The notes under the pieces: model-generated
Told to the model about the DNA's origin: nothing
Seen by the model: only the letters and a program-made list of their open reading frames with translations
Database searches by the model: none
Shown: positions 1 to 64,000 of the stretch, one piece after another
Numbering within the stretch: the stretch's first letter is position 1
How the letters are laid out: the number at the start of each line of letters is the position of its first letter
NCBI RefSeq assembly: GCF_963681195.1
Contig: NZ_OY808998.1
Coordinates: 434,001-498,000, forward strand
Source: Vibrio sp. 16
GTDB lineage: Bacteria; Pseudomonadota; Gammaproteobacteria; Enterobacterales; Vibrionaceae
Direction of reading: 5' to 3'
Length of the DNA stretch: 64,000 nt
Position numbers and translations under genes: made by a program

Positions 1-1347
1 AGGAATCGCCTCACCCGCAAGACCATTTGGGTAGCCGCTGCCATCCCATTTTTCGTGATGATGACCCGCGATTTCTTTGGCTACGGCAATCAATCGACGC
101 TTCGATTTACTCAATATATCGACCCCATAATCGACATGCTTTTTCATCACTTCCCACTCTTCAGGCGTGAGTTTACCGGGTTTGTGTAAAATCGAATCCG
201 GGACGGCGACTTTACCCACATCATGTAAAGGTGCGGCGAGTTTAAGCATCGTCACCTGATCGTCATCGAGGCCATACAACTGGCCGAGTCGCTCACAGAT
301 AAGAGCAACCCTTTGAACATGCGCGCCCGTTTCTTTACTACGCGCTTCTACTGCGTTGGCCAAATTGTACACTAGCTCTTTTGATGTTTCTTTGATGTCA
401 AGAAGTAGGCTGAGGTTTTCAAAGGTTAGGCCAATGTTGTGCATGTAGATCTCCAATAACTGGACATCTAACTCGTCGAGGTTTCGGTTGTAGTTCACAT
501 AGAGAATGCTGTCGACACCTTGATGATCATTGGCATACAAAACAAAGGCATCACCAAAGTTTTTAGAGCGTCGTTCATCTAGCGCTTCTTTGCATCGGTC
601 AGCGACCTCCTGAGGCAACTTTTCGAACATACATTCGCTGTAACAGTCCACGTAGTCGCCCGAGGCAGCTAGCGTCATGGAACGTGATTCTTCGCCGTGA
701 GCACGGGGCTTCACCACGCAATAAAATGCAGATTCTTCGAGCTGCAGTAAGGACGTTAACTGCTCTAAAACAGAACTGGCATACGCTTGAAGCGTAGTGG
801 TATTTTGCACTTTAGCGGATGATTCAATCACTTTGCGTAAGCCATTTTTTTGCGCCTCAATGAGTTTGAGGTCGCGATAGGCGCGCAACATAGAATACAG
901 GACGGTTTTTAGTTTTTGGGTTGTCAGTTCGGTTTTTTCTTTGTAGTCGTCAATTTCATATTCGCGAATGACGGTATCTTCCGGAGCTTGCCCTGCTTGC
1001 CCAGTGCGAAGCACTAATCGAATGACTCGATTTTGTAGCTCATCTCGAATGTAACGGACCAGCTCTAGCCCTGCATGCTCCGTCTCCATAACAACATCGA
1101 CCAGAGCAAGAGCTAGATCCGTTTCCTCACGGCATATCTGTTGCGCTTGGTGACCAGAATAGGCAGAGATCAACTCCAGTTGCTTGCCATCAAACTCAAA
1201 ACAGGAAAGTGCTAAACGCGTGACCTGATGCATTTGTTCATCATCATCCACCAGCAGCACTTTCCATTTTTCTCGCTCCGATTGTGACTGAGCTGATTTT
1301 TGCTCACTCGGCGCGGCTTTTTCTCGGTGATCGACAAACAGATCCAT
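1..1347 (-). CDS. Response regulator with HD-GYP cyclic-di-GMP phosphodiesterase domain (3' end cut off)
   Basis: Translation from the ATG at 1347 gives a charged N-terminus, then a receiver domain (KWKVLLVDDDEQMH near residue 32, phospho-acceptor region LALVDVVMET), a central DUF3369-like sensor region, and the start of an HD-GYP domain. The HD pair is in APLHDVGKVAVPDSI and the GYP signature in HHEKWDGSGYPNGL, right at the window edge. HD-GYP proteins hydrolyse cyclic-di-GMP in the cytoplasm; the receiver implies control by a histidine kinase that is not in view. The remaining C-terminal part of the catalytic domain lies outside the window, so integrity cannot be judged. It is transcribed in the same direction as the rbs operon but separated from rbsR by about 125 bp. 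Confidence 0.9.
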   Translation of the reverse strand, partial: MDLFVDHREKAAPSEQKSAQSQSEREKWKVLLVDDDEQMHQVTRLALSCFEFDGKQLELISAYSGHQAQQICREETDLALALVDVVMETEHAGLELVRYIRDELQNRVIRLVLRTGQAGQAPEDTVIREYEIDDYKEKTELTTQKLKTVLYSMLRAYRDLKLIEAQKNGLRKVIESSAKVQNTTTLQAYASSVLEQLTSLLQLEESAFYCVVKPRAHGEESRSMTLAASGDYVDCYSECMFEKLPQEVADRCKEALDERRSKNFGDAFVLYANDHQGVDSILYVNYNRNLDELDVQLLEIYMHNIGLTFENLSLLLDIKETSKELVYNLANAVEARSKETGAHVQRVALICERLGQLYGLDDDQVTMLKLAAPLHDVGKVAVPDSILHKPGKLTPEEWEVMKKHVDYGVDILSKSKRRLIAVAKEIAGHHHEKWDGSGYPNGLAGEAIP

Positions 1348-1472
1348 TGCGTTACCCACTTATCCTTCATACTAAGTTAGGTTTAGCACATGCTCATAGA
1401 AGTTGCTCACTCTTTATAACCAATATGTTAACTCACATTGCAACGTGACCTATGGCAAGAATCCAACCACAA

Positions 1473-2486
1473 TCACGAGGATTGTTTTGGTGCAGAGACC
1501 GATTGCCGCTCCACTAAACTCGGCTCAAGTTGTACGACCTGAGGATCCAAATAGCTGTTGTTTAAACGCTGCAATAACGCCTCAACCGCCGCTTTGCCGA
1601 GACGGTATTTGGGTTGATGAATGGTCGTGAGTGCTGGAGTCATAAATTTCGAGATTTGAATATCATCATACCCAATGATCGACAAGTCCTCTGGGATTCG
1701 AATGCCTTTCTCGTGGGCGGCATTGATCACGCCCATCGCCATCATGTCATTCGACACGAATATCGCGCTAGGCAGTTCCCCTTTGGCAAACATTTGGTTG
1801 AATGCCTCATAGCCACCTTCACATTCAAAGTCAGATTCCACAATCCAGTTGGGGTTAAAATCCAACTCAGCTTCATTTAGCGCGCGTTTGTATCCTTCAT
1901 AACGCATTTGAGCCTGATGTTTGATTAGAGGTCCCGTAATACAACCAATCGATTTGTGTCCGACATCAATCAGGTGTTTCGCCGCAATGTAGCCGCCGCG
2001 GAGGGAGTTATCTTGAATTTTATCGCTGGTAAACAACATCGGCCCCCAGTCCATGACCACCACAGGGATATCTGAGTACTTCTCGAACACATCAATGCGC
2101 TCCCCTTCTAATGAGGAACACATCAAAATCAGCCCATCGACCCGCTTTTGCAGTAGCGTGTTGATCGATTCACGCATACGCGCATTGTCACCTTCGGTAT
2201 TACACAGTATTAGGTTGTAGCCTTGTTGATAGCAGCTTCGCTCTACCCCTTTTACGACTTCACCAAAAAACGGATTGGTTGAGGTGGTCACCAACATGCC
2301 AATGGTTTTCGTTCGGTTGACTTTCAGGCTTCGAGCCAGTGCCGAGGGAGTATAGTTGAGCTCAGTCGCCGCCTTGTTGACGCGTTCTGAGATTTCTTCA
2401 CTGACGAATCGCGATTTGTTGATTACATGACTCACCGTAGACGTAGAAACACCAGCAAGTTTGGCAATATCTTTCATTGTAGCCAT
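1473..2486 (-). CDS. rbsR: Ribose operon repressor RbsR (LacI/GalR family)
   Basis: The N-terminus MATMKDIAKLAGVSTSTVSH is the LacI-type helix-turn-helix and is nearly identical to Escherichia coli RbsR; the rest is a periplasmic-binding-like ligand domain ending in the FMTPALTTIHQPK segment typical of the family. I place the start at 2486, not at the upstream in-frame codon at 2516, because GGAGAGG sits at the right distance before it and the E. coli protein starts there. The product is 337 residues. It is the last gene of the operon, 40 bp after rbsK. It should bind the two palindromes upstream of rbsD and be released by ribose or a ribose phosphate. Confidence 0.95.
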   Translation of the reverse strand: MATMKDIAKLAGVSTSTVSHVINKSRFVSEEISERVNKAATELNYTPSALARSLKVNRTKTIGMLVTTSTNPFFGEVVKGVERSCYQQGYNLILCNTEGDNARMRESINTLLQKRVDGLILMCSSLEGERIDVFEKYSDIPVVVMDWGPMLFTSDKIQDNSLRGGYIAAKHLIDVGHKSIGCITGPLIKHQAQMRYEGYKRALNEAELDFNPNWIVESDFECEGGYEAFNQMFAKGELPSAIFVSNDMMAMGVINAAHEKGIRIPEDLSIIGYDDIQISKFMTPALTTIHQPKYRLGKAAVEALLQRLNNSYLDPQVVQLEPSLVERQSVSAPKQSS

Positions 2487-2526
2487 GTAATCCTCTCCGT
2501 CGATTGGCTTGGGCAATTGCCCCTAA

Positions 2527-3447
2527 TTAATTGCGCTCAGCGAGAAAAGCATCGACTTCGCCACGTGTTGGAATTGAAGTCTGAGCGCCAAATCTTGTTA
2601 CAGAGATTGCGGCCGCCGCATGAGCAAACTTGATGGCTGATTCTAGAGGTAAATCTTCCAATAGACCAGTGACCAATGCCCCATTAAACGTATCGCCAGC
2701 AGCCGTGGTATCGGTAGCCTCTACTTTAAAGCCCGGAATCAACTTACCGCGACCATTTTGGCTCAACCACACGCCTTTCGCACCAAGAGTAATCATCACG
2801 AGCTCGATGCCCTTACCGTGAAGTGCATTCGCCGCCTCTTGCGCGGTTTCGTTATCGTTAACCGTGATACCTGTTAGCACCTCCGCTTCGGTTTCATTTG
2901 GGGTGATCACATCGACGCAAGCCAGCAGTTCATCAGACAACTCACGAGCCGGAGCAGGATTCAAGATCACGTTGGTCTTCGCTTCTTTGGCTACTCGCGC
3001 CGCCTTTTCAATGCCGCACATTGGCGTTTCAAGTTGCATCAGTAAGTACTTAGCTTGGCGAATTCGCTCCAAATCAGGTTCAATCGATTCTGCTGTCAGC
3101 TTGGCATTCGCCTCCGCGGAAATACAAATACTGTTTTCACCACTGTCCGCAACTTGGATCATTGCGATCCCCGTTGGGCAATTGGGCTGCATTTTGACGC
3201 CATTAATATTGATGTTGTCCATTTTGAAGTTTTCGCGAATGTTGATGCCGAACGCATCATCACCCACGCAAGCGATAAACCCAGTGTCAGCATTCAATCG
3301 CGCTGCCGCGACCGCTTGATTCGCCCCTTTACCGCCTGGAATCACTTGATAGTTGCGGCCGTGAAGCGTCTCGCCAGGACGTGGAAAAGAAGGCACTTGA
3401 AGAACATGGTCAACGTTAACACTACCTAAAACCACTAACTTATTCAT
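2527..3447 (-). CDS. rbsK: Ribokinase
   Basis: PfkB-family sugar kinase of 306 residues that phosphorylates D-ribose at O5 in the cytoplasm to feed the pentose phosphate pathway. Seen in the sequence: the N-terminal substrate signature GSVNVDHVLQVPSFPRPGE, the PGGKGANQAVAAARL motif near residue 40, and the C-terminal signature DTTAAGDTFNGAL with the catalytic Asp at about 252. Length and motifs match E. coli RbsK. It lies between rbsB and rbsR; the 133-bp gap to rbsB contains a pyrimidine/purine-rich imperfect inverted repeat (about 3536-3568) that could act as an intercistronic hairpin. Confidence 0.96.
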   Translation of the reverse strand: MNKLVVLGSVNVDHVLQVPSFPRPGETLHGRNYQVIPGGKGANQAVAAARLNADTGFIACVGDDAFGINIRENFKMDNININGVKMQPNCPTGIAMIQVADSGENSICISAEANAKLTAESIEPDLERIRQAKYLLMQLETPMCGIEKAARVAKEAKTNVILNPAPARELSDELLACVDVITPNETEAEVLTGITVNDNETAQEAANALHGKGIELVMITLGAKGVWLSQNGRGKLIPGFKVEATDTTAAGDTFNGALVTGLLEDLPLESAIKFAHAAAAISVTRFGAQTSIPTRGEVDAFLAERN

Positions 3448-3580
3448 ACGGTTTTCCTCGACTCGAATGAGCCCTTATCTATTTGAACAGGAATAATAAG
3501 TTTGTACTCTCGCAAGAACACAAACTTAAGTGCCCTCCTCTCCCCTACGACAGATAAAAGAGAAGAGGAAGGCGAACAGA

Positions 3581-4459
3581 TTACTTAGCGATCACTTTAA
3601 GTGGTACTGGAATGTAAGCGTCTACAGAGCCACCTTTAAGCACTTTGTCTGCCGTTTCAATACCCAGTGAACCAATCAGATCTGGCTGCTGAGCAACTGT
3701 AGCTGCCAATTTGCCACGGTTGACCGCTGCGATGCCGTCATCGGTGCCGTCAAAGCCTACGATCATTACATCTTTGCCTGACGCCTGTACCGCACGAAGT
3801 GCCCCTAACGCCATCTCATCATTCTGCGCAAATACCGCTTGCACGTCTGGGTTGGCTGCAAGCAAGTTTTCCATTACGTTTAGACCTTTAGTACGGTCAA
3901 AATCCGCAGGCTGGCTAGCAAGCAGTTCCATCTCACTGCCTTTTACGGCGTTCATGAAGCCTTCACCACGCTCACGTGCGGCAGACGTCCCTGCAATACC
4001 TTCGAGCTGAATCACTTTCGCTTTTTCACCTACTTTTTCCATGATGTAGTGACCCGCCATTTCACCACCTACCACGTTGTCAGAGGCAATGTGGCTGACA
4101 ACCTCACCACGACTTGCGCCACGGTCTAGCGTCAATACTGGAATGTTTGAGCGGTTAGCCATACGAATCGCATTCGATACTGCATCTGAATCTGTCGGGT
4201 TGATCAGAATCGCTTTTACGCCGCGAATAGTAAGATCTTCCACGTTAGAAAGTTCTTTGCTCGGGTCATTTTGCGAATCAAGCACGATCAGGTCATATCC
4301 CAACTCTTTCGCCTTTGCTTCTGCGCCATCTTTCATCGTAACGAAGAAAGGGTTGTTTAGCGTAGACAGTACGATCGCCATGGTATCTTGCGCCTGCGCT
4401 GAAACAGAAACGGTGGAAGAAAGAAGTGCAGCAGAGATAAGCGTTGCTAATTTTTTCAT
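3581..4459 (-). CDS. rbsB: D-ribose-binding periplasmic protein
   Basis: Substrate-binding protein of the ribose ABC importer, 292 residues. It has a Sec signal peptide ([23 protein letters not shown], cleavage near residue 23), then [14 protein letters not shown] at the start of the mature protein and the sugar-binding-family features [17 protein letters not shown] and [14 protein letters not shown], matching RbsB. In the periplasm it delivers ribose to RbsC and, in enteric relatives, also to the Trg chemoreceptor. A strong hairpin precedes it in the rbsC-rbsB gap, which often stabilises or boosts messages of highly expressed binding proteins. Confidence 0.96.
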
Positions 4460-4484
4460 TGTGTTAGTCCTTGTGTAGGGTGGT

Positions 4485-4509
4485 GGTTCGGAGTCCTTTC
4501 CTCCGAACC
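4485..4509 (-). other. Intercistronic hairpin between rbsC and rbsB
   Basis: A perfect 9-bp inverted repeat (4485-4493 paired with 4501-4509, loop of 7) lies in the 72-bp gap between rbsC and rbsB. On the operon strand it has no following U run, so it is not a normal terminator; an mRNA-stabilising or processing hairpin that raises rbsB relative to rbsC is the likeliest role (inference). Confidence 0.6.
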
Positions 4510-4531
4510 TGTTATGAATACGTCTGTTGTG

Positions 4532-5515
4532 TTACTTGTTTTTGTTGTCAACCAATACCGCAAGAAGGATGACTACTGCTTTTGCGATCATTTGGTAATA
4601 AGAGGAAACGTCCAGTAGGTTTAACGCGTTGTTGAGGAAACCGATGATGAGCGCACCAATGAGCGTACCCATGATGCGACCTTTACCGCCCATCAAGCTT
4701 GTGCCACCAAGTACTACCGCCGCGATAGCATCCAACTCATACCCCATACCAGCGGTCGGCTGAGCAGAAGAAAGACGAGAGGTAATGATGATGCCAGCCA
4801 GCGCTGCAAGCAGACCGCAGATGGCGTACACGCCGATTTTTACTCGGTCAACATTGATGCCAGATAAGCGTGTTGCAGACTCATTGCCACCTAAAGCGTA
4901 AACGTAACGACCAAAGCGAGTGTGGTTAAGCAGGAACCAAGCCGCGGCAAATACGATCACCATTAGCCAGACCGGAACAGGAATGCCTAACGCGTAGCCC
5001 GTACCAAACCAAGCGAATGCATCCGCTGTGTCGGTAAAACCGGTAGAAATTGGTCGACCGTCTGTGTACACCATGGTCACACCACGAAGCAATGTCATGG
5101 TCACCAGCGTTGCAATAAACGCTTGCACCTTGCCTTTAGCGATGATGATGCCACTGATCGCCCCAAGCGCCGCACCCGCGACAAGCGCAGTAGGAACCGC
5201 GATGAGCACTGGCACTTCCATAGCGATTAAGCTGGCGGCAAAGGCTCCACAGAGGGCAAGCACCGAGCCGACGCTCAAATCGATACCCGCCGTTAAGATA
5301 ACCAACGTCATCCCCACGGCGATAATCGCGTTTACTGACGTTTGACGCAGTATGTTAAGAATGTTGTCTACGGTAAAAAAGTTAGGGTTAAGGAACGAGA
5401 CGACAACAATTAAAAAGAGTAGAGCGATCAGAGATTTCTGTTCAATCAGCCACTCTTTGCTCAATAGCTTTTTGCCGCCTGTTTCATTTGGTTTGCTCAT
5501 GGTATTGGTACTCAT
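4532..5515 (-). CDS. rbsC: Ribose ABC transporter permease
   Basis: Inner-membrane permease of 327 residues, with about eight to ten hydrophobic segments and the conserved family stretch [12 protein letters not shown] near residue 77 and [23 protein letters not shown] near residue 260, as in E. coli RbsC. It forms the channel for ribose with RbsA on the cytoplasmic face. The start ATG overlaps the rbsA stop as ATGA (5512-5515), with a GAGGA ribosome site 7 nt upstream, so the two genes are probably translationally coupled. Confidence 0.96.
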
Positions 5516-7017
5516 GCTGCTTCCTCGTTAATCTTTTTGCCAACGGCACACGCTAATAGTTTTTCTTGGTCAGCCTCTTTGGCGTCAAACTCACCGCTGA
5601 TACGACCTTCATGCATCACCATGATGCGGTCACTCATTCCCAGAACCTCTGGCATTTCTGAAGAGACAAGAATGATGCTCATGCCATCTGCTTTGAATTT
5701 GTTGATCAGCTGGTAGATCTCTTTTTTGGCACCGACATCGACACCGCGAGTTGGCTCATCAAGAATCAGTACCTTAGGTTTGGTCATCAACCCTTTCGCA
5801 ATCGCCACTTTCTGTTGATTACCACCAGATAGGTTGCCAATGATTTGGTCACGAGTTGGAGTTTTGATATTGAACAGCTTGATGAAGTCTTCCACCGCGA
5901 TCACTTCTTCGCTGTGTTGGATTCGACCTCCCTGCGTTAACTTGTCCAATGAACACAAAGACATGTTCTCTTTCACAGATAAACCCAGCACCAAACCATC
6001 GCCTTTACGGTCTTCAGAGATGTAGGCAATGCCATTCGCAAGACCATCTTGGGGGCTCACAGGGTTAATGGTTTTGTTGTTCAAGTTGATCACACCGCGC
6101 TCACTGGGCAAGGCTCCGTAGATCACTTTCATCAGCTCAGTACGACCCGCGCCCATTAAGCCCGACACGCCAAGAATTTCTCCTCGTTTAAGCGTGAAAC
6201 TGACATCGTGAACGCCCGAGCCAGTCAGACCGATCACTTCCAAACAGGTCTCGCCGTGCTGAACATCAATGCGTGGGTATTGCTCGTCTAGCTTTCGCCC
6301 GACCATCATTTCAATCAAGCCGTCTTCGTCCGTCTCTGCGACTTGGCACTCACCGATGAATTTACCGTCACGGAGTACCGTAATGTCATCACATATTTCG
6401 AAGATTTCTTTTAGGCGATGGGAAATGTAAACAATGCCGCAATCTTGTTCACGCAACTCGTTAATCACTTTGAAAAGCGACTCGGTCTCGGTATCGGTCA
6501 ACGCATCTGTTGGCTCATCCATAATGATGACTTTCGACTTAAACGAAAGTGCTTTGGCAATCTCTACCATTTGCTGCTCACCGAGACTTAAATCGCCAAG
6601 CAAGGTTTTCGAGCTGTGCTTAACATTCAAGCGCGCAAGTAACTTATCGGCTTCCGCGTACATGGTTTCCCACTGGATGCGACCCAACGCGCCTGTAAAT
6701 TCGCGACCTAAGAAAATATTTTCCGCAATTGTCAGCTCTGGAATCAGGTTTAGCTCCTGGTGAATGATACTGATCCCCGCTTCTTGAGAGTCTCTTGGTC
6801 CATGAAAGGCGGCTGCTTGTCCCTGATAGTGAATCGTACCCGCGTCTTTACTGTAAATGCCGGTCAACACTTTCATCAGAGTGGATTTACCAGCGCCATT
6901 TTCTCCCATCAACGCCATGACGCGTCCCGGGTAAACATTTAAGCTGGCTTTATCAAGCGCCTTTACTCCCGGAAAAGCTTTCTCAATATCACTCAGTTGT
7001 AAGATGGCTTGAGTCAT
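5512..7017 (-). CDS. rbsA: Ribose ABC transporter ATP-binding protein
   Basis: Sugar ABC ATPase of 501 residues made of two fused ATPase halves. The first has a normal Walker A (GENGAGKST, about residue 37), signature [15 protein letters not shown] and Walker [13 protein letters not shown]. The second has the degenerate Walker [10 protein letters not shown] typical of RbsA/MglA/XylG proteins, signature [15 protein letters not shown] and Walker [19 protein letters not shown]. It powers ribose import through RbsC. It lies 26 bp after rbsD in the operon. Confidence 0.96.
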
Positions 7018-7043
7018 ACTCTGTCCTCAATCATTAGCGGGCT

Positions 7044-7463
7044 TTAAAAAACCACACCAGCTTGGAAAACCACGTTTGCATACGGCGTGCACTCGCCAGT
7101 ACGTACAACCGCGCGGCTTGACGAAGTACGCGCTTTAAAGGCCTCGTGAGAAAGGTAAGTAACCGAAATGGCTTTTCCGCTTGCCTCTTGCTCCGCTAAA
7201 ATCTCAGCAATCAATGCGTCATGATGGGTTGGGCTAACCTCTTTAAACTCTTCGGCAAGAATGATGCCCTCTACCTGAGATTCGCTGAGCATCACTTTGA
7301 CCGTTTCAAGAAAGCTCGGGACGCCGTGAGTAAGAGCAAGATCAATGCGCTGAACGTCGTCAGGAATTGGTAAGCCAGCATCACAAATCGTGATTTCATC
7401 GGTATGACCTAGTGTAGCCACTAGGTAAGAAAGCTCAGCGTTGATTAGGGTACTTTTTTTCAT
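7044..7463 (-). CDS. rbsD: D-ribose pyranase
   Basis: 139-residue RbsD/FucU-family mutarotase that interconverts the pyranose and furanose forms of ribose, giving ribokinase its substrate. The N-terminal MKKSTLINAELSYLVATLGHTDEITICDAGLPIP contains the catalytic His20 and Asp28 region, and the C-terminal part has the VVRTGECTPYANVVFQAGV family end. It is the first gene of the rbs operon, directly downstream of the operator region. Confidence 0.96.
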   Translation of the reverse strand: MKKSTLINAELSYLVATLGHTDEITICDAGLPIPDDVQRIDLALTHGVPSFLETVKVMLSESQVEGIILAEEFKEVSPTHHDALIAEILAEQEASGKAISVTYLSHEAFKARTSSSRAVVRTGECTPYANVVFQAGVVF

Positions 7464-7542
7464 CTCATTGACCTATCGAATACACGATCAAACCAAATAA
7501 AGTCTGTCGGCTTCTATGCAAATTATTATTGATACAAATCTC

Positions 7543-7558
7543 ATCGAAACGTTTCGAT
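7543..7558. promoter_or_regulatory. RbsR operator 1
   Basis: Perfect 16-bp palindrome ATCGAAACGTTTCGAT with the central CG of LacI/GalR-family operators, 80 bp upstream of the rbsD start. The same 16 bp recur at 7666-7681. Position and symmetry support RbsR binding. Confidence 0.85.
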
Positions 7559-7648
7559 TGCATCATAGCCCTTCAGCATAGAATTACGATAGCCCACTTT
7601 TCAGAGTGTGAGGTGGATCTTTACCTCAACCGGTTAAACGCGACAAAG

Positions 7649-7664
7649 AGTGATCGAACTCACC
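7649..7664. promoter_or_regulatory. CRP-type site in the rbsD / lipoprotein gap
   Basis: GTGA (7650-7653), six bases, TCAC (7660-7663) matches the core of the CRP consensus TGTGA-N6-TCACA. It abuts the second RbsR palindrome, so catabolite control of rbs, of the divergent lipoprotein gene, or of both is plausible. Confidence 0.55.
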
Positions 7665-7665
7665 C

Positions 7666-7681
7666 ATCGAAACGTTTCGAT
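7666..7681. promoter_or_regulatory. RbsR operator 2
   Basis: Exact second copy of the 16-bp palindrome at 7543-7558, centre-to-centre distance 123 bp. It is nearer the divergent lipoprotein gene (90 bp from its start) than rbsD (203 bp). Two such sites suggest repression by looping. Confidence 0.8.
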
Positions 7682-7771
7682 ATACCAAATTTTGCCATAA
7701 TTAACCGAAATCGCACACACTTTCTCACGGTTTTTAGGTATAGTTGCGCCAGATAAATTTAGGACACGATT

Positions 7772-8035
7772 ATGAAGAAATTACCCCTTGTTTTGTTTGC
7801 CCTAGTTGCTCTGTCTGCGTGTAAAGATGAGGTAGGTACCCAAAATTGGTGTGATAACAAAGCACAAGGTCCCAAGAGTGAATGGAGCGCTCAAGACGCC
7901 CTCGATTATGCAAAACACTGCGTGCTGCAAGATGCTGTCGGCAGTGAATCATGGTGTGAGTCAATGAGTGACAAACCCAAAGGTGACTGGAGCGCGAACG
8001 AAGCTAAAAACTTCGCAACACACTGTATTCTCTAA
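7772..8035 (+). CDS. Small lipoprotein with two DUF3012 repeats
   Basis: An 87-residue predicted outer-envelope lipoprotein. MKKLPLVLFALVALSAC is a lipoprotein signal with lipobox LSAC (Cys17). The mature part is two tandem copies of a ~32-residue unit: VGTQNWCDNKAQGPKSEWSAQDALDYAKHCVL and VGSESWCESMSDKPKGDWSANEAKNFATHCIL (each shown here in parts: W-C near the start, W-S-A in the middle, H-C at the end). Each unit keeps two cysteines, probably a disulphide in the periplasm. The fold corresponds to the uncharacterised DUF3012 family; function unknown. It is divergent from rbsD and shares the operator region with it, and is followed by a single-repeat paralogue. Confidence 0.85.
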   Translation: MKKLPLVLFALVALSACKDEVGTQNWCDNKAQGPKSEWSAQDALDYAKHCVLQDAVGSESWCESMSDKPKGDWSANEAKNFATHCIL

Positions 8036-8105
8036 AGTCACTTATTGACTGAGTCAGCAACAAGCCGATAACCTAGCGACACTGTAAACCATCAACAAGG
8101 ACGTA

Positions 8106-8264
8106 ATGATGAAAAAACTGACTGCCCTTCTATTTTTGGCAATGTCACTTACCGCTTGCACGGAAGTTGGAAGCGAAGCCTGGTGTAACGACTTAAAAGA
8201 GAAACCGAAAGGCGACTGGAGTGCTAACGAAGCAAAAGATTTCGCTAAGCACTGCATTCTTTAG
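8106..8264 (+). CDS. Small DUF3012 lipoprotein (52 residues, single repeat)
   Basis: A short reading frame from the ATG at 8106 (or the adjacent ATG at 8109) encodes a 52-residue protein: MMKKLTALLFLAMSLTAC is a lipoprotein signal with lipobox LTAC (Cys18), then one copy of the unit found twice in the preceding gene (EVGSEAWCNDL, GDWSANEAKDFAKHCIL). The last 20 residues are almost identical to the second repeat upstream, so it arose by duplication. AAGGA lies 7 nt upstream of the ATG pair. A terminator follows immediately. Function unknown. Confidence 0.85.
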   Translation: MMKKLTALLFLAMSLTACTEVGSEAWCNDLKEKPKGDWSANEAKDFAKHCIL

Positions 8265-8270
8265 CAATAA

Positions 8271-8298
8271 AAAGAGCAGCTCACTAGCTGCTCTTTTT
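8271..8298. terminator. Rho-independent terminator, probably bidirectional
   Basis: Ten-bp stem (8272-8281 with 8286-8295), 4-base loop, T run after it and A run before it. It lies between the rightward lipoprotein pair and the leftward VpsT-like gene. Confidence 0.85.
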
Positions 8299-8321
8299 AG
8301 ATTTCAATTTTTGCTAAGTCT

Positions 8322-8990
8322 CTAGGCTCGCTCTTCCAAAGCAATGTTATTGTTGGCCCAGAGCAATGCTTGAAGACGATTCTTAGCGTTAATTTTCTTG
8401 AAGATGTTATGTAAATGCGTTTTGACCGTATTTTCACTCACAAACAGTTCGTCGGCGATTTGTAAGTTGGAAGCACCATGCCCCAATAAACGCATGATCT
8501 CTTTTTCGCGTTTCGTCAGATTTGCGTACGCTTGCGATGTTGTCACGGTATTTGCACAGCGGAAATATTCAATATAGTCTTGAGCCACTTTGCGCGACAG
8601 CCACATTTCGTCGTTCATGATCTTTTCCATTCCCTTGATCAGCAAGGAAATATCATCTTCGATGTAGAACACACCCACAAGATTACGCCACTTGAACAAC
8701 TGAGTTGATGTCACATCTTTAGGGCAGTTGATGACGATTTCTTTGATCGCGGTTTCACTCGCCGCTTTAATTTGGCTGTACTCGTTGAAACGGTCATCAT
8801 CTAGGTATTGAAAATCGAACAACACAAAATCACCCAGTAGGCGAGACGAGCCATCATGTGTACGAAGATCATCGACAGAAACCATGTTGACGGTAAGCTG
8901 AAGCCCTCTCTCTAGCGAATCTTTAAATAGATTCGATTGCATGCTCACATCCGACAAAAGTGTGATTTGATAGTTTTTACTTTCTGTCAT
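8322..8990 (-). CDS. VpsT/CsgD-type LuxR-family transcriptional regulator, cyclic-di-GMP responsive
   Basis: 222 residues from the ATG at 8990, chosen over the GTG at 9011 because GGAG lies 9 nt before it. The N-terminal half is a degenerate receiver domain; the C-terminal half is a LuxR/FixJ helix-turn-helix (LTKREKEIMRLLGHGASNLQIADELFVSENTVKTHLHNI in segments around residues 158-200). Residues 130-133 are WLSR, matching the W[F/L/M][T/S]R cyclic-di-GMP-binding motif of Vibrio cholerae VpsT, where it occupies almost the same positions (131-134). VpsT activates exopolysaccharide and biofilm genes when bound to cyclic-di-GMP. Vibrios carry several paralogues (VpsT, CpsQ, CpsS and BrpT types) and I cannot say which this is. 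Confidence 0.85.
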   Translation of the reverse strand: MTESKNYQITLLSDVSMQSNLFKDSLERGLQLTVNMVSVDDLRTHDGSSRLLGDFVLFDFQYLDDDRFNEYSQIKAASETAIKEIVINCPKDVTSTQLFKWRNLVGVFYIEDDISLLIKGMEKIMNDEMWLSRKVAQDYIEYFRCANTVTTSQAYANLTKREKEIMRLLGHGASNLQIADELFVSENTVKTHLHNIFKKINAKNRLQALLWANNNIALEERA

Positions 8991-9168
8991 TGAGGAATTC
9001 TCCAGCTCCACCCTATAGATAAGTTAAAACTATCGTTTAGATAAGATTAGTCAATATAGCAGGTCTTACAATCGCGACACCTGCCTGAGTAAAACCCTTA
9101 TATATCATAGAGGTATGATTAAATCTCACTTTTGAGAATGGTACTTTTTACTTTGAAAATGCGTAAAA

Positions 9169-10173
9169 CTACCATTTTATACTTCGTTTGAAAGCAATGA
9201 GAAGTAGAACCAAGAGACCGTAACCCCCCCCTCCTCCTCCACTGCTGCTTGTGGTTAACTGATCCGGAGTCACTTCCGCTTGGCTGCTGCCATGTTCGTT
9301 ATTGATCAGTCTTCTTACGCCATCTTCAACCAAGACAAATGCCTTTGGTTCCACTTCACCTGCAAGCACTTGATCTATCCAACCTTGGTAATCATAAAGG
9401 TCGGTAAACACAGAGGTCACACTGTAGCGGTTGTCTCCACACAATGCAGGGCCAAAGCTCGTCAACCCAACTTGGATATAATCGAGGCCGTTGTAATAAT
9501 AGACTGGCCCTCCAGAATCTCCCGAACAAGTCGAATTTTGATAACCGCTCTTTTCAGGCCCACCAAAACACAAATGTTTATCGGTGATCGCACTGCCAAA
9601 TTCCGCTTGGCAAGCGGATGTCGAAATATATTCCAACTCAGTTTCGAGCAATTGCCCCCCTCCGGGTTGGTTGCCTTCTATATAGCCATGGCCAACCGCA
9701 ATAAACTCGCCGTTCGAGGGAAAACTGTTATTGATCGTGGTGTTGAGCAAGTATTTAAAGTCACCAACACCCAAAGCCGTTTCGAGCTTTAATATGGCAA
9801 TATCGTCGCGCCATAAATCAACCGACGAGTCGGAATAGGTATCTGGGTAGTAAAACTCGACAACTCGGGCTTGAGGACTCGATAAAAACTGGCTTTCATC
9901 TTCGAGTTGCGGCGCAACCACGGTATAGAGCATGGTTTCGTTTTGACCGTAAATACAATGCGCTGCGGTAAGTACATACTCACTATTAATAAGCGTCGCA
10001 CCACAGAAGCTGCTGGTGCTATAAAGCGTGTTACTACGGTAAAACAGACTGGCAAATGTAGGATAATTAGAAATGTTGGCAGTAGTGCCATTGACGATAT
10101 AAGGAGTAGCTTCAAAGCTATAGGCGAACGAACTCCAAGCTGTTATCACGCTCGCCAGTAGAAATCGAACCAT
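9169..10173 (-). CDS. Secreted trypsin-like serine protease with GlyGly-CTERM anchor (copy 1)
   Basis: 334 residues from the ATG at 10173 (GGAGGA 7 nt upstream; the GTG two codons earlier is unlikely). Signal peptide MVRFLLASVITAWSSFAYS, activation-type IVNG at 26-29, catalytic triad of the S1 family: His72 in TAAHC, Asp124 in DDIAIL, Ser220 in GDSGGP. The C-terminus is a Ser/Gly-rich tract, a hydrophobic segment and a basic end (GGGGGGYGLLVLLLIAF then KRSIKW), the GlyGly-CTERM sorting signal, which in vibrios is cut by rhombosortase after type II secretion and leaves the protein cell-surface attached. About 35 percent of visible sequence blocks are shared with the neighbouring protease, suggesting tandem duplication. 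Confidence 0.92.
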   Translation of the reverse strand: MVRFLLASVITAWSSFAYSFEATPYIVNGTTANISNYPTFASLFYRSNTLYSTSSFCGATLINSEYVLTAAHCIYGQNETMLYTVVAPQLEDESQFLSSPQARVVEFYYPDTYSDSSVDLWRDDIAILKLETALGVGDFKYLLNTTINNSFPSNGEFIAVGHGYIEGNQPGGGQLLETELEYISTSACQAEFGSAITDKHLCFGGPEKSGYQNSTCSGDSGGPVYYYNGLDYIQVGLTSFGPALCGDNRYSVTSVFTDLYDYQGWIDQVLAGEVEPKAFVLVEDGVRRLINNEHGSSQAEVTPDQLTTSSSGGGGGGYGLLVLLLIAFKRSIKW

Positions 10174-10246
10174 GATCACTTCCTCCGTTCGTAAGCATCA
10201 CTCTTAAGTTTAGTTTACGAACGGGGAGAGCAAAGGTTTAATCGTG

Positions 10247-11332
10247 TTAGCGGCGGATTTTCTTTCTAAGAGACAATGCGCCTAGCAGCAACACAGAAAA
10301 TAAGCCCAGTGAGCCGCCGCTAGAGCCAGAGGAACCGATTGAGCTCGTTGAGCTAATTTTTGGCATCGAGGTTTCATCCGATAGCGCTGAAGATGATCTC
10401 ATCACCCAACCTGTCGAAAAGTTGAACAACGAACGAACGCCTGATGATTTTCTAACTTCAAAAGTAGGATCGACTGCACCATTAACCACATTGTTGATCC
10501 AGTTTGCGTAGTCGTATACCTCCGTAAAGACCGAAGTATACGGACGGTCTTGATCCCCACAGGTCCCCGGGCCGTAGCTTGTAATACCTATCTGCTGGTA
10601 TTTAAAACCGTCATACCAATAAACTGGTCCACCCGAGTCACCATTACAGGTTGAGTTCTTGTAGCTACCCGATAGCGGGCCATCGAAACACAATTGTTTA
10701 CTAGTAGAACTACAGATTCCGCTAGAGGCAAAGGTTAAACTGGTCTGCATAACAACATTCGTCGTCGTCCTTGTAACAGTTTGACCTTTATCGTTAGCAA
10801 CATGGTTGGTGTAGCCTCGACCTATCGCTTTAAACGTATCGGCTCCTCGCGTGTTAGCGTAAACATCATTCGTAGTTGTGTTTAGATAGCTACTGTAGTT
10901 GCCAATAGATAGTGGTCTTTCTAGTTTAAGAATAGCGATATCATCAGGAAGGACAGGCCCCTTCGAAGGATCCAAATTGGGGCTGTAAGAGCTTTGATAG
11001 TAAATTTTCTCAACTCGTGCAGATTGGTAACCGCCATTATTGTACTTGGTTTGGTCCGCAAGACCGGGAACAACCCAAGTGTGGAGCATGGCTTCATAAT
11101 CTCGATAGATACAGTGAGCCGCAGTTAACACGTGTTGAGCATCAATGATGGTACCGCCACAGTAGTTACCAAACTTCGACCCATCATGAAAATACAGACT
11201 GGTAAACGTAGGGTAATTGCCACTCAGTTCACTGTCGGTCGTCGGGCTACCATTAATAATGTACGGGTTTACATCCCCCGCATGCACTCCAGCTGAGAGC
11301 ATCACGGCAAGAACTGCAGTAAGCCTTTTCAT
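10247..11332 (-). CDS. Secreted trypsin-like serine protease with GlyGly-CTERM anchor (copy 2)
   Basis: 361 residues from the ATG at 11332, which has AAAGGA upstream and opens a clean signal peptide (MKRLTAVLAVMLSAGVHA); an in-frame extension to 11413 would run through the gcvT terminator and is rejected. S1 family triad: His73 in TAAHC, Asp131 in DDIAIL, Ser233 in GDSGGP. The C-terminus is Ser-rich, then GGSLGLFSVLLLGALS and RKKIRR, a GlyGly-CTERM signal. Only about 40 bp separate the start from the gcvT terminator, so the promoter must lie in or overlap that terminator; a TATGAT hexamer lies near 11355. It is followed by the paralogue in the same direction. Confidence 0.92.
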   Translation of the reverse strand: MKRLTAVLAVMLSAGVHAGDVNPYIINGSPTTDSELSGNYPTFTSLYFHDGSKFGNYCGGTIIDAQHVLTAAHCIYRDYEAMLHTWVVPGLADQTKYNNGGYQSARVEKIYYQSSYSPNLDPSKGPVLPDDIAILKLERPLSIGNYSSYLNTTTNDVYANTRGADTFKAIGRGYTNHVANDKGQTVTRTTTNVVMQTSLTFASSGICSSTSKQLCFDGPLSGSYKNSTCNGDSGGPVYWYDGFKYQQIGITSYGPGTCGDQDRPYTSVFTEVYDYANWINNVVNGAVDPTFEVRKSSGVRSLFNFSTGWVMRSSSALSDETSMPKISSTSSIGSSGSSGGSLGLFSVLLLGALSLRKKIRR

Positions 11333-11373
11333 AAAAATATCCTTTGTAAAACTACTACCGACATCATACATAT

Positions 11374-11399
11374 AAAAAAACCTCTCAGTCGAGAGGTTT
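11374..11399 (-). terminator. gcvT terminator
   Basis: Nine-bp stem (11378-11386 with 11391-11399), 4-base loop, followed on the minus strand by seven U residues. It lies 31 bp after the gcvT stop. Confidence 0.9.
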
Positions 11400-11430
11400 G
11401 ATACACAATTCAAATGATGCTTACAAATGC

Positions 11431-12549
11431 TTAACCGCGATAGTAACGCTGCGGCACAAATGGCATTTTCTCAACAGTCATTGGCAGTTTTTTACCACGA
11501 ACTTCGGCAAACAACTCAGTACCTACAGCCATAAGATCGGCACGAACATAAGCCATTGAAACTGGTTTACCTGCGTTAGGGCCTGCTGTACCACTGGTTA
11601 CAACACCAACTTTGTTGTCATCAGCGTCGAACAGTTCAGTGCCTTCACGAACTGGGGCTTTGGTTTGGCCAACTAAACCAACACGCTTACGCGTCACGTC
11701 TTTAGTCTCAATTTGCTTAAGGATGATGTCCGCACCTGGGAACCCACCTTCGCGTTCACCGCCAGTGCGACGCACTTTTTGAATGCCCCACAGAAGGCTT
11801 GCTTCAACAGGTGTTGTCGTTGTGTCGAGATCATGACCATACAAACACAATCCACACTCAAGACGCAGAGAGTCACGAGCGCCAAGACCGATCCACTCGA
11901 CTTCCTCTTCAGCTGTTAGCTTTTGTGCTAGCTCTTGTGCGTGCGTGTTTGGTACAGATATTTCGTAGCCATCTTCACCCGTGTAGCCACTGCGGCTCAC
12001 AATGCACTCAACACCTAAAATCTCAAGCTTCTTCACGTCCATAAATAGCATGTCTGCGACCTCAGCATTGAATCGCTTAAGGACATCTACGGCTTTAGGG
12101 CCTTGCAATGCCAGTAGTGCTCGGTCATCAATCACTTCTAGCTCTACGCCGGACGGAAGGTGGGCTTCAAGATGGTTAATATCTTGCTCTTTACACGCCG
12201 CATTGACGACAACAAACAGATGATCCCCAAGGTTTGCCACCATAAGGTCATCCATAATGCCACCTTGTTCATTGGTGAAAAACGCATAGCGCTGGTTGCC
12301 AGCTGGTAGGTCGATAATGTCCACTGGGACCAAAGACTCAAGAAACGCCGCAGCCCCTTCACCGTGCAGACGTAATTGCCCCATATGCGATACGTCGAAC
12401 AGACCCGCCGCATCACGGGTGTGTAGGTGCTCTTTTTTCACGCCGAGTTTGTATTGCACTGGCATATCGTAGCCTGCGAAAGGAACCATTTTCGCACCAG
12501 CTTCAACATGTAAAGAGTGAAGTGGTGTTTTTAGTAGATCTTGAGTCAT
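11431..12549 (-). CDS. gcvT: Glycine cleavage system T protein (aminomethyltransferase)
   Basis: 372-residue tetrahydrofolate-dependent aminomethyltransferase. It takes the aminomethyl group from the lipoyl arm of GcvH, releasing ammonia and giving 5,10-methylene-tetrahydrofolate. Seen: N-terminal TPLHSLHVEAGAKMVPFAGYDMPVQY, GLFDVSHMGQLRLHG, the folate-binding region VDIIDLPAGNQRYAFFTNEQGGIMDDLMV, and SRSGYTGEDGYEISV. Full length and intact. It is separated from glyA-gcvH-gcvP by a divergent regulator gene, an arrangement I know from V. cholerae chromosome 2, and has its own upstream operator-like palindrome and downstream terminator. Confidence 0.96.
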   Translation of the reverse strand: MTQDLLKTPLHSLHVEAGAKMVPFAGYDMPVQYKLGVKKEHLHTRDAAGLFDVSHMGQLRLHGEGAAAFLESLVPVDIIDLPAGNQRYAFFTNEQGGIMDDLMVANLGDHLFVVVNAACKEQDINHLEAHLPSGVELEVIDDRALLALQGPKAVDVLKRFNAEVADMLFMDVKKLEILGVECIVSRSGYTGEDGYEISVPNTHAQELAQKLTAEEEVEWIGLGARDSLRLECGLCLYGHDLDTTTTPVEASLLWGIQKVRRTGGEREGGFPGADIILKQIETKDVTRKRVGLVGQTKAPVREGTELFDADDNKVGVVTSGTAGPNAGKPVSMAYVRADLMAVGTELFAEVRGKKLPMTVEKMPFVPQRYYRG

Positions 12550-12586
12550 TGTTGTCTCCGTTTAATCAGGTTCGTTTTCCACTCTA

Positions 12587-12605
12587 GGAAACTTTGTTTC
12601 CAATA
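12587..12605. promoter_or_regulatory. Operator-like palindrome upstream of gcvT
   Basis: GGAAAC-TTT-GTTTCC is a perfect 6-3-6 palindrome (12587-12601), followed by AATA. Seventeen of 18 bases (12588-12605) recur at 13546-13563 in front of glyA. It lies 38 bp before the gcvT start. The likely ligand is the XRE-cupin regulator encoded between the two sites. Confidence 0.65.
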
Positions 12606-12760
12606 ATAAACACGAGTGGAGAATTTTTGCACCATTAACAAGTCGAGAACAGTTCAAAATGTGACATTTAACATTAAATTCACATCAACAGAAAGGAAAG
12701 AGAAGCGTCATCTTGAACCTATGTCGCTCAAGATGGCGCTATTGTACTCAGAAAAAACAC

Positions 12761-12780
12761 AAAAGCAATCGTTTGCTTTT
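12761..12780. terminator. Terminator after the XRE-cupin regulator gene
   Basis: Eight-bp stem AAAAGCAA / TTGCTTTT with a 4-base loop; on the minus strand it is followed by GTG and six U residues. It is symmetric, so it could also stop a rightward transcript. Confidence 0.6.
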
Positions 12781-12808
12781 ATTATAGGAAAACTAAGAGC
12801 GCGTTACG

Positions 12809-13432
12809 TTATTTAGCGGTCACCCACAAAATATGTGCATCTTCTTCACTGGTAGAAATCAGCATATGGCCCATATTGGCATCATAATAGACACTGTCCC
12901 CTTCACTCATTTCCACTGGCTCATAGAACTCAGAATAAAACCGAACCGTTCCTGAAAGAATAAGCAGAAACTCTTCGCCATCATGACGCACCCAATCTCC
13001 GTACTCGTCAAAGCTCCGTGCATGCACTTGGCTTTTGAACGGCATCATCTTTTTGTTAGACAGTTGAGTGGCGAGCAGTTCATGCTCATAAGTAGGCGTT
13101 GGGTGCGGCTTTCCTTGACCGGATTTAGTAATATCCCTGCGCCCTGTTGCAACTTTTTTCCTTGGTGGTTCAAAGAGTTGCGGCATATCTATCTGCAACC
13201 CCATAGCCAACTTCTGCATCGCTTGGAAGGTAGGCGAAATCTGTTCGTTTTCAATCTTACTTAATGTTGAACGCGCTAATCCTGTGCGTTGGCTTGCCTC
13301 TTCAAGGGTAATCCCTAACTTGCCACGTATGTCTTTGATTTTCTCGCCAAGCTTCAATGGTTCGATATTTTGATCGCTCGATTCCTTGGCTAACGTCAAT
13401 GATGGGTATTCATCATAGATATCTTCGGGCAT
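12809..13432 (-). CDS. XRE-family regulator with C-terminal cupin domain, probable regulator of glycine cleavage genes
   Basis: 207 residues: an acidic N-terminus, a helix-turn-helix of the XRE/Cro type (about 31-85: KDIRGKLGITLEEASQRTGL, ARSTLSKIENEQISPT), and a cupin barrel (about 135-207, ending GDSVYYDANMGHMLISTSEEDAHILWV), the layout of PuuR-like regulators that sense small amines or amino acids. GAGGG lies 4-9 nt before the start. It sits between gcvT and glyA-gcvH-gcvP, and the same palindrome occurs before both transcription units (12587 and 13545), the second also being its own upstream region. That it regulates gcv/glyA is inference from context; its ligand (glycine or serine?) is not shown. 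Confidence 0.85.
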   Translation of the reverse strand: MPEDIYDEYPSLTLAKESSDQNIEPLKLGEKIKDIRGKLGITLEEASQRTGLARSTLSKIENEQISPTFQAMQKLAMGLQIDMPQLFEPPRKKVATGRRDITKSGQGKPHPTPTYEHELLATQLSNKKMMPFKSQVHARSFDEYGDWVRHDGEEFLLILSGTVRFYSEFYEPVEMSEGDSVYYDANMGHMLISTSEEDAHILWVTAK

Positions 13433-13818
13433 GCTTCCCTCTTCTTATATTCTGCTACTTCCTGTTTCATTTTCATTGTGCCCGAAGGCGATCAGAGAAA
13501 AAAGATTAGAACAAGAAATAAACCGTGCTCTCGATAACAAAATTAGAAACCTTGTTTCCAATAGGAAATTTTTGGTTGATTGTTGTTACGACAACCGCTA
13601 TGTTACCAACTTGTTAGTTGTAGAGATGCTATTTCCGAATCGGTTGCTTGATAGATTTAACAATTGTTTTCGGTTTTGCCCCACGGATTGAATACTGAGT
13701 TTTGGGGCGTTAAATGTCGCTTTGCTCTTACATAGAGAAGAGCAGTACTAGAAAAAGACTGATGAGAACTACAAACCTAAATAACTATCTCATCGGCATC
13801 AATGGAAGGTCATCTACC
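13433..13818. promoter_or_regulatory. Divergent regulator/glyA control region with structured glyA leader
   Basis: The 386-bp gap holds the operator-like palindrome at 13545-13563 and, toward glyA, three successive hairpins on the glyA strand: 13677-13683 with 13703-13709 (7 bp), 13723-13729 with 13738-13744 (7 bp), and 13759-13767 with 13788-13796 (9 bp, one G-U). The last ends 9 nt before the glyA ribosome site (GGAAGG at 13804). No glycine riboswitch core is visible. In-frame codons from 13714 run through these hairpins and are unlikely to be translated. Confidence 0.5.
13545..13563. promoter_or_regulatory. Operator-like palindrome upstream of glyA and the XRE-cupin gene
   Basis: AGAAAC-CTT-GTTTCC followed by AATA, one base different from the gcvT copy over 18 bp. 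It is 113 bp upstream of the regulator start and about 255 bp upstream of glyA. A nested TTTCC-AATA-GGAAA inverted repeat (13555-13568) extends it. Confidence 0.65.
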
Positions 13819-15114
13819 ATGAACAAAACGTACCAAAATCACAGCCTAGAGAACTTTTTCTCGACTAATCTTGCTGCTACTGACGACGCTGTGTTCGCTG
13901 GGATTCAAGCGGAAAACACACGTCAAAACGAACAAATTGAGCTGATTGCTTCTGAGAACATTGTATCTAAAGCAGTCATGCAAGCCCAAGGCACCTGCCT
14001 AACCAATAAATATGCAGAAGGTTACCCTGGCCGTCGTTACTACGGTGGCTGTGAACACGTTGATACAGTAGAGGCGATCGCTATCGAACGCGCGAAGCAA
14101 CTTTTCAAGTGTGGCTACGCAAACGTTCAACCTCACTCTGGTGCGCAAGCAAATGGCGCAGTGAAGCTGGCACTTCTTCAACCAGGCGACACTATTCTTG
14201 GCATGTCTCTAGATGCGGGTGGTCACCTTACCCACGGCGCTCGCCCAGCGCTTTCTGGTAAATGGTTCAACGCCGTTCAGTATGGCGTGGATCGCGACAC
14301 ACTAGAAATTGATTACGACGCGGTTCGAGAACTGGCTCTTGAGCACAAGCCAAAAATGATCATCGCAGGTGGTAGCGCAATTCCTCGTACCATCGACTTT
14401 GCTAAGTTCCGCGAAATCGCAGACGAAGTTGATGCAATCCTAATGGTCGATATGGCGCACATTGCCGGTCTGATTGCGACAGGCGCGCACCCTAGTCCGC
14501 TTCCACATGCACACGTTGTTACAACCACAACACATAAGACATTGCGCGGCCCACGTGGCGGTATGATTCTGACTAACCATGAAGACATCATCAAGAAAAT
14601 CAACTCTGCAGTCTTCCCTGGCCTACAAGGCGGCCCATTAATGCACGTTATCGCGGCTAAAGCCGTCGCGTTTGGCGAGGCGCTCGGTCCAGAATTTTCA
14701 ACTTATATTGATTCAGTGATCAACAACGCAAAAGTTCTTGCTGAAGTATTGCAAACTCGCGGGTGCGACATTGTGACCGGCGGTACAGATACTCATCTGA
14801 TGTTGGTCGACCTTCGCCCTAAGGGCTTGAAAGGTAACGTGACAGAAGAAGCACTAGAACGTGCGGGGATCACATGTAATAAAAATGGCATCCCATTCGA
14901 TTCAGAGAAGCCTATGATTACATCGGGCATTCGATTAGGGACGCCTGCGGGCACAAGCCGCGGCTTTGGCGCTGAAGAATTCAAACTCATCGGTAATTGG
15001 ATTGGCGACGTTCTTGACGGGTTGGTAGAAAACCCAGAAGGCAACCCAGAAGTTGAACAACGCGTTCGCAAAGAAGTGAAAGCACTGTGCAATCGCTTCC
15101 CACTTTACCAATAA
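13819..15114 (+). CDS. glyA: Serine hydroxymethyltransferase
   Basis: PLP enzyme of 431 residues that interconverts serine and glycine with tetrahydrofolate. The start is the ATG at 13819 ([14 protein letters not shown]) with GGAAGG upstream. PLP-lysine motif [14 protein letters not shown] with Lys240; [14 protein letters not shown] and [14 protein letters not shown] match the family. Its place in a gcv cluster on what looks like the second chromosome suggests a second copy used for glycine/serine catabolism, with a housekeeping glyA elsewhere (inference). gcvH follows after 35 bp, in one transcript. Confidence 0.95.
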
Positions 15115-15149
15115 ACAATTTAATCAAAGTTATTTTTGGAGATTAAGCA

Positions 15150-15530
15150 ATGGACAAAACACTGAAGTTTGCAGATAGCCACGAGTGGGTACGCGATAAC
15201 GGTGACGGCACAGTAACGATCGGTATTTCTGAGCATGCACAAGAAATGCTGGGTGACGTTGTATTCGTTGACCTACCAGAGGTTGAAGACGAAGTTGAAG
15301 CAGGTGAAAGCTTCTCACTGGTTGAATCTGTAAAAGCAGCGTCTGACATCTATGCACCAATCACCGGTGAAATCGTAGAAATCAACGAAGAACTAGAAGA
15401 CAGCCCAGAGCTAATCAACGAAGAACCGTATGAAGGCGGTTGGATCGTGAAAGTGAAGATGTCTGATGCATCTGAACTCGACAACCTAAAAGACGCAGAA
15501 GAGTACCTAAACTCAATCGAAGACGAGTAA
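15150..15530 (+). CDS. gcvH: Glycine cleavage system H protein
   Basis: 126-residue lipoyl carrier that shuttles the aminomethyl intermediate between GcvP, GcvT and the L protein. The lipoylation site is Lys62 in [14 protein letters not shown]; the protein is strongly acidic, as usual. GGAGAT is close before the start. A terminator lies between it and gcvP, so glyA-gcvH may be made in excess of gcvP. Confidence 0.96.
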
Positions 15531-15547
15531 TTAGGAAAATTAGCAAG

Positions 15548-15578
15548 GCTGCCCCTGTTCTCAGAGGCAGCTTTTTTT
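15548..15578 (+). terminator. Terminator between gcvH and gcvP
   Basis: GCTGCC (15548-15553) pairs with GGCAGC (15566-15571), extended by three more pairs after one mismatch, followed by seven T. It should end most glyA-gcvH transcripts; gcvP then needs read-through or its own promoter in the 73 bp that follow. Confidence 0.8.
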
Positions 15579-15651
15579 CAAAGTTCGGACGTATAAGCAA
15601 TATTGTCAGTAGTGACAACCGATAACCGAACGATGGAGTAGGTAAAGGACA

Positions 15652-18516
15652 ATGACTGAATTACTTCAAAGCCTCAGCACACAAAATGAGTTCGTTGCTC
15701 GCCACAACGGTCCAAACAAATCTGACCAACAAAAAATGTTGGAAGCGATCAACGTTGCAAATCTAGACGCGTTGATTGATGAAACAGTTCCAGCGCAAAT
15801 CCGCCTAGAAAAACCAATGACACTGGCCGAAGCAAAAAGCGAAGCTGACATGTTGGTTGCCATGCGCGAATTTGCCGACCAAAACCAAATCAAGCGTACG
15901 TTCATCGGCCAAGGTTACTACAACACTTTCACGCCAAACGTAATCCTGCGTAATGTGCTGGAAAATCCAGGTTGGTACACAGCATATACCCCTTATCAGC
16001 CAGAGATTTCGCAAGGCCGCCTAGAAGCACTGCTTAACTTCCAGCAAATGGTGATGGACCTAACCGCAATGGACATTGCTAACGCCTCACTACTTGACGA
16101 AGCAACAGCAGCAGGCGAAGCAATGACGCTATGTAAGCGCGCTGGTAAGAGCAAGAGCAACGTCTTCTTTGTTGCAGATGATGTTCACTCTCAAACGCTA
16201 GAAGTTGTTAAAACTCGCGCTAAGTACATCGGCTTTGACGTACAAGTCGGTTCATTAGAGTCACTACCAGAGCAAGACGTGTTCGGCGCGCTGGTTCAAT
16301 ACCCTGGTACAACCGGTGAAGTTCGCGACCTAACGGACATCATCGCTAAAGCGCAGGCCAACAAAACACTAGTCACGGTTGCTACAGACCTACTCGCTTC
16401 AGCTCTACTTAAGCCTGCAGGTGAAATGGGCGCAGATGTCGTGATCGGCTCAGCACAACGCTTTGGCGTACCTATGGGTTACGGTGGTCCACACGCTGCA
16501 TTCATGGCAACACGTGACAAGCACAAACGTACGATGCCTGGTCGCGTTATCGGTGTTTCTATCGATTCTAACGGTAACCAAGCACTACGTATGGCGATGC
16601 AAACTCGAGAGCAGCATATCCGCCGTGAGAAAGCGACATCAAACATCTGTACTGCTCAGGCACTACTAGCAAACATGGCATCTTTCTACGCGGTTTACCA
16701 CGGTGCAGAAGGCTTGCGTACTATTGCTCGCCGTACTCACCACATGACAGCTATTTTGGCTGCTGGTCTAACTAAAGCTGGCTTCGAACTCGCGCACAAC
16801 AGTTTCTTCGATACCATCACCATCAATTCAGGTGAACAGACTCAAGCGCTGTACGCAAAAGCTCAAGCAGCTGACATCAACCTGCGCAAACTGCCAACTC
16901 AACTCGGTGTGAGCTTAGATGAAACAACAACCGTTGCTGACGTTGAAGCGCTATTTGCCGTATTTGGCGTAGAACAAGACGTAAACGCACTGTCATCAGA
17001 AATTGCGAGCAACGAATTTGCAGCGATTCCTGAAGCGCTTCGTCGTACTTCAAAATACCTTACGCACCCAGTATTCAACACGCACCACAGCGAAACGCAG
17101 ATGATGCGTTACCTAAAACAGCTTGAGAACAAAGACTTCTCACTGACTCACGGTATGATTCCGCTAGGCAGCTGTACAATGAAGCTGAACGCCGCCGCGG
17201 AGATGATCCCAGTAACATGGCCAGAGTTTGGTTCGATTCACCCATTCGCACCAATCGAGCAAGCGGCGGGCTACTCTGCGCTAGCGAAAGATCTAAAAGA
17301 GAAGCTGTGTGAAATCACAGGCTACGATGACTTCTCACTACAGCCTAACTCAGGCGCATCAGGTGAGTACGCAGGTCTAATCGCGATTCAACGCTACCAC
17401 GAGAGCCGCGGCGAAGGGCACCGTAACGTATGTTTGATCCCAAGCTCAGCGCACGGTACAAACCCTGCTACCGCTTCAATGGTGTCAATGAAAGTGGTTG
17501 TGGTTAAGTGTGATGACGATGGCAACATCGACATGACAGACCTAGCAGCGAAAATCGAAAAGCACGCGGATAACCTATCAAGCATCATGATCACTTACCC
17601 TTCTACGCACGGCGTTTACGAAGAGCAAGTGAAAGAAGTGTGTGAAATGGTTCATGCCGCTGGCGGTCAAGTTTACCTAGATGGCGCGAACATGAACGCT
17701 CAGGTTGGTCTAACGTCTCCTGGTCTTATCGGCTCTGACGTTTCTCACCTTAACCTGCACAAAACCTTCTGTATTCCACACGGTGGTGGTGGTCCGGGTA
17801 TGGGTCCTATCGGTGTGAAATCGCACCTAGCACCTTTCCTACCGGGTCACATCGAAAACGGTGTTGAAGGTGAAGAGTTCGCAGTATCAGCAGCAGATCT
17901 AGGCAGTGCATCTATTCTACCTATTTCTTGGGCTTACATCGCAATGATGGGTGAAGAAGGTCTAACAGAGGCGACTAAGGTAGCGATTCTAAACGCCAAC
18001 TACATGATGGAGCGCCTGCGCCCTCACTACCCTGTTCTTTACCGTGGTACTAATGGCCGCGTCGCGCACGAGTGCATCATCGACATTCGTCCGCTTAAAG
18101 AAGAAACAGGTATTAGTGAAGAAGACATTGCTAAGCGTCTAATGGACTACGGTTTCCACGCACCAACCATGTCTTTCCCTGTAGCAGGCACGCTAATGGT
18201 TGAGCCAACAGAGTCTGAAGATCTAGAAGAGATCGACCGTTTCTGTGATGCAATGATCGCGATTCGTGAAGAGATCACAGCGGTTCACGAAGGTGCATGG
18301 CCATTAGACAACAACCCACTAGTGAACGCACCTCACACGCAAGTTGACCTTGCAAGTGAAGAGTGGGATCGCCCATACCCTCGTGAGATGGGTTGCTTCC
18401 CTTCTCCTGCAACTAAGCAGTGGAAATACTGGCCTACCGTGAACCGCGTAGACAACGTTTATGGTGACCGCAACTTGATCTGTTCATGTCCAAGCATCGA
18501 CAACTACGAAGAGTAA
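15652..18516 (+). CDS. gcvP: Glycine dehydrogenase (decarboxylating), P protein
   Basis: Single-chain P protein of 954 residues, the full bacterial length, in two homologous halves. It decarboxylates glycine with PLP and passes the aminomethyl group to lipoyl-GcvH. The N-half contains [14 protein letters not shown] and YIPHTPYQ-type segments (here [21 protein letters not shown]); the C-half contains the PLP-lysine region [21 protein letters not shown] at about residue 700 and [20 protein letters not shown] lies just before the start. It ends the gcv cluster before a strong terminator. Confidence 0.96.
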
Positions 18517-18566
18517 TTTTTCTGGTTGAACACAGACAACCAAGTTGGAAACTCACTTAAATAGCC

Positions 18567-18595
18567 AAAGGCGAACCACAAGGTTCGCCTTTTTG
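18567..18595 (+). terminator. gcvP terminator
   Basis: Eleven-bp stem (18567-18577 with 18582-18592), 4-base loop, T run. It lies 50 bp after gcvP. Confidence 0.92.
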
Positions 18596-18863
18596 TAATC
18601 GATGCCGCGTCAATCTTTCCGAAGTGGCACTGTGAATTTGGTTCTTCTAAACTCAAGGCTGAGTGGGTTGTTTAACAAGCCAATCTAAGGAACTATCTGT
18701 CTATCCTAACAATAGGAGGGGCAACCCTGATTGTCATCGTTTCAAAGCGAGAATCAGTAGACAGTAACAAACTAAGATTATCGATAAAATCAAATAACCG
18801 ACACTTTGCACCAACAAATTGATGTGGGAAAAGTGATAATTATAACTCTACGGAAAGAATTGA
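18596..18863. other. Intergenic stretch without recognised content
   Basis: 268 bp between the gcvP terminator and the binding-protein gene. It must hold the promoter of that gene; AT-rich near 18770-18860, ribosome site GGAAAG at 18851. I see no other structure or small gene. Confidence 0.6.
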
Positions 18864-19643
18864 ATGCGCTCTCTATTAGTCGTACTTGTGATGTATATGT
18901 CCGCTTTTAATGCTTATGCCTCATCGCCTAAAACCATCAGACTTGCCTACTCAGACGTTGAATCATTTCCGTTCCAAATGGGCAACGGTAATGCAGTCGC
19001 CAAGCCGCCTGGGCTATCCATCGATATCATAGAGCAGGCCGCTGACACCTTGGGTGTAGAAATCGAATACGTTCGAATGCCGGGCAAAAGAGTCCTTCAG
19101 CAAATCAAAACGAATCAAGTCGATGGCGGTTTTATTTTCTCTTATAGCCCAGAACGAGCCCGATACGCGGCTTATCCCACCAAAGATAACCAAGCTGACA
19201 GCGCATTGCGTATCGCGACACTCGATTACTTTTTTTATCGTCTTCGTGATCAATCGCTGGAGTGGGACGGGATAAACCTATCGGCAAGTATCAGAAGTCC
19301 AATCGGTGTGCACAACGGATTTTCTATTCAGAAGGTGTTATCTGATAAAGGTATAGAGACATTGGAGATGCCGAGTACCGCTCAACTGTTCGAATTGTTG
19401 AAGAAGCGGCGTGTATCGGCAGTGGCGATCCAAAGCAACATCGCCGACAGTTACATTGAAAAGAATCAATTACCCAATATCGTGAAGGTCAACCCACCAA
19501 TACTCAGAAAGTACTACTATCTGATTTTCAGCCAGCGCTTCGCGTCAGAGAACCCAGAGCTAGTGAGTCAGATGTGGTCAACCATTGGTAGTGTTCGCGA
19601 TGAGAGCATTGCAAATCATATGAACAAGTATTTGTTACGTTAA
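18864..19643 (+). CDS. Periplasmic solute-binding protein, amino-acid (family 3) type
   Basis: 259 residues with a Sec signal peptide (MRSLLVVLVMYMSAFNAYA, cleavage near 19). The mature part has the SBP-family-3 layout: KTIRLAYSDVESFPFQ at the start, GLSIDIIEQAADTLGVEIEYVRMPGKRVLQQIKTNQVDGGF in segments, and the second lobe from about residue 120. No permease or ATPase gene is adjacent, as with the many orphan family-3 proteins of vibrios; some of these act as sensor domains or chemotaxis partners rather than transporters. Substrate unknown. Confidence 0.8.
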   Translation: MRSLLVVLVMYMSAFNAYASSPKTIRLAYSDVESFPFQMGNGNAVAKPPGLSIDIIEQAADTLGVEIEYVRMPGKRVLQQIKTNQVDGGFIFSYSPERARYAAYPTKDNQADSALRIATLDYFFYRLRDQSLEWDGINLSASIRSPIGVHNGFSIQKVLSDKGIETLEMPSTAQLFELLKKRRVSAVAIQSNIADSYIEKNQLPNIVKVNPPILRKYYYLIFSQRFASENPELVSQMWSTIGSVRDESIANHMNKYLLR

Positions 19644-19710
19644 AGTCCGACGTAAACGCAAAGATAAGACAAACGTCCGAGCAAACAAATCGCGCACGCA
19701 GAGAGGCGGC

Positions 19711-19971
19711 CTACTTCAATGGATCATTGTCTGGCAGCGCGCTGTGTATCCAAAGTGCCAGTCTGTGTTTGATGTTTGCGCCATCCAATTTACTTTCTGG
19801 CAATGGCGTAATTTGTTTGGCATCAACTAAGAACAAGTAGATGGCTTTGACTCGGACAGGCTGAGGGGACTGCGGTAAATCAAACCCTTGCATCTTGGCC
19901 ATCTTGCCACCAATTTCGAGTGCTTTTTTTACCAATTTGTCTTCATGTTGTAGTTTTGTGCTTTTCGACAT
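19711..19971 (-). CDS. Small conserved protein, probably DUF5062 family
   Basis: 86-residue cytoplasmic protein, no signal or membrane segment, rich in Lys/Leu (MSKSTKLQHEDKLVKKALEIGGKMAKMQGFDLPQSPQ...). It resembles the small Vibrio/Shewanella proteins filed as DUF5062; I am recalling this, not computing it. The gene is read leftward, convergent with the binding-protein gene. Function unknown. Confidence 0.65.
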   Translation of the reverse strand: MSKSTKLQHEDKLVKKALEIGGKMAKMQGFDLPQSPQPVRVKAIYLFLVDAKQITPLPESKLDGANIKHRLALWIHSALPDNDPLK

Positions 19972-20071
19972 CGATGGTGTCCTCTCTCTATCACTAGTCC
20001 ACTTTAGAGTACCTTAAACTCTGGTTTTGTCGTGTTAATCCAATCGCAGATTAGTGACGCACCACACAACA

Positions 20072-20254
20072 TCACCTCTCATCACCTAACCCCATGCTGA
20101 CGGTTTTGCGTTTTCTGCACCCATCTGAGCAATAGATCACATTGGCCCAGTTATTTCGCCACTTTTTGCGCCAACTGAATGGACGCAGGCAAACAGGGCA
20201 CACCTTGGTGTCGAGGTGCGCTTTGAATCCTTTGGCAGTGGTTGATTTTCTCAT
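20072..20254 (-). CDS. Small zinc-ribbon-like DUF2256 protein
   Basis: 60-residue basic protein with two CxxC-type pairs: [19 protein letters not shown] and [10 protein letters not shown]. The motif CPVC-x-RPFxWRKKW-(x)n-YCSxxCR is that of DUF2256, a small putative metal-binding family. Function unknown. The ribosome site is weak. Confidence 0.75.
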
Positions 20255-20310
20255 CTCATGGTTGCGTTAAGATTGTTTTAATCTGTTACCGATAAGGTCA
20301 GCAATGAGAT

Positions 20311-20337
20311 CAAAAAAGCGAACCCGAAGGCTCGCTT
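20311..20337 (-). terminator. Terminator of the S9-TonB-protease-DUF1566 operon
   Basis: Nine-bp stem (20316-20324 with 20329-20337, one G-U on the minus strand), tetraloop, followed by six U on the minus strand. It is 8 bp past the last stop. Confidence 0.88.
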
Positions 20338-20344
20338 GTGTTTG

Positions 20345-20914
20345 TTACTCGTCGTCGGCCACCAGCAAGACACCGAGTTTTGATTGAGACATGCCGTAGC
20401 TAAAGACCTGCGCGTTACGCGTGTCAAATGTCATGATTCTTTGCGTGTCTGGAAGGTGGTGGTTACTCCACAAGTAAGACGTCAGATCGGCATCATCTGT
20501 ACGTGTGTCGAAGGCGCCACGGAAAGCTTTGGTATTTAGCGCTGGCGTACGACAGGAAAATTCAGCCAAGCTCACCAACTCTTTGATATTCGGCATGCGC
20601 CATTTTTGCTTACCACCAAATTGGTGCAATTTGTGGCTCTCACTTTGGTTGATCGACACCACTTCATTTAATGCAGCCTGCCAAAACATACCTGTTGCGT
20701 TTCCCGTACAAGTCGCTTGCTCTGCATTCCATTCTTGCCCCACAGCACAGCGCATCCAAGTTAACCCTGTGACTTTGTCTTTTATGGTGCCATTGTCATT
20801 AAATTCGTAACGAATGTTCGGTGCACTTTTACTAAAATCAACATGGCACTCTTGAGCGGCCATAGAAAAAGTGGATACCAAACTTAACGCGATACCGATT
20901 GTCAGTTTTTTCAT
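20345..20914 (-). CDS. Secreted DUF1566 protein
   Basis: 189 residues with a signal peptide (MKKLTIGIALSLVSTFSMA). The mature part has the DUF1566 (Lcl C-terminal-like) signature elements: DKVTGLTWMRC, WRMPNIKELVSL near residue 105, and a Trp-Ser strand SYLWSNHH. Four cysteines suggest disulphides. It starts on the stop codon of the preceding DUF1566 lipoprotein gene (TAATG, 1-nt overlap), so translation is coupled. It lacks a lipobox; probably periplasmic, or extracellular through type II secretion. Its role in the operon is unknown. Confidence 0.85.
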   Translation of the reverse strand: MKKLTIGIALSLVSTFSMAAQECHVDFSKSAPNIRYEFNDNGTIKDKVTGLTWMRCAVGQEWNAEQATCTGNATGMFWQAALNEVVSINQSESHKLHQFGGKQKWRMPNIKELVSLAEFSCRTPALNTKAFRGAFDTRTDDADLTSYLWSNHHLPDTQRIMTFDTRNAQVFSYGMSQSKLGVLLVADDE

Positions 20915-22362
20915 TATTTGTTCTCCGGGTATGCCACTAAACGAACCGCAAATTGATAAGAGTCGGAGTTATCCGTTGGCGTCTCGCTGGTGTATATTTC
21001 TTGCGGTGAAATCGAACCACGAGATTCACCTCGAGTCTCAATCGCATTAAAGAAGTGTCCATTCGCTGCGGCTTGATCCGAGTACTCAGAGAACGATGCG
21101 AACTTGGTCCAAATCACGCCCGTTTCGTAGTAACTCGCTTTGCTTTGCAGCGGGAAAAACTGCTTGGTAAAACCGTAGACTTGGTTGTCCGCGTCCGTTT
21201 CTGTCTCACCGAAATCAATCAAGTTATATACTTCATGGGAGGTCGGTAAACGCCAGTTGGTGATGCCACACACCGCCTCTTTGTTTAGGTAATTCACGTA
21301 CTCTTCTGTGGTACAGATGTTGTCCGTACTGCGACAACCTAAGATGTTAATGTCTTCGATGTAAGGTTCAATCACTCCACTTTCTTGGTAAGCAAACAGA
21401 CGATCAAAATGGCGTGGAGAGCCTGCGTTATCTAGCTTCGATTCCCAAATCAAACCACTGCGTTGATCCTGTACACACGACCACTCGGCAGCGTCTTCAG
21501 AGAGTGCTTTGCCTGACGCATCCAGCTTCACAAATTTAAAGCCGCCATCGTTTTTATCATGACCAAAGTCGGCATCTTGACCCGGGTAATCGGCTGGTGA
21601 TTGATCCACATAACCACCATCAGTCACATAAGATGTAATCCCGGTATCATTGTGATCACGGTATGCAATTTGAGATAACGTAATCTGAGAAGCGAGTTTG
21701 ACCATCATCGCTTTCGCGCTTTGATCCGTTAACAACTCTTTGCCTAACGTGGTGGTCTGGTCATCAAGTTGAACCGCCAACGCAAACACTTGATCGTTTC
21801 GCTTAGACTCTTCCATCGCACTGGTTAGCGTAAGAATGTTTTTTTCCAGAGTCTGAAACGCTGCGTCGTCAACTTGCTGCATGATGTCGTCTGAAGGTAA
21901 ACCCAGTGCTTTAAAGTGTGATTCTACGCGAGCCACTGACGTTGCTAAGCTCTCACCAGAAGCTACGTACCCAGCCACTAGGGTCGACACCGCACTGATA
22001 TCGTTGCCCGCTAATTTGTTCTGCGCCGGCGCAACCAAGATCGCGGTTTGGTTAGCAGCATCCGCGCGCGTGTTCAGCGCCGTCGAACCTGTGTCAATTT
22101 CAACCACGATTGGGTTTTCCAAAATGGCCTTGCTCGTACTGGTAATGGAGTACTGACCATTGCTGGCTGTCGTGCTTGGCTCACCTGAACCGCACACAAA
22201 GTCTTGGTTCAGGTCAGCACATACTTTTTCATTGCCTTGAATAGACTGTGCTTTCACTGTTCCGGAAAGAGTATAGGTTGGAGCACTCTCATCAGAGCCT
22301 CCTGAGCCACCACAACCTGCTAACATCACAGCTGCGGCAAGCAAAGTAAGTTGAGTTTTCAT
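20914..22362 (-). CDS. DUF1566-domain lipoprotein
   Basis: 482 residues from the ATG at 22362; an in-frame extension to 22515 would run backward into the metalloprotease gene and is rejected. MKTQLTLLAAAVMLAGCGGSGG is a lipoprotein signal (Cys17) with the Gly/Ser spacer typical of surface lipoproteins. After it come a carboxypeptidase-regulatory-like strand region (TYTLSGTVKAQ..., about 30-110), an alpha-helical middle, and a C-terminal DUF1566 domain (DQRSGLIWESK, TNWRLPTSHEVYNLIDF, GVIWTKFAS). By position next to a TonB receptor and a surface protease it could be a surface substrate-binding partner (inference). Confidence 0.85.
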   Translation of the reverse strand: MKTQLTLLAAAVMLAGCGGSGGSDESAPTYTLSGTVKAQSIQGNEKVCADLNQDFVCGSGEPSTTASNGQYSITSTSKAILENPIVVEIDTGSTALNTRADAANQTAILVAPAQNKLAGNDISAVSTLVAGYVASGESLATSVARVESHFKALGLPSDDIMQQVDDAAFQTLEKNILTLTSAMEESKRNDQVFALAVQLDDQTTTLGKELLTDQSAKAMMVKLASQITLSQIAYRDHNDTGITSYVTDGGYVDQSPADYPGQDADFGHDKNDGGFKFVKLDASGKALSEDAAEWSCVQDQRSGLIWESKLDNAGSPRHFDRLFAYQESGVIEPYIEDINILGCRSTDNICTTEEYVNYLNKEAVCGITNWRLPTSHEVYNLIDFGETETDADNQVYGFTKQFFPLQSKASYYETGVIWTKFASFSEYSDQAAANGHFFNAIETRGESRGSISPQEIYTSETPTDNSDSYQFAVRLVAYPENK

Positions 22363-22378
22363 ATTGCTGCTTTCTAAA

Positions 22379-24655
22379 TTAATGAGTGTGTTTTTGCTCA
22401 CGACGCCAGAGTAATAGTCCTCCAAGAAGCCAAAGCCCCCATGAGAACGCGCCTCCCCCTGTGCCGGATTTATTGTTGGTTTTGTTGTTTTCTGTACTGT
22501 CGGTCGTCTGCTCACAGCTATAACGCTCGACTGAACCGATTGCCCATTCGACCAATATCCCGGTATCGCCTATACCGACATCGGAAACTTCCAGTCGCCA
22601 AGTGCCATTAAGCGGCTCCCCAACAAAGGATTGAAGCTGAGGATCATGTTTCGCCACCCAATAGAAACGCTTTTCACTCAGTGAATAACGGGGATTGGCG
22701 ATCAATGTTTGCCTAACTCCCGATGGCGAGACGAGCTCCGCCTGCAAATCGCTCATTTGTTGGTGCTGGAACTTGAGATAGACACCGAAATCTTCAGTGA
22801 CCGTTTGTTTGTCATTGATGATGAAGTTAAAGCTCTTGAATCCAGCGTTGAAGGTACCGTTGCTTGCCAACGAAGCGTCTGGCAACGCGGAATTTTGAAC
22901 CTTTAATGGCTGGCTAAGCTGTGGAATGCCCATAATCAGTGTGCGATTGTCGGTCCAATTGAGCATGCGTAAATCAGGGCCGTACTGGTAACCAATATTC
23001 GCATCCAGTTCAAACGGCTTGGCGCACAACGCCTTACCATCAAGCTGAATCCTTTGGTTTGCGACAGAAAACTTGTCTTGCTTAATGACTGCTTGATGGC
23101 CGCTCGAGGTCATCACCGTTCCATCAACCGAGGCTTGGCGCCCATTGGCAATCAAACGAACCGCCATCGGCTGAGCGGGATCAACGTAACGGCTATCGAC
23201 TTCAAGCACAAACGGCGCTTTCTCTAGACCATGAGTGGCGAAGTTGCGCTTGAGAATGTCGTAATACTCTTTCTCCGGATAAAGCGTCTTGGCGGTGTAC
23301 AAGATGCTCTCAACTAGATCGTGCATCTTCATCCCACGACCAAGGCCAAACATCGACTCCAAGACTAGGGTATCTATTTCGGTGAACGCCTCTTCTCCGT
23401 ATTTTTCGACGCCCTGTTTTAAGGTTTGGAATAAAGGGGTCGACCATAGCTCGTCCCCGAGCTCACCACCGACACTTTCGTGAGCGCGATATTCACTGGT
23501 CTCAAAATACTTCGCGCGTTGGTTCCAAAGACTGCGTGTGGAAATGCGATTGCCGAAATAGCCATCCCAGTTAAATACGGTGTCAATTTCAAATTCTGAG
23601 CCTTGCTGGTGAAGCTTTCTGTAACTTGCCGAGCCTGCCCAGTAGTCAGCAAACCCTTCCGCCATAGCACCGGTGTGGCCATATGCCCAGTCAGGGACAA
23701 TTTGATAATGGATGCCATGGGCAAGTTCGTGAATGACGATATCCGCATCAATCGCATCAGGTGAGCCACCAATACCAAACATTGCCGCCTTTGGGCCAAG
23801 GAAGTAGCTTGAGTTGTTGTTGGATAGCCCTCGACCATCAAACACCACGGGCTCTGTAAATAGCGAATAGCCCAGAGATTCAACATATCGCAACGATTCA
23901 TCGATATGGTAAAACGCCATCACTTGAGTAAAGTCATTGCTGGCAAAGGTGAGCGTGTTTAACTCGCTGAGTTGGCTAAACTGCACAATACCTTCCGGTG
24001 CCAAAAATGACGCGCTGCCACTCTTTACCCAGGTTTTGCTATCTGGTTGATACTCTTCCAAATACTCCGCATCCACTTGCGTCACACGCGAATTCGACAA
24101 GTAGTAATGCTCACCACTTTTTAAGACTTCAACGTTGCGTTCAACAAACCTTGGGGTATTTGGGTAGTCCGCCACATCGAGCCAAGGCAGTTCTGGCGCA
24201 ACATGTCTGTCCATGGTTCTCAGGTCTGGATCCACTACATTCACTGTCGCAGTGACCATCTCCCCTGAAGCCAAAGAGGGTGGATACTGGGCTTTTAAGC
24301 GGCGTGGTGATTCTAACTCAGACGCTTTTGTCGCCTCGCCGTTGCGAATAATGGTGTCGTGCAAACTCTTGAAGACACGTCGCACGATGCCATCTTTGTC
24401 GGTATGGACCACTAAGGCGCGCTGCGGTTGGTATTCGCCGTCCACTGCAATATTGAAATTGTACTGGTGACCGAGTTTGCTCTGCGTTTGATAGCGTAAT
24501 GACACCGTCCCTGCCTCAGGGTAGTGGCGTTGCAAATAGTCTTGCGCCGCAACTGCGTCGCTCACCACTTGGTTGCCTGCAGGATAGTCCCACTCTCCTG
24601 CGCCAACGCCTGTAGAAATCAGCGCTGCGGCGATCAGTGAATAACGTCTCTTCAT
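22379..24655 (-). CDS. Secreted zinc metalloprotease (thermolysin-like/fungalysin-like) with P-domain-like region and GlyGly-CTERM
   Basis: 758 residues from the ATG at 24655 (AAGGA 6 nt upstream). Signal peptide MKRRYSLIAAALISTGVGA; FTP/PepSY-like propeptide to about residue 215; catalytic domain with HELAHGIH (zinc ligands His309 and His313, catalytic Glu310) and third ligand Glu333 in GAMAEGFADYWAGS. From about 600 a P/Homo-B-like beta region (FNFIINDKQTVTEDFGVYLKFQHQQMSDLQAELVSPSGVRQTL in part; LNGTWRLEVSDVGIGDTGILVEW). The tail is Gly-rich, hydrophobic, then RREQKH, a GlyGly-CTERM sorting signal. It overlaps nothing and lies 9 bp from the TonB receptor stop. Substrate unknown; a surface protease releasing haem or peptide from host protein fits the context (inference). 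Confidence 0.88.
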   Translation of the reverse strand: MKRRYSLIAAALISTGVGAGEWDYPAGNQVVSDAVAAQDYLQRHYPEAGTVSLRYQTQSKLGHQYNFNIAVDGEYQPQRALVVHTDKDGIVRRVFKSLHDTIIRNGEATKASELESPRRLKAQYPPSLASGEMVTATVNVVDPDLRTMDRHVAPELPWLDVADYPNTPRFVERNVEVLKSGEHYYLSNSRVTQVDAEYLEEYQPDSKTWVKSGSASFLAPEGIVQFSQLSELNTLTFASNDFTQVMAFYHIDESLRYVESLGYSLFTEPVVFDGRGLSNNNSSYFLGPKAAMFGIGGSPDAIDADIVIHELAHGIHYQIVPDWAYGHTGAMAEGFADYWAGSASYRKLHQQGSEFEIDTVFNWDGYFGNRISTRSLWNQRAKYFETSEYRAHESVGGELGDELWSTPLFQTLKQGVEKYGEEAFTEIDTLVLESMFGLGRGMKMHDLVESILYTAKTLYPEKEYYDILKRNFATHGLEKAPFVLEVDSRYVDPAQPMAVRLIANGRQASVDGTVMTSSGHQAVIKQDKFSVANQRIQLDGKALCAKPFELDANIGYQYGPDLRMLNWTDNRTLIMGIPQLSQPLKVQNSALPDASLASNGTFNAGFKSFNFIINDKQTVTEDFGVYLKFQHQQMSDLQAELVSPSGVRQTLIANPRYSLSEKRFYWVAKHDPQLQSFVGEPLNGTWRLEVSDVGIGDTGILVEWAIGSVERYSCEQTTDSTENNKTNNKSGTGGGAFSWGLWLLGGLLLWRREQKHTH

Positions 24656-24664
24656 GTTCAATCC

Positions 24665-26800
24665 TTAGAACGCGTAACGTGCGTTGACGGTGAAGTAACG
24701 GCCGGACTCTGTTTGGAATGCCTCGTGTAGGCTTTCGAGACCCGCGATATCTTGGTAGCGAATGTACTCGCGATCGAATAGGTTGATGACATTGACACTA
24801 ATATTGGTATTGTTGCCAAAGTCATAGCCTAGACCGATGTCAACGGCACCCCAGCCCGCGGTGGTCGCACAGTCAACCGCGATTTTTTGCTGGTTAACAC
24901 ATACGCTGGTGCGATTCATTTGGTCAGCCCAGTTAAGCTGCACGTAACCGTTAAGCGCTCCATTGTCGTAGTTAAGCGCCACATTACCTTCTAGTGGCGT
25001 GATGGCACGGACGTAATCGCCTTCTTTGTCTTTTCCATCAACGATACCGATGTTAGTGCTGGCGATAATCGTATTGGTGAGGGAGTATTCCACCGACGCT
25101 TCAGCACCGTAGGTTCGAACACCATCTAGGTTGTCAAAGGTCACCTCGGTGATATTGGTTCCTGCGCGTTTACCAACCGTCTTTTGCTCAATGAAGTTTC
25201 TGAATACGTTGTAGAAAACCGCCCCATACACGCGCATAGCGCCATCATCGTACTTGGCACCAATTTCAAAACTGTCACTGGTTTCTTCCTCTAGCTCGAA
25301 GTTAGGCATAATGATGAATGCGCTACCTTGCACGAAATCATGATTCACTAAGCCATAGGTTTTTGAGTATTCTGGCGCGCGATAGCCATGCTTGTAGCTA
25401 AAGTAGCTGTTAAATGCTGGGGTAAATTGATAGGCAATCGACGCACTTGGCGACACCTCACTGCTGTTGTTATCGGGCAGGTCTTCCATCCCAATTGAAC
25501 GGCCGCTGTCAGAGCTCAGGCGGTAGGAGTCATAGCGAAGCCCCAACATTGCACGCCAGTTGCCTACTTCAATAGAGTCTTGAATAAAGGCGCCCACTGA
25601 ATAGCTGGTTGCCGGAGCAAATGGGTTAGTTTGGGTCACTTTCACGCCATGCCAGTCCGTAAGTCTTTCATCGACTGGGCGCTCATGATAGGTCGTTTCA
25701 AACTTACCGCCATAAACCAGCGTATGCTTCAGCTCGCCTTGATACAGTTCTTTCATCATATCTGCAGACCAACCAACCAGCTGATCTTGGAACTGACGAT
25801 TTTCTATCTCACGACGCAACAGGCGTACGCCATTAGAATCACGATACATGAGCTTATTGGAGTCTTCGTTGAACAAGGTGTGTCGGTAGTACACTTTCGT
25901 CTCTAGCGTATCGAGGAGCAAGGTTTCTGACTCGTATTCAGCACCCAACCAAAATAGGTAATTAGATAGCGTTTCGTCTTCGTAAAACGTCTCGATATCC
26001 ATTTTTGCGTCACGTTGAGGAGGTGCGATCCCCTCTTCACGGATCATTTGTTCACGATAGAAATCCGCTTTGGCTTTCAGCATCCATTCATCGTTTAGGT
26101 AGTGCTGGATGGTGTAAGCGGCGCTAAGGCCTTCGATTTCACGGTTCCACAAGTTTTCGTCGTACGATTTGCTCTCTTCACCACTCCAATACGCGGCTTG
26201 AACCAAGGAGCTAGTGTCGCCAAGTGCGAATGCTAAGTTGGATGAGAGCCTATAGCGACTACTGTTGTCGGAATAGTTCGCGGCACCGTCCACATAGAAA
26301 TCCTCACCGTCGAGTAAATCTTCCGGCGAGAGCGATTTAACAATGATCACACCGCCAAGCGCGCCAGAACCAAAACTTGTTGAACTTGCGCCCTTCACGA
26401 CTTGAATCTCTTTTGCAGATGAAACATCAAAGGAGTTATGACCCATCACATCGTTCAAGTCATTGGCACCGTAGCCATCTGATGTTGAAATGCCATCTTT
26501 CACTACAGAAACGCGGTTCCCCGACATACCACGAATCGTGATATTCTGTGCGGTACCCGCCGAGCCAGTCACACTCACACCCGGCTCGTTTTTAAGCACT
26601 TCGTACAGTTCGGTCGCGCCCTTTTTACGCATCTCTTCACCGTCAATGACCGAGACAGAGCCTGCGGTTTTTGACAATGATTCTTCGTATTTATTGGCAG
26701 TGACGACCACCTCTTCAAAGGTGCTGACGTTAGATTCCGCGTGTACAAGGCCTGCCGCCAGTGCAGTCAGCACAGCAACATTGACTCGTGAAAGTTTCAT
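24665..26800 (-). CDS. TonB-dependent outer-membrane receptor
   Basis: 711 residues. Signal peptide MKLSRVNVAVLTALAAGLVHA; TonB box region FEEVVVTANKYEE; plug domain with ELYEVLKNEPGVSV, NITIRGMSGNRVSVVKDGI and VVKGASSTSFGSGALGGVI; then a 22-strand-type barrel ending in the typical C-terminal Phe (YFTVNARYAF). The plug resembles the haem/haemoglobin/transferrin-type receptor group; no FRAP/NPNL haem signature was recognised, so the ligand is open. It sits in an operon with two proteases and behind a Fur-box match, which favours iron or haem uptake. About 15 bp separate it from the S9 peptidase gene. Confidence 0.92.
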   Translation of the reverse strand: MKLSRVNVAVLTALAAGLVHAESNVSTFEEVVVTANKYEESLSKTAGSVSVIDGEEMRKKGATELYEVLKNEPGVSVTGSAGTAQNITIRGMSGNRVSVVKDGISTSDGYGANDLNDVMGHNSFDVSSAKEIQVVKGASSTSFGSGALGGVIIVKSLSPEDLLDGEDFYVDGAANYSDNSSRYRLSSNLAFALGDTSSLVQAAYWSGEESKSYDENLWNREIEGLSAAYTIQHYLNDEWMLKAKADFYREQMIREEGIAPPQRDAKMDIETFYEDETLSNYLFWLGAEYESETLLLDTLETKVYYRHTLFNEDSNKLMYRDSNGVRLLRREIENRQFQDQLVGWSADMMKELYQGELKHTLVYGGKFETTYHERPVDERLTDWHGVKVTQTNPFAPATSYSVGAFIQDSIEVGNWRAMLGLRYDSYRLSSDSGRSIGMEDLPDNNSSEVSPSASIAYQFTPAFNSYFSYKHGYRAPEYSKTYGLVNHDFVQGSAFIIMPNFELEEETSDSFEIGAKYDDGAMRVYGAVFYNVFRNFIEQKTVGKRAGTNITEVTFDNLDGVRTYGAEASVEYSLTNTIIASTNIGIVDGKDKEGDYVRAITPLEGNVALNYDNGALNGYVQLNWADQMNRTSVCVNQQKIAVDCATTAGWGAVDIGLGYDFGNNTNISVNVINLFDREYIRYQDIAGLESLHEAFQTESGRYFTVNARYAF

Positions 26801-26815
26801 GATGGCTCCGGTTCG

Positions 26816-28825
26816 TTATTCCGATTTTTGTAATTGTTTAATAAGAAATGCGTATTCCATCGCTTGGCGTTGTGAAGACTTGCGCTGATCCGTAGCGTGT
26901 CCACTTTCAAAATCTGTCTCTAGAAGATAGGGACCAGTGCCTGAGCTGGTCGCTTCTAGTTGTGAGAGGTATTTGGCGCCCTCCCAATAAGGCACTCGGC
27001 GATCATGCCAACCAACGCGAACAAGCGTTGCAGGATAGTTAGCAGAGGTAAGATTTAAGATGGGATCGTACTGCGCCATTTTCGCCCGCTCTTCAGGAAT
27101 CGATGGGGTTCCCCACTCCTGAAACTGTTGCGCTGTCAAAGGTAGCGTCGAATCTGACATACTCGCGACAACATCGACAAATGGGACCGTCAGGCTCGCC
27201 GCGCTGAATAGCTGTGGAGCTTGGTTGAGCGCACCAGCGACTAAGGTTCCCCCTGCGCTCGAGCCGATTGCCGCCACTTTTCGCTGACCCTTTTTGTAAG
27301 TCGACATCGCTTTTGACACAGCAACAAAGTCTTTGATGCCGTTGATTTTATTGACCCCGCGCCCCGACTGATGCCAAGCTTCGCCAAAGTAGCCACCACC
27401 ACGAACATGAGCAATCGCATAAATGATCCCGCGATCCATCAATGAGATTGTCTGCGGCATAAAGTAAGGCTTCATCGTAAACCCATACGCACCATATCCA
27501 TAAACCACCACAGGAGATCGCTCAGTCAGCATTGACGTCTTGTACGCCAGAGTCACAGGAACCTGAACACCACCCGATGGGATGAATATCGTTTCTGTAT
27601 GGTACTCTTCGGCTTGGTATGACGGGTACGTATCTTCGCTCAATCGGCGACGGGTTAACGTAGAAACATCGAACTCTTCCCAAAGCGCAGGTTGGGTCAT
27701 CGACATTGAACGAATACGCAGTTTGTCGCTGGCGTAATCCCCAACTCGACTCAGCCAAGCGACGCTGCCTGAAGGAGAAAGTAATTCTCGATGTTGCTCC
27801 CGACCACGGTGGTTTAAAATGACGAGACTTTTTTGTCCTTGCTTCTGTTCAATCGCCGCAAGGCCTGATTGGAAAACGTAGTAAGTTTGCAATTCTGCGC
27901 CTGAGCTAGTCGCGTAGATGACCTGCCAGTCCGAATCCTTTAGCGAGCTTGAGTATAGAGCGAACTGACCATCACGGTTGCTTTGTACATACAGCTTGCC
28001 CTTGGCGATGTCTGCGTAGTACTCGAAGCCCTCACGTCTTTTGGCTAACGGGGCTGACAACTCACCATTCGACAGATCAAGAACGCGCTGTTCGCTGGCA
28101 GATTCAGAGTTGCTTTGCACAATGGCAAATTGGCGATCGCTAGCTAGGTAGGCAGAGACAAGCCATGATTGATCCGTCTCGGTGTAAACGTCCGTGACTT
28201 TTCCACCCACTAGCGAATAACGCACCAATCGACTTGGTCTGGCATCCTGAACCGTTTTCACGATGCCATACACACTCTTGCTATCGGCAGACCAAATCAC
28301 AGTAGTGTCACCGTTGGCATTAAAGCGCTGCTCTTTACCAGTGGCCACTTCAACCACCACCATTTGGTACTGCTCGTTACCAACTAGGTCTTCAGTAAGG
28401 GCAATTTTTCGTCCATCTGGGCTGACTGACCAGCCACCAAGCTGATAGTAGTCATGCTGGTTTGCTCGCTGTTCGATGTTGAGTAGATCAACGATTTGAG
28501 ATGAATTGGCGTCTCTGACTCTCAGCCATCGTTGACCTTCTACGCGGGTGACCAGATACTCTTTTCCATCACGGATCAGCCATGGCTGACTGCCACGCTG
28601 TACGCGATGATTTGCCCACTCGTCTTGAAGCGCATCGCTCAGAGGTTGGAGGGCTTGTTGGAATTGTTCGACTTGACGATTGCGCTGCTCAAGATAGCGA
28701 ATTACCTTGGCATTTGAGCGAGAATCGTCTCGAAGCCATTGATGGTTTTGCTCACTCTCTTCACTCGCAATAGCATTTGATGCTAATACTGAAAAAGAAA
28801 GCAAAATAATATTCACTAATCTCAT
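26816..28825 (-). CDS. Secreted S9-family (oligopeptidase B / prolyl-oligopeptidase-like) serine peptidase
   Basis: 669 residues from the ATG at 28825. This gives a normal signal peptide (MRLVNIILLSFSVLASNAIA); the ATG at 28873 is nearly inside the Fur-box/promoter zone and is less likely. N-terminal seven-bladed propeller region (WSVSPDGRKIALTED, VIWSADSKSVYGI) and C-terminal alpha/beta-hydrolase with Ser523 in GSSAGG, Asp608 in VGWHDRRVPYW and His643 in ESGHATDQ. The nearest known family is oligopeptidase B/prolyl oligopeptidase, usually cytoplasmic; here it is exported. It is the first gene of a five-gene operon and probably trims peptides in the periplasm. Confidence 0.9.
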   Translation of the reverse strand: MRLVNIILLSFSVLASNAIASEESEQNHQWLRDDSRSNAKVIRYLEQRNRQVEQFQQALQPLSDALQDEWANHRVQRGSQPWLIRDGKEYLVTRVEGQRWLRVRDANSSQIVDLLNIEQRANQHDYYQLGGWSVSPDGRKIALTEDLVGNEQYQMVVVEVATGKEQRFNANGDTTVIWSADSKSVYGIVKTVQDARPSRLVRYSLVGGKVTDVYTETDQSWLVSAYLASDRQFAIVQSNSESASEQRVLDLSNGELSAPLAKRREGFEYYADIAKGKLYVQSNRDGQFALYSSSLKDSDWQVIYATSSGAELQTYYVFQSGLAAIEQKQGQKSLVILNHRGREQHRELLSPSGSVAWLSRVGDYASDKLRIRSMSMTQPALWEEFDVSTLTRRRLSEDTYPSYQAEEYHTETIFIPSGGVQVPVTLAYKTSMLTERSPVVVYGYGAYGFTMKPYFMPQTISLMDRGIIYAIAHVRGGGYFGEAWHQSGRGVNKINGIKDFVAVSKAMSTYKKGQRKVAAIGSSAGGTLVAGALNQAPQLFSAASLTVPFVDVVASMSDSTLPLTAQQFQEWGTPSIPEERAKMAQYDPILNLTSANYPATLVRVGWHDRRVPYWEGAKYLSQLEATSSGTGPYLLETDFESGHATDQRKSSQRQAMEYAFLIKQLQKSE

Positions 28826-28879
28826 TATAAACAACGCAACATACAAATTATTAATAGGCGCCGAAGTTTGCATGAGAAT

Positions 28880-28898
28880 GGTAATGAGATCAATTATC
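28880..28898. promoter_or_regulatory. Fur box upstream of the S9-TonB-protease operon
   Basis: The 19 bp match the Fur consensus GATAATGATAATCATTATC at 14 positions by hand alignment, 55 bp before the S9 peptidase start. It supports iron control of the operon. The neighbouring GAGAATGGTAATGAGATCA register matches at only 11. Confidence 0.65.
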
Positions 28899-29043
28899 GT
28901 TTACAGATAAATGTGATTTAGATCTCATTGGTGAGCGAATTTTATAGAGTAATTGCTTTATCTGGTGAAGAAGTGTTCCTGTGTTTTATCAGGAACACCA
29001 ATGATGTGGGTGAATAGTTATCCCATAATATGCAGCGAATCCG

Positions 29044-30042
29044 TTATTGAATTAGTCTAACGACCAACGATCCCGGCGCTCGAACTGACTCAACATTGTG
29101 GCTTATGACGGTACCGTTAATCGGCGAGTAGTAAACCTCGATTTCATCACCGAAACTATTGTATTGCGTTGCCAATTTCTCCCCTTCACAAACCGTTTGC
29201 ATTAAGTCGACATGGCAGATTACGAACCCCCCTTGGCTTGCTCTGACACTGACAATTTGCTCGCCTTCCACGCAAGGCACCTCAGATTCGTCCACATTGC
29301 CTGACAGCGCTTCATAAGACTTAAGAATGTTCATCACCCCTTTGGTTGCTCGCTCTACCATCACTAAATCGGTGTAGCGGCCAATGCCAACCTCTATCGT
29401 GATCGAAGGAATGCCGGCGCGGTTGTAAACCGTTTCCAAAATGCCAGGGTCACCGGGATCATTAAGAATAACGTCGGGGTTAATGAGCCTAGCCATACGA
29501 ATCGCATCTTCTAGGCGGTAATCAGCAAACGCATACAAGGGATAAGCACTGCCGCTGGTTTGGGAATGGAGATCGATAGCCAGATCCGCATTGGGTTTGA
29601 GCAGATTCTCCCACAAACTGTTTGCGTAGCGGCTTGCGTCATCACCAGTAGGGCTACCCGGGAAGACGCGATTAAGATTCGCAGATGAGCTATCCGGCGC
29701 GGCGGAGTGAAAGTCTCGGCTATGGCGGGCAATGCCTGACAGGTTAACCGTAGGAACAATCGTCACGACGCCCGCAATGGCTTTGCCGACGAGCTCCCGA
29801 GCGATTTGCTGCGCCGTTAAAATACCATTTTGCTCGTCACCGTGAACACCTGCTGTGATCATAAATCGCTTACCCGGATTTTGACCTTTAAACACTCTCA
29901 CTGGCAGTGTTTGCGGATGGCCAATAGCATCCGTTGCCACAGCAAACCAAAACTTGTGCTCCCCCGCCTCTAACGCGTTAACGTCTAGCGCTTGAATGGT
30001 TGGGTACATAGGGACGATACACTCGTTCAAAGGTTTGCTCAT
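29044..30042 (-). CDS. Aspartoacylase / succinylglutamate-desuccinylase-family zinc hydrolase
   Basis: 332-residue M14-type deacylase. Zinc ligands His67 and Glu70 in ITAGVHGDEQNG and His159 in AIDLHSQTSG; substrate-type Asn-Arg in NLNRVFPG (about 123-130); catalytic Glu217 in SITIEVG. C-terminal beta domain of the AspA type from about 255. The family removes an acyl group from an N-acyl amino acid or amide. It is not AstE itself: no astCAD genes are near. It stands 170 bp downstream of the EamA-dioxygenase-ligase operon in the same direction, beyond that operon's terminator, so a functional link is possible but unproven. Confidence 0.85.
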   Translation of the reverse strand: MSKPLNECIVPMYPTIQALDVNALEAGEHKFWFAVATDAIGHPQTLPVRVFKGQNPGKRFMITAGVHGDEQNGILTAQQIARELVGKAIAGVVTIVPTVNLSGIARHSRDFHSAAPDSSSANLNRVFPGSPTGDDASRYANSLWENLLKPNADLAIDLHSQTSGSAYPLYAFADYRLEDAIRMARLINPDVILNDPGDPGILETVYNRAGIPSITIEVGIGRYTDLVMVERATKGVMNILKSYEALSGNVDESEVPCVEGEQIVSVRASQGGFVICHVDLMQTVCEGEKLATQYNSFGDEIEVYYSPINGTVISHNVESVRAPGSLVVRLIQ

Positions 30043-30182
30043 TCTTTACTCCGATTGTTCTCTGGGCAGGCCATTGCCTCTTAGTTCGCCTTCATAGTAA
30101 CCGATGTGTAAAGAAGATCCATCCTCTGGGTATTAGGCTTTATTTTACGATGAGGATTCAACGCTTTAGAACGTGATGCAGG

Positions 30183-30208
30183 AAAAAGAAAACCGGGCAT
30201 TCGCCCGG
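30183..30208 (-). terminator. Terminator of the ligase-dioxygenase-exporter operon
   Basis: Six-bp GC stem (30193-30198 with 30203-30208), tetraloop, followed on the minus strand by TTTTCTTTTT. It lies just past the EamA gene stop. Confidence 0.85.
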
Positions 30209-30213
30209 CTTGG

Positions 30214-31119
30214 TTAGCTTTCTCGGGTTGAAGTGACTATCACACTGAACAAGATAAGTGCCCCACCAGCAAGTTGGGTTACACTCAACGTTTCTTGCAG
30301 CCAGACCATAGCGAAGATCGCACCGAATAACGGCTCACTGCCCATTAGCAAGGAAACACGAGTAGGCGAGGTTCTGCGCACCGCGTAGTTTTGGACATAA
30401 AAGGCAAACAGCGTACAAAACAGCACTAAGTACGCAACCGTAATCCAAAACTCCGTCGAGGTCGGCAACACAAACTCCGACGCAGGTAGAAACGCGACTG
30501 CGCCAACAATCGCACATGACGCCACAACCAACGACTGAAGTGAGGTTAACGTTGAGGTGGTAATCTCTTTGCCCTCAGTAAACCGTTTGGTTAACGTCAC
30601 CATCAGCGCACGTAGCAGCGCCGCGGTCAGAATAAAGTAATCGCCCGTATTTAACGAAAACTCGATCCCTTGTTCACTGGTCAGCAGCAAAACCCCCACC
30701 ACACTACAGACGGTGAGACCAAGTAGGGTATTGCTTACGCGCTTTTTGTTAATTATCAGTTCCGCGAAGGCCGTTAAGATCACGGTCAAGCTGATCAAAA
30801 AGGCCGCATTGGATGCCGAGGTCTGAGAAACCCCAAACACTTCGCAGAAAAAAATCGCCGATAGAATAAAGCCGGTCGGTATTGCTATCTTCCAATCTTT
30901 ATTGAGCCCTCGGCGAAAGTCTCGAATCACTACAGGTAGCATACATAAAAAAGTGATTGAGAAACGTATCGTAATGAAGAGTAAAACACTGGTATACACT
31001 AAGGCACTTTTTGTGAGCCCGTAACTGGTTCCCCAAAATACCGCCACCAAAAGCAGCAATGATTCTGTTACTGGAAACTTAAAACTTCCTTTTTTTAACG
31101 AACTCGCAGCCGTAGTCAT
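30214..31119 (-). CDS. EamA/DMT-family transporter, probable exporter
   Basis: 301 residues with ten predicted membrane helices in two homologous five-helix EamA halves (ESLLLLVAVFWGTSYGLTKSAL at the start of the first; RTSPTRVSLLMGSEPLFGAIFAMVWLQE in the second). Members export amino acids and related metabolites. It starts one base after the stop of the dioxygenase gene, so it is co-translated with it and is probably the exporter of the product of that pathway (inference). Confidence 0.88.
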   Translation of the reverse strand: MTTAASSLKKGSFKFPVTESLLLLVAVFWGTSYGLTKSALVYTSVLLFITIRFSITFLCMLPVVIRDFRRGLNKDWKIAIPTGFILSAIFFCEVFGVSQTSASNAAFLISLTVILTAFAELIINKKRVSNTLLGLTVCSVVGVLLLTSEQGIEFSLNTGDYFILTAALLRALMVTLTKRFTEGKEITTSTLTSLQSLVVASCAIVGAVAFLPASEFVLPTSTEFWITVAYLVLFCTLFAFYVQNYAVRRTSPTRVSLLMGSEPLFGAIFAMVWLQETLSVTQLAGGALILFSVIVTSTRES

Positions 31120-31120
31120 A

Positions 31121-31864
31121 CTATTCCTCCATTTTTGTAAAAGCGATCACGAGTACATCCCGGTACGCGCATTTGTCTGAACTCTCAGGTCGAATTGGTG
31201 AGACTTCGTGCATGGTTTGCTCATCGTCCGCCATCACGACATCAAACGTTTTATCCAACACTAAGGTCTCCAACTCTTGTTTGTTTGCATCGGTGATGGT
31301 AGTCAGCCCTCCCATCACATTGATTTTGTTGATCATCAGCGACGCAATGTAGGTGACACCATCACGATGCAAACCTTCCGGTGTGGGCTGTCCCAACTCG
31401 GAATCATCAGCAATGATTCGGTAAGGGTGGAGCCGAATATTCCACTTGGTTGGCTTACCTTCTGCGCCATCGTAAATGTCACTCATCAATTGCAGCAGTC
31501 GCTCCAAAATCGGCGAAGTCACAAAGCGGTCTGTCAACGGTTCAAAGTGACGTTCAATATCACCATTGAGCTGGTTAATGTAAGAAGGCTGAACATAAGG
31601 TTCATGAGGCAACATGGTAATCTCATGGCTGCCCGGCAACTTCATAAACTGACCATATCGGCGATAGCGATACGTACCGCCGTCTGCCATGTATTGATCC
31701 CTTTCCAAGTGATTCCAACAGTTTTTAAAACGAATCACCTCATCGACGTTGGTTTGCAGTAAGGACGTCATGTGCTTACCGCTGACAAAGACATATTGAT
31801 TTTGCGCCAATATTTGCGTAATCACTGAAACGTTACGACTCGCGACCTGTTTAACGCTCTCCAT
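31121..31864 (-). CDS. 2-oxoglutarate/Fe(II)-dependent dioxygenase (PF10014 type)
   Basis: 247 residues from the ATG at 31864 (GAGGTG about 8 nt upstream); an in-frame extension to 32098 would overlap the ligase gene and is rejected. Iron-binding facial triad His-x-Asp in PTPEGLHRDGVTYIAS and distal His in QTMHEVSPI. The pattern GxHRDG-(Y)-(I)-(A)-S with RLHPYRI upstream fits the 2OG-Fe dioxygenase group that includes Bacillus L-isoleucine 4-hydroxylase and other free-amino-acid hydroxylases. The likely reaction is hydroxylation of a free amino acid or its conjugate in the cytoplasm. It is the middle gene of a three-gene operon. Confidence 0.82.
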   Translation of the reverse strand: MESVKQVASRNVSVITQILAQNQYVFVSGKHMTSLLQTNVDEVIRFKNCWNHLERDQYMADGGTYRYRRYGQFMKLPGSHEITMLPHEPYVQPSYINQLNGDIERHFEPLTDRFVTSPILERLLQLMSDIYDGAEGKPTKWNIRLHPYRIIADDSELGQPTPEGLHRDGVTYIASLMINKINVMGGLTTITDANKQELETLVLDKTFDVVMADDEQTMHEVSPIRPESSDKCAYRDVLVIAFTKMEE

Positions 31865-31880
31865 AAATTGCACCTCTCTA

Positions 31881-33095
31881 CTACACTGCTTGATGGGCTT
31901 TTTGCGGTTGAGTATCCAACGGCAAGGAGCGCTGGCTTCGTTCATGAGCCACTTCCACTTCCCAACGGTCACGATCACACAGATACCTTGGGTTTTCCGC
32001 CACGATACTTGTCGCCAGAGCACTTCCTCTGGTGAGATTGAATAGAACACTGCCAGAAATGAATTCCGCAGTGTGGGCGATGAACGCATAGCTGGCATTT
32101 TGCATCATGCTGCCAAAGCGACCTTCAACCGCTTCTTGTGTCCACATGTCGTTATGCATTGCTTTTGCTTTGAGAACATCGGTAGGTAAAGCTGCTGTTT
32201 CCAGCAGCTTGTAAGCCTTCATCAGGAGTGTTGCGGCGGGTGCTTCGCGCACCTCTAGTACCTTTTCGTCCTGATCGAGATGGTCGAACCCTACATATCG
32301 GCCAATCTCGTACGCGCCAACGTGGTTGTTAATGAAGGTAATTAACTCAAGTAAATTAATGGGCTGATCGTTCAAGGTGACAGGGTAGCCTTGACGAAAG
32401 CCAATCTTAATTTGATCGTTTTCTAGATGTTTTTCTGGCTGCCAACGCGACCAGGTAAACAGAGATTCTGAAACGGTGAATTGTTCTGGGTTGTCGAGAA
32501 CGCCAGACTCAAACTCACGACACCAAAGGTTGGAGTCACCGCTCACATTGCGGCTTTTAAAACCAACTAAACCTGAATGGAAAAGTGCTTTGGCTTTCTC
32601 TTCTCTTGTAAGCGCGGAATACTCATAAGGAGAGCCATAAAACCCATCAAAGCCCGAGCGCTCAATCGCGCCATTAAGACGACGTAAACTGTTTTGTGAC
32701 TGGTTGGCGGTATGAATAATCGCATCACAGCCAAGGATTTCCGCCAGCTCCACCGCTTTTTTGACAATAATTGGGCGTGAGAGTGACGAGCTAACAGGGT
32801 AATCCCCTAGGTACATGGATTGAGCCTGAATCGCGGACACTAAGCTGTGTTCAACGAACTCCTGCTTTGCATCGATGATCTTAAGATCGAAGCCGTAGTG
32901 ATCGGTGATGAGCTTTAGGTTCGATTCTTCGATACCATCACCCAAGTCGACCGCGACAGCCGTGACTTTTGCGTGACTATTTTTGAGTAGTTCTAATACA
33001 TATGAGCTATCTAGCCCCCCACTGAATAAGGTCAAAATATGCTTCGAAACGTCAGCAACTGCCTGAACATCCTCGATACTTCTGATCTTCTTCAT
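31881..33095 (-). CDS. Argininosuccinate-synthase-like ATP-dependent ligase
   Basis: 404 residues of the ArgG fold. ATP PP-loop LTLFSGGLDSSYVL near residue 22; then GDGIEESNLKLI, YLGDYPVSSSLSRPIIVKKAVELA, a segment in place of the ArgG GATGKGND motif (HTANQSQNSLRRL, about 146-158), NLWCREFESGVLDNP (ArgG: ENLWGRS) and GAYEIGRYVGFDHLDQDEKVLEVREAP. The general frame is conserved but citrulline/aspartate-site segments differ, so it is not ordinary ArgG (which would sit with other arg genes). It probably joins two amino-acid-like substrates through an adenylate. First gene of the operon, divergent from a LysR gene; the dioxygenase follows after 16 bp. Confidence 0.8.
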   Translation of the reverse strand: MKKIRSIEDVQAVADVSKHILTLFSGGLDSSYVLELLKNSHAKVTAVAVDLGDGIEESNLKLITDHYGFDLKIIDAKQEFVEHSLVSAIQAQSMYLGDYPVSSSLSRPIIVKKAVELAEILGCDAIIHTANQSQNSLRRLNGAIERSGFDGFYGSPYEYSALTREEKAKALFHSGLVGFKSRNVSGDSNLWCREFESGVLDNPEQFTVSESLFTWSRWQPEKHLENDQIKIGFRQGYPVTLNDQPINLLELITFINNHVGAYEIGRYVGFDHLDQDEKVLEVREAPAATLLMKAYKLLETAALPTDVLKAKAMHNDMWTQEAVEGRFGSMMQNASYAFIAHTAEFISGSVLFNLTRGSALATSIVAENPRYLCDRDRWEVEVAHERSQRSLPLDTQPQKAHQAV

Positions 33096-33200
33096 GTTTC
33101 ACGTCCTTTATTATTTTTAGTTGTTGTCAATTGACTTAATTAGTATCTATAAGTAACTTGAGCGAAACAATATAGCCATAATGCAAAGGATAATTGCGCC
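33096..33200. promoter_or_regulatory. Divergent ligase-operon / LysR promoter region
   Basis: 105 bp containing the perfect palindrome GTCAATTGAC (33126-33135) inside a longer AT-rich, roughly symmetric stretch; it has the T-N11-A character of LysR-type sites. It probably serves both the ligase operon and autoregulation of the LysR gene. Confidence 0.45.
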
Positions 33201-34109
33201 ATGGACACAAATAAGCTTATTCCGCTACTTTCAGAGATGGCAATCTTCGTAAATGTTGTGGAGTCGGGCAGCTTCTCAAAGACCGCCAAAAAACTTGGTG
33301 TATCCCCGTCATCCGTGAGCCGATCGGTCACTAGGCTAGAGAACGCGTTGGAAGAAAAACTGCTAGAGCGCACCACTCGCCAGATGCGTCTTAGCTCAAC
33401 CGGGCAAGAGGTTTATAGCCTGTGTAGTGACATGATGAACTCTGCCAAAATGGCGGTTTCTGCGGCGCAGGTCGATAAAACCGATGTTTCAGGTAGCCTA
33501 CGTGTTGCAGCGCCAAAAGCATTGTCTCGCCAAGTACTTATGCCGATGATCCTCGACTTTATCGACGACTACCCCAACGTGTCGTTGCAGCTCAAAGTCG
33601 CCGACCACTACATTGATCCGATTGGCGATGAAGTGGACATCATCATTATGATCACCAACAAACCAACGGAAGGGTTGATCGCCAAACCTTTAGGTCAATG
33701 TCGATTGGTTTTGTGCGCAAGTCCAGCCTATATCGAAGAATATGGGATGCCGATTCACCCAGAAGACATTTCAAGCCACAACTGTTTGTGTTTAGGGGAG
33801 AATCCTCGCGACCGAGTTTGGGAATTTACTAACAATAACAAGCGTGTATCGATTAACGTTAACGGCTCATTTGTTGTGAACCACAGCGAAATTCGCCGTG
33901 AAGCTGTGTTGCGTGGGGTAGGTATTTCGGTCTTTCCAGAGTTCGCTATTCAATCGTATATCGACTCTGGGCAAGTGGTAGAAGTCTTGCGAGACTGGCA
34001 CGTAGGCGGCAACTATCAAGGCAAAATCATCGCCCAATACGCGCAATCGAAGTACATCCCAAGCCAGATCAAGACTTTTATTGAGTACTTGCAGCAAAGA
34101 TTAGTGTAA
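33201..34109 (+). CDS. LysR-family transcriptional regulator
   Basis: 302 residues. N-terminal winged helix-turn-helix (MAIFVNVVESGSFSKTAKKLGVSPSSVSRSVTRLE, about 13-47, in segments) and a C-terminal effector domain from about 95. It is divergent from the argininosuccinate-synthase-like operon, the usual LysR arrangement, so it most likely activates that operon with a pathway metabolite as co-inducer. It ends at a bidirectional terminator. Confidence 0.9.
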   Translation: MDTNKLIPLLSEMAIFVNVVESGSFSKTAKKLGVSPSSVSRSVTRLENALEEKLLERTTRQMRLSSTGQEVYSLCSDMMNSAKMAVSAAQVDKTDVSGSLRVAAPKALSRQVLMPMILDFIDDYPNVSLQLKVADHYIDPIGDEVDIIIMITNKPTEGLIAKPLGQCRLVLCASPAYIEEYGMPIHPEDISSHNCLCLGENPRDRVWEFTNNNKRVSINVNGSFVVNHSEIRREAVLRGVGISVFPEFAIQSYIDSGQVVEVLRDWHVGGNYQGKIIAQYAQSKYIPSQIKTFIEYLQQRLV

Positions 34110-34118
34110 TCCAACTAA

Positions 34119-34147
34119 AAAAAGTGAAGCCTGAGACTTCACTTTTT
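34119..34147. terminator. Bidirectional terminator between LysR and oxidoreductase genes
   Basis: Eleven-bp stem (34119-34129 with 34137-34147) with an A run on one side and a T run on the other, between convergent genes. Confidence 0.88.
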
Positions 34148-34169
34148 AGGTGCGAACGCTTGGGTGTCC

Positions 34170-35102
34170 TTATCGCTTCGACGCGTTCAAACGAGCGACA
34201 AGCGCCTCTGCAAGTTGATGGGTAGCAATGTTGCGCTCGACGATATGGCTCGCCAGTTGCCCCGCCCTGATCACCGACAACCAGTCTTGTATCATTGCTT
34301 CAAAACCCTTTGTCGTTAGCATTGGTGTCCAATCTTTCAATGCTAACGCCACCTCTTGCCCCTCTTCCCATTGGCGACCAGCCATAAAGGAATCAAATTG
34401 CAGCGCCTTATTTTGGTAGGTTGCCGAGACCCTTTCTGTGGTCACACCAAACTGACGATTCATTGAAGCATGGAGCAGCGTTTCGCCGGCCTGCCACTGA
34501 ATATCTAGCCGACCTAACTGCTCACCCACCCATTGTTGGGTGACATAGGCGTCGTTTATGTCCGCTCGACAATCTAAGTTAACGCTATCAAGTGGATGGA
34601 TAAAATCATCAAATACGAACGTTCTCACCTCACCAGATAGATTATGACGATGCTTCTCCCAACGAAGAGAGGTTAATGCCCCACATCGACCATTAGCGAC
34701 TTCCGGCAAGTAGTGATTATAGAGAGGAATATGACGACGATTATAACCGACATAAAGCGGCGCGTTATGCTTGCTCGCAATGTCATACAGTTCCATGACA
34801 TCTGCGGCATTGTCCGCTAATGGCTTATCGACAAACGTTGGGATGCCTAGCTGCAAAAAATAACTCGCGATCTGCTTATGCACACTCGTGGCAGCATGAA
34901 TCATTACGGCGTCGACCCCGAGCCGAGGTAAATCGCGATAGTCATGACAGGTTTGCCCCACTCGATATTGCTCAGACAATACCTGCAAAGCGTCTGAGCT
35001 TCGGGTACAAAATATAGGCTCAACATCAGCCAGTTGAGTGATAATGGGAAGGTATGCCTTCTGAGCGATATCACCTAGGCCAATAATGCCAATTTTCATC
35101 AT
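34170..35102 (-). CDS. Gfo/Idh/MocA-family NAD(P)-dependent oxidoreductase
   Basis: 310 residues from the ATG at 35102 (GGAG 8 nt upstream); the extension to 35201 overlaps the MFS gene and is rejected. N-terminal Rossmann motif MKIGIIGLGDIAQKAYLP, catalytic-lysine region PTFVDKPLADNAADVMELYD (Lys of the EKP-type motif in VDKP, about residue 93), then the C-terminal alpha/beta domain. Members oxidise or reduce sugars, inositols and pseudo-sugars. It follows the MFS gene by 4 bp, so transport and oxidation of one substrate are linked. The substrate is not evident. Confidence 0.88.
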   Translation of the reverse strand: MMKIGIIGLGDIAQKAYLPIITQLADVEPIFCTRSSDALQVLSEQYRVGQTCHDYRDLPRLGVDAVMIHAATSVHKQIASYFLQLGIPTFVDKPLADNAADVMELYDIASKHNAPLYVGYNRRHIPLYNHYLPEVANGRCGALTSLRWEKHRHNLSGEVRTFVFDDFIHPLDSVNLDCRADINDAYVTQQWVGEQLGRLDIQWQAGETLLHASMNRQFGVTTERVSATYQNKALQFDSFMAGRQWEEGQEVALALKDWTPMLTTKGFEAMIQDWLSVIRAGQLASHIVERNIATHQLAEALVARLNASKR

Positions 35103-35106
35103 TGTT

Positions 35107-36288
35107 TTAACTCCACTTAAGCATGCGTACTTCGTTGCCCTCTTCAGGCTTTCTTGGGATATTGAGCGACAACAACAAACTGACCATCGCCATCCCAGCA
35201 CCGATATAAAACACGGCAGAGGGAGAGATTAACCAAATAAATCCAAACGACACTGGGATGAATACCGCAGCAATATGGTTGATAGTAAACGACACACCCG
35301 CTGTAGAGGCCATGTCAGCAGGGTCGGCGATTTTTTGGAAATAGGTTTTAATCGCAAGGGCTAAGGCAAAGAATAGATGGTCGATAACATACAGCGCGGC
35401 CGCCCATTCTGCAGTTTGAACCATTGCGTATCCAACAAACACACCAATTAAGCCAACATACTCAAAAATCAGCGCTTTCCGCTCGCCCACTTGACCAATG
35501 AATTTACCAATTCTTTTTGCAAACAAGAAGTTAAATAGGTAGTTGATAAGAAACAGCAAGGTAATATCTGCAGCCGAATAGCCAAATTTTTCGACCATCA
35601 AAAACCCTGCAAAAACGGTGAAAATTTGTCGACGAGCACCACTCATAAAGGTTAATGCGTAGTAAAGCCAATATCGCTTGCGCAACACCAACTTTTTATT
35701 CTGAGGGACTTTCGACTGAAACTCGGGAAAGGCAAACGCCATCCAAACCACCAGCAAGAATCCGACCCCACCGAACGTTAAATAAACCCATTTGAAGTCC
35801 ATATGGAAGACTTCAAGGCAGAACCACAGAGCCCCATAAGTACACAGTGAGGCAAGCGCGCCTATCGATATAAACTTACCCAACATTTCCGGCGCTTCAT
35901 CTTTCGATAACCACTGAAGTGACAGCGATTGCTTGAGGGTTTCGAAGTAGTGGAATCCAATCGACATGAGTAAGGTCGTCATCAGCAAGCCAAATAGCGT
36001 GGGAAAGAATCCGGTAATCGCAGTGCCCAGAGTAAGCGCCGCAAGCGAGAGTAAAATAAAACGCTGCTCACGAATAAAAAGAAGGACGAACACGGCGGTA
36101 AACGCAAGGAAACCGGGGATTTCACGTACACTTTGCAACAAGCCAATATCGGCGCCATCAAAGCTCGCTTTTTCTATCACAAAGTTGTTTAGCAACGCCA
36201 TCCAGCTTGAGAAAGCGATAGGGACAACAATGGAAACCACCAACAGGAAGTTCTGCGGCGTTTTCCACGATGTGGATTCAGAGTTCAT
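35107..36288 (-). CDS. MFS transporter
   Basis: 393 residues with about twelve hydrophobic segments; loop 2-3 and the central charged loop (PEFQSKVPQNKKLVLRKRYW) fit the major facilitator layout. No substrate-specific motif recognised. First gene of a two-gene operon with a Gfo/Idh/MocA oxidoreductase; a 7-4-7 palindrome lies 30 bp upstream of the start, so it is probably controlled by a specific repressor not encoded next to it. Confidence 0.85.
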   Translation of the reverse strand: MNSESTSWKTPQNFLLVVSIVVPIAFSSWMALLNNFVIEKASFDGADIGLLQSVREIPGFLAFTAVFVLLFIREQRFILLSLAALTLGTAITGFFPTLFGLLMTTLLMSIGFHYFETLKQSLSLQWLSKDEAPEMLGKFISIGALASLCTYGALWFCLEVFHMDFKWVYLTFGGVGFLLVVWMAFAFPEFQSKVPQNKKLVLRKRYWLYYALTFMSGARRQIFTVFAGFLMVEKFGYSAADITLLFLINYLFNFLFAKRIGKFIGQVGERKALIFEYVGLIGVFVGYAMVQTAEWAAALYVIDHLFFALALAIKTYFQKIADPADMASTAGVSFTINHIAAVFIPVSFGFIWLISPSAVFYIGAGMAMVSLLLSLNIPRKPEEGNEVRMLKWS

Positions 36289-36317
36289 AAATCATCCTTG
36301 GTTTGAAGAATCGCTCC

Positions 36318-36335
36318 GAAACGAATACTCGTTTC
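36318..36335. promoter_or_regulatory. Operator-like palindrome upstream of the MFS/oxidoreductase operon
   Basis: GAAACGA-ATAC-TCGTTTC, a perfect 7-bp inverted repeat with 4-base spacer. Half-sites resemble LacI/GalR-type half-sites (GAAACG) but without the central CG; the regulator is unknown. Confidence 0.5.
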
Positions 36336-36489
36336 CAAACATTCAGAGTCATAGGTTTTGATGCGCCATTCAATATGGAATAAAGTGCGCAACCTCAGCG
36401 AACTCTAACACGTTATTCTCGTTTCTTCTGCTCAAATGTCACGTCTAAGGTCTCTCAAAGCAGAATCCATTCATATCTTCAAGAGCACT

Positions 36490-36533
36490 AAAAAAGACAC
36501 CTCCAATAGGCTTTGCAACCTAAGTGGAGGTGT
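36490..36533 (-). terminator. Terminator of the tricorn-like protease gene
   Basis: Nine-bp stem ACACCTCCA / TGGAGGTGT (36497-36505 with 36525-36533), followed on the minus strand by six U. It lies 28 bp past the stop. Confidence 0.88.
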
Positions 36534-36561
36534 TCATTGGTGAAGTGCTATTGGTTATTGC

Positions 36562-39500
36562 TTATTGCTTATCGAGCTGCTTTAACATGGCCTCCACTGC
36601 GACTTCAAGTTGTCGATCTTTGTTCTTGGCGACATCTTCTGGCGATTTGTAGACCAAGATGTCAGGGACAATTTCTTGGTTTTCAAACCAATTGCCGTTG
36701 TCATCTTTGAAGCCTAACTGTGGCACACCATAGTTGATCCGAGACTCTTGCAGGCTTGGCCAAATTACCGCCGTCCCCGTCCCTGGTACGCGCTCGCCGA
36801 CTAACATTCCTAGCCCCTCTCGCTTATAGAAGAATGGCGTGATAGAACCATCAGAGTAGCTGTTCGCATCGGCAATCATAATGCTTGGTTTTGCCCAGCG
36901 TCTTTCTGGGAATGACGTCAATTTATACCCATCACGAGTTTCAATCGAGCTGTGACGTACACCAGAAAGCACCTCCATCAATTGACTAGTCAGGTTGCCG
37001 CCCATATTAAAGCGCACATCCACAACCACCGCTTCCTTGTCGCGGTACTTGCCAAACAGATCATTCTGCATTCGCTCAAAGCTATCTGGCCCCATTTCAG
37101 CTAAGTGGACATAGCCAAGTCGACCATTCGACAGTTTTTCCGTCAGCGCTTGACGCTCCTCAACCCACGCATCATAAGCCAGTTGCCCTTCTTGCCAAAC
37201 GCTAATTGGAACAAGCTTAAAGTCTTGAGCTGATTCATCACCCGGCTTCAATACATTGAGTTTGGTGACACGCCCCTGCTTAAAGTTGAGGTGGGAGTAA
37301 ATGTCTTGATTTGGCGCAATCTCTACCCTATCTACAGAGTAAATAATACTGCCCGCTTTGATTGGAGACTGGTAGGTATCCGCAGGACCGCCTGCCAATA
37401 CCGCTTTTACTCGCACGCCTTTGCCTCGGTAATTGTGATCATAAAACAGACCGAGCGAAGACGGCTCTTCCCAAGTACTTAGCGAATCATCAAACTGGGA
37501 GCCCGTATGAGAGGCGTTCAATTCACCGGCAAGCTCGCTCAGTAGCTCAGCAAAATCAATGTAGTTGTGAATACCCGGAAGCTGCTGTTTGTACAACTCA
37601 CCATACTTATCCCAATCAACACCGTGCATGTTCGGGTCGTAGAACTTCACTTTGGTCAACTGCCACACATGGTCAAACATGGCGCCAACTTCGGCTGAAA
37701 AGTCGTAATTGGCCTGTGCTGCGTAGTCAATGTATTCGCTCTCGGCTGTCACAACATTGAGCTTCTCGATGCCTTGATCGCCAATGATCACCAAGGTTTC
37801 ATCATCGGGTGCCATGGCAGCAGCGCGAACGTCGTAGTAACTGCGAGTGAACAGAGGTGTGCGCTCTCCGGTTGTTAGATCAATCTCAAAGATTTCCGCA
37901 TTATCCCCTTCAGCACTGATGACCACCATATACTGATTGTTTGCCGATAAGTGAGTGAACATCGGTGACGTCGAGTAAGCAGTGACGCGCTCAGTTCGAT
38001 ATTTCAGCCCCTTCTCTTCAATGATGCTTGGCTCAGGTGGCGAGTTTTCAGCATCACTCTCTTGGTTTGCTGCAATCTCTTCATCAAGCCAACGCTGTTC
38101 ATCGGTCTTATTGGCATTAAACTGCGCTTGCTGGTTTAAGTAAGTGATGTAGATATCTTGCTGCTGGGCGAAGCCATCAATGCCATAAGTAGAATTGGCG
38201 TTACTCAACCAATACACCGCTTGGCCATCTTGGGAGAATTTCGGGCGATTTTGGGTAAACCCGCTCTTAGTGATATTGATTGGCGCTTCACTGCCATCGG
38301 CTTTGATCAGAACAACGTCACTGTCTAACTCAGAGTTGTTGCGCGTCGCCACATATTCACTATCTGGGGACCAGCTGTAAGACAAATCCCCATCCATGTA
38401 GGAATAGAGCGCTTGATTGTCCAATAAGGTGTACGTTGCATCTTGCTCAAGATCGTACACTTTCAGCGTATTACGATCTTCTCGATACAACACGCGCTTA
38501 CCATTCGGTGAATAGAGCGGTTGGAACTCATCGACTGGTTTATCAGACAATTGCTCTTCGACAATATCATACGATGTCGAGAAGCTTTTCCCCGTGTCAT
38601 TCACATAACTTTGGAATACATCCCAGTTACCGTTTCGCTCCGACGCATACATGATGGAGTAGCCGTCGTTTGAAAATGAGATGTCTCTCTCTGCCGCTGG
38701 TGTGTCGGTAATTCGTTTCGTCATGCCAGATAATAGCGACACAACGTACACATCTCCACGGGCAACAATCGCCACTTCAGGCGCGTATGGTGAGACCGCG
38801 ATTTCCGTCGCTTCATGATTCAAAGTCACAAAGCGTCGTCCCTGATTTAGCGAGGTTTGACGAATAAACACATCAACAGGCTCTGCGTTTGCCTGCTCTG
38901 CTTTCTTAAGCCAGATTTGGCCATTGTAACCGTAGGCGAGATCACCGCTTAAACTCGCACTGAGGAAACGAACAGGTAAGGTGTCATGGTTGGTGATTTG
39001 CTCTGGCTCGGCGCCATCCTCCATGCGCTTTTTCCACACATTGAATGACCCAGAACGTTCAGACAAATAGTAAAAGCTTGAGTCATCACTCGCCCAAACG
39101 GCATTTCTGTCTTCGCCGCGAAACGAAGTGAGTTTACGATGCTGCTTCGTTTGCGTGTCATAACGCCAAATGTCACGAGTAGCGTCTGAAACTGCTCGCT
39201 TTCGCCACTCTTGCTCAAATGAAGGCTCATCCGTATAGAGATATGCGGTGCCATCCGGCTTCATTGACAACGCACTCACTGGATTTGATAACAGCAGCTT
39301 CTCGCGTCCACCTTCGCTTGATACGGAATACAAGCGCTTGCTGCTATTGCCCATAAAGCCGTTATTTAGCGTTGCGTCACTGTCACCAAGTCGTCTTGAA
39401 CTGAACAACACCTCTGAACCATCAGAACTAAATTCGTATGGCACGTCGGCGCTTGAGTGATAGGTCAACCTTTTCGCTTGTCCACCAGTAACGGGCACGA

Positions 39501-39804
39501 TGAACACATCACCAGAACCAAACCGTTTCGATTGAAACGCAATCGACTGACCATCAGGAGACCAAACCGGGTGATCGCTATACACATCACTCCCGGTCAA
39601 TGGCGTCGCTTCTCCCCCGTTCGCGCTGATAAGCCATATCTGCCCAGCATAGGTAAACGCGATCTTTTCGCCGTCTGGAGACATCGCGATATCTCTTAAC
39701 CATTTAGGGCTCGTATTTTGAATGTCTGAAGCAGTGGCAACATTGGGTAATGCAAGTAACAAAGAGAGCGCAAGCAGGCCCTTTCTACGACTGAAGCGTA
39801 ACAT
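36562..39804 (-). CDS. Tricorn-like S41 peptidase
   Basis: 1080 residues with a signal peptide (MLRFSRRKGLLALSLLLALPNVATA). N-terminal beta-propeller of WD40-like/TolB-like repeats (MSPDGEKIAFTYAGQIWLI, WSPDGQSIAFQSKRFGSGDVFIVP and so on), a second propeller, a PDZ-like region (about 800-870, GLFYDHNYRGKGVRVKAVLAGGPAD), and a C-terminal S41 core (VVVDVRFNMGGNLTSQL; NSYSDGSITPFFYKR with the probable catalytic Ser before Asp-Gly). This order is that of tricorn protease, a giant archaeal oligopeptide processor; bacterial exported versions are common in marine gammaproteobacteria. Periplasmic or outer-membrane-associated peptide degradation is the likely role. Confidence 0.9.
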   Translation of the reverse strand: MLRFSRRKGLLALSLLLALPNVATASDIQNTSPKWLRDIAMSPDGEKIAFTYAGQIWLISANGGEATPLTGSDVYSDHPVWSPDGQSIAFQSKRFGSGDVFIVPVTGGQAKRLTYHSSADVPYEFSSDGSEVLFSSRRLGDSDATLNNGFMGNSSKRLYSVSSEGGREKLLLSNPVSALSMKPDGTAYLYTDEPSFEQEWRKRAVSDATRDIWRYDTQTKQHRKLTSFRGEDRNAVWASDDSSFYYLSERSGSFNVWKKRMEDGAEPEQITNHDTLPVRFLSASLSGDLAYGYNGQIWLKKAEQANAEPVDVFIRQTSLNQGRRFVTLNHEATEIAVSPYAPEVAIVARGDVYVVSLLSGMTKRITDTPAAERDISFSNDGYSIMYASERNGNWDVFQSYVNDTGKSFSTSYDIVEEQLSDKPVDEFQPLYSPNGKRVLYREDRNTLKVYDLEQDATYTLLDNQALYSYMDGDLSYSWSPDSEYVATRNNSELDSDVVLIKADGSEAPINITKSGFTQNRPKFSQDGQAVYWLSNANSTYGIDGFAQQQDIYITYLNQQAQFNANKTDEQRWLDEEIAANQESDAENSPPEPSIIEEKGLKYRTERVTAYSTSPMFTHLSANNQYMVVISAEGDNAEIFEIDLTTGERTPLFTRSYYDVRAAAMAPDDETLVIIGDQGIEKLNVVTAESEYIDYAAQANYDFSAEVGAMFDHVWQLTKVKFYDPNMHGVDWDKYGELYKQQLPGIHNYIDFAELLSELAGELNASHTGSQFDDSLSTWEEPSSLGLFYDHNYRGKGVRVKAVLAGGPADTYQSPIKAGSIIYSVDRVEIAPNQDIYSHLNFKQGRVTKLNVLKPGDESAQDFKLVPISVWQEGQLAYDAWVEERQALTEKLSNGRLGYVHLAEMGPDSFERMQNDLFGKYRDKEAVVVDVRFNMGGNLTSQLMEVLSGVRHSSIETRDGYKLTSFPERRWAKPSIMIADANSYSDGSITPFFYKREGLGMLVGERVPGTGTAVIWPSLQESRINYGVPQLGFKDDNGNWFENQEIVPDILVYKSPEDVAKNKDRQLEVAVEAMLKQLDKQ

Positions 39805-39839
39805 AATGTTCCTTTATTATTATTTTTAAAAGATAATTA

Positions 39840-39858
39840 CTTATCGTAGTACGATAAG
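39840..39858. promoter_or_regulatory. 19-bp perfect palindrome upstream of the tricorn-like gene
   Basis: CTTATCGTA-G-TACGATAAG, a perfect 9-1-9 inverted repeat 36-54 bp before the start of the protease gene, in its 5' untranslated or promoter region. Candidate operator; the regulator is unknown. On the plus strand it is followed by TTTTT, but no gene ends there. Confidence 0.55.
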
Positions 39859-40071
39859 TTTTTAATGACAACGATTAATTGAAAAATAGCATGGATTAAT
39901 TAATACAAATAAGCCTTCTTAATGTACGACATAAGTCAAAAGAGTGCATATCTGAGCACCTTGAGAAGCCCGTCTCAATTAGAGCATTCGTTCTGTAACG
40001 CTATGTAAGGTATCCGTACAAAAACATATAAAACGTATAGAATTCTTCCTTATAAAAACGTCGGTGGCTCT

Positions 40072-40299
40072 ATGAAAAGAATAATTGTTGTGTGTATTGC
40101 AGTGGCGGTGTTGGGTAGCATGGCTAACTCATCAACCACGACGAACAAAAAGATACTCCACTTAAAGCATGATGGTGAAGTTTACGTCTTCGATCGCGAG
40201 GAGTACGCGATGCTTCAATGTCAGTATGTTCTGGATGAAAAAACCTGTAACGAGCTTGAAGTATATTATGCTGAAATGGAATCTACGCCGGAGCAATAA
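40072..40299 (+). CDS. Small secreted protein of unknown function
   Basis: 75 residues: MKRIIVVCIAVAVLGSMANS is a Sec signal, then a ~55-residue mature protein (KKILHLKHDGEVYVFDREEYAMLQCQYVLDEKTCNELEVYY) with two cysteines 10 residues apart, probably a disulphide. No family recognised. Standard Vibrio codon use and a plausible upstream ribosome site support a real gene. Confidence 0.6.
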   Translation: MKRIIVVCIAVAVLGSMANSSTTTNKKILHLKHDGEVYVFDREEYAMLQCQYVLDEKTCNELEVYYAEMESTPEQ

Positions 40300-40502
40300 G
40301 TACTAAACGCAAGGCTTAATGCGTTTACTCTCCTCCAGCTAAACGTTTTTCATAATTTGGAAAACAAAAACTAGCGATCTATTTTTCGCTGCTTTACCCC
40401 CAATAACTGTCCGTATTTGTGGGGCACGTACTTGGTTATACTCAGCCCGAAATTAAACAAAAAGCTCTGAATTTACGATTCAGCTCGCTTACAGGAATGA
40501 AT

Positions 40503-41483
40503 ATGACGAATTACGTAGTGTGCGCACTGTACAAGTTTGTGCGACTTGAAGATTATGTTGACCTTCGCCCCGCTCTAAAAACGTTAATGGATGAAAACGA
40601 CATCCGTGGGACGTTACTTTTAGCAAATGAGGGCATCAATGGCACTGTGGCCTCCACTCGAGAGGGGATCGACGCTCTGCTTGCTTGGTTTAAGCAAGAT
40701 CCTCGCTTGGCGGATATTGTTTACAAAGAATCATTTGAAGCCAATCAGCCGTTCAATCGCAGTAAAGTTAAGCTGAAAAAAGAAATTGTGACGTTAGGTG
40801 TCGAAGGTATCGACCCTCGCCATGTGGTTGGCACGTACGTAAAGCCGAGCGAATGGAACGACTTGATCTCCGACCCTGAGGTATTTGTTGTCGATACTCG
40901 CAACGACTACGAAATTGAGATTGGCACATTCAAGCATGCCGTAAACCCAAAAACAGACACCTTCCGAGAGTTCCCTGACTACGTTGCTCAGAACATGGAC
41001 CCAGCAAAACATAAAAAGGTGGCGATGTTCTGTACGGGCGGCATCCGCTGTGAGAAGTCCACGGCCTATATGAAAGAGCAAGGTTTTGAAGAGGTTTACC
41101 ATCTTGAAGGTGGGATACTCAAATACCTTGAGGAAGTGCCAGAAGAAGAGAGCTTGTGGGAAGGTGATTGTTACGTCTTTGACGGACGGGTCGCGGTAGA
41201 CCACAAACTAGAGAAAAGCGGTTACGAGATGTGCAACGCGTGTCGCTTACCGATAACGCAAGAAGACATGGCCTCTGAAGCCTACGAAAAAGGCGTCAGC
41301 TGCCCGAAATGTGTCGATAAACACACTGATGAACAAAAAGCACGTTTTCGCGAGCGCGAGCGCCAAGTTCAGTTAGCGAAAGCACGCGGCGAAGTGCATG
41401 TTGGTGGCGAAGCGGATCAAGTGATCGCTCAAAGACGCAAAGAGAAACTTGAGCGCAAAGCCGCACAACGTAAATCGAAATAA
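40503..41483 (+). CDS. trhO: tRNA uridine(34) hydroxylase TrhO (rhodanese family)
   Basis: 326 residues from the ATG at 40503; CAGGA 6 nt upstream selects it over 40497 and the far upstream 40419. N-terminal acylphosphatase-like region ([17 protein letters not shown]), central rhodanese domain with the active loop [11 protein letters not shown] (Cys177-Cys183), C-terminal zinc-like cysteines (CNACRLP, CPKC). TrhO (YceA) forms 5-hydroxyuridine at the wobble base of certain tRNAs using oxygen. It is usually single-copy and constitutive; the terminator follows at once. Confidence 0.93.
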
Positions 41484-41516
41484 AGTTGTACCCAAACAAC
41501 ATCACTATTTAGCGTA

Positions 41517-41540
41517 AAAGGGAGCCTCGCTCCCTTAATT
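41517..41540 (+). terminator. trhO terminator
   Basis: AAGGGAGC / GCTCCCTT stem with 3-base loop, 34 bp after the stop; the T run is weak (AATTT). Confidence 0.75.
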
Positions 41541-41702
41541 TCCTTCTGAAAACCTCATTATCCAATGCGCTCCCCCTCCCACAGATACCTTATCGTTATA
41601 AATAACAATTATTCACTGAAAATTTATTTTTAAACAATACTTTAACAATTCATTTTTTCCAGTTATGGTTGAGCGATGTTTAACCCGTCGTGAGATAACA
41701 TT

Positions 41703-42194
41703 ATGGAAATATTGATCCGTCCTACGCTTGTCAATGATGCTGCAGCAATTTGTGACATTTACTCGCAACCGAGCGCTCAAAGAGAGACGCTGCAACTGCC
41801 AAAACCATCGGTTGCCATGTGGACCCAACGACTGGAAAACATCCCCGCTGGCGTATACAGCTTTGTTGCTGAAGTTGATGGAAAAGTGGTAGGAAACATT
41901 GGTTTTGAGCACAATCAACGCCCTAGAATTAGCCACTGTGCCACTTTTGGTCTGGGGGTTCACGATGAGTATCAAGGCATTGGGGTTGGCAGTAAACTTA
42001 TCGAAACGGTACTCGACCTTGCCGACAACTGGTTACAAGTAAAGCGAATCCAAATTGAAGTCAACACAGACAATGAAAAAGCGATTGCCTGCTATAAGAA
42101 GTTTGGCTTTGAGATAGAAGGAGAAGCAAAAGCACGCTCATTCCGCGATGGAGAGTACATCGACACTTACTACATGGCGCGTTTACGCTTCTAA
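41703..42194 (+). CDS. GNAT acetyltransferase, YhhY/AaaT type
   Basis: 163 residues, GNAT fold with acetyl-CoA motif GVHDEYQGIGVGSKLIETVLD (about 93-113) and the C-terminal IEVNTDNEKAIACYKKFGFEIEGEAKARSFRDGEYIDTYYMARL in parts. Nearly the whole length can be aligned by eye to E. coli YhhY (AaaT), which N-acetylates some L-amino acids, including phenylalanine and methionine. Alone between two terminators. Confidence in the substrate is lower than in the family. Confidence 0.85.
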   Translation: MEILIRPTLVNDAAAICDIYSQPSAQRETLQLPKPSVAMWTQRLENIPAGVYSFVAEVDGKVVGNIGFEHNQRPRISHCATFGLGVHDEYQGIGVGSKLIETVLDLADNWLQVKRIQIEVNTDNEKAIACYKKFGFEIEGEAKARSFRDGEYIDTYYMARLRF

Positions 42195-42200
42195 ATACAA

Positions 42201-42237
42201 AACACCAACCTAGACAATTGCGGTTTAGGTTGGTGTT
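42201..42237. terminator. Terminator between convergent genes
   Basis: Twelve-bp stem (42201-42212 with 42226-42237), 13-base loop; lies between the acetyltransferase and the leftward membrane-protein gene. The T run is short. Confidence 0.7.
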
Positions 42238-42242
42238 CGCGA

Positions 42243-42902
42243 TTAGTTTATAAGCTGAGTAGCGATCTCAACAAAAGCGGTTAATCTGTCATCTTTACCG
42301 CTAGAAGCACAATGGTATCGATAGTAATAGTGACTTCCTTTGGCAGAATAACGCTTATAATTTTCTTCAACTTCTAGCTCATACATATTTGCCCTACCTT
42401 CCGCGTAGTGAATGTTTTGATAAAAACTCGCGTTATCTTCGTCTCGCATTGACAGAATAACCCCAGAAGTTGGCATAGGGTGGAGCCATTTTACTGCGTA
42501 TCGGTGGCATTTCTGCTCAGAAATTGGCGCAGAAAATAACGTATTCCATTGTGTACGTCCGACTTCAATACTGTACTTACCATAAATGGAGTTTTCGAGC
42601 CTAAGTATCCCTGATGCTTTAGCTGGCTTACCCGCCTTAAAGACACCATCGCTCCAACGAACAAAGAGACGACCTCCCAATGAGCGTAAATCAATATGCG
42701 CTTCAGGCAAAAGCGTTAAGTCAGCAATTGATACCTCTTTGTTGCTTAAATTATGCAGCGAAAACGAACCATCAAACTCTTCCTTCTCAAACCGCTCTAA
42801 TATATTAACCGGAGCACCGGAAAACGCTAGAATCGCGAATATGGCGTACACAATGGTCGCCACCAAAGCGATAAATGCCACAACGGCGATCGTACTCTTC
42901 AT
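42243..42902 (-). CDS. Membrane-anchored protein of unknown function
   Basis: 219 residues from the ATG at 42902 (AGGA 10 nt upstream); the extension to 42968 runs through a terminator hairpin. One N-terminal membrane anchor (MKSTIAVVAFIALVATIVYAIFAILAF), then a ~190-residue soluble beta-rich domain with two cysteines, probably periplasmic. No family recognised. It lies downstream of the VWA/dockerin-like and cohesin-like genes but beyond their terminator, so it may work with them or not. Confidence 0.6.
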   Translation of the reverse strand: MKSTIAVVAFIALVATIVYAIFAILAFSGAPVNILERFEKEEFDGSFSLHNLSNKEVSIADLTLLPEAHIDLRSLGGRLFVRWSDGVFKAGKPAKASGILRLENSIYGKYSIEVGRTQWNTLFSAPISEQKCHRYAVKWLHPMPTSGVILSMRDEDNASFYQNIHYAEGRANMYELEVEENYKRYSAKGSHYYYRYHCASSGKDDRLTAFVEIATQLIN

Positions 42903-42924
42903 AGTTGGCGCTTCCTGTTGAATA

Positions 42925-42964
42925 AAGAAAATCGGATACACCCAGCATAACTGAGTGTATCCGA
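42925..42964 (-). terminator. Terminator after the cohesin-like lipoprotein gene
   Basis: A 10-bp stem (42932-42941 with 42955-42964), extended inward by a few pairs, followed by TTTTCTTT on the minus strand. It separates the VWA/cohesin-like pair from the membrane-anchored protein gene. Confidence 0.82.
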
Positions 42965-43005
42965 CCAATCAGCTAGTCATCACTGCCTAGGCGTTATGTC
43001 CGAGG

Positions 43006-43521
43006 CTAGTTAATTGACACTGGCACTAAACTTCCGTCTGATGCGACAAGCTTAACACCTGCCAAAGCAACATTGCCGGAACCTGTCGTACTTATTGTGG
43101 TCAATATTCCTTCTGTTGCTCCCGCGTCGAGCCCTATAAAGCCTCCATCTTTCACGGAAGAGATAGAGACACCATCAGCAAGAAGAAAGCTAATCTCATA
43201 ACCTCTGACACTTTTTCCGTCACGGATGTCCACTTGACCCGTGCTTACGTCAAAACTCACTTTAGCCAATGGTGATGGCGCTCCATCTTCTGTCGCTGAC
43301 GCCTCAAACGTTGCCGCCGCAACCGTCGCATAACTTCCATCAACTTTAGGCCCAAAACTGCTAATTGCTTTAGTTGGAGAAGCTCCCGGAGTGCTTGGTG
43401 TCGGTGTTGCCGCTGAGCCATCGCTTCCGCTATCACTTCCACCACCGCCGCCTCCACACGCGGCAAGCAGCACAGTAAGAATGATGGGAGAAACAATATT
43501 TTTAATTAAAAACGGTTTCAT
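43006..43521 (-). CDS. Lipoprotein with cohesin-like domain
   Basis: 171 residues. Signal peptide and lipobox LLAAC (Cys22), then GGGGGG and a Ser/Thr/Pro linker to about residue 55, as in surface lipoproteins. The remaining ~115 residues are predicted beta-sandwich (ATVAAATFEASATEDG, LAKVSFDVSTGQVDIRDGK, VRGYEISFLLADGVSISSV) ending in SGNVALAGVKLVASDGSLVPVSI, which is like the closing strands of cohesin domains (hydrophobic - L-A-DG - hydrophobic). I assign it cohesin-like by eye only. It lies 61 bp after a gene whose protein ends in a dockerin-like module, which strengthens the assignment. Confidence 0.6.
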   Translation of the reverse strand: MKPFLIKNIVSPIILTVLLAACGGGGGGSDSGSDGSAATPTPSTPGASPTKAISSFGPKVDGSYATVAAATFEASATEDGAPSPLAKVSFDVSTGQVDIRDGKSVRGYEISFLLADGVSISSVKDGGFIGLDAGATEGILTTISTTGSGNVALAGVKLVASDGSLVPVSIN

Positions 43522-43582
43522 CTAAGTAATCCTTATTCTAATTCCATGTCGAGAACTGATTTTCAGCAATACGACTCAACTA

Positions 43583-46500
43583 CTATTTGCTGTAAAGATC
43601 GATCTGCATCAGGTCTCGAATATCAATCTGACCATCACCATTAATATCCGCTCGCGAATCAAATTCTGCAGAACTGTACTCCTTGCCCCACGCTAAAACT
43701 GCAAGATCGAGATCCGCCTGGTTGATTAGATTATCTTCGTTGAGATCGCCCGCCATCGCGCCGTCTTTCGAGAATAACTTCAAATAAGTGACTAAATCTT
43801 CGATACCATCACCATTTGAATCCGTTAGGCTTGGGTTCAAACCAACTTCGTATTCCACCAAGTTACTCAGTTTGTCTCCATCTTTATCACTCGTGGCGTC
43901 AGTTGCATCATCGATGTTCAAGCCGTGCTTGACTTCCCATTCATTGGGTAGGCCATCACCATCACTGTCTAGCGGTGCCGCAGGAAGTATTAATGCAGAA
44001 CTACCAACAAGATGGGTACCGGCTTCGGCTTCAACCGACTCAACTTGGAACATATAGTTTTGTGAACGAATAGATTTGCCACCCGCCAGTGACACAGTCC
44101 AAGAAAGCGTCTGGGAACTATCAGCCGGCACTGACGCAAGACTTTGCTCTGGAGTCACAACCGTCACAAGGTCAGCGGTTTCAAACTCACTGTCACCACC
44201 TGAAACAATCTCTTTTGGCGGGATGAGCTTCAACGTTACTTGTCCTGAATCGGTGGCACCAGAGTTAGTCACAGTCGCGATCACTTCAAAGCTTTCACTG
44301 TCGTCAGATAATGAGCTGACATTACTTGTGAGTGACGAAATGTTCACCACAGGTCCTAGGCTTGACTCTACGGTGCTTAACGCATTATCCATACTGGTAT
44401 AACTTGCTGCGACAACATCTTGAAGAACGTAAAGCAATTGTGCCAACTGTTCGCGATTCGCCACTGACTCTGCGGAGTCATCAAACTCTTCGCGTACAAT
44501 AAGCTCACTTAACATCAAACCAGACAACCCTGTCGATACGCTCATTGAAGTTTCAAGTAACGATTGATAATCATCACGCGCTTGAGTTGCCAATAAGTCA
44601 TAGTTGATTGGTTTGGTTGAGGTAGCGAGCTTGTCACCTGCTGTTACTTTCGCTTTCTCGACTTCCTGCTGTTCTAGATAGCTGTCGATGGCACCAAGCA
44701 ACTCTGAATCATAAAGATCAACAAAGGTCTCCAGTTGCTTGTTGTCCAAAGCCGTTAACATCGACTGGATTGCGTTGTTGAGCAAATCATACGCCGAAGT
44801 ATCGATCGCATAGGGTACAACCGCATACTTTGCAGCCGATGCTCTTCTTATTGCGCTGGCCTTTTTCGAACTGCCGCCATACGCATACATCATTCCCAAA
44901 GCAGTATCATCGGATAATCCGTACAAGTGGACACCCGCTAAACCACCTTTGGCCACACCAGTCACACCTTCCAAACCAGTTAAGACACTCGGGGCGACAA
45001 TGATCGCTCGTCGAATTGGAGCTACGTAAGGAGTCGCAACCGGCACTTTCTCTACTACAGCCATCGCCTTATCTAGCTCACCAAGTGTTTCAATTACACC
45101 CTTAACCAAGCCAATGGTTCGCTTTACCGAGTCCACGGTATCAAGATTTCGCTCTAGATTGGCAAACTCCGCTTGAATCGCTTTAAGCTGAGTATTCGCG
45201 GCCAACAAGGCAGCGTTCATAGCATCAACGTCGGCGGTAGAGATGGAACGCGAACGGGAGAGTACAGTATCGATTGTCGGCTCAACCGCATTCGCATAAA
45301 CAGGTACAACTACGTTACGCGACAATGGCGCCGCAACCATATTTTTTACGATTTCACTCACAACACCCTTGTAGCTGTTGTCATCACCTGAAGATGCTGA
45401 AATCGTATCTTTGATAATCGTAATGATAGGTCCAGCAGAGGAGTAATCGCTCAATGCCCAATCGACGGTATCTAACACCGTGTTGATCAGTTTGACTTTC
45501 CATTTGTCCAGTTTCGCAGCGGTCCCAGTTAGAATTTTCTTAACTAAACCGAGAGTTTTCGCTTTAAACCAACCAGCGCCATCTGTATCTAGCTTACTCG
45601 CCAGAGAGACCATTGAGTTGGAAAGTTTGTTGAATACGCCGGATAAGTCGAGGACAGCGACGGTCACATCAACGACACTTGAAGAAATTGTTTGAGCATC
45701 TTGAATGACTTGTTGATTGGATTCATTAAGAACGAGGTGAGCCGCAATAAGACGTTTCAAACCTTCACGCTGTGCTGCGCTCGGTCCTGAATCGCCGTCA
45801 GCGGTATCAGGGATCTCGTCAAGCCAGCTAAGTACGTCCGAGGCTTCGTCTGCAAAAGGCTTTTGAACCCATGTACCAAATTCTGAGGCTTCATTGGCGA
45901 GTTTGCGCATTCTTGCTTTTTCGTCTTCGACGGTAGAGAGCGCAAGCTGAACGTCCAATGTAGTCGGTGCTAGCGAAGCTGACTCATCTTCCACAGCGAC
46001 AGCGACGGCTTCACTCATTGGTGCGTAATCAGGTTCTTTGGTTATGGTTAGCGTCCAATCCCCTTCGCCTAGCTCGATCTCAAATGTGCCGTCCGATTTA
46101 GTTGAAGCGATAACACGCTCATCCGTTTCATCGTTGACCGCCGAAATTTGCGCATCAGCCAACTCGAGAGGAACGGGGTCGTTATTGGTGATTTTACCTG
46201 TCAGCGTGCCAGTCACTTCGCTTGGCGTATAACTTGCCGAGTCTTGCACGTCTGAACTTGTTGATGATTTAAGAACTAAATTTCTCGTCAAACCGTCGCG
46301 CTTACCACTTGGGTCGTCAAAGGCAACAATGTATTTACCTGTGATACTTTCTCCAAGTTTACTGAGCAACGTGGAGGACTGAAATGGCCACCCCAAACTG
46401 CTACCAAGGGCGGCGTACTGTGATTCAGGAGACGAATAGAAAAAACTCAAGCCATTGAGCGCGCGGTCTGCTGCAGAAAATGTCGCGGACGTATTACTAT

Positions 46501-47293
46501 CACCGCCATCTCCGGCAACGTGTGCTGGCGCGTCAGTGATGAGCACCACGATGTTTTGCGCATCATCACGGTAGTCCATCGCACCACTTGCGATCACTGA
46601 ATCTAGAGGGTTTTCTGGCCAATCATTACCACCAGAAGCACTTAGCCCAGAGACCCATGACTTAAACGCATTCGAGTCAGAGGTAAAGGCGATTCTTCCG
46701 CGATAAGGGGTTTCATCACCATAGTGGAAACCAGCCAATCGATAATCGACTTTGTCGCTCTCTAATTGGTTTACAAAGGCAATAATGTTATTGATAACAA
46801 CACCTATTTCACCGCCCATAGAACCTGTGCTATCGAGTATAAATACGATATCAGCACGACTTTCAACGGCACCTAACTCTTCAACGGAAGTCGGAGTAAC
46901 GGCCGTACCTACCGATGTTCCATCGTATGGGTGTTTCACCGAAAGTTTGAGATCCGAAGTCGTTAACCCTTCAACATGCTCTCCTTCGCCATCTTTAATT
47001 TGAACAAACAGTTTTACCTGTTCAAAATCGGTTACGTCTGTCGAACTCACCTCAATTGAACGGACTGTTTTAACCTCACCATCGACACTTGAATACGCCG
47101 AACGTTTTCTTTGTGTCAAAAGCTCATCAATGCTCGCTTCTACCGCTTCATAATACCCATCGGAAACACCACCTTGCTGTTCATCAGCCGCAAAAACAGA
47201 CTGAGAAACAAAGGTCAGTGAACAAGTTACGACTCCAGCAATCTTAAGTGCCGAAAATGCTTTCCGCATGACGTAATGGCCTTTAAGCTCCAT
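43583..47293 (-). CDS. Large secreted VWA-domain protein with calcium-binding repeats and a C-terminal dockerin-like module
   Basis: 1236 residues from the ATG at 47293 (GGAGAG 5 nt upstream). Signal peptide to about residue 35 (SVFA-AD). VWA domain with MIDAS motif ILDSTGSMGGE (Asp154); a carboxypeptidase-like Ig region (VTGTLTGKITNNDPVPLELADAQISA, about 360-420); a long mostly helical middle; an Ig/CARDB-like region (about 1010-1110); thrombospondin-type-3-like calcium repeats (DSDGDGLPNEWEVKHGLN; DKDGDKLSNLVEYEVGLNP; DSNGDGIEDL); and at 1182-1236 two EF-like loops GDLNEDNLINQADLDLAV and ADINGDGQIDIRDLMQI, the type I dockerin pattern. An adhesin or surface protein; the partner may be the adjacent cohesin-like lipoprotein. 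Confidence 0.75.
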   Translation of the reverse strand: MELKGHYVMRKAFSALKIAGVVTCSLTFVSQSVFAADEQQGGVSDGYYEAVEASIDELLTQRKRSAYSSVDGEVKTVRSIEVSSTDVTDFEQVKLFVQIKDGEGEHVEGLTTSDLKLSVKHPYDGTSVGTAVTPTSVEELGAVESRADIVFILDSTGSMGGEIGVVINNIIAFVNQLESDKVDYRLAGFHYGDETPYRGRIAFTSDSNAFKSWVSGLSASGGNDWPENPLDSVIASGAMDYRDDAQNIVVLITDAPAHVAGDGGDSNTSATFSAADRALNGLSFFYSSPESQYAALGSSLGWPFQSSTLLSKLGESITGKYIVAFDDPSGKRDGLTRNLVLKSSTSSDVQDSASYTPSEVTGTLTGKITNNDPVPLELADAQISAVNDETDERVIASTKSDGTFEIELGEGDWTLTITKEPDYAPMSEAVAVAVEDESASLAPTTLDVQLALSTVEDEKARMRKLANEASEFGTWVQKPFADEASDVLSWLDEIPDTADGDSGPSAAQREGLKRLIAAHLVLNESNQQVIQDAQTISSSVVDVTVAVLDLSGVFNKLSNSMVSLASKLDTDGAGWFKAKTLGLVKKILTGTAAKLDKWKVKLINTVLDTVDWALSDYSSAGPIITIIKDTISASSGDDNSYKGVVSEIVKNMVAAPLSRNVVVPVYANAVEPTIDTVLSRSRSISTADVDAMNAALLAANTQLKAIQAEFANLERNLDTVDSVKRTIGLVKGVIETLGELDKAMAVVEKVPVATPYVAPIRRAIIVAPSVLTGLEGVTGVAKGGLAGVHLYGLSDDTALGMMYAYGGSSKKASAIRRASAAKYAVVPYAIDTSAYDLLNNAIQSMLTALDNKQLETFVDLYDSELLGAIDSYLEQQEVEKAKVTAGDKLATSTKPINYDLLATQARDDYQSLLETSMSVSTGLSGLMLSELIVREEFDDSAESVANREQLAQLLYVLQDVVAASYTSMDNALSTVESSLGPVVNISSLTSNVSSLSDDSESFEVIATVTNSGATDSGQVTLKLIPPKEIVSGGDSEFETADLVTVVTPEQSLASVPADSSQTLSWTVSLAGGKSIRSQNYMFQVESVEAEAGTHLVGSSALILPAAPLDSDGDGLPNEWEVKHGLNIDDATDATSDKDGDKLSNLVEYEVGLNPSLTDSNGDGIEDLVTYLKLFSKDGAMAGDLNEDNLINQADLDLAVLAWGKEYSSAEFDSRADINGDGQIDIRDLMQIDLYSK

Positions 47294-47782
47294 AAAACTC
47301 TCCATGTGTCATCTATACTCGCCAAAGTAATAGATCCTGTGATTTAGGGGGAACTTGTCGAAGAAAGTGGATGAGAGAAATGGACTTACCAGACCACCAT
47401 TCACATCATGTCATCGCTTTGCTTCGATAAAAAATCAGAATGGGAGTATGCCAATTAATATATTAGGCTTCTTTATGGATTATATAATTTGAGATCTAAA
47501 ACTTACGATAATTATAAATATTCCCTCATGTATCAAAATTAGGAATATAAAACACAACAGAAGATTAGTTATTTTCAGATAGGTCAATAAAAATCAAGCG
47601 TGAATAAAAATGTGCTTTTATAACAATAACAAAGCTGACATAAAACACAGTTTAAAAGAAAGTAAACCACAATAACAAGGACGAAAAAACATCATTTTCA
47701 ATTAGATATAATATTAATTTTAATAATAGAGATTAGGTGGTGTTAGATTAATTAAACAGAAGTCTAGTCAACTTCCTACTAT
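47294..47782. other. Long AT-rich intergenic stretch upstream of the VWA gene
   Basis: 489 bp, markedly AT-rich from about 47440, holding the VWA-gene promoter on the minus strand. The end of the phosphotransferase gene forms an 8-bp inverted repeat (47761-47768 with 47786-47793) that may be a weak terminator. I see no small gene. The AT-rich character would suit H-NS silencing (inference). Confidence 0.5.
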
Positions 47783-48760
47783 TTAACTAGACTGTTCAAT
47801 AAACTTAAGTGCTCGTAAAGTGAGGTTTTCAGTATAAGCATTAATCTTCCAGTGGTTGGGGCTCCACCCTTTTACAAATCGTTGAAAATCTGCCCAAGCG
47901 ACCATAAACATAGGTCGAAGCTTTTGTTCCACATCCTTACTATCCAGTTCGGGGCGATATTGACTTAACGCGATCCTAAGCTGCGTGAAGTATTCGTCCA
48001 AAATCCACGCTTCCATCGCCTCACACTCTTCCGGCGGTACCGCGCTGCTCATAAACAGGGCGATATCTTTCATGGCGCAACCGTTACCAACGTATTGGAA
48101 GTCAACGGCAGCCGCTCGCTCGCCGCTTGGATCAAAACAGAAATTGGCCAACTTTCCATCGCCGTGGACGAGCGTCGAATACGGCGCAAACTTCAGTGTC
48201 CGATCAATCTTTTCAGCCGCATGTTTCAACCGAAGATCGCTCAGGGCGGCGAACTCATCTGGTCGAGTATCTAGATGCCAATATGTTCCTGTAGGCCATA
48301 ATCCGTCAGCTCTGCTCGACATGTGTTGGGCATGAAAATGAGCGAACCACCGCAGCGCAGCACGCAAATGGGTCTTGGAGGCTTCCTGAATCACTTGGGA
48401 AAAGCCTATTTGGCTAAGATCTTCCATCACCAAAAGGAGCTCATTGTCTCCCTGCTCCACCAATAAGGTTTGAGGCACCGTGGCATAGCCTTCGCATTGG
48501 CTAGCGACGCGTTGGTAGAAGTTCATTTCGACTTGATAGGAGTGCAACTTGCGTTTGTGGGAAAGCTCGGTGTTCCAACCTCTGGGGTGATGTTCAGGCT
48601 TGGGTAGCGTGATGTGTTTGACCACAACACTGGTCGAGTCAATCCATAACCGAACCAACTCGCCATAACCACCCCAGAGTGATTGCAACACATCGACACG
48701 ATGAAGAGTGTTAAAACCTAGCTGTTTAACAATCGCCTGATAGCGGCCTTTTTCCATCAT
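47783..48760 (-). CDS. Aminoglycoside-phosphotransferase/choline-kinase-like protein
   Basis: 325 residues if started at the ATG at 48760, which overlaps the stop of the preceding acetyltransferase gene (ATGA); an in-frame ATG at 48778 also exists. Kinase-like fold with the Brenner motif STLVHGDGKLANFCFD (HGD; usual N in the next turn) and metal-binding AAVDFQYVGNGCAM. These are typical of phosphotransferases acting on small molecules; no resistance role is implied. The coupling to a small GNAT gene upstream is tight. Confidence 0.8.
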   Translation of the reverse strand: MMEKGRYQAIVKQLGFNTLHRVDVLQSLWGGYGELVRLWIDSTSVVVKHITLPKPEHHPRGWNTELSHKRKLHSYQVEMNFYQRVASQCEGYATVPQTLLVEQGDNELLLVMEDLSQIGFSQVIQEASKTHLRAALRWFAHFHAQHMSSRADGLWPTGTYWHLDTRPDEFAALSDLRLKHAAEKIDRTLKFAPYSTLVHGDGKLANFCFDPSGERAAAVDFQYVGNGCAMKDIALFMSSAVPPEECEAMEAWILDEYFTQLRIALSQYRPELDSKDVEQKLRPMFMVAWADFQRFVKGWSPNHWKINAYTENLTLRALKFIEQSS

Positions 48761-49035
48761 GCTTTTAAATGCGCCCATTCAGGGTGGCGATCTAAATAAT
48801 GCACCACGTAACTGCAGACAGGCACAATCTTCACATCCAATTCTTCTAATTTGGGAAGTACCGCTTCCATCATCACCTTGCCATACCCTTTCCCTTGCAA
48901 AGCATCAGGCACGCGTGTTGAGGTAATATGGTACACCCCACCCTCAATTTTGAATTTAACAGTCGCATAGTGTTCAGACTCTAAATGCACGCGAAACTGG
49001 CCTAATTCAGGCTCGAAAAGTACGGAATGCTGCAT
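48757..49035 (-). CDS. Small GNAT-like acetyltransferase (YjdJ/NATD1 type)
   Basis: 92 residues: short GNAT fold with acetyl-CoA loop ALQGKGYGKVMMEAVLPKL (about 44-62) and the ending VVHYLDRHPEWAHL common to single-domain GNAT proteins of this type. Cytoplasmic, target unknown. It is translationally coupled to the phosphotransferase gene. Confidence 0.85.
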   Translation of the reverse strand: MQHSVLFEPELGQFRVHLESEHYATVKFKIEGGVYHITSTRVPDALQGKGYGKVMMEAVLPKLEELDVKIVPVCSYVVHYLDRHPEWAHLKA

Positions 49036-49191
49036 AGTAAACTCCTAAATTGATACATAGCTCAAAAAAATCATTACATTGATGTTTGAACAAACGCTCA
49101 AGCATAAATAGAATTTATACCAGTCTGAGCATTTAGACGTGAAAGATAATAACCTGCGGCAAACATAGCACGCAGAGCTAATGGAGGCTAG

Positions 49192-49932
49192 ATGAGTACT
49201 CAGGCGGTGGCAATGAAGGAACAGTCTTCAAGTCCTTATAACAAACAGAGAAATGTCGTCACAGTCAATAGTGTCGATGCCCTAGCCATGGTTGAACATG
49301 GTGGTGAACTTACCATGAGTATCACGACGCCTGTCGGCCGTACTTTTCGCTGTAAAACGGCGTTTATTGGCACTCACTCAGACAGCATGATTCTTGCCGA
49401 ACTTCCGAAAGTCTCCGATGAAGATTTGAATTTCTACTTTCAAGAAGGTTTTTGGACCACAGTGCGCGCCATTTCTCCACGAGGGGAAGGCGCCATTATT
49501 CATTTTAGAAGCCAACTCCAGCATATCCTTAAAGAGCCGATGCCATTGGTGATGATGTCTGTGCCAAAAGACATGCAGGTATCGCAGCTACGTAAAGAGC
49601 CACGCTTTGATGTAAACCTTGAAGCCAAAGCCAGCACTGAAAATAGAAAGATGGATTGCGAGATCCGTGATTTATCGAAAAGTGGTTGTCGATTCTTCGC
49701 GCCGCCTTTGAGTCGGCCTTTCCAAGTCGGTGACGAGATTGAGCTTATCGTTCAGGTACGAAACGGCAAGCAGATTCAGTTCGAGCCTCTATTTGGTACT
49801 GTGTGTAACTTGCAACGCTCAATGCACTACGCCAGATATGGCGTCCAGTTCAATGAAATGGGCAGAAACAACGCCAAGACGCTACTTAGCCATCTAAAGT
49901 TCGATGGCACCAAGCTCGCATTACGAACCTAG
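49192..49932 (+). CDS. PilZ-domain cyclic-di-GMP receptor with YcgR-like N-domain
   Basis: 246 residues. N-terminal YcgR/FlgZ-like beta domain (about 30-125), C-terminal PilZ domain (about 130-246) with RKEPRFD (RxxxR) and DLSKSGCRF (D/NxSxxG), the two cyclic-di-GMP-binding motifs. The length and layout match V. cholerae VCA0042/PlzD, whose structure with cyclic-di-GMP is known. It stands next to gltS and the DUF368 gene, as I remember from V. cholerae chromosome 2. Binding changes interdomain orientation; the downstream partner is unknown. A bidirectional terminator follows. Confidence 0.9.
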   Translation: MSTQAVAMKEQSSSPYNKQRNVVTVNSVDALAMVEHGGELTMSITTPVGRTFRCKTAFIGTHSDSMILAELPKVSDEDLNFYFQEGFWTTVRAISPRGEGAIIHFRSQLQHILKEPMPLVMMSVPKDMQVSQLRKEPRFDVNLEAKASTENRKMDCEIRDLSKSGCRFFAPPLSRPFQVGDEIELIVQVRNGKQIQFEPLFGTVCNLQRSMHYARYGVQFNEMGRNNAKTLLSHLKFDGTKLALRT

Positions 49933-49938
49933 CAAACG

Positions 49939-49967
49939 AAAAATCCCCGCACGATGCGGGGATTTTT
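49939..49967. terminator. Bidirectional terminator between the PilZ gene and gltS
   Basis: Thirteen-bp stem (49939-49951 with 49955-49967), loop of 3, A run before and T run after. Confidence 0.92.
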
Positions 49968-49998
49968 GTTTTTAAGCCCGTCTGACCTTCAAACCTGT

Positions 49999-51225
49999 CT
50001 AACCGATGAAGGAAATGTAGCCCTGTAAAATAATCAAGTTAACGATGTCGATAAAAAACGCCCCAACAATAGGCACAACCATAAACGCCTGTGGGGAAGG
50101 GCCAAATTTGTTCACTAAAGAACCCATGTTCATCACTGCCGTCGGAGTGGCTCCCAAACCAAAGCCACAGTGCCCACCAGCAATGACCGCAGCATCATAG
50201 TTTGCCCCCATAACTTTGAACGTCACGAAGTACGCAAAGATACCCAGCACGAGTGACTGAACGGCCAAAATCACCAAGAATGGTACCGCCAGATCGAAAA
50301 TATTCCACAGCTTTAAGCTCATTAACGCCATTGCTAAAAACAATGACAAAGAGACCGTACCTAAAATATCAACCGTCTCTGCATCCACCTTGTGGACTTT
50401 CGTCACCTCAAGCAAATTGGTAATGAATACACCAATAAACAGCGCATAGACAAAGTCAGGAATCATCAGCCAACTGATATTAAAACTGCTTACCCACTGC
50501 TCTAGATATTTCGCGCCAGTCACGCAGATAAGCAGGATAAACAGCACTTCAATCACTTTCTTGGCGGTGACTTTATCTTCCTCGTACTCGTTATAGGTCA
50601 CGAGCTCAGGGAATCTTTCGTGGGTTTGAGTGCCACGACCATACTCGGATTCAATCCCATTTTTATCGATAAGCTTTTGAGCCACCGGACTACCGATGAT
50701 GCCGCCGATAATCAGACCAAAAGTCGCGGAAGCCATGGCAATTTCAAGCGTGTTGCTGATGCCGTAGTTTTCTGAAAACGTCTGCGACCACGCCGCACCG
50801 GTCCCATGTCCACCTGATAGAGTGATAGAGCCGGCGATGAGCCCCATTAAAGGATCAAGCCCTAACGCGGTGGCCAACGACACTCCAACACCATTTTGAA
50901 TGATGATGTAAAAAGATGCGACCGCCAAAAAGACAAAGACCTTTGCGCCACCTTTCATCAGCTGAGTGTAGTTTGCAGCAAGACCAACGGTGCTAAAGAA
51001 CATCAACATAAAGGTGTTCTGCAGCGGAAGTGAAAACTGAAGATCGACCCCGTTAAAATGCAAAAAAGTGATGACAACAGCCACAATTAAGCCACCTACG
51101 ATCGGCTCTGGGATGTTGAACTTTTTCAATACGGGTAGTTTGGAATTAACAAAATGACCTAAGAATAGAACGCTGATGGCGATTAAGAAAGATTCTAGTG
51201 GTCCAATTGAAATTATCTGATTCAT
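49999..51225 (-). CDS. gltS: Sodium/glutamate symporter
   Basis: 408 residues, ten to twelve membrane segments in two inverted repeats. Family motifs LSGGHGTGAAWS (about 134-146) and AGGHCGFGLGATPTAVMNM (about 349-367). It imports L-glutamate with sodium ions. The 330-bp leader between the qrr terminator and the gene contains hairpins but no recognised riboswitch. Confidence 0.95.
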   Translation of the reverse strand: MNQIISIGPLESFLIAISVLFLGHFVNSKLPVLKKFNIPEPIVGGLIVAVVITFLHFNGVDLQFSLPLQNTFMLMFFSTVGLAANYTQLMKGGAKVFVFLAVASFYIIIQNGVGVSLATALGLDPLMGLIAGSITLSGGHGTGAAWSQTFSENYGISNTLEIAMASATFGLIIGGIIGSPVAQKLIDKNGIESEYGRGTQTHERFPELVTYNEYEEDKVTAKKVIEVLFILLICVTGAKYLEQWVSSFNISWLMIPDFVYALFIGVFITNLLEVTKVHKVDAETVDILGTVSLSLFLAMALMSLKLWNIFDLAVPFLVILAVQSLVLGIFAYFVTFKVMGANYDAAVIAGGHCGFGLGATPTAVMNMGSLVNKFGPSPQAFMVVPIVGAFFIDIVNLIILQGYISFIG

Positions 51226-51555
51226 ATAACCTCTTCATTGTGTGTCACCCATCTTCCTTAACGAGTTAAGAGCCCTTTGGCTCAACGTTTAAGTTCTGAG
51301 TCGTCGCCTCCCGGCGGCTGACCTAAACGCGATTAATCACATTTCTCTATTGAAAAAATCCTCTAAACAGTGGGATACCCACTCTATTTCAACAGTAAAA
51401 ACCCTACAAAAATCGGTAGAGTTGCGAAAGAAAGCCGCCATTATTAATAAAAATGGAGCAATTTGTCGAGTATTGACTCCAAAAACGTACCTAGGCTAGA
51501 TGTAAAGTGTGAAGAAAAACGACGCTAACGAGCTGTTATTTGGGGAGTTTCAGGC
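51226..51555 (-). promoter_or_regulatory. gltS leader/promoter region
   Basis: 330 bp between the gltS start and the qrr terminator. It has two hairpins near the gene (GAGCC / GGCTC around 51271-51284, and a GC-rich GTCGCC / GGCGGC one around 51303-51318). No T run follows them on the gltS strand. No specific regulator site recognised. Confidence 0.4.
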
Positions 51556-51664
51556 AAAAAAATAGCCAATCGCAAAAAGGGCGATTGGCTTATATATAGT
51601 GTGAACAAATGTTATTCACTAACAACGTCAGTTGGCTAGGTGACCCTCGGCTTAAAAAGGGTCG
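51556..51664 (-). ncRNA. qrr: Qrr quorum-regulatory small RNA
   Basis: On the minus strand, a ~105-110-nt RNA begins near 51664 with GACCC and forms a first hairpin with GGGTC (51642-51663). It continues into the core ACCTAGCCAACTGACGTTG-TTAGTGAA (51643 down to 51616), which is the segment nearly invariant in Vibrio Qrr RNAs and the one pairing with luxR/hapR, aphA and luxO messages. A GTGAA/TTCAC hairpin and a terminator stem (51564-51573 with 51581-51590, seven U at 51556-51562) close it. A sigma-54 promoter and a LuxO site precede it. Qrr RNAs act with Hfq in the cytoplasm at low cell density. Which Qrr (1-5) cannot be told from the sequence alone. Confidence 0.93.
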
Positions 51665-51674
51665 AATTAATTAA

Positions 51675-51691
51675 TGCAGAATGCGTGCCAA
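51675..51691 (-). promoter_or_regulatory. Sigma-54 promoter of qrr
   Basis: Read on the minus strand: TTGGCACGCATTCTGCA. GG (-24) and GC (-12) have the exact spacing of the sigma-54 consensus TGGCACG-N4-TTGCW; the predicted start is at about 51664, where the Qrr RNA begins. Confidence 0.88.
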
Positions 51692-51765
51692 CTTTAAAAC
51701 CGCGATATTTGATGATCCAGCCGCATTTTTGGCTAATTTTTGATTATCAAAATGCAATATGAAAA

Positions 51766-51778
51766 TTGCAAAATGCAA
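51766..51778. promoter_or_regulatory. LuxO-binding site upstream of qrr
   Basis: TTGCAAAATGCAA matches the LuxO consensus TTGCAWWWTGCAA at every position, about 75 bp upstream of the -24 element, the normal distance for an activator of sigma-54 promoters. Flanking ATGCAA/TTTGCAAA fragments (51752-51757, 51782-51789) may be weaker half-sites. Confidence 0.88.
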
Positions 51779-51898
51779 ACCTTTGCAAATTAATATTAAA
51801 CTAGATTCTTATAAACAGTTCTATCAGTTTATTTTTTCATACTTTTTTTTATCCAGAATCGATATACTCCGTGTACCTAAATTTATTTACTGAGTAGC

Positions 51899-52819
51899 AT
51901 GAACTATTTTTCGACATTTCTAAAAGGCATGGCGATGGGTGCAGCTGATGTTGTACCTGGTGTATCGGGTGGTACTATCGCGTTCATCACTGGCATTTAC
52001 GACACTTTGCTAGAAAGCATCCGTCGCATTAACCCAAAAGTATTGGGAATTTGGAAACGTGATGGATTTAAAGCCGCATTTGACCATATCAATGGCTTTT
52101 TCCTGATCGCCTTGTTTGGTGGTGTCCTTACCAGCATTGCCACATTAGCGAAGCTGATTTCATGGCTATTGGTAGAACACCCTGTGCCAATCTGGTCGTT
52201 TTTCTTTGGTCTGATTTTGGTGTCAGTGTTCCATATCTTAAAACAAATTGAGCAGCGCTCCGCTAGCCGATTTGTCTTTTTGTTACTGGGTGTGGCGTTC
52301 GCCTACAGCATTACTGTGCTGCAACCGCTACAAATGGATCCGACCAGCGTAAACATCGTTATTGCAGGTGCAATCGCGATTTGCGCTATGATCCTTCCGG
52401 GCATTTCAGGCAGCTTTATCCTACTTTTGATAGGCATGTACACGCCTGTCCTTGGCGCTGTAAAATCCTTCGATTTAGCTGTCATTGCGCTATTTATGAG
52501 TGGCTGTGTGCTTGGCTTACTAAGCTTCTCCCACGTTCTTTCTTGGCTACTAAAGCGCTTCCGTGATTTCACTCTTGTCTTTTTGACTGGCCTGATGATC
52601 GGCACGCTACCTAAGATTTGGCCTTGGAAAGAAACGCTCACATGGCGTACAAACTCTAAAGGCGAGCAAGTGCCATTGATTCAACAAAACCTGTCACCAT
52701 TTGACTTCGAATCGGTGACATCTCAACCTGCGCAGCTAGGTATTGCGATTGTCATGATGATCTGTGCAATTGCCTTAGTTTTAGGTTTAGAAAAATTCGC
52801 GGAGAATCGAGACATCTAA
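51899..52819 (+). CDS. popT: DUF368 undecaprenyl-phosphate translocase family protein
   Basis: 306 residues with about eight membrane helices. Family signature GAADVVPGVSGGTIAFITGIYDTLLESIRRINP at the start (residues 15-47) and the second repeat AICAMILPGISGSFILLLIGMY (about 160-181). DUF368 proteins return undecaprenyl phosphate across the inner membrane for cell-wall and capsule synthesis; the V. cholerae member PopT (VCA0040) is important under alkaline conditions. The symbol rests on that knowledge. Divergent from the qrr RNA; the gap carries control of both. Confidence 0.85.
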   Translation: MNYFSTFLKGMAMGAADVVPGVSGGTIAFITGIYDTLLESIRRINPKVLGIWKRDGFKAAFDHINGFFLIALFGGVLTSIATLAKLISWLLVEHPVPIWSFFFGLILVSVFHILKQIEQRSASRFVFLLLGVAFAYSITVLQPLQMDPTSVNIVIAGAIAICAMILPGISGSFILLLIGMYTPVLGAVKSFDLAVIALFMSGCVLGLLSFSHVLSWLLKRFRDFTLVFLTGLMIGTLPKIWPWKETLTWRTNSKGEQVPLIQQNLSPFDFESVTSQPAQLGIAIVMMICAIALVLGLEKFAENRDI

Positions 52820-52834
52820 TTGTCACGAAATGGA

Positions 52835-52862
52835 AAAAGGCGACTCGAAAGTCGCCTTTTTT
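52835..52862. terminator. Bidirectional terminator between DUF368 gene and proV
   Basis: Ten-bp stem (52835-52844 with 52851-52860) with A and T runs, between convergent genes. Confidence 0.9.
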
Positions 52863-52883
52863 GATCGGATATCGTTGAGCTGG

Positions 52884-54071
52884 TTACGCTGCAACCGATT
52901 GGTAGTTCCCTAGCAGCGCTTCATAGAACTCGCTGTCATTAAGTACCCCCACCAACTCTCCATCTTCTATCAACAGGATTGGTTGACCACTGCGCTGTTT
53001 CAGTTCAATCGCTTCGCGCATGCCAATGTCTGGACTGGTCACAATCACCGTCGAGCTATCCACTTCCTCAATTTGGCTGCTATTTAAATCCCAATGCAGC
53101 AGCTTTAACGACTCATCAGTTTTGATCAAACTGAGCTTTTGCTGATTTTGCTCGACCCAAATCGGCTGAGATGTGCACACTTGCAACTGGGTATCTTGGC
53201 TGTTCAGTTCACTGACTGGCTGCATGAGCGAGCGACCTTTTAAGACATTTAATGGATTGGTGTGAGCAACGAAATCGCGCACATAATCATTTTTAGGTGC
53301 CAGTATGATCTCTTCTGGTTTTCCATGTTGAATCAAACGACCAGATTCCATAATCGCGATGTTATTGCCGATTTTTAACGCTTCGTCGAGATCATGACTA
53401 ACAAACAAAATCGTCTTGTTGAGCTTCTCTTGCAGTACCAATAACTCATCTTGAAGTTGAGCACGTATCAATGGGTCTAACGCAGAGAAAGGCTCGTCCA
53501 TCAGCAAGATGTCGGTGTCCATAGCAAACGCACGGGCGAGCCCAACTCGTTGCTGCATTCCGCCAGAAAGCTCATGGGGGTATTTCTCTTCCCATTCTGC
53601 CAGATCGACCATCTCCAGTTGCTCACGCGCTTTTTTACGGCGCTCAGCTTTTCCCATACCTTGGAGCTCAAGGCCAAACGCAACGTTGTCGAGAACCGTC
53701 AACCAAGGCATTAGGGCGAATTTTTGAAACACCATAGACACTCGATGCGTGCGAAGGTGGCGCAGCGTCTCTTGGTCACAATTTGCCAAATCGACCGCTT
53801 GCTCTCCATCTTTGATTTCTAGGTGACCGCGTGAGATTGGGTTCAGACCATTCACCGCGCGGAGTAAACTTGACTTCCCCGAACCAGACAGCCCCATCAG
53901 GACACAGATTTCTCCTTCTTTGACGGTCAATGAAACCTTGTCCACACCAACAACTTGCCCTGTCTGGTCAATGATCTCTTGACGAGTGTGGCCTTGGTCT
54001 AGTTGCTGTAATGCCAGTTGTGGTTTATCACCAAAGACAACATCAAGATCGGTAATTGTGATTGCATCCAT
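52884..54071 (-). CDS. proV: Glycine betaine/proline ABC transporter ATPase
   Basis: 395 residues of the ProV/OpuA type: Walker A LMGLSGSGKSSLLRAVN (about 58-74), signature ELSGGMQQRVGLARAFA, Walker B ILLMDEPFSALDPLIRAQL; tandem CBS domains follow (from about 275), which gate transport by ionic strength in this family. It energises uptake of osmoprotectants through ProW from ProX. Last gene of the bet-pro operon. Confidence 0.95.
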   Translation of the reverse strand: MDAITITDLDVVFGDKPQLALQQLDQGHTRQEIIDQTGQVVGVDKVSLTVKEGEICVLMGLSGSGKSSLLRAVNGLNPISRGHLEIKDGEQAVDLANCDQETLRHLRTHRVSMVFQKFALMPWLTVLDNVAFGLELQGMGKAERRKKAREQLEMVDLAEWEEKYPHELSGGMQQRVGLARAFAMDTDILLMDEPFSALDPLIRAQLQDELLVLQEKLNKTILFVSHDLDEALKIGNNIAIMESGRLIQHGKPEEIILAPKNDYVRDFVAHTNPLNVLKGRSLMQPVSELNSQDTQLQVCTSQPIWVEQNQQKLSLIKTDESLKLLHWDLNSSQIEEVDSSTVIVTSPDIGMREAIELKQRSGQPILLIEDGELVGVLNDSEFYEALLGNYQSVAA

Positions 54072-54073
54072 TG

Positions 54074-54916
54074 TTATGCTTCCTTTTGATTCGGTGATTT
54101 ACACAAGCGATCCAAGATGATCGCAACCAGTACAATCGCAAGACCCGCTTCAAAGCCCTGTGAGATGTTCACAGTATTGAGTGCGCGAACCACTGGCTTG
54201 CCGAGCCCATCTGCCCCGACTAATGCTGCAATCACAACCATAGACAACGACAACATGATGCACTGAGTCACCCCCGCCATAATGGACGGCATCGCAGCGG
54301 GCAGCTCCACTTTGAATAGAAGCTTCATTCTGGTCGCACCGAATGCTTTACCCGCTTCCACGAGCTCCTCTGGTACTTTTGTAATACCAAGATACGTCAG
54401 TCGAATCGGCGCAGCGATAGCAAAAATGATGGTTGAGATTAACCCTGGGACAATACCCAAGCCAAACAAAACAAGCGTTGGAATTAAATAGACAAACGTT
54501 GGCACCGTCTGCATCAGATCTAGAATGGGTCGCAATAGGGTATAGAGCCAAGGCCGGTGCGCCGCCATAATGCCAAGTGGCACGCCAACCAACACCGAAA
54601 TCGTCGTCGCGGCGAAGACTAAAACGAAGGTTTCAAGCATCTCTTCCCAGTAGCCAAGATTTAGAATGGTCAACAGCGCTGCCACAATAAATAGGACTAA
54701 CGGAATACTTCGGTGGAGATACCAAGCGATCGCTGCGGTCATCAAGATTGGCATTGCCGGTGGCATCCATTTAAAACCATCTACAACAAAAAGAATGATG
54801 GTTTCGAGGAAGATAGAAATCGCATCAAACAAGCCAGCAGCGTTGTCCGTCAACCAATCAACACCGGCTTCCATCCATTGACCCAGCGGGATTTTGTTGT
54901 CAGTAATAAAATTCAC
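54074..54916 (-). CDS. proW: Glycine betaine/proline ABC transporter permease
   Basis: 280 residues, about six membrane helices; the EAA loop is in ELVEAGKAFGATRMKLLFKVELPAAMPSIMAG (about 180-211, in segments). Lies 2 bp before proV. It lacks the very long N-terminal tail of enteric ProW. Confidence 0.94.
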   Translation of the reverse strand: MNFITDNKIPLGQWMEAGVDWLTDNAAGLFDAISIFLETIILFVVDGFKWMPPAMPILMTAAIAWYLHRSIPLVLFIVAALLTILNLGYWEEMLETFVLVFAATTISVLVGVPLGIMAAHRPWLYTLLRPILDLMQTVPTFVYLIPTLVLFGLGIVPGLISTIIFAIAAPIRLTYLGITKVPEELVEAGKAFGATRMKLLFKVELPAAMPSIMAGVTQCIMLSLSMVVIAALVGADGLGKPVVRALNTVNISQGFEAGLAIVLVAIILDRLCKSPNQKEA

Positions 54917-54980
54917 ATTACAACCTTTGTGTTATTTGTGTTTGCTGAAAGGGTCGGTGGGCAATACCCACCGAGCTGGC

Positions 54981-55919
54981 TTACGCCTTAGAACCAATGT
55001 AATTTTGAACCTGTGATACCGCGTCTTTGCCATCTAGCGTCTTCACGCCCTCTAGCCAATTTTCCACTTGCTCAGGGTTGGCTTGCAGCCACTGTAATGC
55101 CGCTTTCGAAGGCTTAACGTTCTGGTTCAAAATGGATTCCATCAATTGGTTTTCCATTTCTAAGCTAAACTCAAGGTTCTTAAGTAGCTGACCAACGTTT
55201 TGACACTCATTCAGGTAATTAGCGCGCACATTGGTGTAGACGTTGGCACCGCCATAATTTGGGCCAAAGAAGTCGTCACCGCCTGCTAGGTACTCCATCT
55301 CAACATTGCTGTTCATTGGGTGCGGAGCCCAACCTAAATAAACAATCCATTGGTTACGGCGTACAGCACGGGACACCTGTGAAACCATGCCTGCCTCACT
55401 CGACTCCACTAAGTTAAAGTCCTTTAGACCAAAAGCATTGCTGTCAATCATCGATTGAATCAGGCGGTTACCATCGTTCCCAGGTTCAATGCCATAAATG
55501 CGGTCGCGAAACTTATCGGCGTGAGTGGCAAGATCAGCAAAGCTCTTTACGCCAGCGTCGTACACATATTTCGGCACAGCTAACGTGTACTTCGCCCCTT
55601 CTAAGTTGGCACGCACGGTTTCAACCGTTCCCGCTTCACGGTATTTAGCGATATCTCCCTCCATAGTTGGCATCCAGTTGCCAAGGAAGATATCGATATC
55701 ACCGTTCGCCATTGACGAGTATGTGACCGGGACAGAGAGCAAATCCGTTTTGGTTTTGTAGCCCAAACCTTTCAGCAGCTCTGAGGTGACCGCCGTTGTT
55801 GCCGTAATGTCCGTCCAGCCCACATCGGCAAAACGAACCGTTTCACACTGATTCGCGTAGGCATTCATAGCCATAGTACTCAGAGCGAGTGTTGAGAGTG
55901 TTTTTGTCATCATAGACAT
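54981..55919 (-). CDS. proX: Glycine betaine-binding periplasmic protein
   Basis: 312 residues from the ATG at 55919 (AAGGA 8 nt upstream); the extension to 56015 is not needed and overlaps betA. Signal peptide MSMMTKTLSTLALSTMAMNAYA; mature start NQCETVRFADVGWTDITATT as in ProX/OpuAC, with Trp residues suited to a quaternary-ammonium cage (for example WIVYLGWAPHPMN). Delivers betaine or choline-derived osmolyte to ProWV. It follows betA by 32 bp. Confidence 0.93.
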   Translation of the reverse strand: MSMMTKTLSTLALSTMAMNAYANQCETVRFADVGWTDITATTAVTSELLKGLGYKTKTDLLSVPVTYSSMANGDIDIFLGNWMPTMEGDIAKYREAGTVETVRANLEGAKYTLAVPKYVYDAGVKSFADLATHADKFRDRIYGIEPGNDGNRLIQSMIDSNAFGLKDFNLVESSEAGMVSQVSRAVRRNQWIVYLGWAPHPMNSNVEMEYLAGGDDFFGPNYGGANVYTNVRANYLNECQNVGQLLKNLEFSLEMENQLMESILNQNVKPSKAALQWLQANPEQVENWLEGVKTLDGKDAVSQVQNYIGSKA

Positions 55920-55951
55920 AGTGTTTTCCTTGTAATGATTACTGACTTTGG

Positions 55952-57643
55952 TTATTTGAATGCTCTTCTCGGAGAATTCATTCGTTGTTTGTTTTTCCAC
56001 TGCGGCGCTATCCAAACTGGCACGTCTTGCTCAGCCAGCATAGGCTTGCCGAGGATCATGTCGGACGCTCGTTCAGCGACCATCATGGTCGGAGCATTGA
56101 GGTTGCCATTAGGGATAGTGGGAAAGACAGAAGAGTCGACCACGCGCAAGCCATCGATTCCTCGTACTCGGCAGTGTTCATCCAGTACCGCCATCGGGTC
56201 GTCATCTGCGCCCATTTTGCAACTACATGAAGGGTGATAGGCGCTCTCGACATTGGCTTTCACCCACTCATCAATCTCTTGGTCGCTGGTGATAGCGATG
56301 CCTGGCTGAATCTCCTCACCTCGATATGAGTCCATGGCGGGCTGCATCAAGATCTCTCGAGTAAGGCGGATACAATCACGCCAGTCTTGACGATCTTGCT
56401 CGGTAGAGATGTAGTTGAATTCAATATGTGGTTTCACCAAAGGGTCTGCGGATGTGATCGCCACATGACCGCGACTCTCAGGTTTGTTTGGCCCAACATG
56501 CACTTGGAAACCATGCCCGTCGAAGGCGGCGCGACCGTCATATCGCATGGCAGCAGGCAAAAAGTGATACTGAATGTTAGGCCACTTCAGACCTTCACGA
56601 GAACGAATAAAGGCGCAAGATTCAAAATGATTGGTAGCCCCCAATCCAGTGCGGGTTAAGATCCACTGAGCGCCGATCATCCCCTTGCTGACTAATCCTA
56701 ATTTGCTGTTAAGAGTAATAGGCTGAGAGCAGTGATACTGGAAGTAAATCTCTAGATGATCTTGAAGATTTTGTCCCACACCCGGAAGATCGTGAACAAG
56801 GTCAACACCCGCTTTATTAAGCACATCTTTAGGACCAATGCCCGAAAGCTGCAGCAGTTGAGGTGAACCAATGGAGCCTGCGCTAGAAATCACTTCTTTT
56901 TCGGCAAAGCATTGCACCACTTTGCCCGACTTTTGAAACTCAACACCGACCGCGGTTTTACCTTCCAGAATCACTTTTCGAGCGACAACGCCTTTGATCA
57001 ACGTGAGGTTTGAGCGCTTCAGAGCGCGTCGCAAATACGCGTTCGATGTCGATGCGCGAACGCCTTTGTCAACGGTCATGTGCATTGGGCCAAAGCCTTC
57101 TTGCTGATAACCATTGTAGTCCTTGGTTTCTGGGTAGCCGGCCTCTTTTCCTGCATCAATAAAGGCTTGGTACAAAGGATTGAGCGCCATATCATTCCCG
57201 TTACAGGTTCCGACAGGACCTTGTCCACCCCGGTACTCGTCTTCGCCACCAGACCAAGTCTCCGTTCGGCGGAAATAAGGTAAACATGCAGAATAACGCC
57301 AACCTTTGGCACCGTGCTGTTCCCACTCATCAAAATCGCACGCATGTCCACGGACATACACCATGCCGTTGATCGAAGAGCTTCCCCCAAGCACTTTACC
57401 TCGCGGGCAGTGGAGTTTGCGCCCATCAAGTCCCGCTTCCGCTTGAGTTTCAAATTGCCACGCGTAGCGGTCGCTATTCATTGGGTATGACAGCGCCGTC
57501 GGCATTTGAATGAAAATACTCTTGTCTGTTCCGCCAGCCTCAAGCAATAGAACGCGATGTTCACCACTCTCTGTAAGGCGATCTGCCAAAATACAGCCGG
57601 CCGAACCCGCGCCGACGATAATATAATCGTAGCGTTGTTCCAT
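55952..57643 (-). CDS. betA: Choline dehydrogenase
   Basis: 563 residues, GMC oxidoreductase: FAD-binding [13 protein letters not shown] (about 11-23), [28 protein letters not shown] signature (here [13 protein letters not shown], about 190), active-site [16 protein letters not shown] near residue 465 and the C-terminal [28 protein letters not shown]. Oxidises choline to betaine aldehyde and partly on to betaine at the membrane. Confidence 0.95.
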
Positions 57644-57663
57644 GTTATCTCTCCGTGATTGGG

Positions 57664-59124
57664 TTAAGCGTATGGGCTTGGGTAATCACCCAACTCGATC
57701 AAAATGCTCTTAGTTTGGGTGTAGTGATGCAGGGTTTCGACCCCGTTTTCGCGGCCAATTCCCGAGGATTTATAGCCACCCACAGGCATTTCAGCAGGAG
57801 AGTCACCCCAAGTGTTAACCCAACAAATACCCGCTTGCATTTGATGAATCACGCGATGTGCACGCGCTAAATTTTGGGTGAAGACACCTGCGGCCAATCC
57901 ATAGTCAGTATTGTTGGCACGTTGAATCACTTCTGCTTCATCTTTGAACGTCATCACTGACATGACAGGGCCAAAAATTTCTTGCTGTACATGCGCCATA
58001 TCGTCAGAGCATTGAGTAAATACTGTCGGCGCAACAAAATTACCGTGTTTTAGGTCGCCCTCTGTGACTTGGAAACCACCCGTAATCAGCTCTGCACCGC
58101 TCTGTTTTGCCGCTTCAATCGCGCCAAGTACTTTTTCCAAGTGAGGCTTGGAAATCAGTGCACCGATTTGTGTTTCCATCGACATTGGGTCACCGACACG
58201 CAATTTTTCTGTGCGCACTTTCAACTGTTCAATGAACTCTGGGTAAATCGACTCGTGAACAAATACGCGTGTGCCGTGAGTACACACTTCGCCTTGAGTA
58301 TAGAAATTCGCAACCATTGCCGCCGACACAGCATCATCAAGCTTGGCATCATCAAAAATGATCATTGGCGATTTTCCACCCAGCTCCATGGTCACTTGTT
58401 TGAGTGAAACGGCACTATCTGCCATCACCTTTTTGCCCGTACCTGACTCACCCGTGAACGAGACTTTGGCAATATCAGGATGCGCTGTGAGCATTTGCCC
58501 GACGCGATAATCGCCTTGTACTACATTGAAAACACCATCTGGCATACCAGCTTCAGTGAAGATTTCCGCCAGTTTAACGGCAGTCAGCGGCGTCTCTTCG
58601 GAAGGTTTAAACACCATCACATTTCCCGCGGCCAACGCTGGGGCAGATTTCCACATCGCGATTTGGATCGGGTAGTTCCACGCACCAATACCAGCACAAA
58701 TACCAAGCGGCTCTCTGCGAGTGTAAAAAAACTGGGATTCGCTAAGCGGTTGCTGCTCACCTTGCAGCGCGGGCGCAAGGCCAGCAAAGTACTCGATCAC
58801 ATCCGCGCCTGAAGCCACATCAACCTCGATTGCCTCTTGGAGTGGCTTCCCGGTGTCTTTCACCTCGAGTTTTGCCAGTTCATCGTTGCGCTCGCGAAGA
58901 ATCGCCACTGCTTTAAGTAAGATTCGACTGCGCTCGACTGCACTCATCTTCGACCAGATCGCAAAGCCGCGTTTTGCTGATGCTATCGCGCGTTCCACAT
59001 CTTGCTGGCTCGCTTGGCCAATGTCGGCAAGCGCCTCTCCCGTTGCTGGGTTGTATGTCGTAAATAGCTCACCCGACGTCGCAGAGTGAGTTTTACCATC
59101 GATAAAAAGTGATTTCGTTTCCAT
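57664..59124 (-). CDS. betB: Betaine aldehyde dehydrogenase
   Basis: 486 residues, NAD-dependent aldehyde dehydrogenase; catalytic Glu in [12 protein letters not shown] (about 250) and catalytic Cys in [14 protein letters not shown] (about 284). Converts betaine aldehyde to glycine betaine. Middle of the betI-betB-betA unit with 20-bp gaps. Confidence 0.95.
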
Positions 59125-59144
59125 GTAAAGATCTGACTTAGTAG

Positions 59145-59741
59145 TTATTTTTTAGAATAAAAAGTGAGCTGTTTATCAAGATAATCGTTGATGATGAAGC
59201 GAGCCTTCGTCGCATCAATCCCTGAAGGGTTCAGGGTGCCACGTAGCCAGATACCATCAATCAGAGAAGCAATGACAAACGCAATCAGTTCGGCTTGCTG
59301 CGGGTCAAAAAGCCCTTTGAGTTCTAATTTCAAATGAGACAGCAAACGCTTTTCATTGACTGACTGTAGGCGCTTCAACTGAGGGTCGTGCATAGAATGT
59401 GACCAGAAAGCCAACCAGGTTTTCGCCACTTTGTTTTCCGCTTGGAAACCGACAAAATTGCCGTCAATGATGGCGTTGATTCTCTCTAGATGTGCCTCTT
59501 TGGGAATCTCTCTTAGTTGGCTGGTAATGGTTGAAGAGAGCTGACGCAAAATCGCCCGCATCGTCTCCTCGAGTAAACCGTGCTTGCCGCCAAAATAGTG
59601 GTTAATGATCCCAGTCGACACCCCTGCTTCTTTGCTGATCAATGAAATGCTCGCGGCGTGTAAACCCACCCGATCAATCACCGCCATTGTCGCTTGAACA
59701 AGCTGAGGTTTTCGTATTTCTGGCATACCCACTTTTGGCAT
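59145..59741 (-). CDS. betI: Choline-responsive repressor BetI (TetR family)
   Basis: 198 residues. N-terminal TetR helix-turn-helix ([46 protein letters not shown] in parts) very like E. coli BetI, and the ligand domain with PLxWIAFW-type aromatic residues (here [16 protein letters not shown]). Represses the bet operon; choline relieves it. First gene of the operon. Confidence 0.95.
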
Positions 59742-59761
59742 GTTTTAGCCCTCTGTTATTT

Positions 59762-59781
59762 TTAATTGAACGATTAGTTAA
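59762..59781. promoter_or_regulatory. BetI operator
   Basis: TTAATTGAACGATTAGTTAA is an imperfect palindrome close to the BetI target TTAATTGAACGTTCAATTAA, 21-40 bp upstream of betI. Confidence 0.75.
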
Positions 59782-60143
59782 ATATAAAATGCCTGAAAAT
59801 TAATTCGAACTCAAATCAATTTTCTATAAATTCAATTTAAAATTAGGAAAAATTGTCGTTTTTTGGTTAGTGTACAAAATCATAAACAACAACCAATACA
59901 GAGCTTAAATCACAGAAGTTAAGTTTTAAAATGAACGAGAAATTGATTAATATCAATGTTATACAAGTAAAACAAAAGCAAAAGTTCGCCACCAACCATC
60001 ACCACCCAAAGAAGCTACAGAAACTCAAAACTCCCACAGAGAAACCAAAACCATAAAAAACAATTAGTGTACTAACCTTTGGCTTTTGCAGAAAAATTTC
60101 GTCCAACAAATAGCCAAATCACATTTCACTTACACAACCCCAT
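59782..60143. promoter_or_regulatory. bet / siderophore-reductase intergenic region
   Basis: AT-rich region between betI and the FhuF-like gene, about 360 bp. It contains TTAGTGTAC at 59867-59875 and 60064-60072, the second within a near-palindrome TTAGTGTACTAA. Vibrio bet promoters are long and bound by several regulators (quorum-sensing LuxR type, CosR); I cannot assign these repeats to one. Confidence 0.4.
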
Positions 60144-60162
60144 TAAAATGATAATCAATTGC
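60144..60162. promoter_or_regulatory. Fur box upstream of the siderophore reductase gene
   Basis: TAAAATGATAATCAATTGC matches the 19-bp Fur consensus at 14 positions, including an unbroken TGATAATCA; 60 bp before the reductase start. Confidence 0.75.
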
Positions 60163-60221
60163 ATTTACTTGGTGAGTTAATTAGGCTATCCACTCTCACA
60201 GCAACGACCAATTAGCCATTC

Positions 60222-60965
60222 ATGAGCACGAACTCTTTTTTTGATCATTTATTTCAACACGCTCAGCAAGTCACCCCTTACTTAGCAGGGAAAGTCGAAT
60301 CACTCCCCGTAGACTTGCAATCTGAGCGCCTTATCCATATCAGCCAGCCTTGCTCTGAACAAATAGAGCAGCTTTACCTCTCTTTGCAGTCTGCACATCC
60401 TGAGGCAGGCAGCGCCTATTGGCTCACTCGTACTTGGACATTACTCTGCTGGCAACCTGTCTATGTGGCGTTTATTTCGATCTATGCATGTCAGGGACTG
60501 CCTTACCTCACCCAGATGGCGCAGCAAGTTCAAGAGCGGTTTATTGGTGGATTTCAGTTCGAAGAGGATGAGGTTAGAACAGGAACGAGCGAAGTATTAA
60601 TCGAGCTGGCAGGGAGTGAACTCATGGTGCTGTTTGACCACTATCGGCAAGAGATGAATCAATGGACGCGCATCAGACCCGGGTTTACCAAGCACCTGAT
60701 CGCAGATGGCATCTTAGGCTGCATTGTTCGTCTCCACCAGTTCGCTCCCGACTTAAGTCATGATTATCTCAGACAACAAGCCCTGCTTTGGTTGAAAGCC
60801 TGTAACTTGCCCGACAAACTCGTTGCGACTTTGCACAGCGACCAACAAGATGGCCACTTGAAACTGGTACGTACGAGCTGCTGCCTTGTCTATAAATGTG
60901 ACGGACGAGAGCTGTGCAGTGATTGCCCAAGACACCCTGAAAACAAAAAGGTGCTTACCGTTTAG
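60222..60965 (+). CDS. FhuF-like siderophore ferric iron reductase
   Basis: 247 residues. C-terminal cluster SCCLVYKCDGRELCSDCPRHP (Cys-Cys-x4-Cys-x5-Cys-x2-Cys), the [2Fe-2S] site of FhuF-type ferric-siderophore reductases; the N-terminal part is helical. Releases iron from imported ferric siderophore in the cytoplasm. Convergent with, and overlapping by 11 bp, the MFS gene. Confidence 0.85.
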   Translation: MSTNSFFDHLFQHAQQVTPYLAGKVESLPVDLQSERLIHISQPCSEQIEQLYLSLQSAHPEAGSAYWLTRTWTLLCWQPVYVAFISIYACQGLPYLTQMAQQVQERFIGGFQFEEDEVRTGTSEVLIELAGSELMVLFDHYRQEMNQWTRIRPGFTKHLIADGILGCIVRLHQFAPDLSHDYLRQQALLWLKACNLPDKLVATLHSDQQDGHLKLVRTSCCLVYKCDGRELCSDCPRHPENKKVLTV

Positions 60966-62157
60966 CAAGGCGCAAACGTTCAGACCAAGGGCGATATGCG
61001 ACCATACCGATGGCAAGAGAAAAGCCAAGACATAAATAGATCGGATAGTGTGGCGACAGGGTTGCGGTAAATGCGAGTAAAGATGCTAAGCCATAGCCTA
61101 TGGTGTGAGACATAGAAACGTAGCCCGATACCACACCGGGAGTGTCCGGCATCTTCTCTGTCGCCATTGAAGTGTACGCTGGCACCAACAAGGCGGCGCC
61201 GACAGAAACAACGGCTGACGCGAGCACGAACACGCCAAAGTAACCGGACAAGAACAAGCCAAACCCAATCAAGAGCGCAATCGAGCCAAGTCGATACATA
61301 CTCACTGCCGTCAGACGCTTCTTTTTTATAACAAACACTTGCGACAAAAATGTTGCCGCCGCACTGACCGTCAGTAATACCCCAATCGCATCACTGATTT
61401 CACTGGTCGACCATTGAGTGACGCTACTAATCAGCGGAGAAAAACTGTATTGCAACAAGGCAATAACCGCACACAAAAGAAGGCCGCTCACTAAAAAGGG
61501 CATCAAGACCATCTCAGGTAGCCACGGTGCAGAAGTGCGTTTACGCGAATCGGAATCAAGCGAGTTGGGGTTAGGTAGCCATGCTGCCGCAAGCAAGGCG
61601 ATAAGAGGTAACAGAATCATTAGCATTAAAGGGGCAAAAGGAGAGAGCTTCAGCGCTAGCACGGCGACAAGTGGACCAATCAAACGGCCAACACTTAAGC
61701 CAATGCTGACCGATGTAATGGCTTGCAGGCGGTTCTCTTTGCCACAAAGAAGAATTGCCCAATGCTGGCTTGCTGGCACCATACCTGAGACTGTGCAGCC
61801 GTAAATAACCCTTGCCACAATCAAGCCGGTCAGTGTCCAGCCCATTGCCCATTCTCTATCACTGCTCGCCATTGCAAAAAGACAGAGCAGCAGAAAGCTC
61901 GCCGTCATTCCTGCAAGTGCTTGGAGGACAACATTTTTTGGTCCGTGGCGATCGCTCACTCTTCCCCAAAAAGGTGCCGAAGGCAAAAACAAGAAACTTC
62001 CTACCGCGATAAGCAGTGACCACGTCGAGAGACTGAACGCGGATTGTTCGACCAAAAAAGGAAGTGAGACCAATAAGCCATTTTGCCCCACTCCCATTAG
62101 CGCTGCGACCAAACCAATAACCACGAGCTGGAACTGAGAAGATTTTACCCCTGACAT
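60955..62157 (-). CDS. MFS transporter, probably for a siderophore
   Basis: 400 residues from the ATG at 62157; an in-frame extension to 62247 runs into the Fur box and is rejected. About twelve hydrophobic segments; loop 2-3 motif APFWGRVSDRHGPKNVV (the MFS A motif). The Fur-box location and neighbours favour siderophore export or import. Confidence 0.8.
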   Translation of the reverse strand: MSGVKSSQFQLVVIGLVAALMGVGQNGLLVSLPFLVEQSAFSLSTWSLLIAVGSFLFLPSAPFWGRVSDRHGPKNVVLQALAGMTASFLLLCLFAMASSDREWAMGWTLTGLIVARVIYGCTVSGMVPASQHWAILLCGKENRLQAITSVSIGLSVGRLIGPLVAVLALKLSPFAPLMLMILLPLIALLAAAWLPNPNSLDSDSRKRTSAPWLPEMVLMPFLVSGLLLCAVIALLQYSFSPLISSVTQWSTSEISDAIGVLLTVSAAATFLSQVFVIKKKRLTAVSMYRLGSIALLIGFGLFLSGYFGVFVLASAVVSVGAALLVPAYTSMATEKMPDTPGVVSGYVSMSHTIGYGLASLLAFTATLSPHYPIYLCLGFSLAIGMVAYRPWSERLRLAKR

Positions 62158-62232
62158 ACTAAGATACTCTTGAAACGTCAATGTGATGGAATGACACACT
62201 GATAGTGATGAGAAATAACCACTTATGATTTT

Positions 62233-62251
62233 GAAAATCATTATCATTAAG
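62233..62251. promoter_or_regulatory. Fur box between MFS and ABC genes
   Basis: Read on the minus strand, CTTAATGATAATGATTTTC matches the Fur consensus at 15 of 19 positions. It lies between divergent genes and can control both. Confidence 0.82.
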
Positions 62252-62308
62252 ATTAAGTTATGATAAGGTTAGCGCCTTGTAGACAATAACTCAACTTGTA
62301 ATACCGCT

Positions 62309-63076
62309 ATGTTCCAGTTGGTCGATGCATCATTCCATATTGATGATAGAGCTATTCTATCCCCGACATCCTTAACGTTTTCGCCAGGCAAGGTTACGAC
62401 GCTACTCGGTCATAATGGCTGTGGAAAGTCGACCTTAATGAAGCTACTCAGTCGCCAAAATGCCCCTTCAACGGGCGAGGTGACGCTTAGTGGCACTCCT
62501 GTCAGCCAATTAACGGCGTTGGAATTTGCCCACCGCGTGGCCTATCTACCTCAGCATCCGCCGCTGACTGACGGCGTGACTGTTAGAGAGTTGGTCAGCT
62601 TTGGTCGTTATCCTTGGAAAGGAGCATTTGGACGTTACGGAGAGGAAGATAATCGGCTGATTGACCAAGCAATCGACAAAGTTGGCCTCAATTCATTTGC
62701 AAACCGTTTTGTCGCCACCCTCTCTGGAGGAGAAAGGCAAAGAGCGTGGGTCGCGATGTTACTGGCTCAGCAAAGTGAATGCATTTTGCTCGATGAGCCC
62801 ACTTCTGCACTCGATGTTGCCCACCAATACGAGCTTCTTGCCCTCATCAGAGAACTCAATGAATCAATTGGCCTTACTGTGATTATGGTGTTGCATGATG
62901 TCAACATGGCCGCAAAGTTTAGCGATCACCTCATTGCACTCCATTCAGGAAAAGTGATCGCGCAAGGCACGCCCGAATCGATGATGACACCAGAAACATT
63001 GCTCAAGATTTATGGAATGGAGTTGGCTCTGTTCCCACACCCGGCGACAGGGCAACCCATTAGCTACGTCCCGTAA
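62309..63076 (+). CDS. Ferric-siderophore ABC transporter ATPase (FhuC/FepC type)
   Basis: 255 residues: Walker A LLGHNGCGKSTLMKLLS (about 32-48), signature TLSGGERQRAWVAMLLAQ, Walker B CILLDEPTSALDVAHQ and H-loop VLHDVNMAAKF. This is the iron-chelate subfamily. A binding-protein gene follows after 40 bp; permease genes should lie beyond the window. Confidence 0.92.
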   Translation: MFQLVDASFHIDDRAILSPTSLTFSPGKVTTLLGHNGCGKSTLMKLLSRQNAPSTGEVTLSGTPVSQLTALEFAHRVAYLPQHPPLTDGVTVRELVSFGRYPWKGAFGRYGEEDNRLIDQAIDKVGLNSFANRFVATLSGGERQRAWVAMLLAQQSECILLDEPTSALDVAHQYELLALIRELNESIGLTVIMVLHDVNMAAKFSDHLIALHSGKVIAQGTPESMMTPETLLKIYGMELALFPHPATGQPISYVP

Positions 63077-63116
63077 GTCAACTACCGCTATACACTCAAA
63101 CTCAAAAGGAACTGTT

Positions 63117-64000
63117 GTGAAAAGAATCATTCTAGCGCTCACCGCACTGCTTACCTTCCATGTTAATGCGATTGAAATCGAACACGAAATGGGCGTTACG
63201 TCCTTTGAACAACGTCCAGAAAAAGTCGTGGCACTCGATTGGGCGTTAACTGAAACCGTACTTAGCCTAGGCATTGCGCCGCAGGGGATCGCTGACGTCA
63301 AAGGTTACAACACTTGGGTGGTTGAACCTGCGCTATCCCCTAACGTGATCGATGTCGGCTCTCGTCGTGAGCCCAACCTAGAGCTACTGACTGAAATCAA
63401 GCCAGATGTCATCTTGATCAGTAAGCACATGGCCCCTGCCTATGAACAGCTACAAAACATCGCCCCTGTGGTTGTGTTTAGTGTTTTTGGCGAAAGCAAA
63501 CAGCCAATTGAATCCGCGAAATCCATTACTCTGGCTCTAGGCAAGTTACTTGATAAAGAAGCTCAAGCTCAGCAGGTCATCGCCCAAACAGAGCAACGTT
63601 TGCAGCAAAATGGTGACAAGGTTCGCGACGCCAACAAAACTGATAAACCGCTACTGTTTGCGCGTTTTCTAAATGAAAAAACACTGCGCATTCACAGCGA
63701 TGGCTCATTGGCGCAAGCGACCATTCAAGGTATGGGACTCAAAAACGACTGGAATGAAGAGACCAACGTATGGGGCTTTACCACCGCGGGTACCGAGAAG
63801 CTCGCTGAACATCAAAAAGCCAACGTGATGTTATTTGGTCCGCTCAAAGCATCTGAGCGTGAACAGTTAGACAGCAATGCACTGTGGCAAGCGATGGAGT
63901 TCACTCGTACAAACTCGGTTTATGAGCTACCTGCCATCTGGACTTTTGGTGGTTTAATCGCTGCACAACGCTTTAGTGACCATATCACCCAACAACTTAT
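63117..64000 (+). CDS. Iron-siderophore periplasmic binding protein (FhuD/FepB type), 3' end cut off
   Basis: Starts at a GTG (63117) with AAGGA 7 nt upstream; no ATG is near. Signal peptide VKRIILALTALLTFHVNA, then EIEHEMGVTSFEQRPEKVVALDWALTETVLSLGIAPQGIAD, LLTEIKPDVILISKHMAPAYEQL and further TroA-like helical-backbone elements. About 294 codons are in the window and the frame is still open, close to full family length. Binds ferric siderophore for the ABC importer. Confidence 0.9.
   Translation, partial: MKRIILALTALLTFHVNAIEIEHEMGVTSFEQRPEKVVALDWALTETVLSLGIAPQGIADVKGYNTWVVEPALSPNVIDVGSRREPNLELLTEIKPDVILISKHMAPAYEQLQNIAPVVVFSVFGESKQPIESAKSITLALGKLLDKEAQAQQVIAQTEQRLQQNGDKVRDANKTDKPLLFARFLNEKTLRIHSDGSLAQATIQGMGLKNDWNEETNVWGFTTAGTEKLAEHQKANVMLFGPLKASEREQLDSNALWQAMEFTRTNSVYELPAIWTFGGLIAAQRFSDHITQQL

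Follow-up and report, generated by a model that had tools for sequence, protein, structure and literature searches.

A three-gene cassette around an ArgG-related ligase in Vibrio sp. 16: a probable pathway for making and exporting a hydroxylated cyano-amino acid

The window (the whole 64,000-nucleotide stretch of Vibrio sp. 16 DNA that was analysed) carries a compact minus-strand operon encoding a ligase, a dioxygenase and an exporter, which faces a LysR-type regulatory gene across a divergent promoter. The genes and features of the locus are as follows:

31881..33095, minus strand: argG_rel ligase (404 aa), predicted ATP-dependent amide-to-nitrile synthetase
31121..31864, minus strand: PF10014 Fe(II)/2-oxoglutarate dioxygenase (247 aa), predicted to hydroxylate the small molecule handled by the ligase
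30214..31119, minus strand: EamA/DMT exporter (301 aa; PF00892, 118.1 bits, cut-off 28.2)
33201..34109, plus strand: divergent LysR-type regulator (302 aa; PF03466 and PF00126)
33126..33135, no strand: GTCAATTGAC palindrome in the divergent promoter, read from the sequence and alignment
33183..33197, no strand: GCAAAGGATAATTGC, candidate LysR site formed by an imperfect inverted repeat next to the start of LysR (GCAAAGGAT..TTGC invariant)
30190..30211, minus strand: hairpin resembling an intrinsic terminator, downstream of the exporter gene, from a hairpin scan and shuffle test

Every part of the layout described in the original prediction was found in its place: ligase, dioxygenase and EamA genes lie head to tail, separated by gaps of 16 bp and 1 bp, with a terminator at the operon end and a 105-bp ligase-LysR intergenic gap containing the GTCAATTGAC palindrome. 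The dioxygenase start was taken as the ATG at 31864, as in its relatives; a longer overlapping frame begins at 32098. The LysR product matched both the substrate domain (134.4 bits, cut-off 28) and HTH_1 (68.5 bits, cut-off 26.6). In an alignment of the promoter from the window and 14 relatives, the palindrome is complete in eight of the 15 rows, and the one part of it that never varies is its ATTGAC half (15/15). Also invariant are ACAAT and, in 15/15 rows, GCAAAGGAT..TTGC within the repeat adjoining the LysR start, a repeat that is a candidate LysR site and could equally be a ribosome-binding site. The hairpin has a folding energy of −15.7 kcal/mol (z −2.9; 1/200 shuffles as good), and since a terminator scan found seven such sites against 4.6 expected, that scan alone is no evidence for it; the same scan found no sigma-70-like sites (0 against 5.1 expected).

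The ligase retains the argininosuccinate synthase-like motifs SGGLDSS, SLSRPIIVKK and NLWCREFESGVLDNP, as claimed, and departs from ArgG at the GATGKGND region, reading NQSQNS where the genome’s ArgG has TGKGND. It scored 624.9 bits against NCBIfam NF038212 (argG_rel; curated cut-off 425), a family whose NCBI name is just ‘argininosuccinate synthase-related’. Its closest solved structure is PDB 9leh/9lei, named “nitrile synthetase” (E 5e-96), as against E 5e-34 for the nearest ArgG of solved structure. The available text of PMC13060819 reports Q146, S197 and D199 of ArtA as amide-interacting; these align with Q134, S185 and D187 of the window ligase and map onto the 9leh/9lei chain with one constant offset (29), and from name, fold and offset we infer that 9leh is ArtA.

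Conservation of these positions was assessed in 80 related loci, the best 80 of 150 from a pattern-seeded search, a sample therefore biased to close relatives; counts over 80 below refer to these best-scoring loci. The Q134 site, which is G in the genome’s ArgG, holds Q in 79/80 loci and H in one, and S185, D187, R193, E194 and R283 are each present in 79/80, with one gap. The aspartate-contact residues of ArgG, which we take to be T118 and D123 (UniProt/HAMAP positions), are replaced by N131 and S136 in the window ligase; the first position is N in 38/39 aligned rows and 78/80 loci, and the second is S or T in 39/39 rows and 80/80 loci (window included among the rows). The aligned 9leh also lacks both residues. 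ArgG and the window ligase share domains, the ATP-site motif and the citrulline-side N and R, whose equivalents are invariant in 39/39 rows.

ArtA/NitB, the ArgG-like nitrile synthetase of the auranthine pathway, which we take to be fungal, belongs by sequence to the same protein family as the window ligase and shares with it the three amide-interacting residues and the R193/E194/R283 set. Unlike the window cassette, it sits in a nonribosomal peptide synthetase (NRPS) pathway, and we know of no dioxygenase/exporter cassette for it. ATP-dependent nitrile formation through an amide is also described for ToyM/QueC and PesC, which, in the available text of PMC13060819, start from a carboxylate and add nitrogen, and which belong to other protein families. 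By homology to ArtA, the window ligase would likewise form a nitrile.

The partnership of ligase and dioxygenase recurs across the sampled loci, an outcome on which the original prediction had staked itself. The dioxygenase is the next gene downstream of the ligase in 54/80 loci, with EamA directly following in 51 of those 54, and the pair is adjacent in all 16 Vibrio carriers; a divergent LysR homologue adjoins the ligase in 40/80. Pairwise distances of the ligase correlated with those of the dioxygenase (r 0.82, 52 loci), EamA (r 0.91, 50 loci) and LysR (r 0.94, 41 loci), with 0/2000 permutations as high in each case, although such correlations can in part reflect species descent. One 654-aa Rhizobium plasmid protein is a natural ligase-dioxygenase fusion, and three rhizobial/Agrobacterium plasmids show the order transporter-ligase-dioxygenase. 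The ligase and dioxygenase belong together, and an EamA exporter and LysR gene accompany them as had been proposed. PF10014 hydroxylation is not universal, however, since 26/80 loci, 23 of them actinobacterial, have no PF10014 neighbour.

A Sulfobacillus plasmid repeats the layout of ligase, dioxygenase and EamA, except that its dioxygenase comes from another family and has the asparagine oxygenase AsnO (2og5, E 3e-55) as best solved match; the ligase of this plasmid has V where others have E194 and scored 270 bits against argG_rel, under the cut-off of 425. No AsnO-like dioxygenase was found at E 1e-4 within the 80 loci, and PhyH-type dioxygenases occur in four, at a distance of about 1.8 kb from the start of the ligase in two of them and of 6–7 kb in the others. 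One locus (L067) has LysE in place of EamA, which would favour an amino-acid-like exported product. Besides Vibrio, the carriers include Burkholderiales, actinomycetes and conjugative plasmids of rhizobia, while a cyanobacterium (L046) and a myxobacterium (L049) contribute one locus each; the cassette is carried sporadically, on plasmids in some cases. The version in Salmonella diarizonae had no blastn match in E. coli genomes.

The window dioxygenase scored 206.6 bits against PF10014 (gathering cut-off 23.1), a family that acts on free amino acids, as originally stated, and that differs from the Pfam family of AsnO while belonging to the same broad enzyme class. H166, D168, H219 and R235, presumably the Fe (HxD...H triad) and 2OG ligands, are invariant in 29/29 aligned rows (window included). 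The cassette dioxygenases sit on one side of a branch in the PF10014 tree; a second PF10014 protein of this Vibrio (contig C1) was rejected as close kin, with 27% identity and a position outside that branch. Against the HilB isoleucine 4-dioxygenase model (NF042428), the window enzyme reached 42.1 bits, far under the cut-off of 350. The IDO operon of Bacillus thuringiensis and the Hil operon likewise pair a PF10014 free-amino-acid hydroxylase with an exporter, the latter also having LysR; they differ in having a reductase (AR/HilC) and no nitrile synthetase, whereas the window operon consists of ligase, dioxygenase and EamA alone, with no reductase gene of the IDO/Hil type. Their exporter is RhtA-type and the product a presumed secreted antimetabolite amino acid according to the available text of PMC3684760, which names Ile, Leu and Thr, not amides, as PF10014 substrates and places hydroxylation at C4.

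Taken together, the locus is probably a portable, self-contained three-gene pathway whose exported product is a non-protein amino acid, namely a hydroxylated cyano-amino acid. The ligase would bind the side-chain amide of L-Gln, L-Asn or a hydroxylated form at the site where ArgG holds the citrulline ureido group, and ATP would activate the amide oxygen; with no site for an aspartate nucleophile, AMP would leave and a nitrile would form. The PF10014 dioxygenase would act on this small molecule too, adding the hydroxyl either ahead of nitrile formation or following it, and EamA would export the product, with the operon under LysR control. The choice of Gln or Asn as substrate, the place of the hydroxyl and the order of the two reactions are inferred, as is a role for the product as an antimetabolite or weapon; amide-to-nitrile conversion, hydroxylation and export may together yield a secreted amino-acid mimic or a cyanide-releasing compound.

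Where the hydroxyl falls distinguishes two forms of this product. Conceivably it is placed on a carbon other than the nitrile-bearing one, so that the product would be a stable beta-hydroxy cyano-amino acid imitating serine or threonine. In favour of this, the Sulfobacillus partner is similar to hydroxylases of Asn, Arg and Lys, which act at C3, and the Salmonella diarizonae ligase-dioxygenase pair has as neighbours an NRPS gene and one for seryl-tRNA synthetase, possibly a self-resistance copy. Against this stand the C4 hydroxylation by PF10014 enzymes and the rarity of the synthetase, which as a general self-resistance gene was rejected with a phmmer match in L050 alone (1/80 loci). The carbon beside the amide is C4 in Gln and C3 in Asn, and AsnO oxidises C3 of the free amino acid. 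Oxidation of Gln at C4 or Asn at C3, followed by dehydration, would give a cyanohydrin, HO-CH(CN)-, and it is rather doubtful, if conceivable, that the product is such an exported cyanohydrin amino acid, able to release HCN outside the cell. If so, it would represent a mobile cyanogenic route independent of the glycine-oxidising HCN synthase, assembled on at least two occasions and drawing on more than one dioxygenase family.

The original prediction was partly supported as a whole: a small amino-acid-derived metabolite is still the best reading of the cassette, while its chemistry is improbable, namely hydroxylation of one amino acid followed by ArgG-like condensation with another amine, which would yield an amidine or guanidine for export. 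The retained ArgG domains and invariant citrulline-side residues fit such a condensation, yet the aspartate contacts are replaced both across the loci and in 9leh, Gln occupies ArgG’s Gly site, and the nearest solved relative is named a nitrile synthetase with ArtA’s three amide-interacting residues kept, so that amide-to-nitrile dehydration is far likelier than the joining of two amino acids. There is similarly only a small chance that the Vibrio cassette feeds a larger peptide or NRPS product in place of a free amino acid: in five loci (L050, L053, L061, L078, L108) the ligase has NRPS, adenylation or ATP-grasp genes nearby, but genes beyond LysR and the three-gene unit vary between genera (29 loci, read by eye), the exporter gene lies inside an operon that ends at a hairpin, and no NRPS gene was seen by eye among window ORFs of 24000–40000. 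A canonical second argininosuccinate synthase is ruled out with near certainty despite the Pfam ArgG domain matches, as the five matching NCBIfam ArgG models all fall under cut-off (TIGR00032, 182 bits against 268.2), the aspartate motif is gone, and a separate ArgG lies on contig C1 (450.9 bits).

Neighbouring genes were judged to lie outside the cassette. The aspartoacylase-like deacylase (29044–30042; AstE_AspA_cat, 138.4 bits, cut-off 25) does lie past the terminator as described, but its adjacency is inconsistent even in Vibrio: homologues occur in 12/80 loci, 11 of them Vibrio, where six start within 0.6 kb of the exporter and five lie 2.4–6.9 kb off. It is an unlikely cassette member and probably not part of the pathway. 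The Gfo/Idh and MFS neighbours (34170–36288) are not conserved, having homologues in 8/80 and 11/80 loci.

Among the open-literature matches listed, none described a bacterial cassette of this kind. For the argG_rel family the evidence yields a prediction that can be tested, namely that it forms nitriles in a compact pathway; if true, this would open up secreted cyano-amino acids as a class, whether antimetabolites, protease warheads or cyanogens, and provide small ATP-driven enzymes for the synthesis of nitriles from amides.

The window is part of contig C2 of a 4.66-Mb genome in three contigs, and the gene arrangement of the original prediction was confirmed in its coordinates, its 16- and 1-bp gaps, and its 105-bp spacer:

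31881-33095, minus strand: ArgG-like ligase, 404 aa, first of the cassette in transcription order
31121-31864, minus strand: PF10014 Fe/2-oxoglutarate dioxygenase, 247 aa, second, 16 bp from the ligase
30214-31119, minus strand: EamA exporter, 301 aa, third, 1 bp from the dioxygenase
33201-34109, facing the cassette: LysR gene, separated from the ligase by 105 bp
30190-30211, 3′ of the exporter: terminator-like hairpin (−15.7 kcal/mol, z −2.9)

The aspartoacylase-like deacylase gene sits past this hairpin, as had been proposed. The ligase is 100% identical over 404 residues to that of Vibrio sinaloensis AD048, which makes V. sinaloensis very probably the species of origin. In an alignment of 15 divergent promoters (the window and 14 relatives), the blocks ATTGAC, ACAAT, and GCAAAGGAT..TTGC were invariant; the predicted palindrome, GTCAATTGAC, was complete in eight of the 15 and invariant only as its ATTGAC half. 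A scan for sigma-70-like sites found none, with 5.1 expected by chance.

In profile searches, the ligase scored 624.9 bits against NCBIfam NF038212 (argG_rel; cut-off 425) and fell below the cut-offs of all five NCBIfam ArgG models that it matched (TIGR00032: 182 vs. 268.2), bearing out its predicted departure from ArgG; as the genome also encodes a separate ArgG on contig C1 (450.9 bits), canonical ArgG was rejected as its identity. Among solved structures, the ligase comes closest to 9leh/9lei, which bears the name nitrile synthetase (E 5e-96; best ArgG 5e-34). The Q, S, and D of the 9leh chain (index 175, 226, and 228) carry one common offset of 29 from the amide-interacting residues reported for ArtA, the nitrile synthetase of the auranthine pathway, from which we infer that 9leh is ArtA. 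The aligned counterparts of these residues in the window ligase are Q134, S185, and D187; in the genome's ArgG, Gly stands in place of the Gln. Among 80 related loci, the best of 150 that were confirmed after a search seeded with a pattern, Gln occupies the Q134 position in 79 and His in one, while S185, D187, R193, E194, and R283 are each found in 79, the last row being a gap. R193, E194, and R283 are also present in 9leh and missing from the genome's ArgG, and at what we take to be the aspartate-contact T and D of ArgG, the window ligase has N and S, as does 9leh. In a quick 81-row tree (79 loci, 9leh, and ArgG), 9leh was placed inside the family beside L059, a long-branch join that the program flagged as unsure.

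The original prediction of amino-acid hydroxylation, ATP-dependent condensation with a second amino acid, and export was partly right as a whole; in place of the condensation, the simplest reading by homology is that the ligase is probably a nitrile-forming enzyme acting on an amide. ATP would activate the amide oxygen, as in ArgG, and without an aspartate nucleophile AMP would depart to leave the nitrile.

The ligase and dioxygenase are partners, a co-occurrence on which the prediction depended. A PF10014-type gene lies directly downstream of the ligase on the same strand in 54 of the 80 loci, with an EamA gene next in 51 of these, and a divergent LysR homologue adjoins the ligase in 40 of the 80. 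Above-cut-off argG_rel matches occurred in 16/148 Vibrio genomes (the window's own counted), all 16 with an adjacent PF10014 match, and in 0/14 control genomes; among 369 genomes drawn from the class, the window's own was the only carrier. Ligase distances correlated with dioxygenase (r 0.82, over 52 loci, two of the 54 with short sequences being left out), EamA (0.91, 50 loci), and LysR (0.94, 41 loci) distances, values that species descent may raise and that none of 2000 permutations equalled. The dioxygenase label changed five times among loci on the 81-row tree (seven with outgroups; ~23 for shuffled labels). By eye, neighbours outside LysR and the three-gene unit vary by genus across 29 loci, some being common to Vibrio. 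The 26 loci without PF10014 comprise 23 actinobacteria and three Burkholderia or Paraburkholderia. Actinoplanes L067 has a LysE translocator at the place expected for EamA; a carbon-nitrogen hydrolase (PF00795, nitrilase superfamily; 12545-13363, minus strand) adjoins its cassette, which could be coincidence or self-protection. In L051, a Lysobacterales MAG, the ligase frame (9917-10474) spans only part of the gene, unlike at other loci, possibly through a frameshift or assembly error.

Plasmids provide a stronger link between the two enzymes. A ligase relative at E 1e-40 was found in 9/72,556 plasmid records, seven of which were inspected (L106-L112; L112 lacks annotation). The order DMT transporter, ligase, 2OG-Fe dioxygenase recurs on Rhizobium (L107), Mesorhizobium (L108), and Agrobacterium vitis (L109) plasmids; Bradyrhizobium L106 lists ligase and dioxygenase with no transporter in a gene table known to be incomplete, and argG_rel (14-392) and PF10014 (457-649) are fused in one 654-aa protein of Rhizobium sp. 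007 (L110). The M. huakuii cassette (L108) has a YqcI/YcgG-family gene (PF08892; 1161-1907, minus strand) and an annotated NRPS (9020-13167) nearby. Sulfobacillus thermotolerans (L111) carries a more distant ligase (argG_rel 270 bits, also under the ArgG cut-offs) that retains Q, S, D, R193, and R283, with V in place of E194. Next come a TauD-family dioxygenase, matched best among solved structures by the asparagine oxygenase AsnO (E 3e-55), and an EamA exporter; the layout thus occurs with dioxygenases of two Pfam families.

PF10014 enzymes are described as hydroxylating C4 of Ile, Leu, and Thr (PMC3684760); for the window enzyme, an amide or nitrile is the predicted, unproven substrate class. 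A quick 63-row tree, in which the outer branches are long, separates the cassette dioxygenases, including the fusion, by a branch from a second Vibrio PF10014 and from four PF10014 chains of solved structure. PF10014 of some kind is present in 117/148 Vibrio genomes. The second, distant copy in this genome (L113:2611-3273, minus strand, contig C1) overlaps the next gene downstream, which encodes a 411-aa PLP enzyme judged by eye to be cysteine-desulfurase-like.

The cassette substrate is likely Gln or Asn: the side chain of auranthine suggests Gln, and Asn is favoured in the Sulfobacillus version because its partner is AsnO-like. As the amide is adjoined by C4 in Gln and by C3 in Asn, hydroxylation at the family-typical position together with dehydration would yield a cyanohydrin amino acid; a hydroxyl one carbon off would give a stable serine-like nitrile, and both fit the data. 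Cyanohomoalanine, the unhydroxylated Gln nitrile, is described as incorporated by E. coli MetRS and as only marginally slowing growth at the highest dose tried (PMC13320846), so hydroxylation could, speculatively, be what makes the nitrile amino acid potent.

Peptide-linked contexts were also found. In Salmonella enterica subsp. diarizonae (L050), ligase and dioxygenase lie between a 2990-aa NRPS (before) and a seryl-tRNA synthetase (after), and a search of E. coli genomes with their DNA gave no match. The region L050:1001-14250, with three NRPS adenylation domains, argG_rel, PF10014, seryl-tRNA synthetase, and, by eye, a PPTase-like gene, is apparently a nitrile-containing peptide cluster. 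Among the actinobacterial loci that lack PF10014, three whose neighbours were scanned (L053, L061, and L078) have adenylation/carrier, ATP-grasp, and PhyH-type dioxygenase proteins nearby.

The locus is best described as a portable cassette of nitrile synthetase, amino-acid hydroxylase, and exporter; its enzymes are individually of known kinds, and their combination was not found in the literature searched. The ligase-dioxygenase pair of L106-L110 resides on conjugative rhizobial and A. vitis plasmids, carriage that suggests a role in plant association, and given the NRPS-type neighbours in L050, L053, L061, and L078, the nitrile amino acid may act as a free molecule or be incorporated into peptides.
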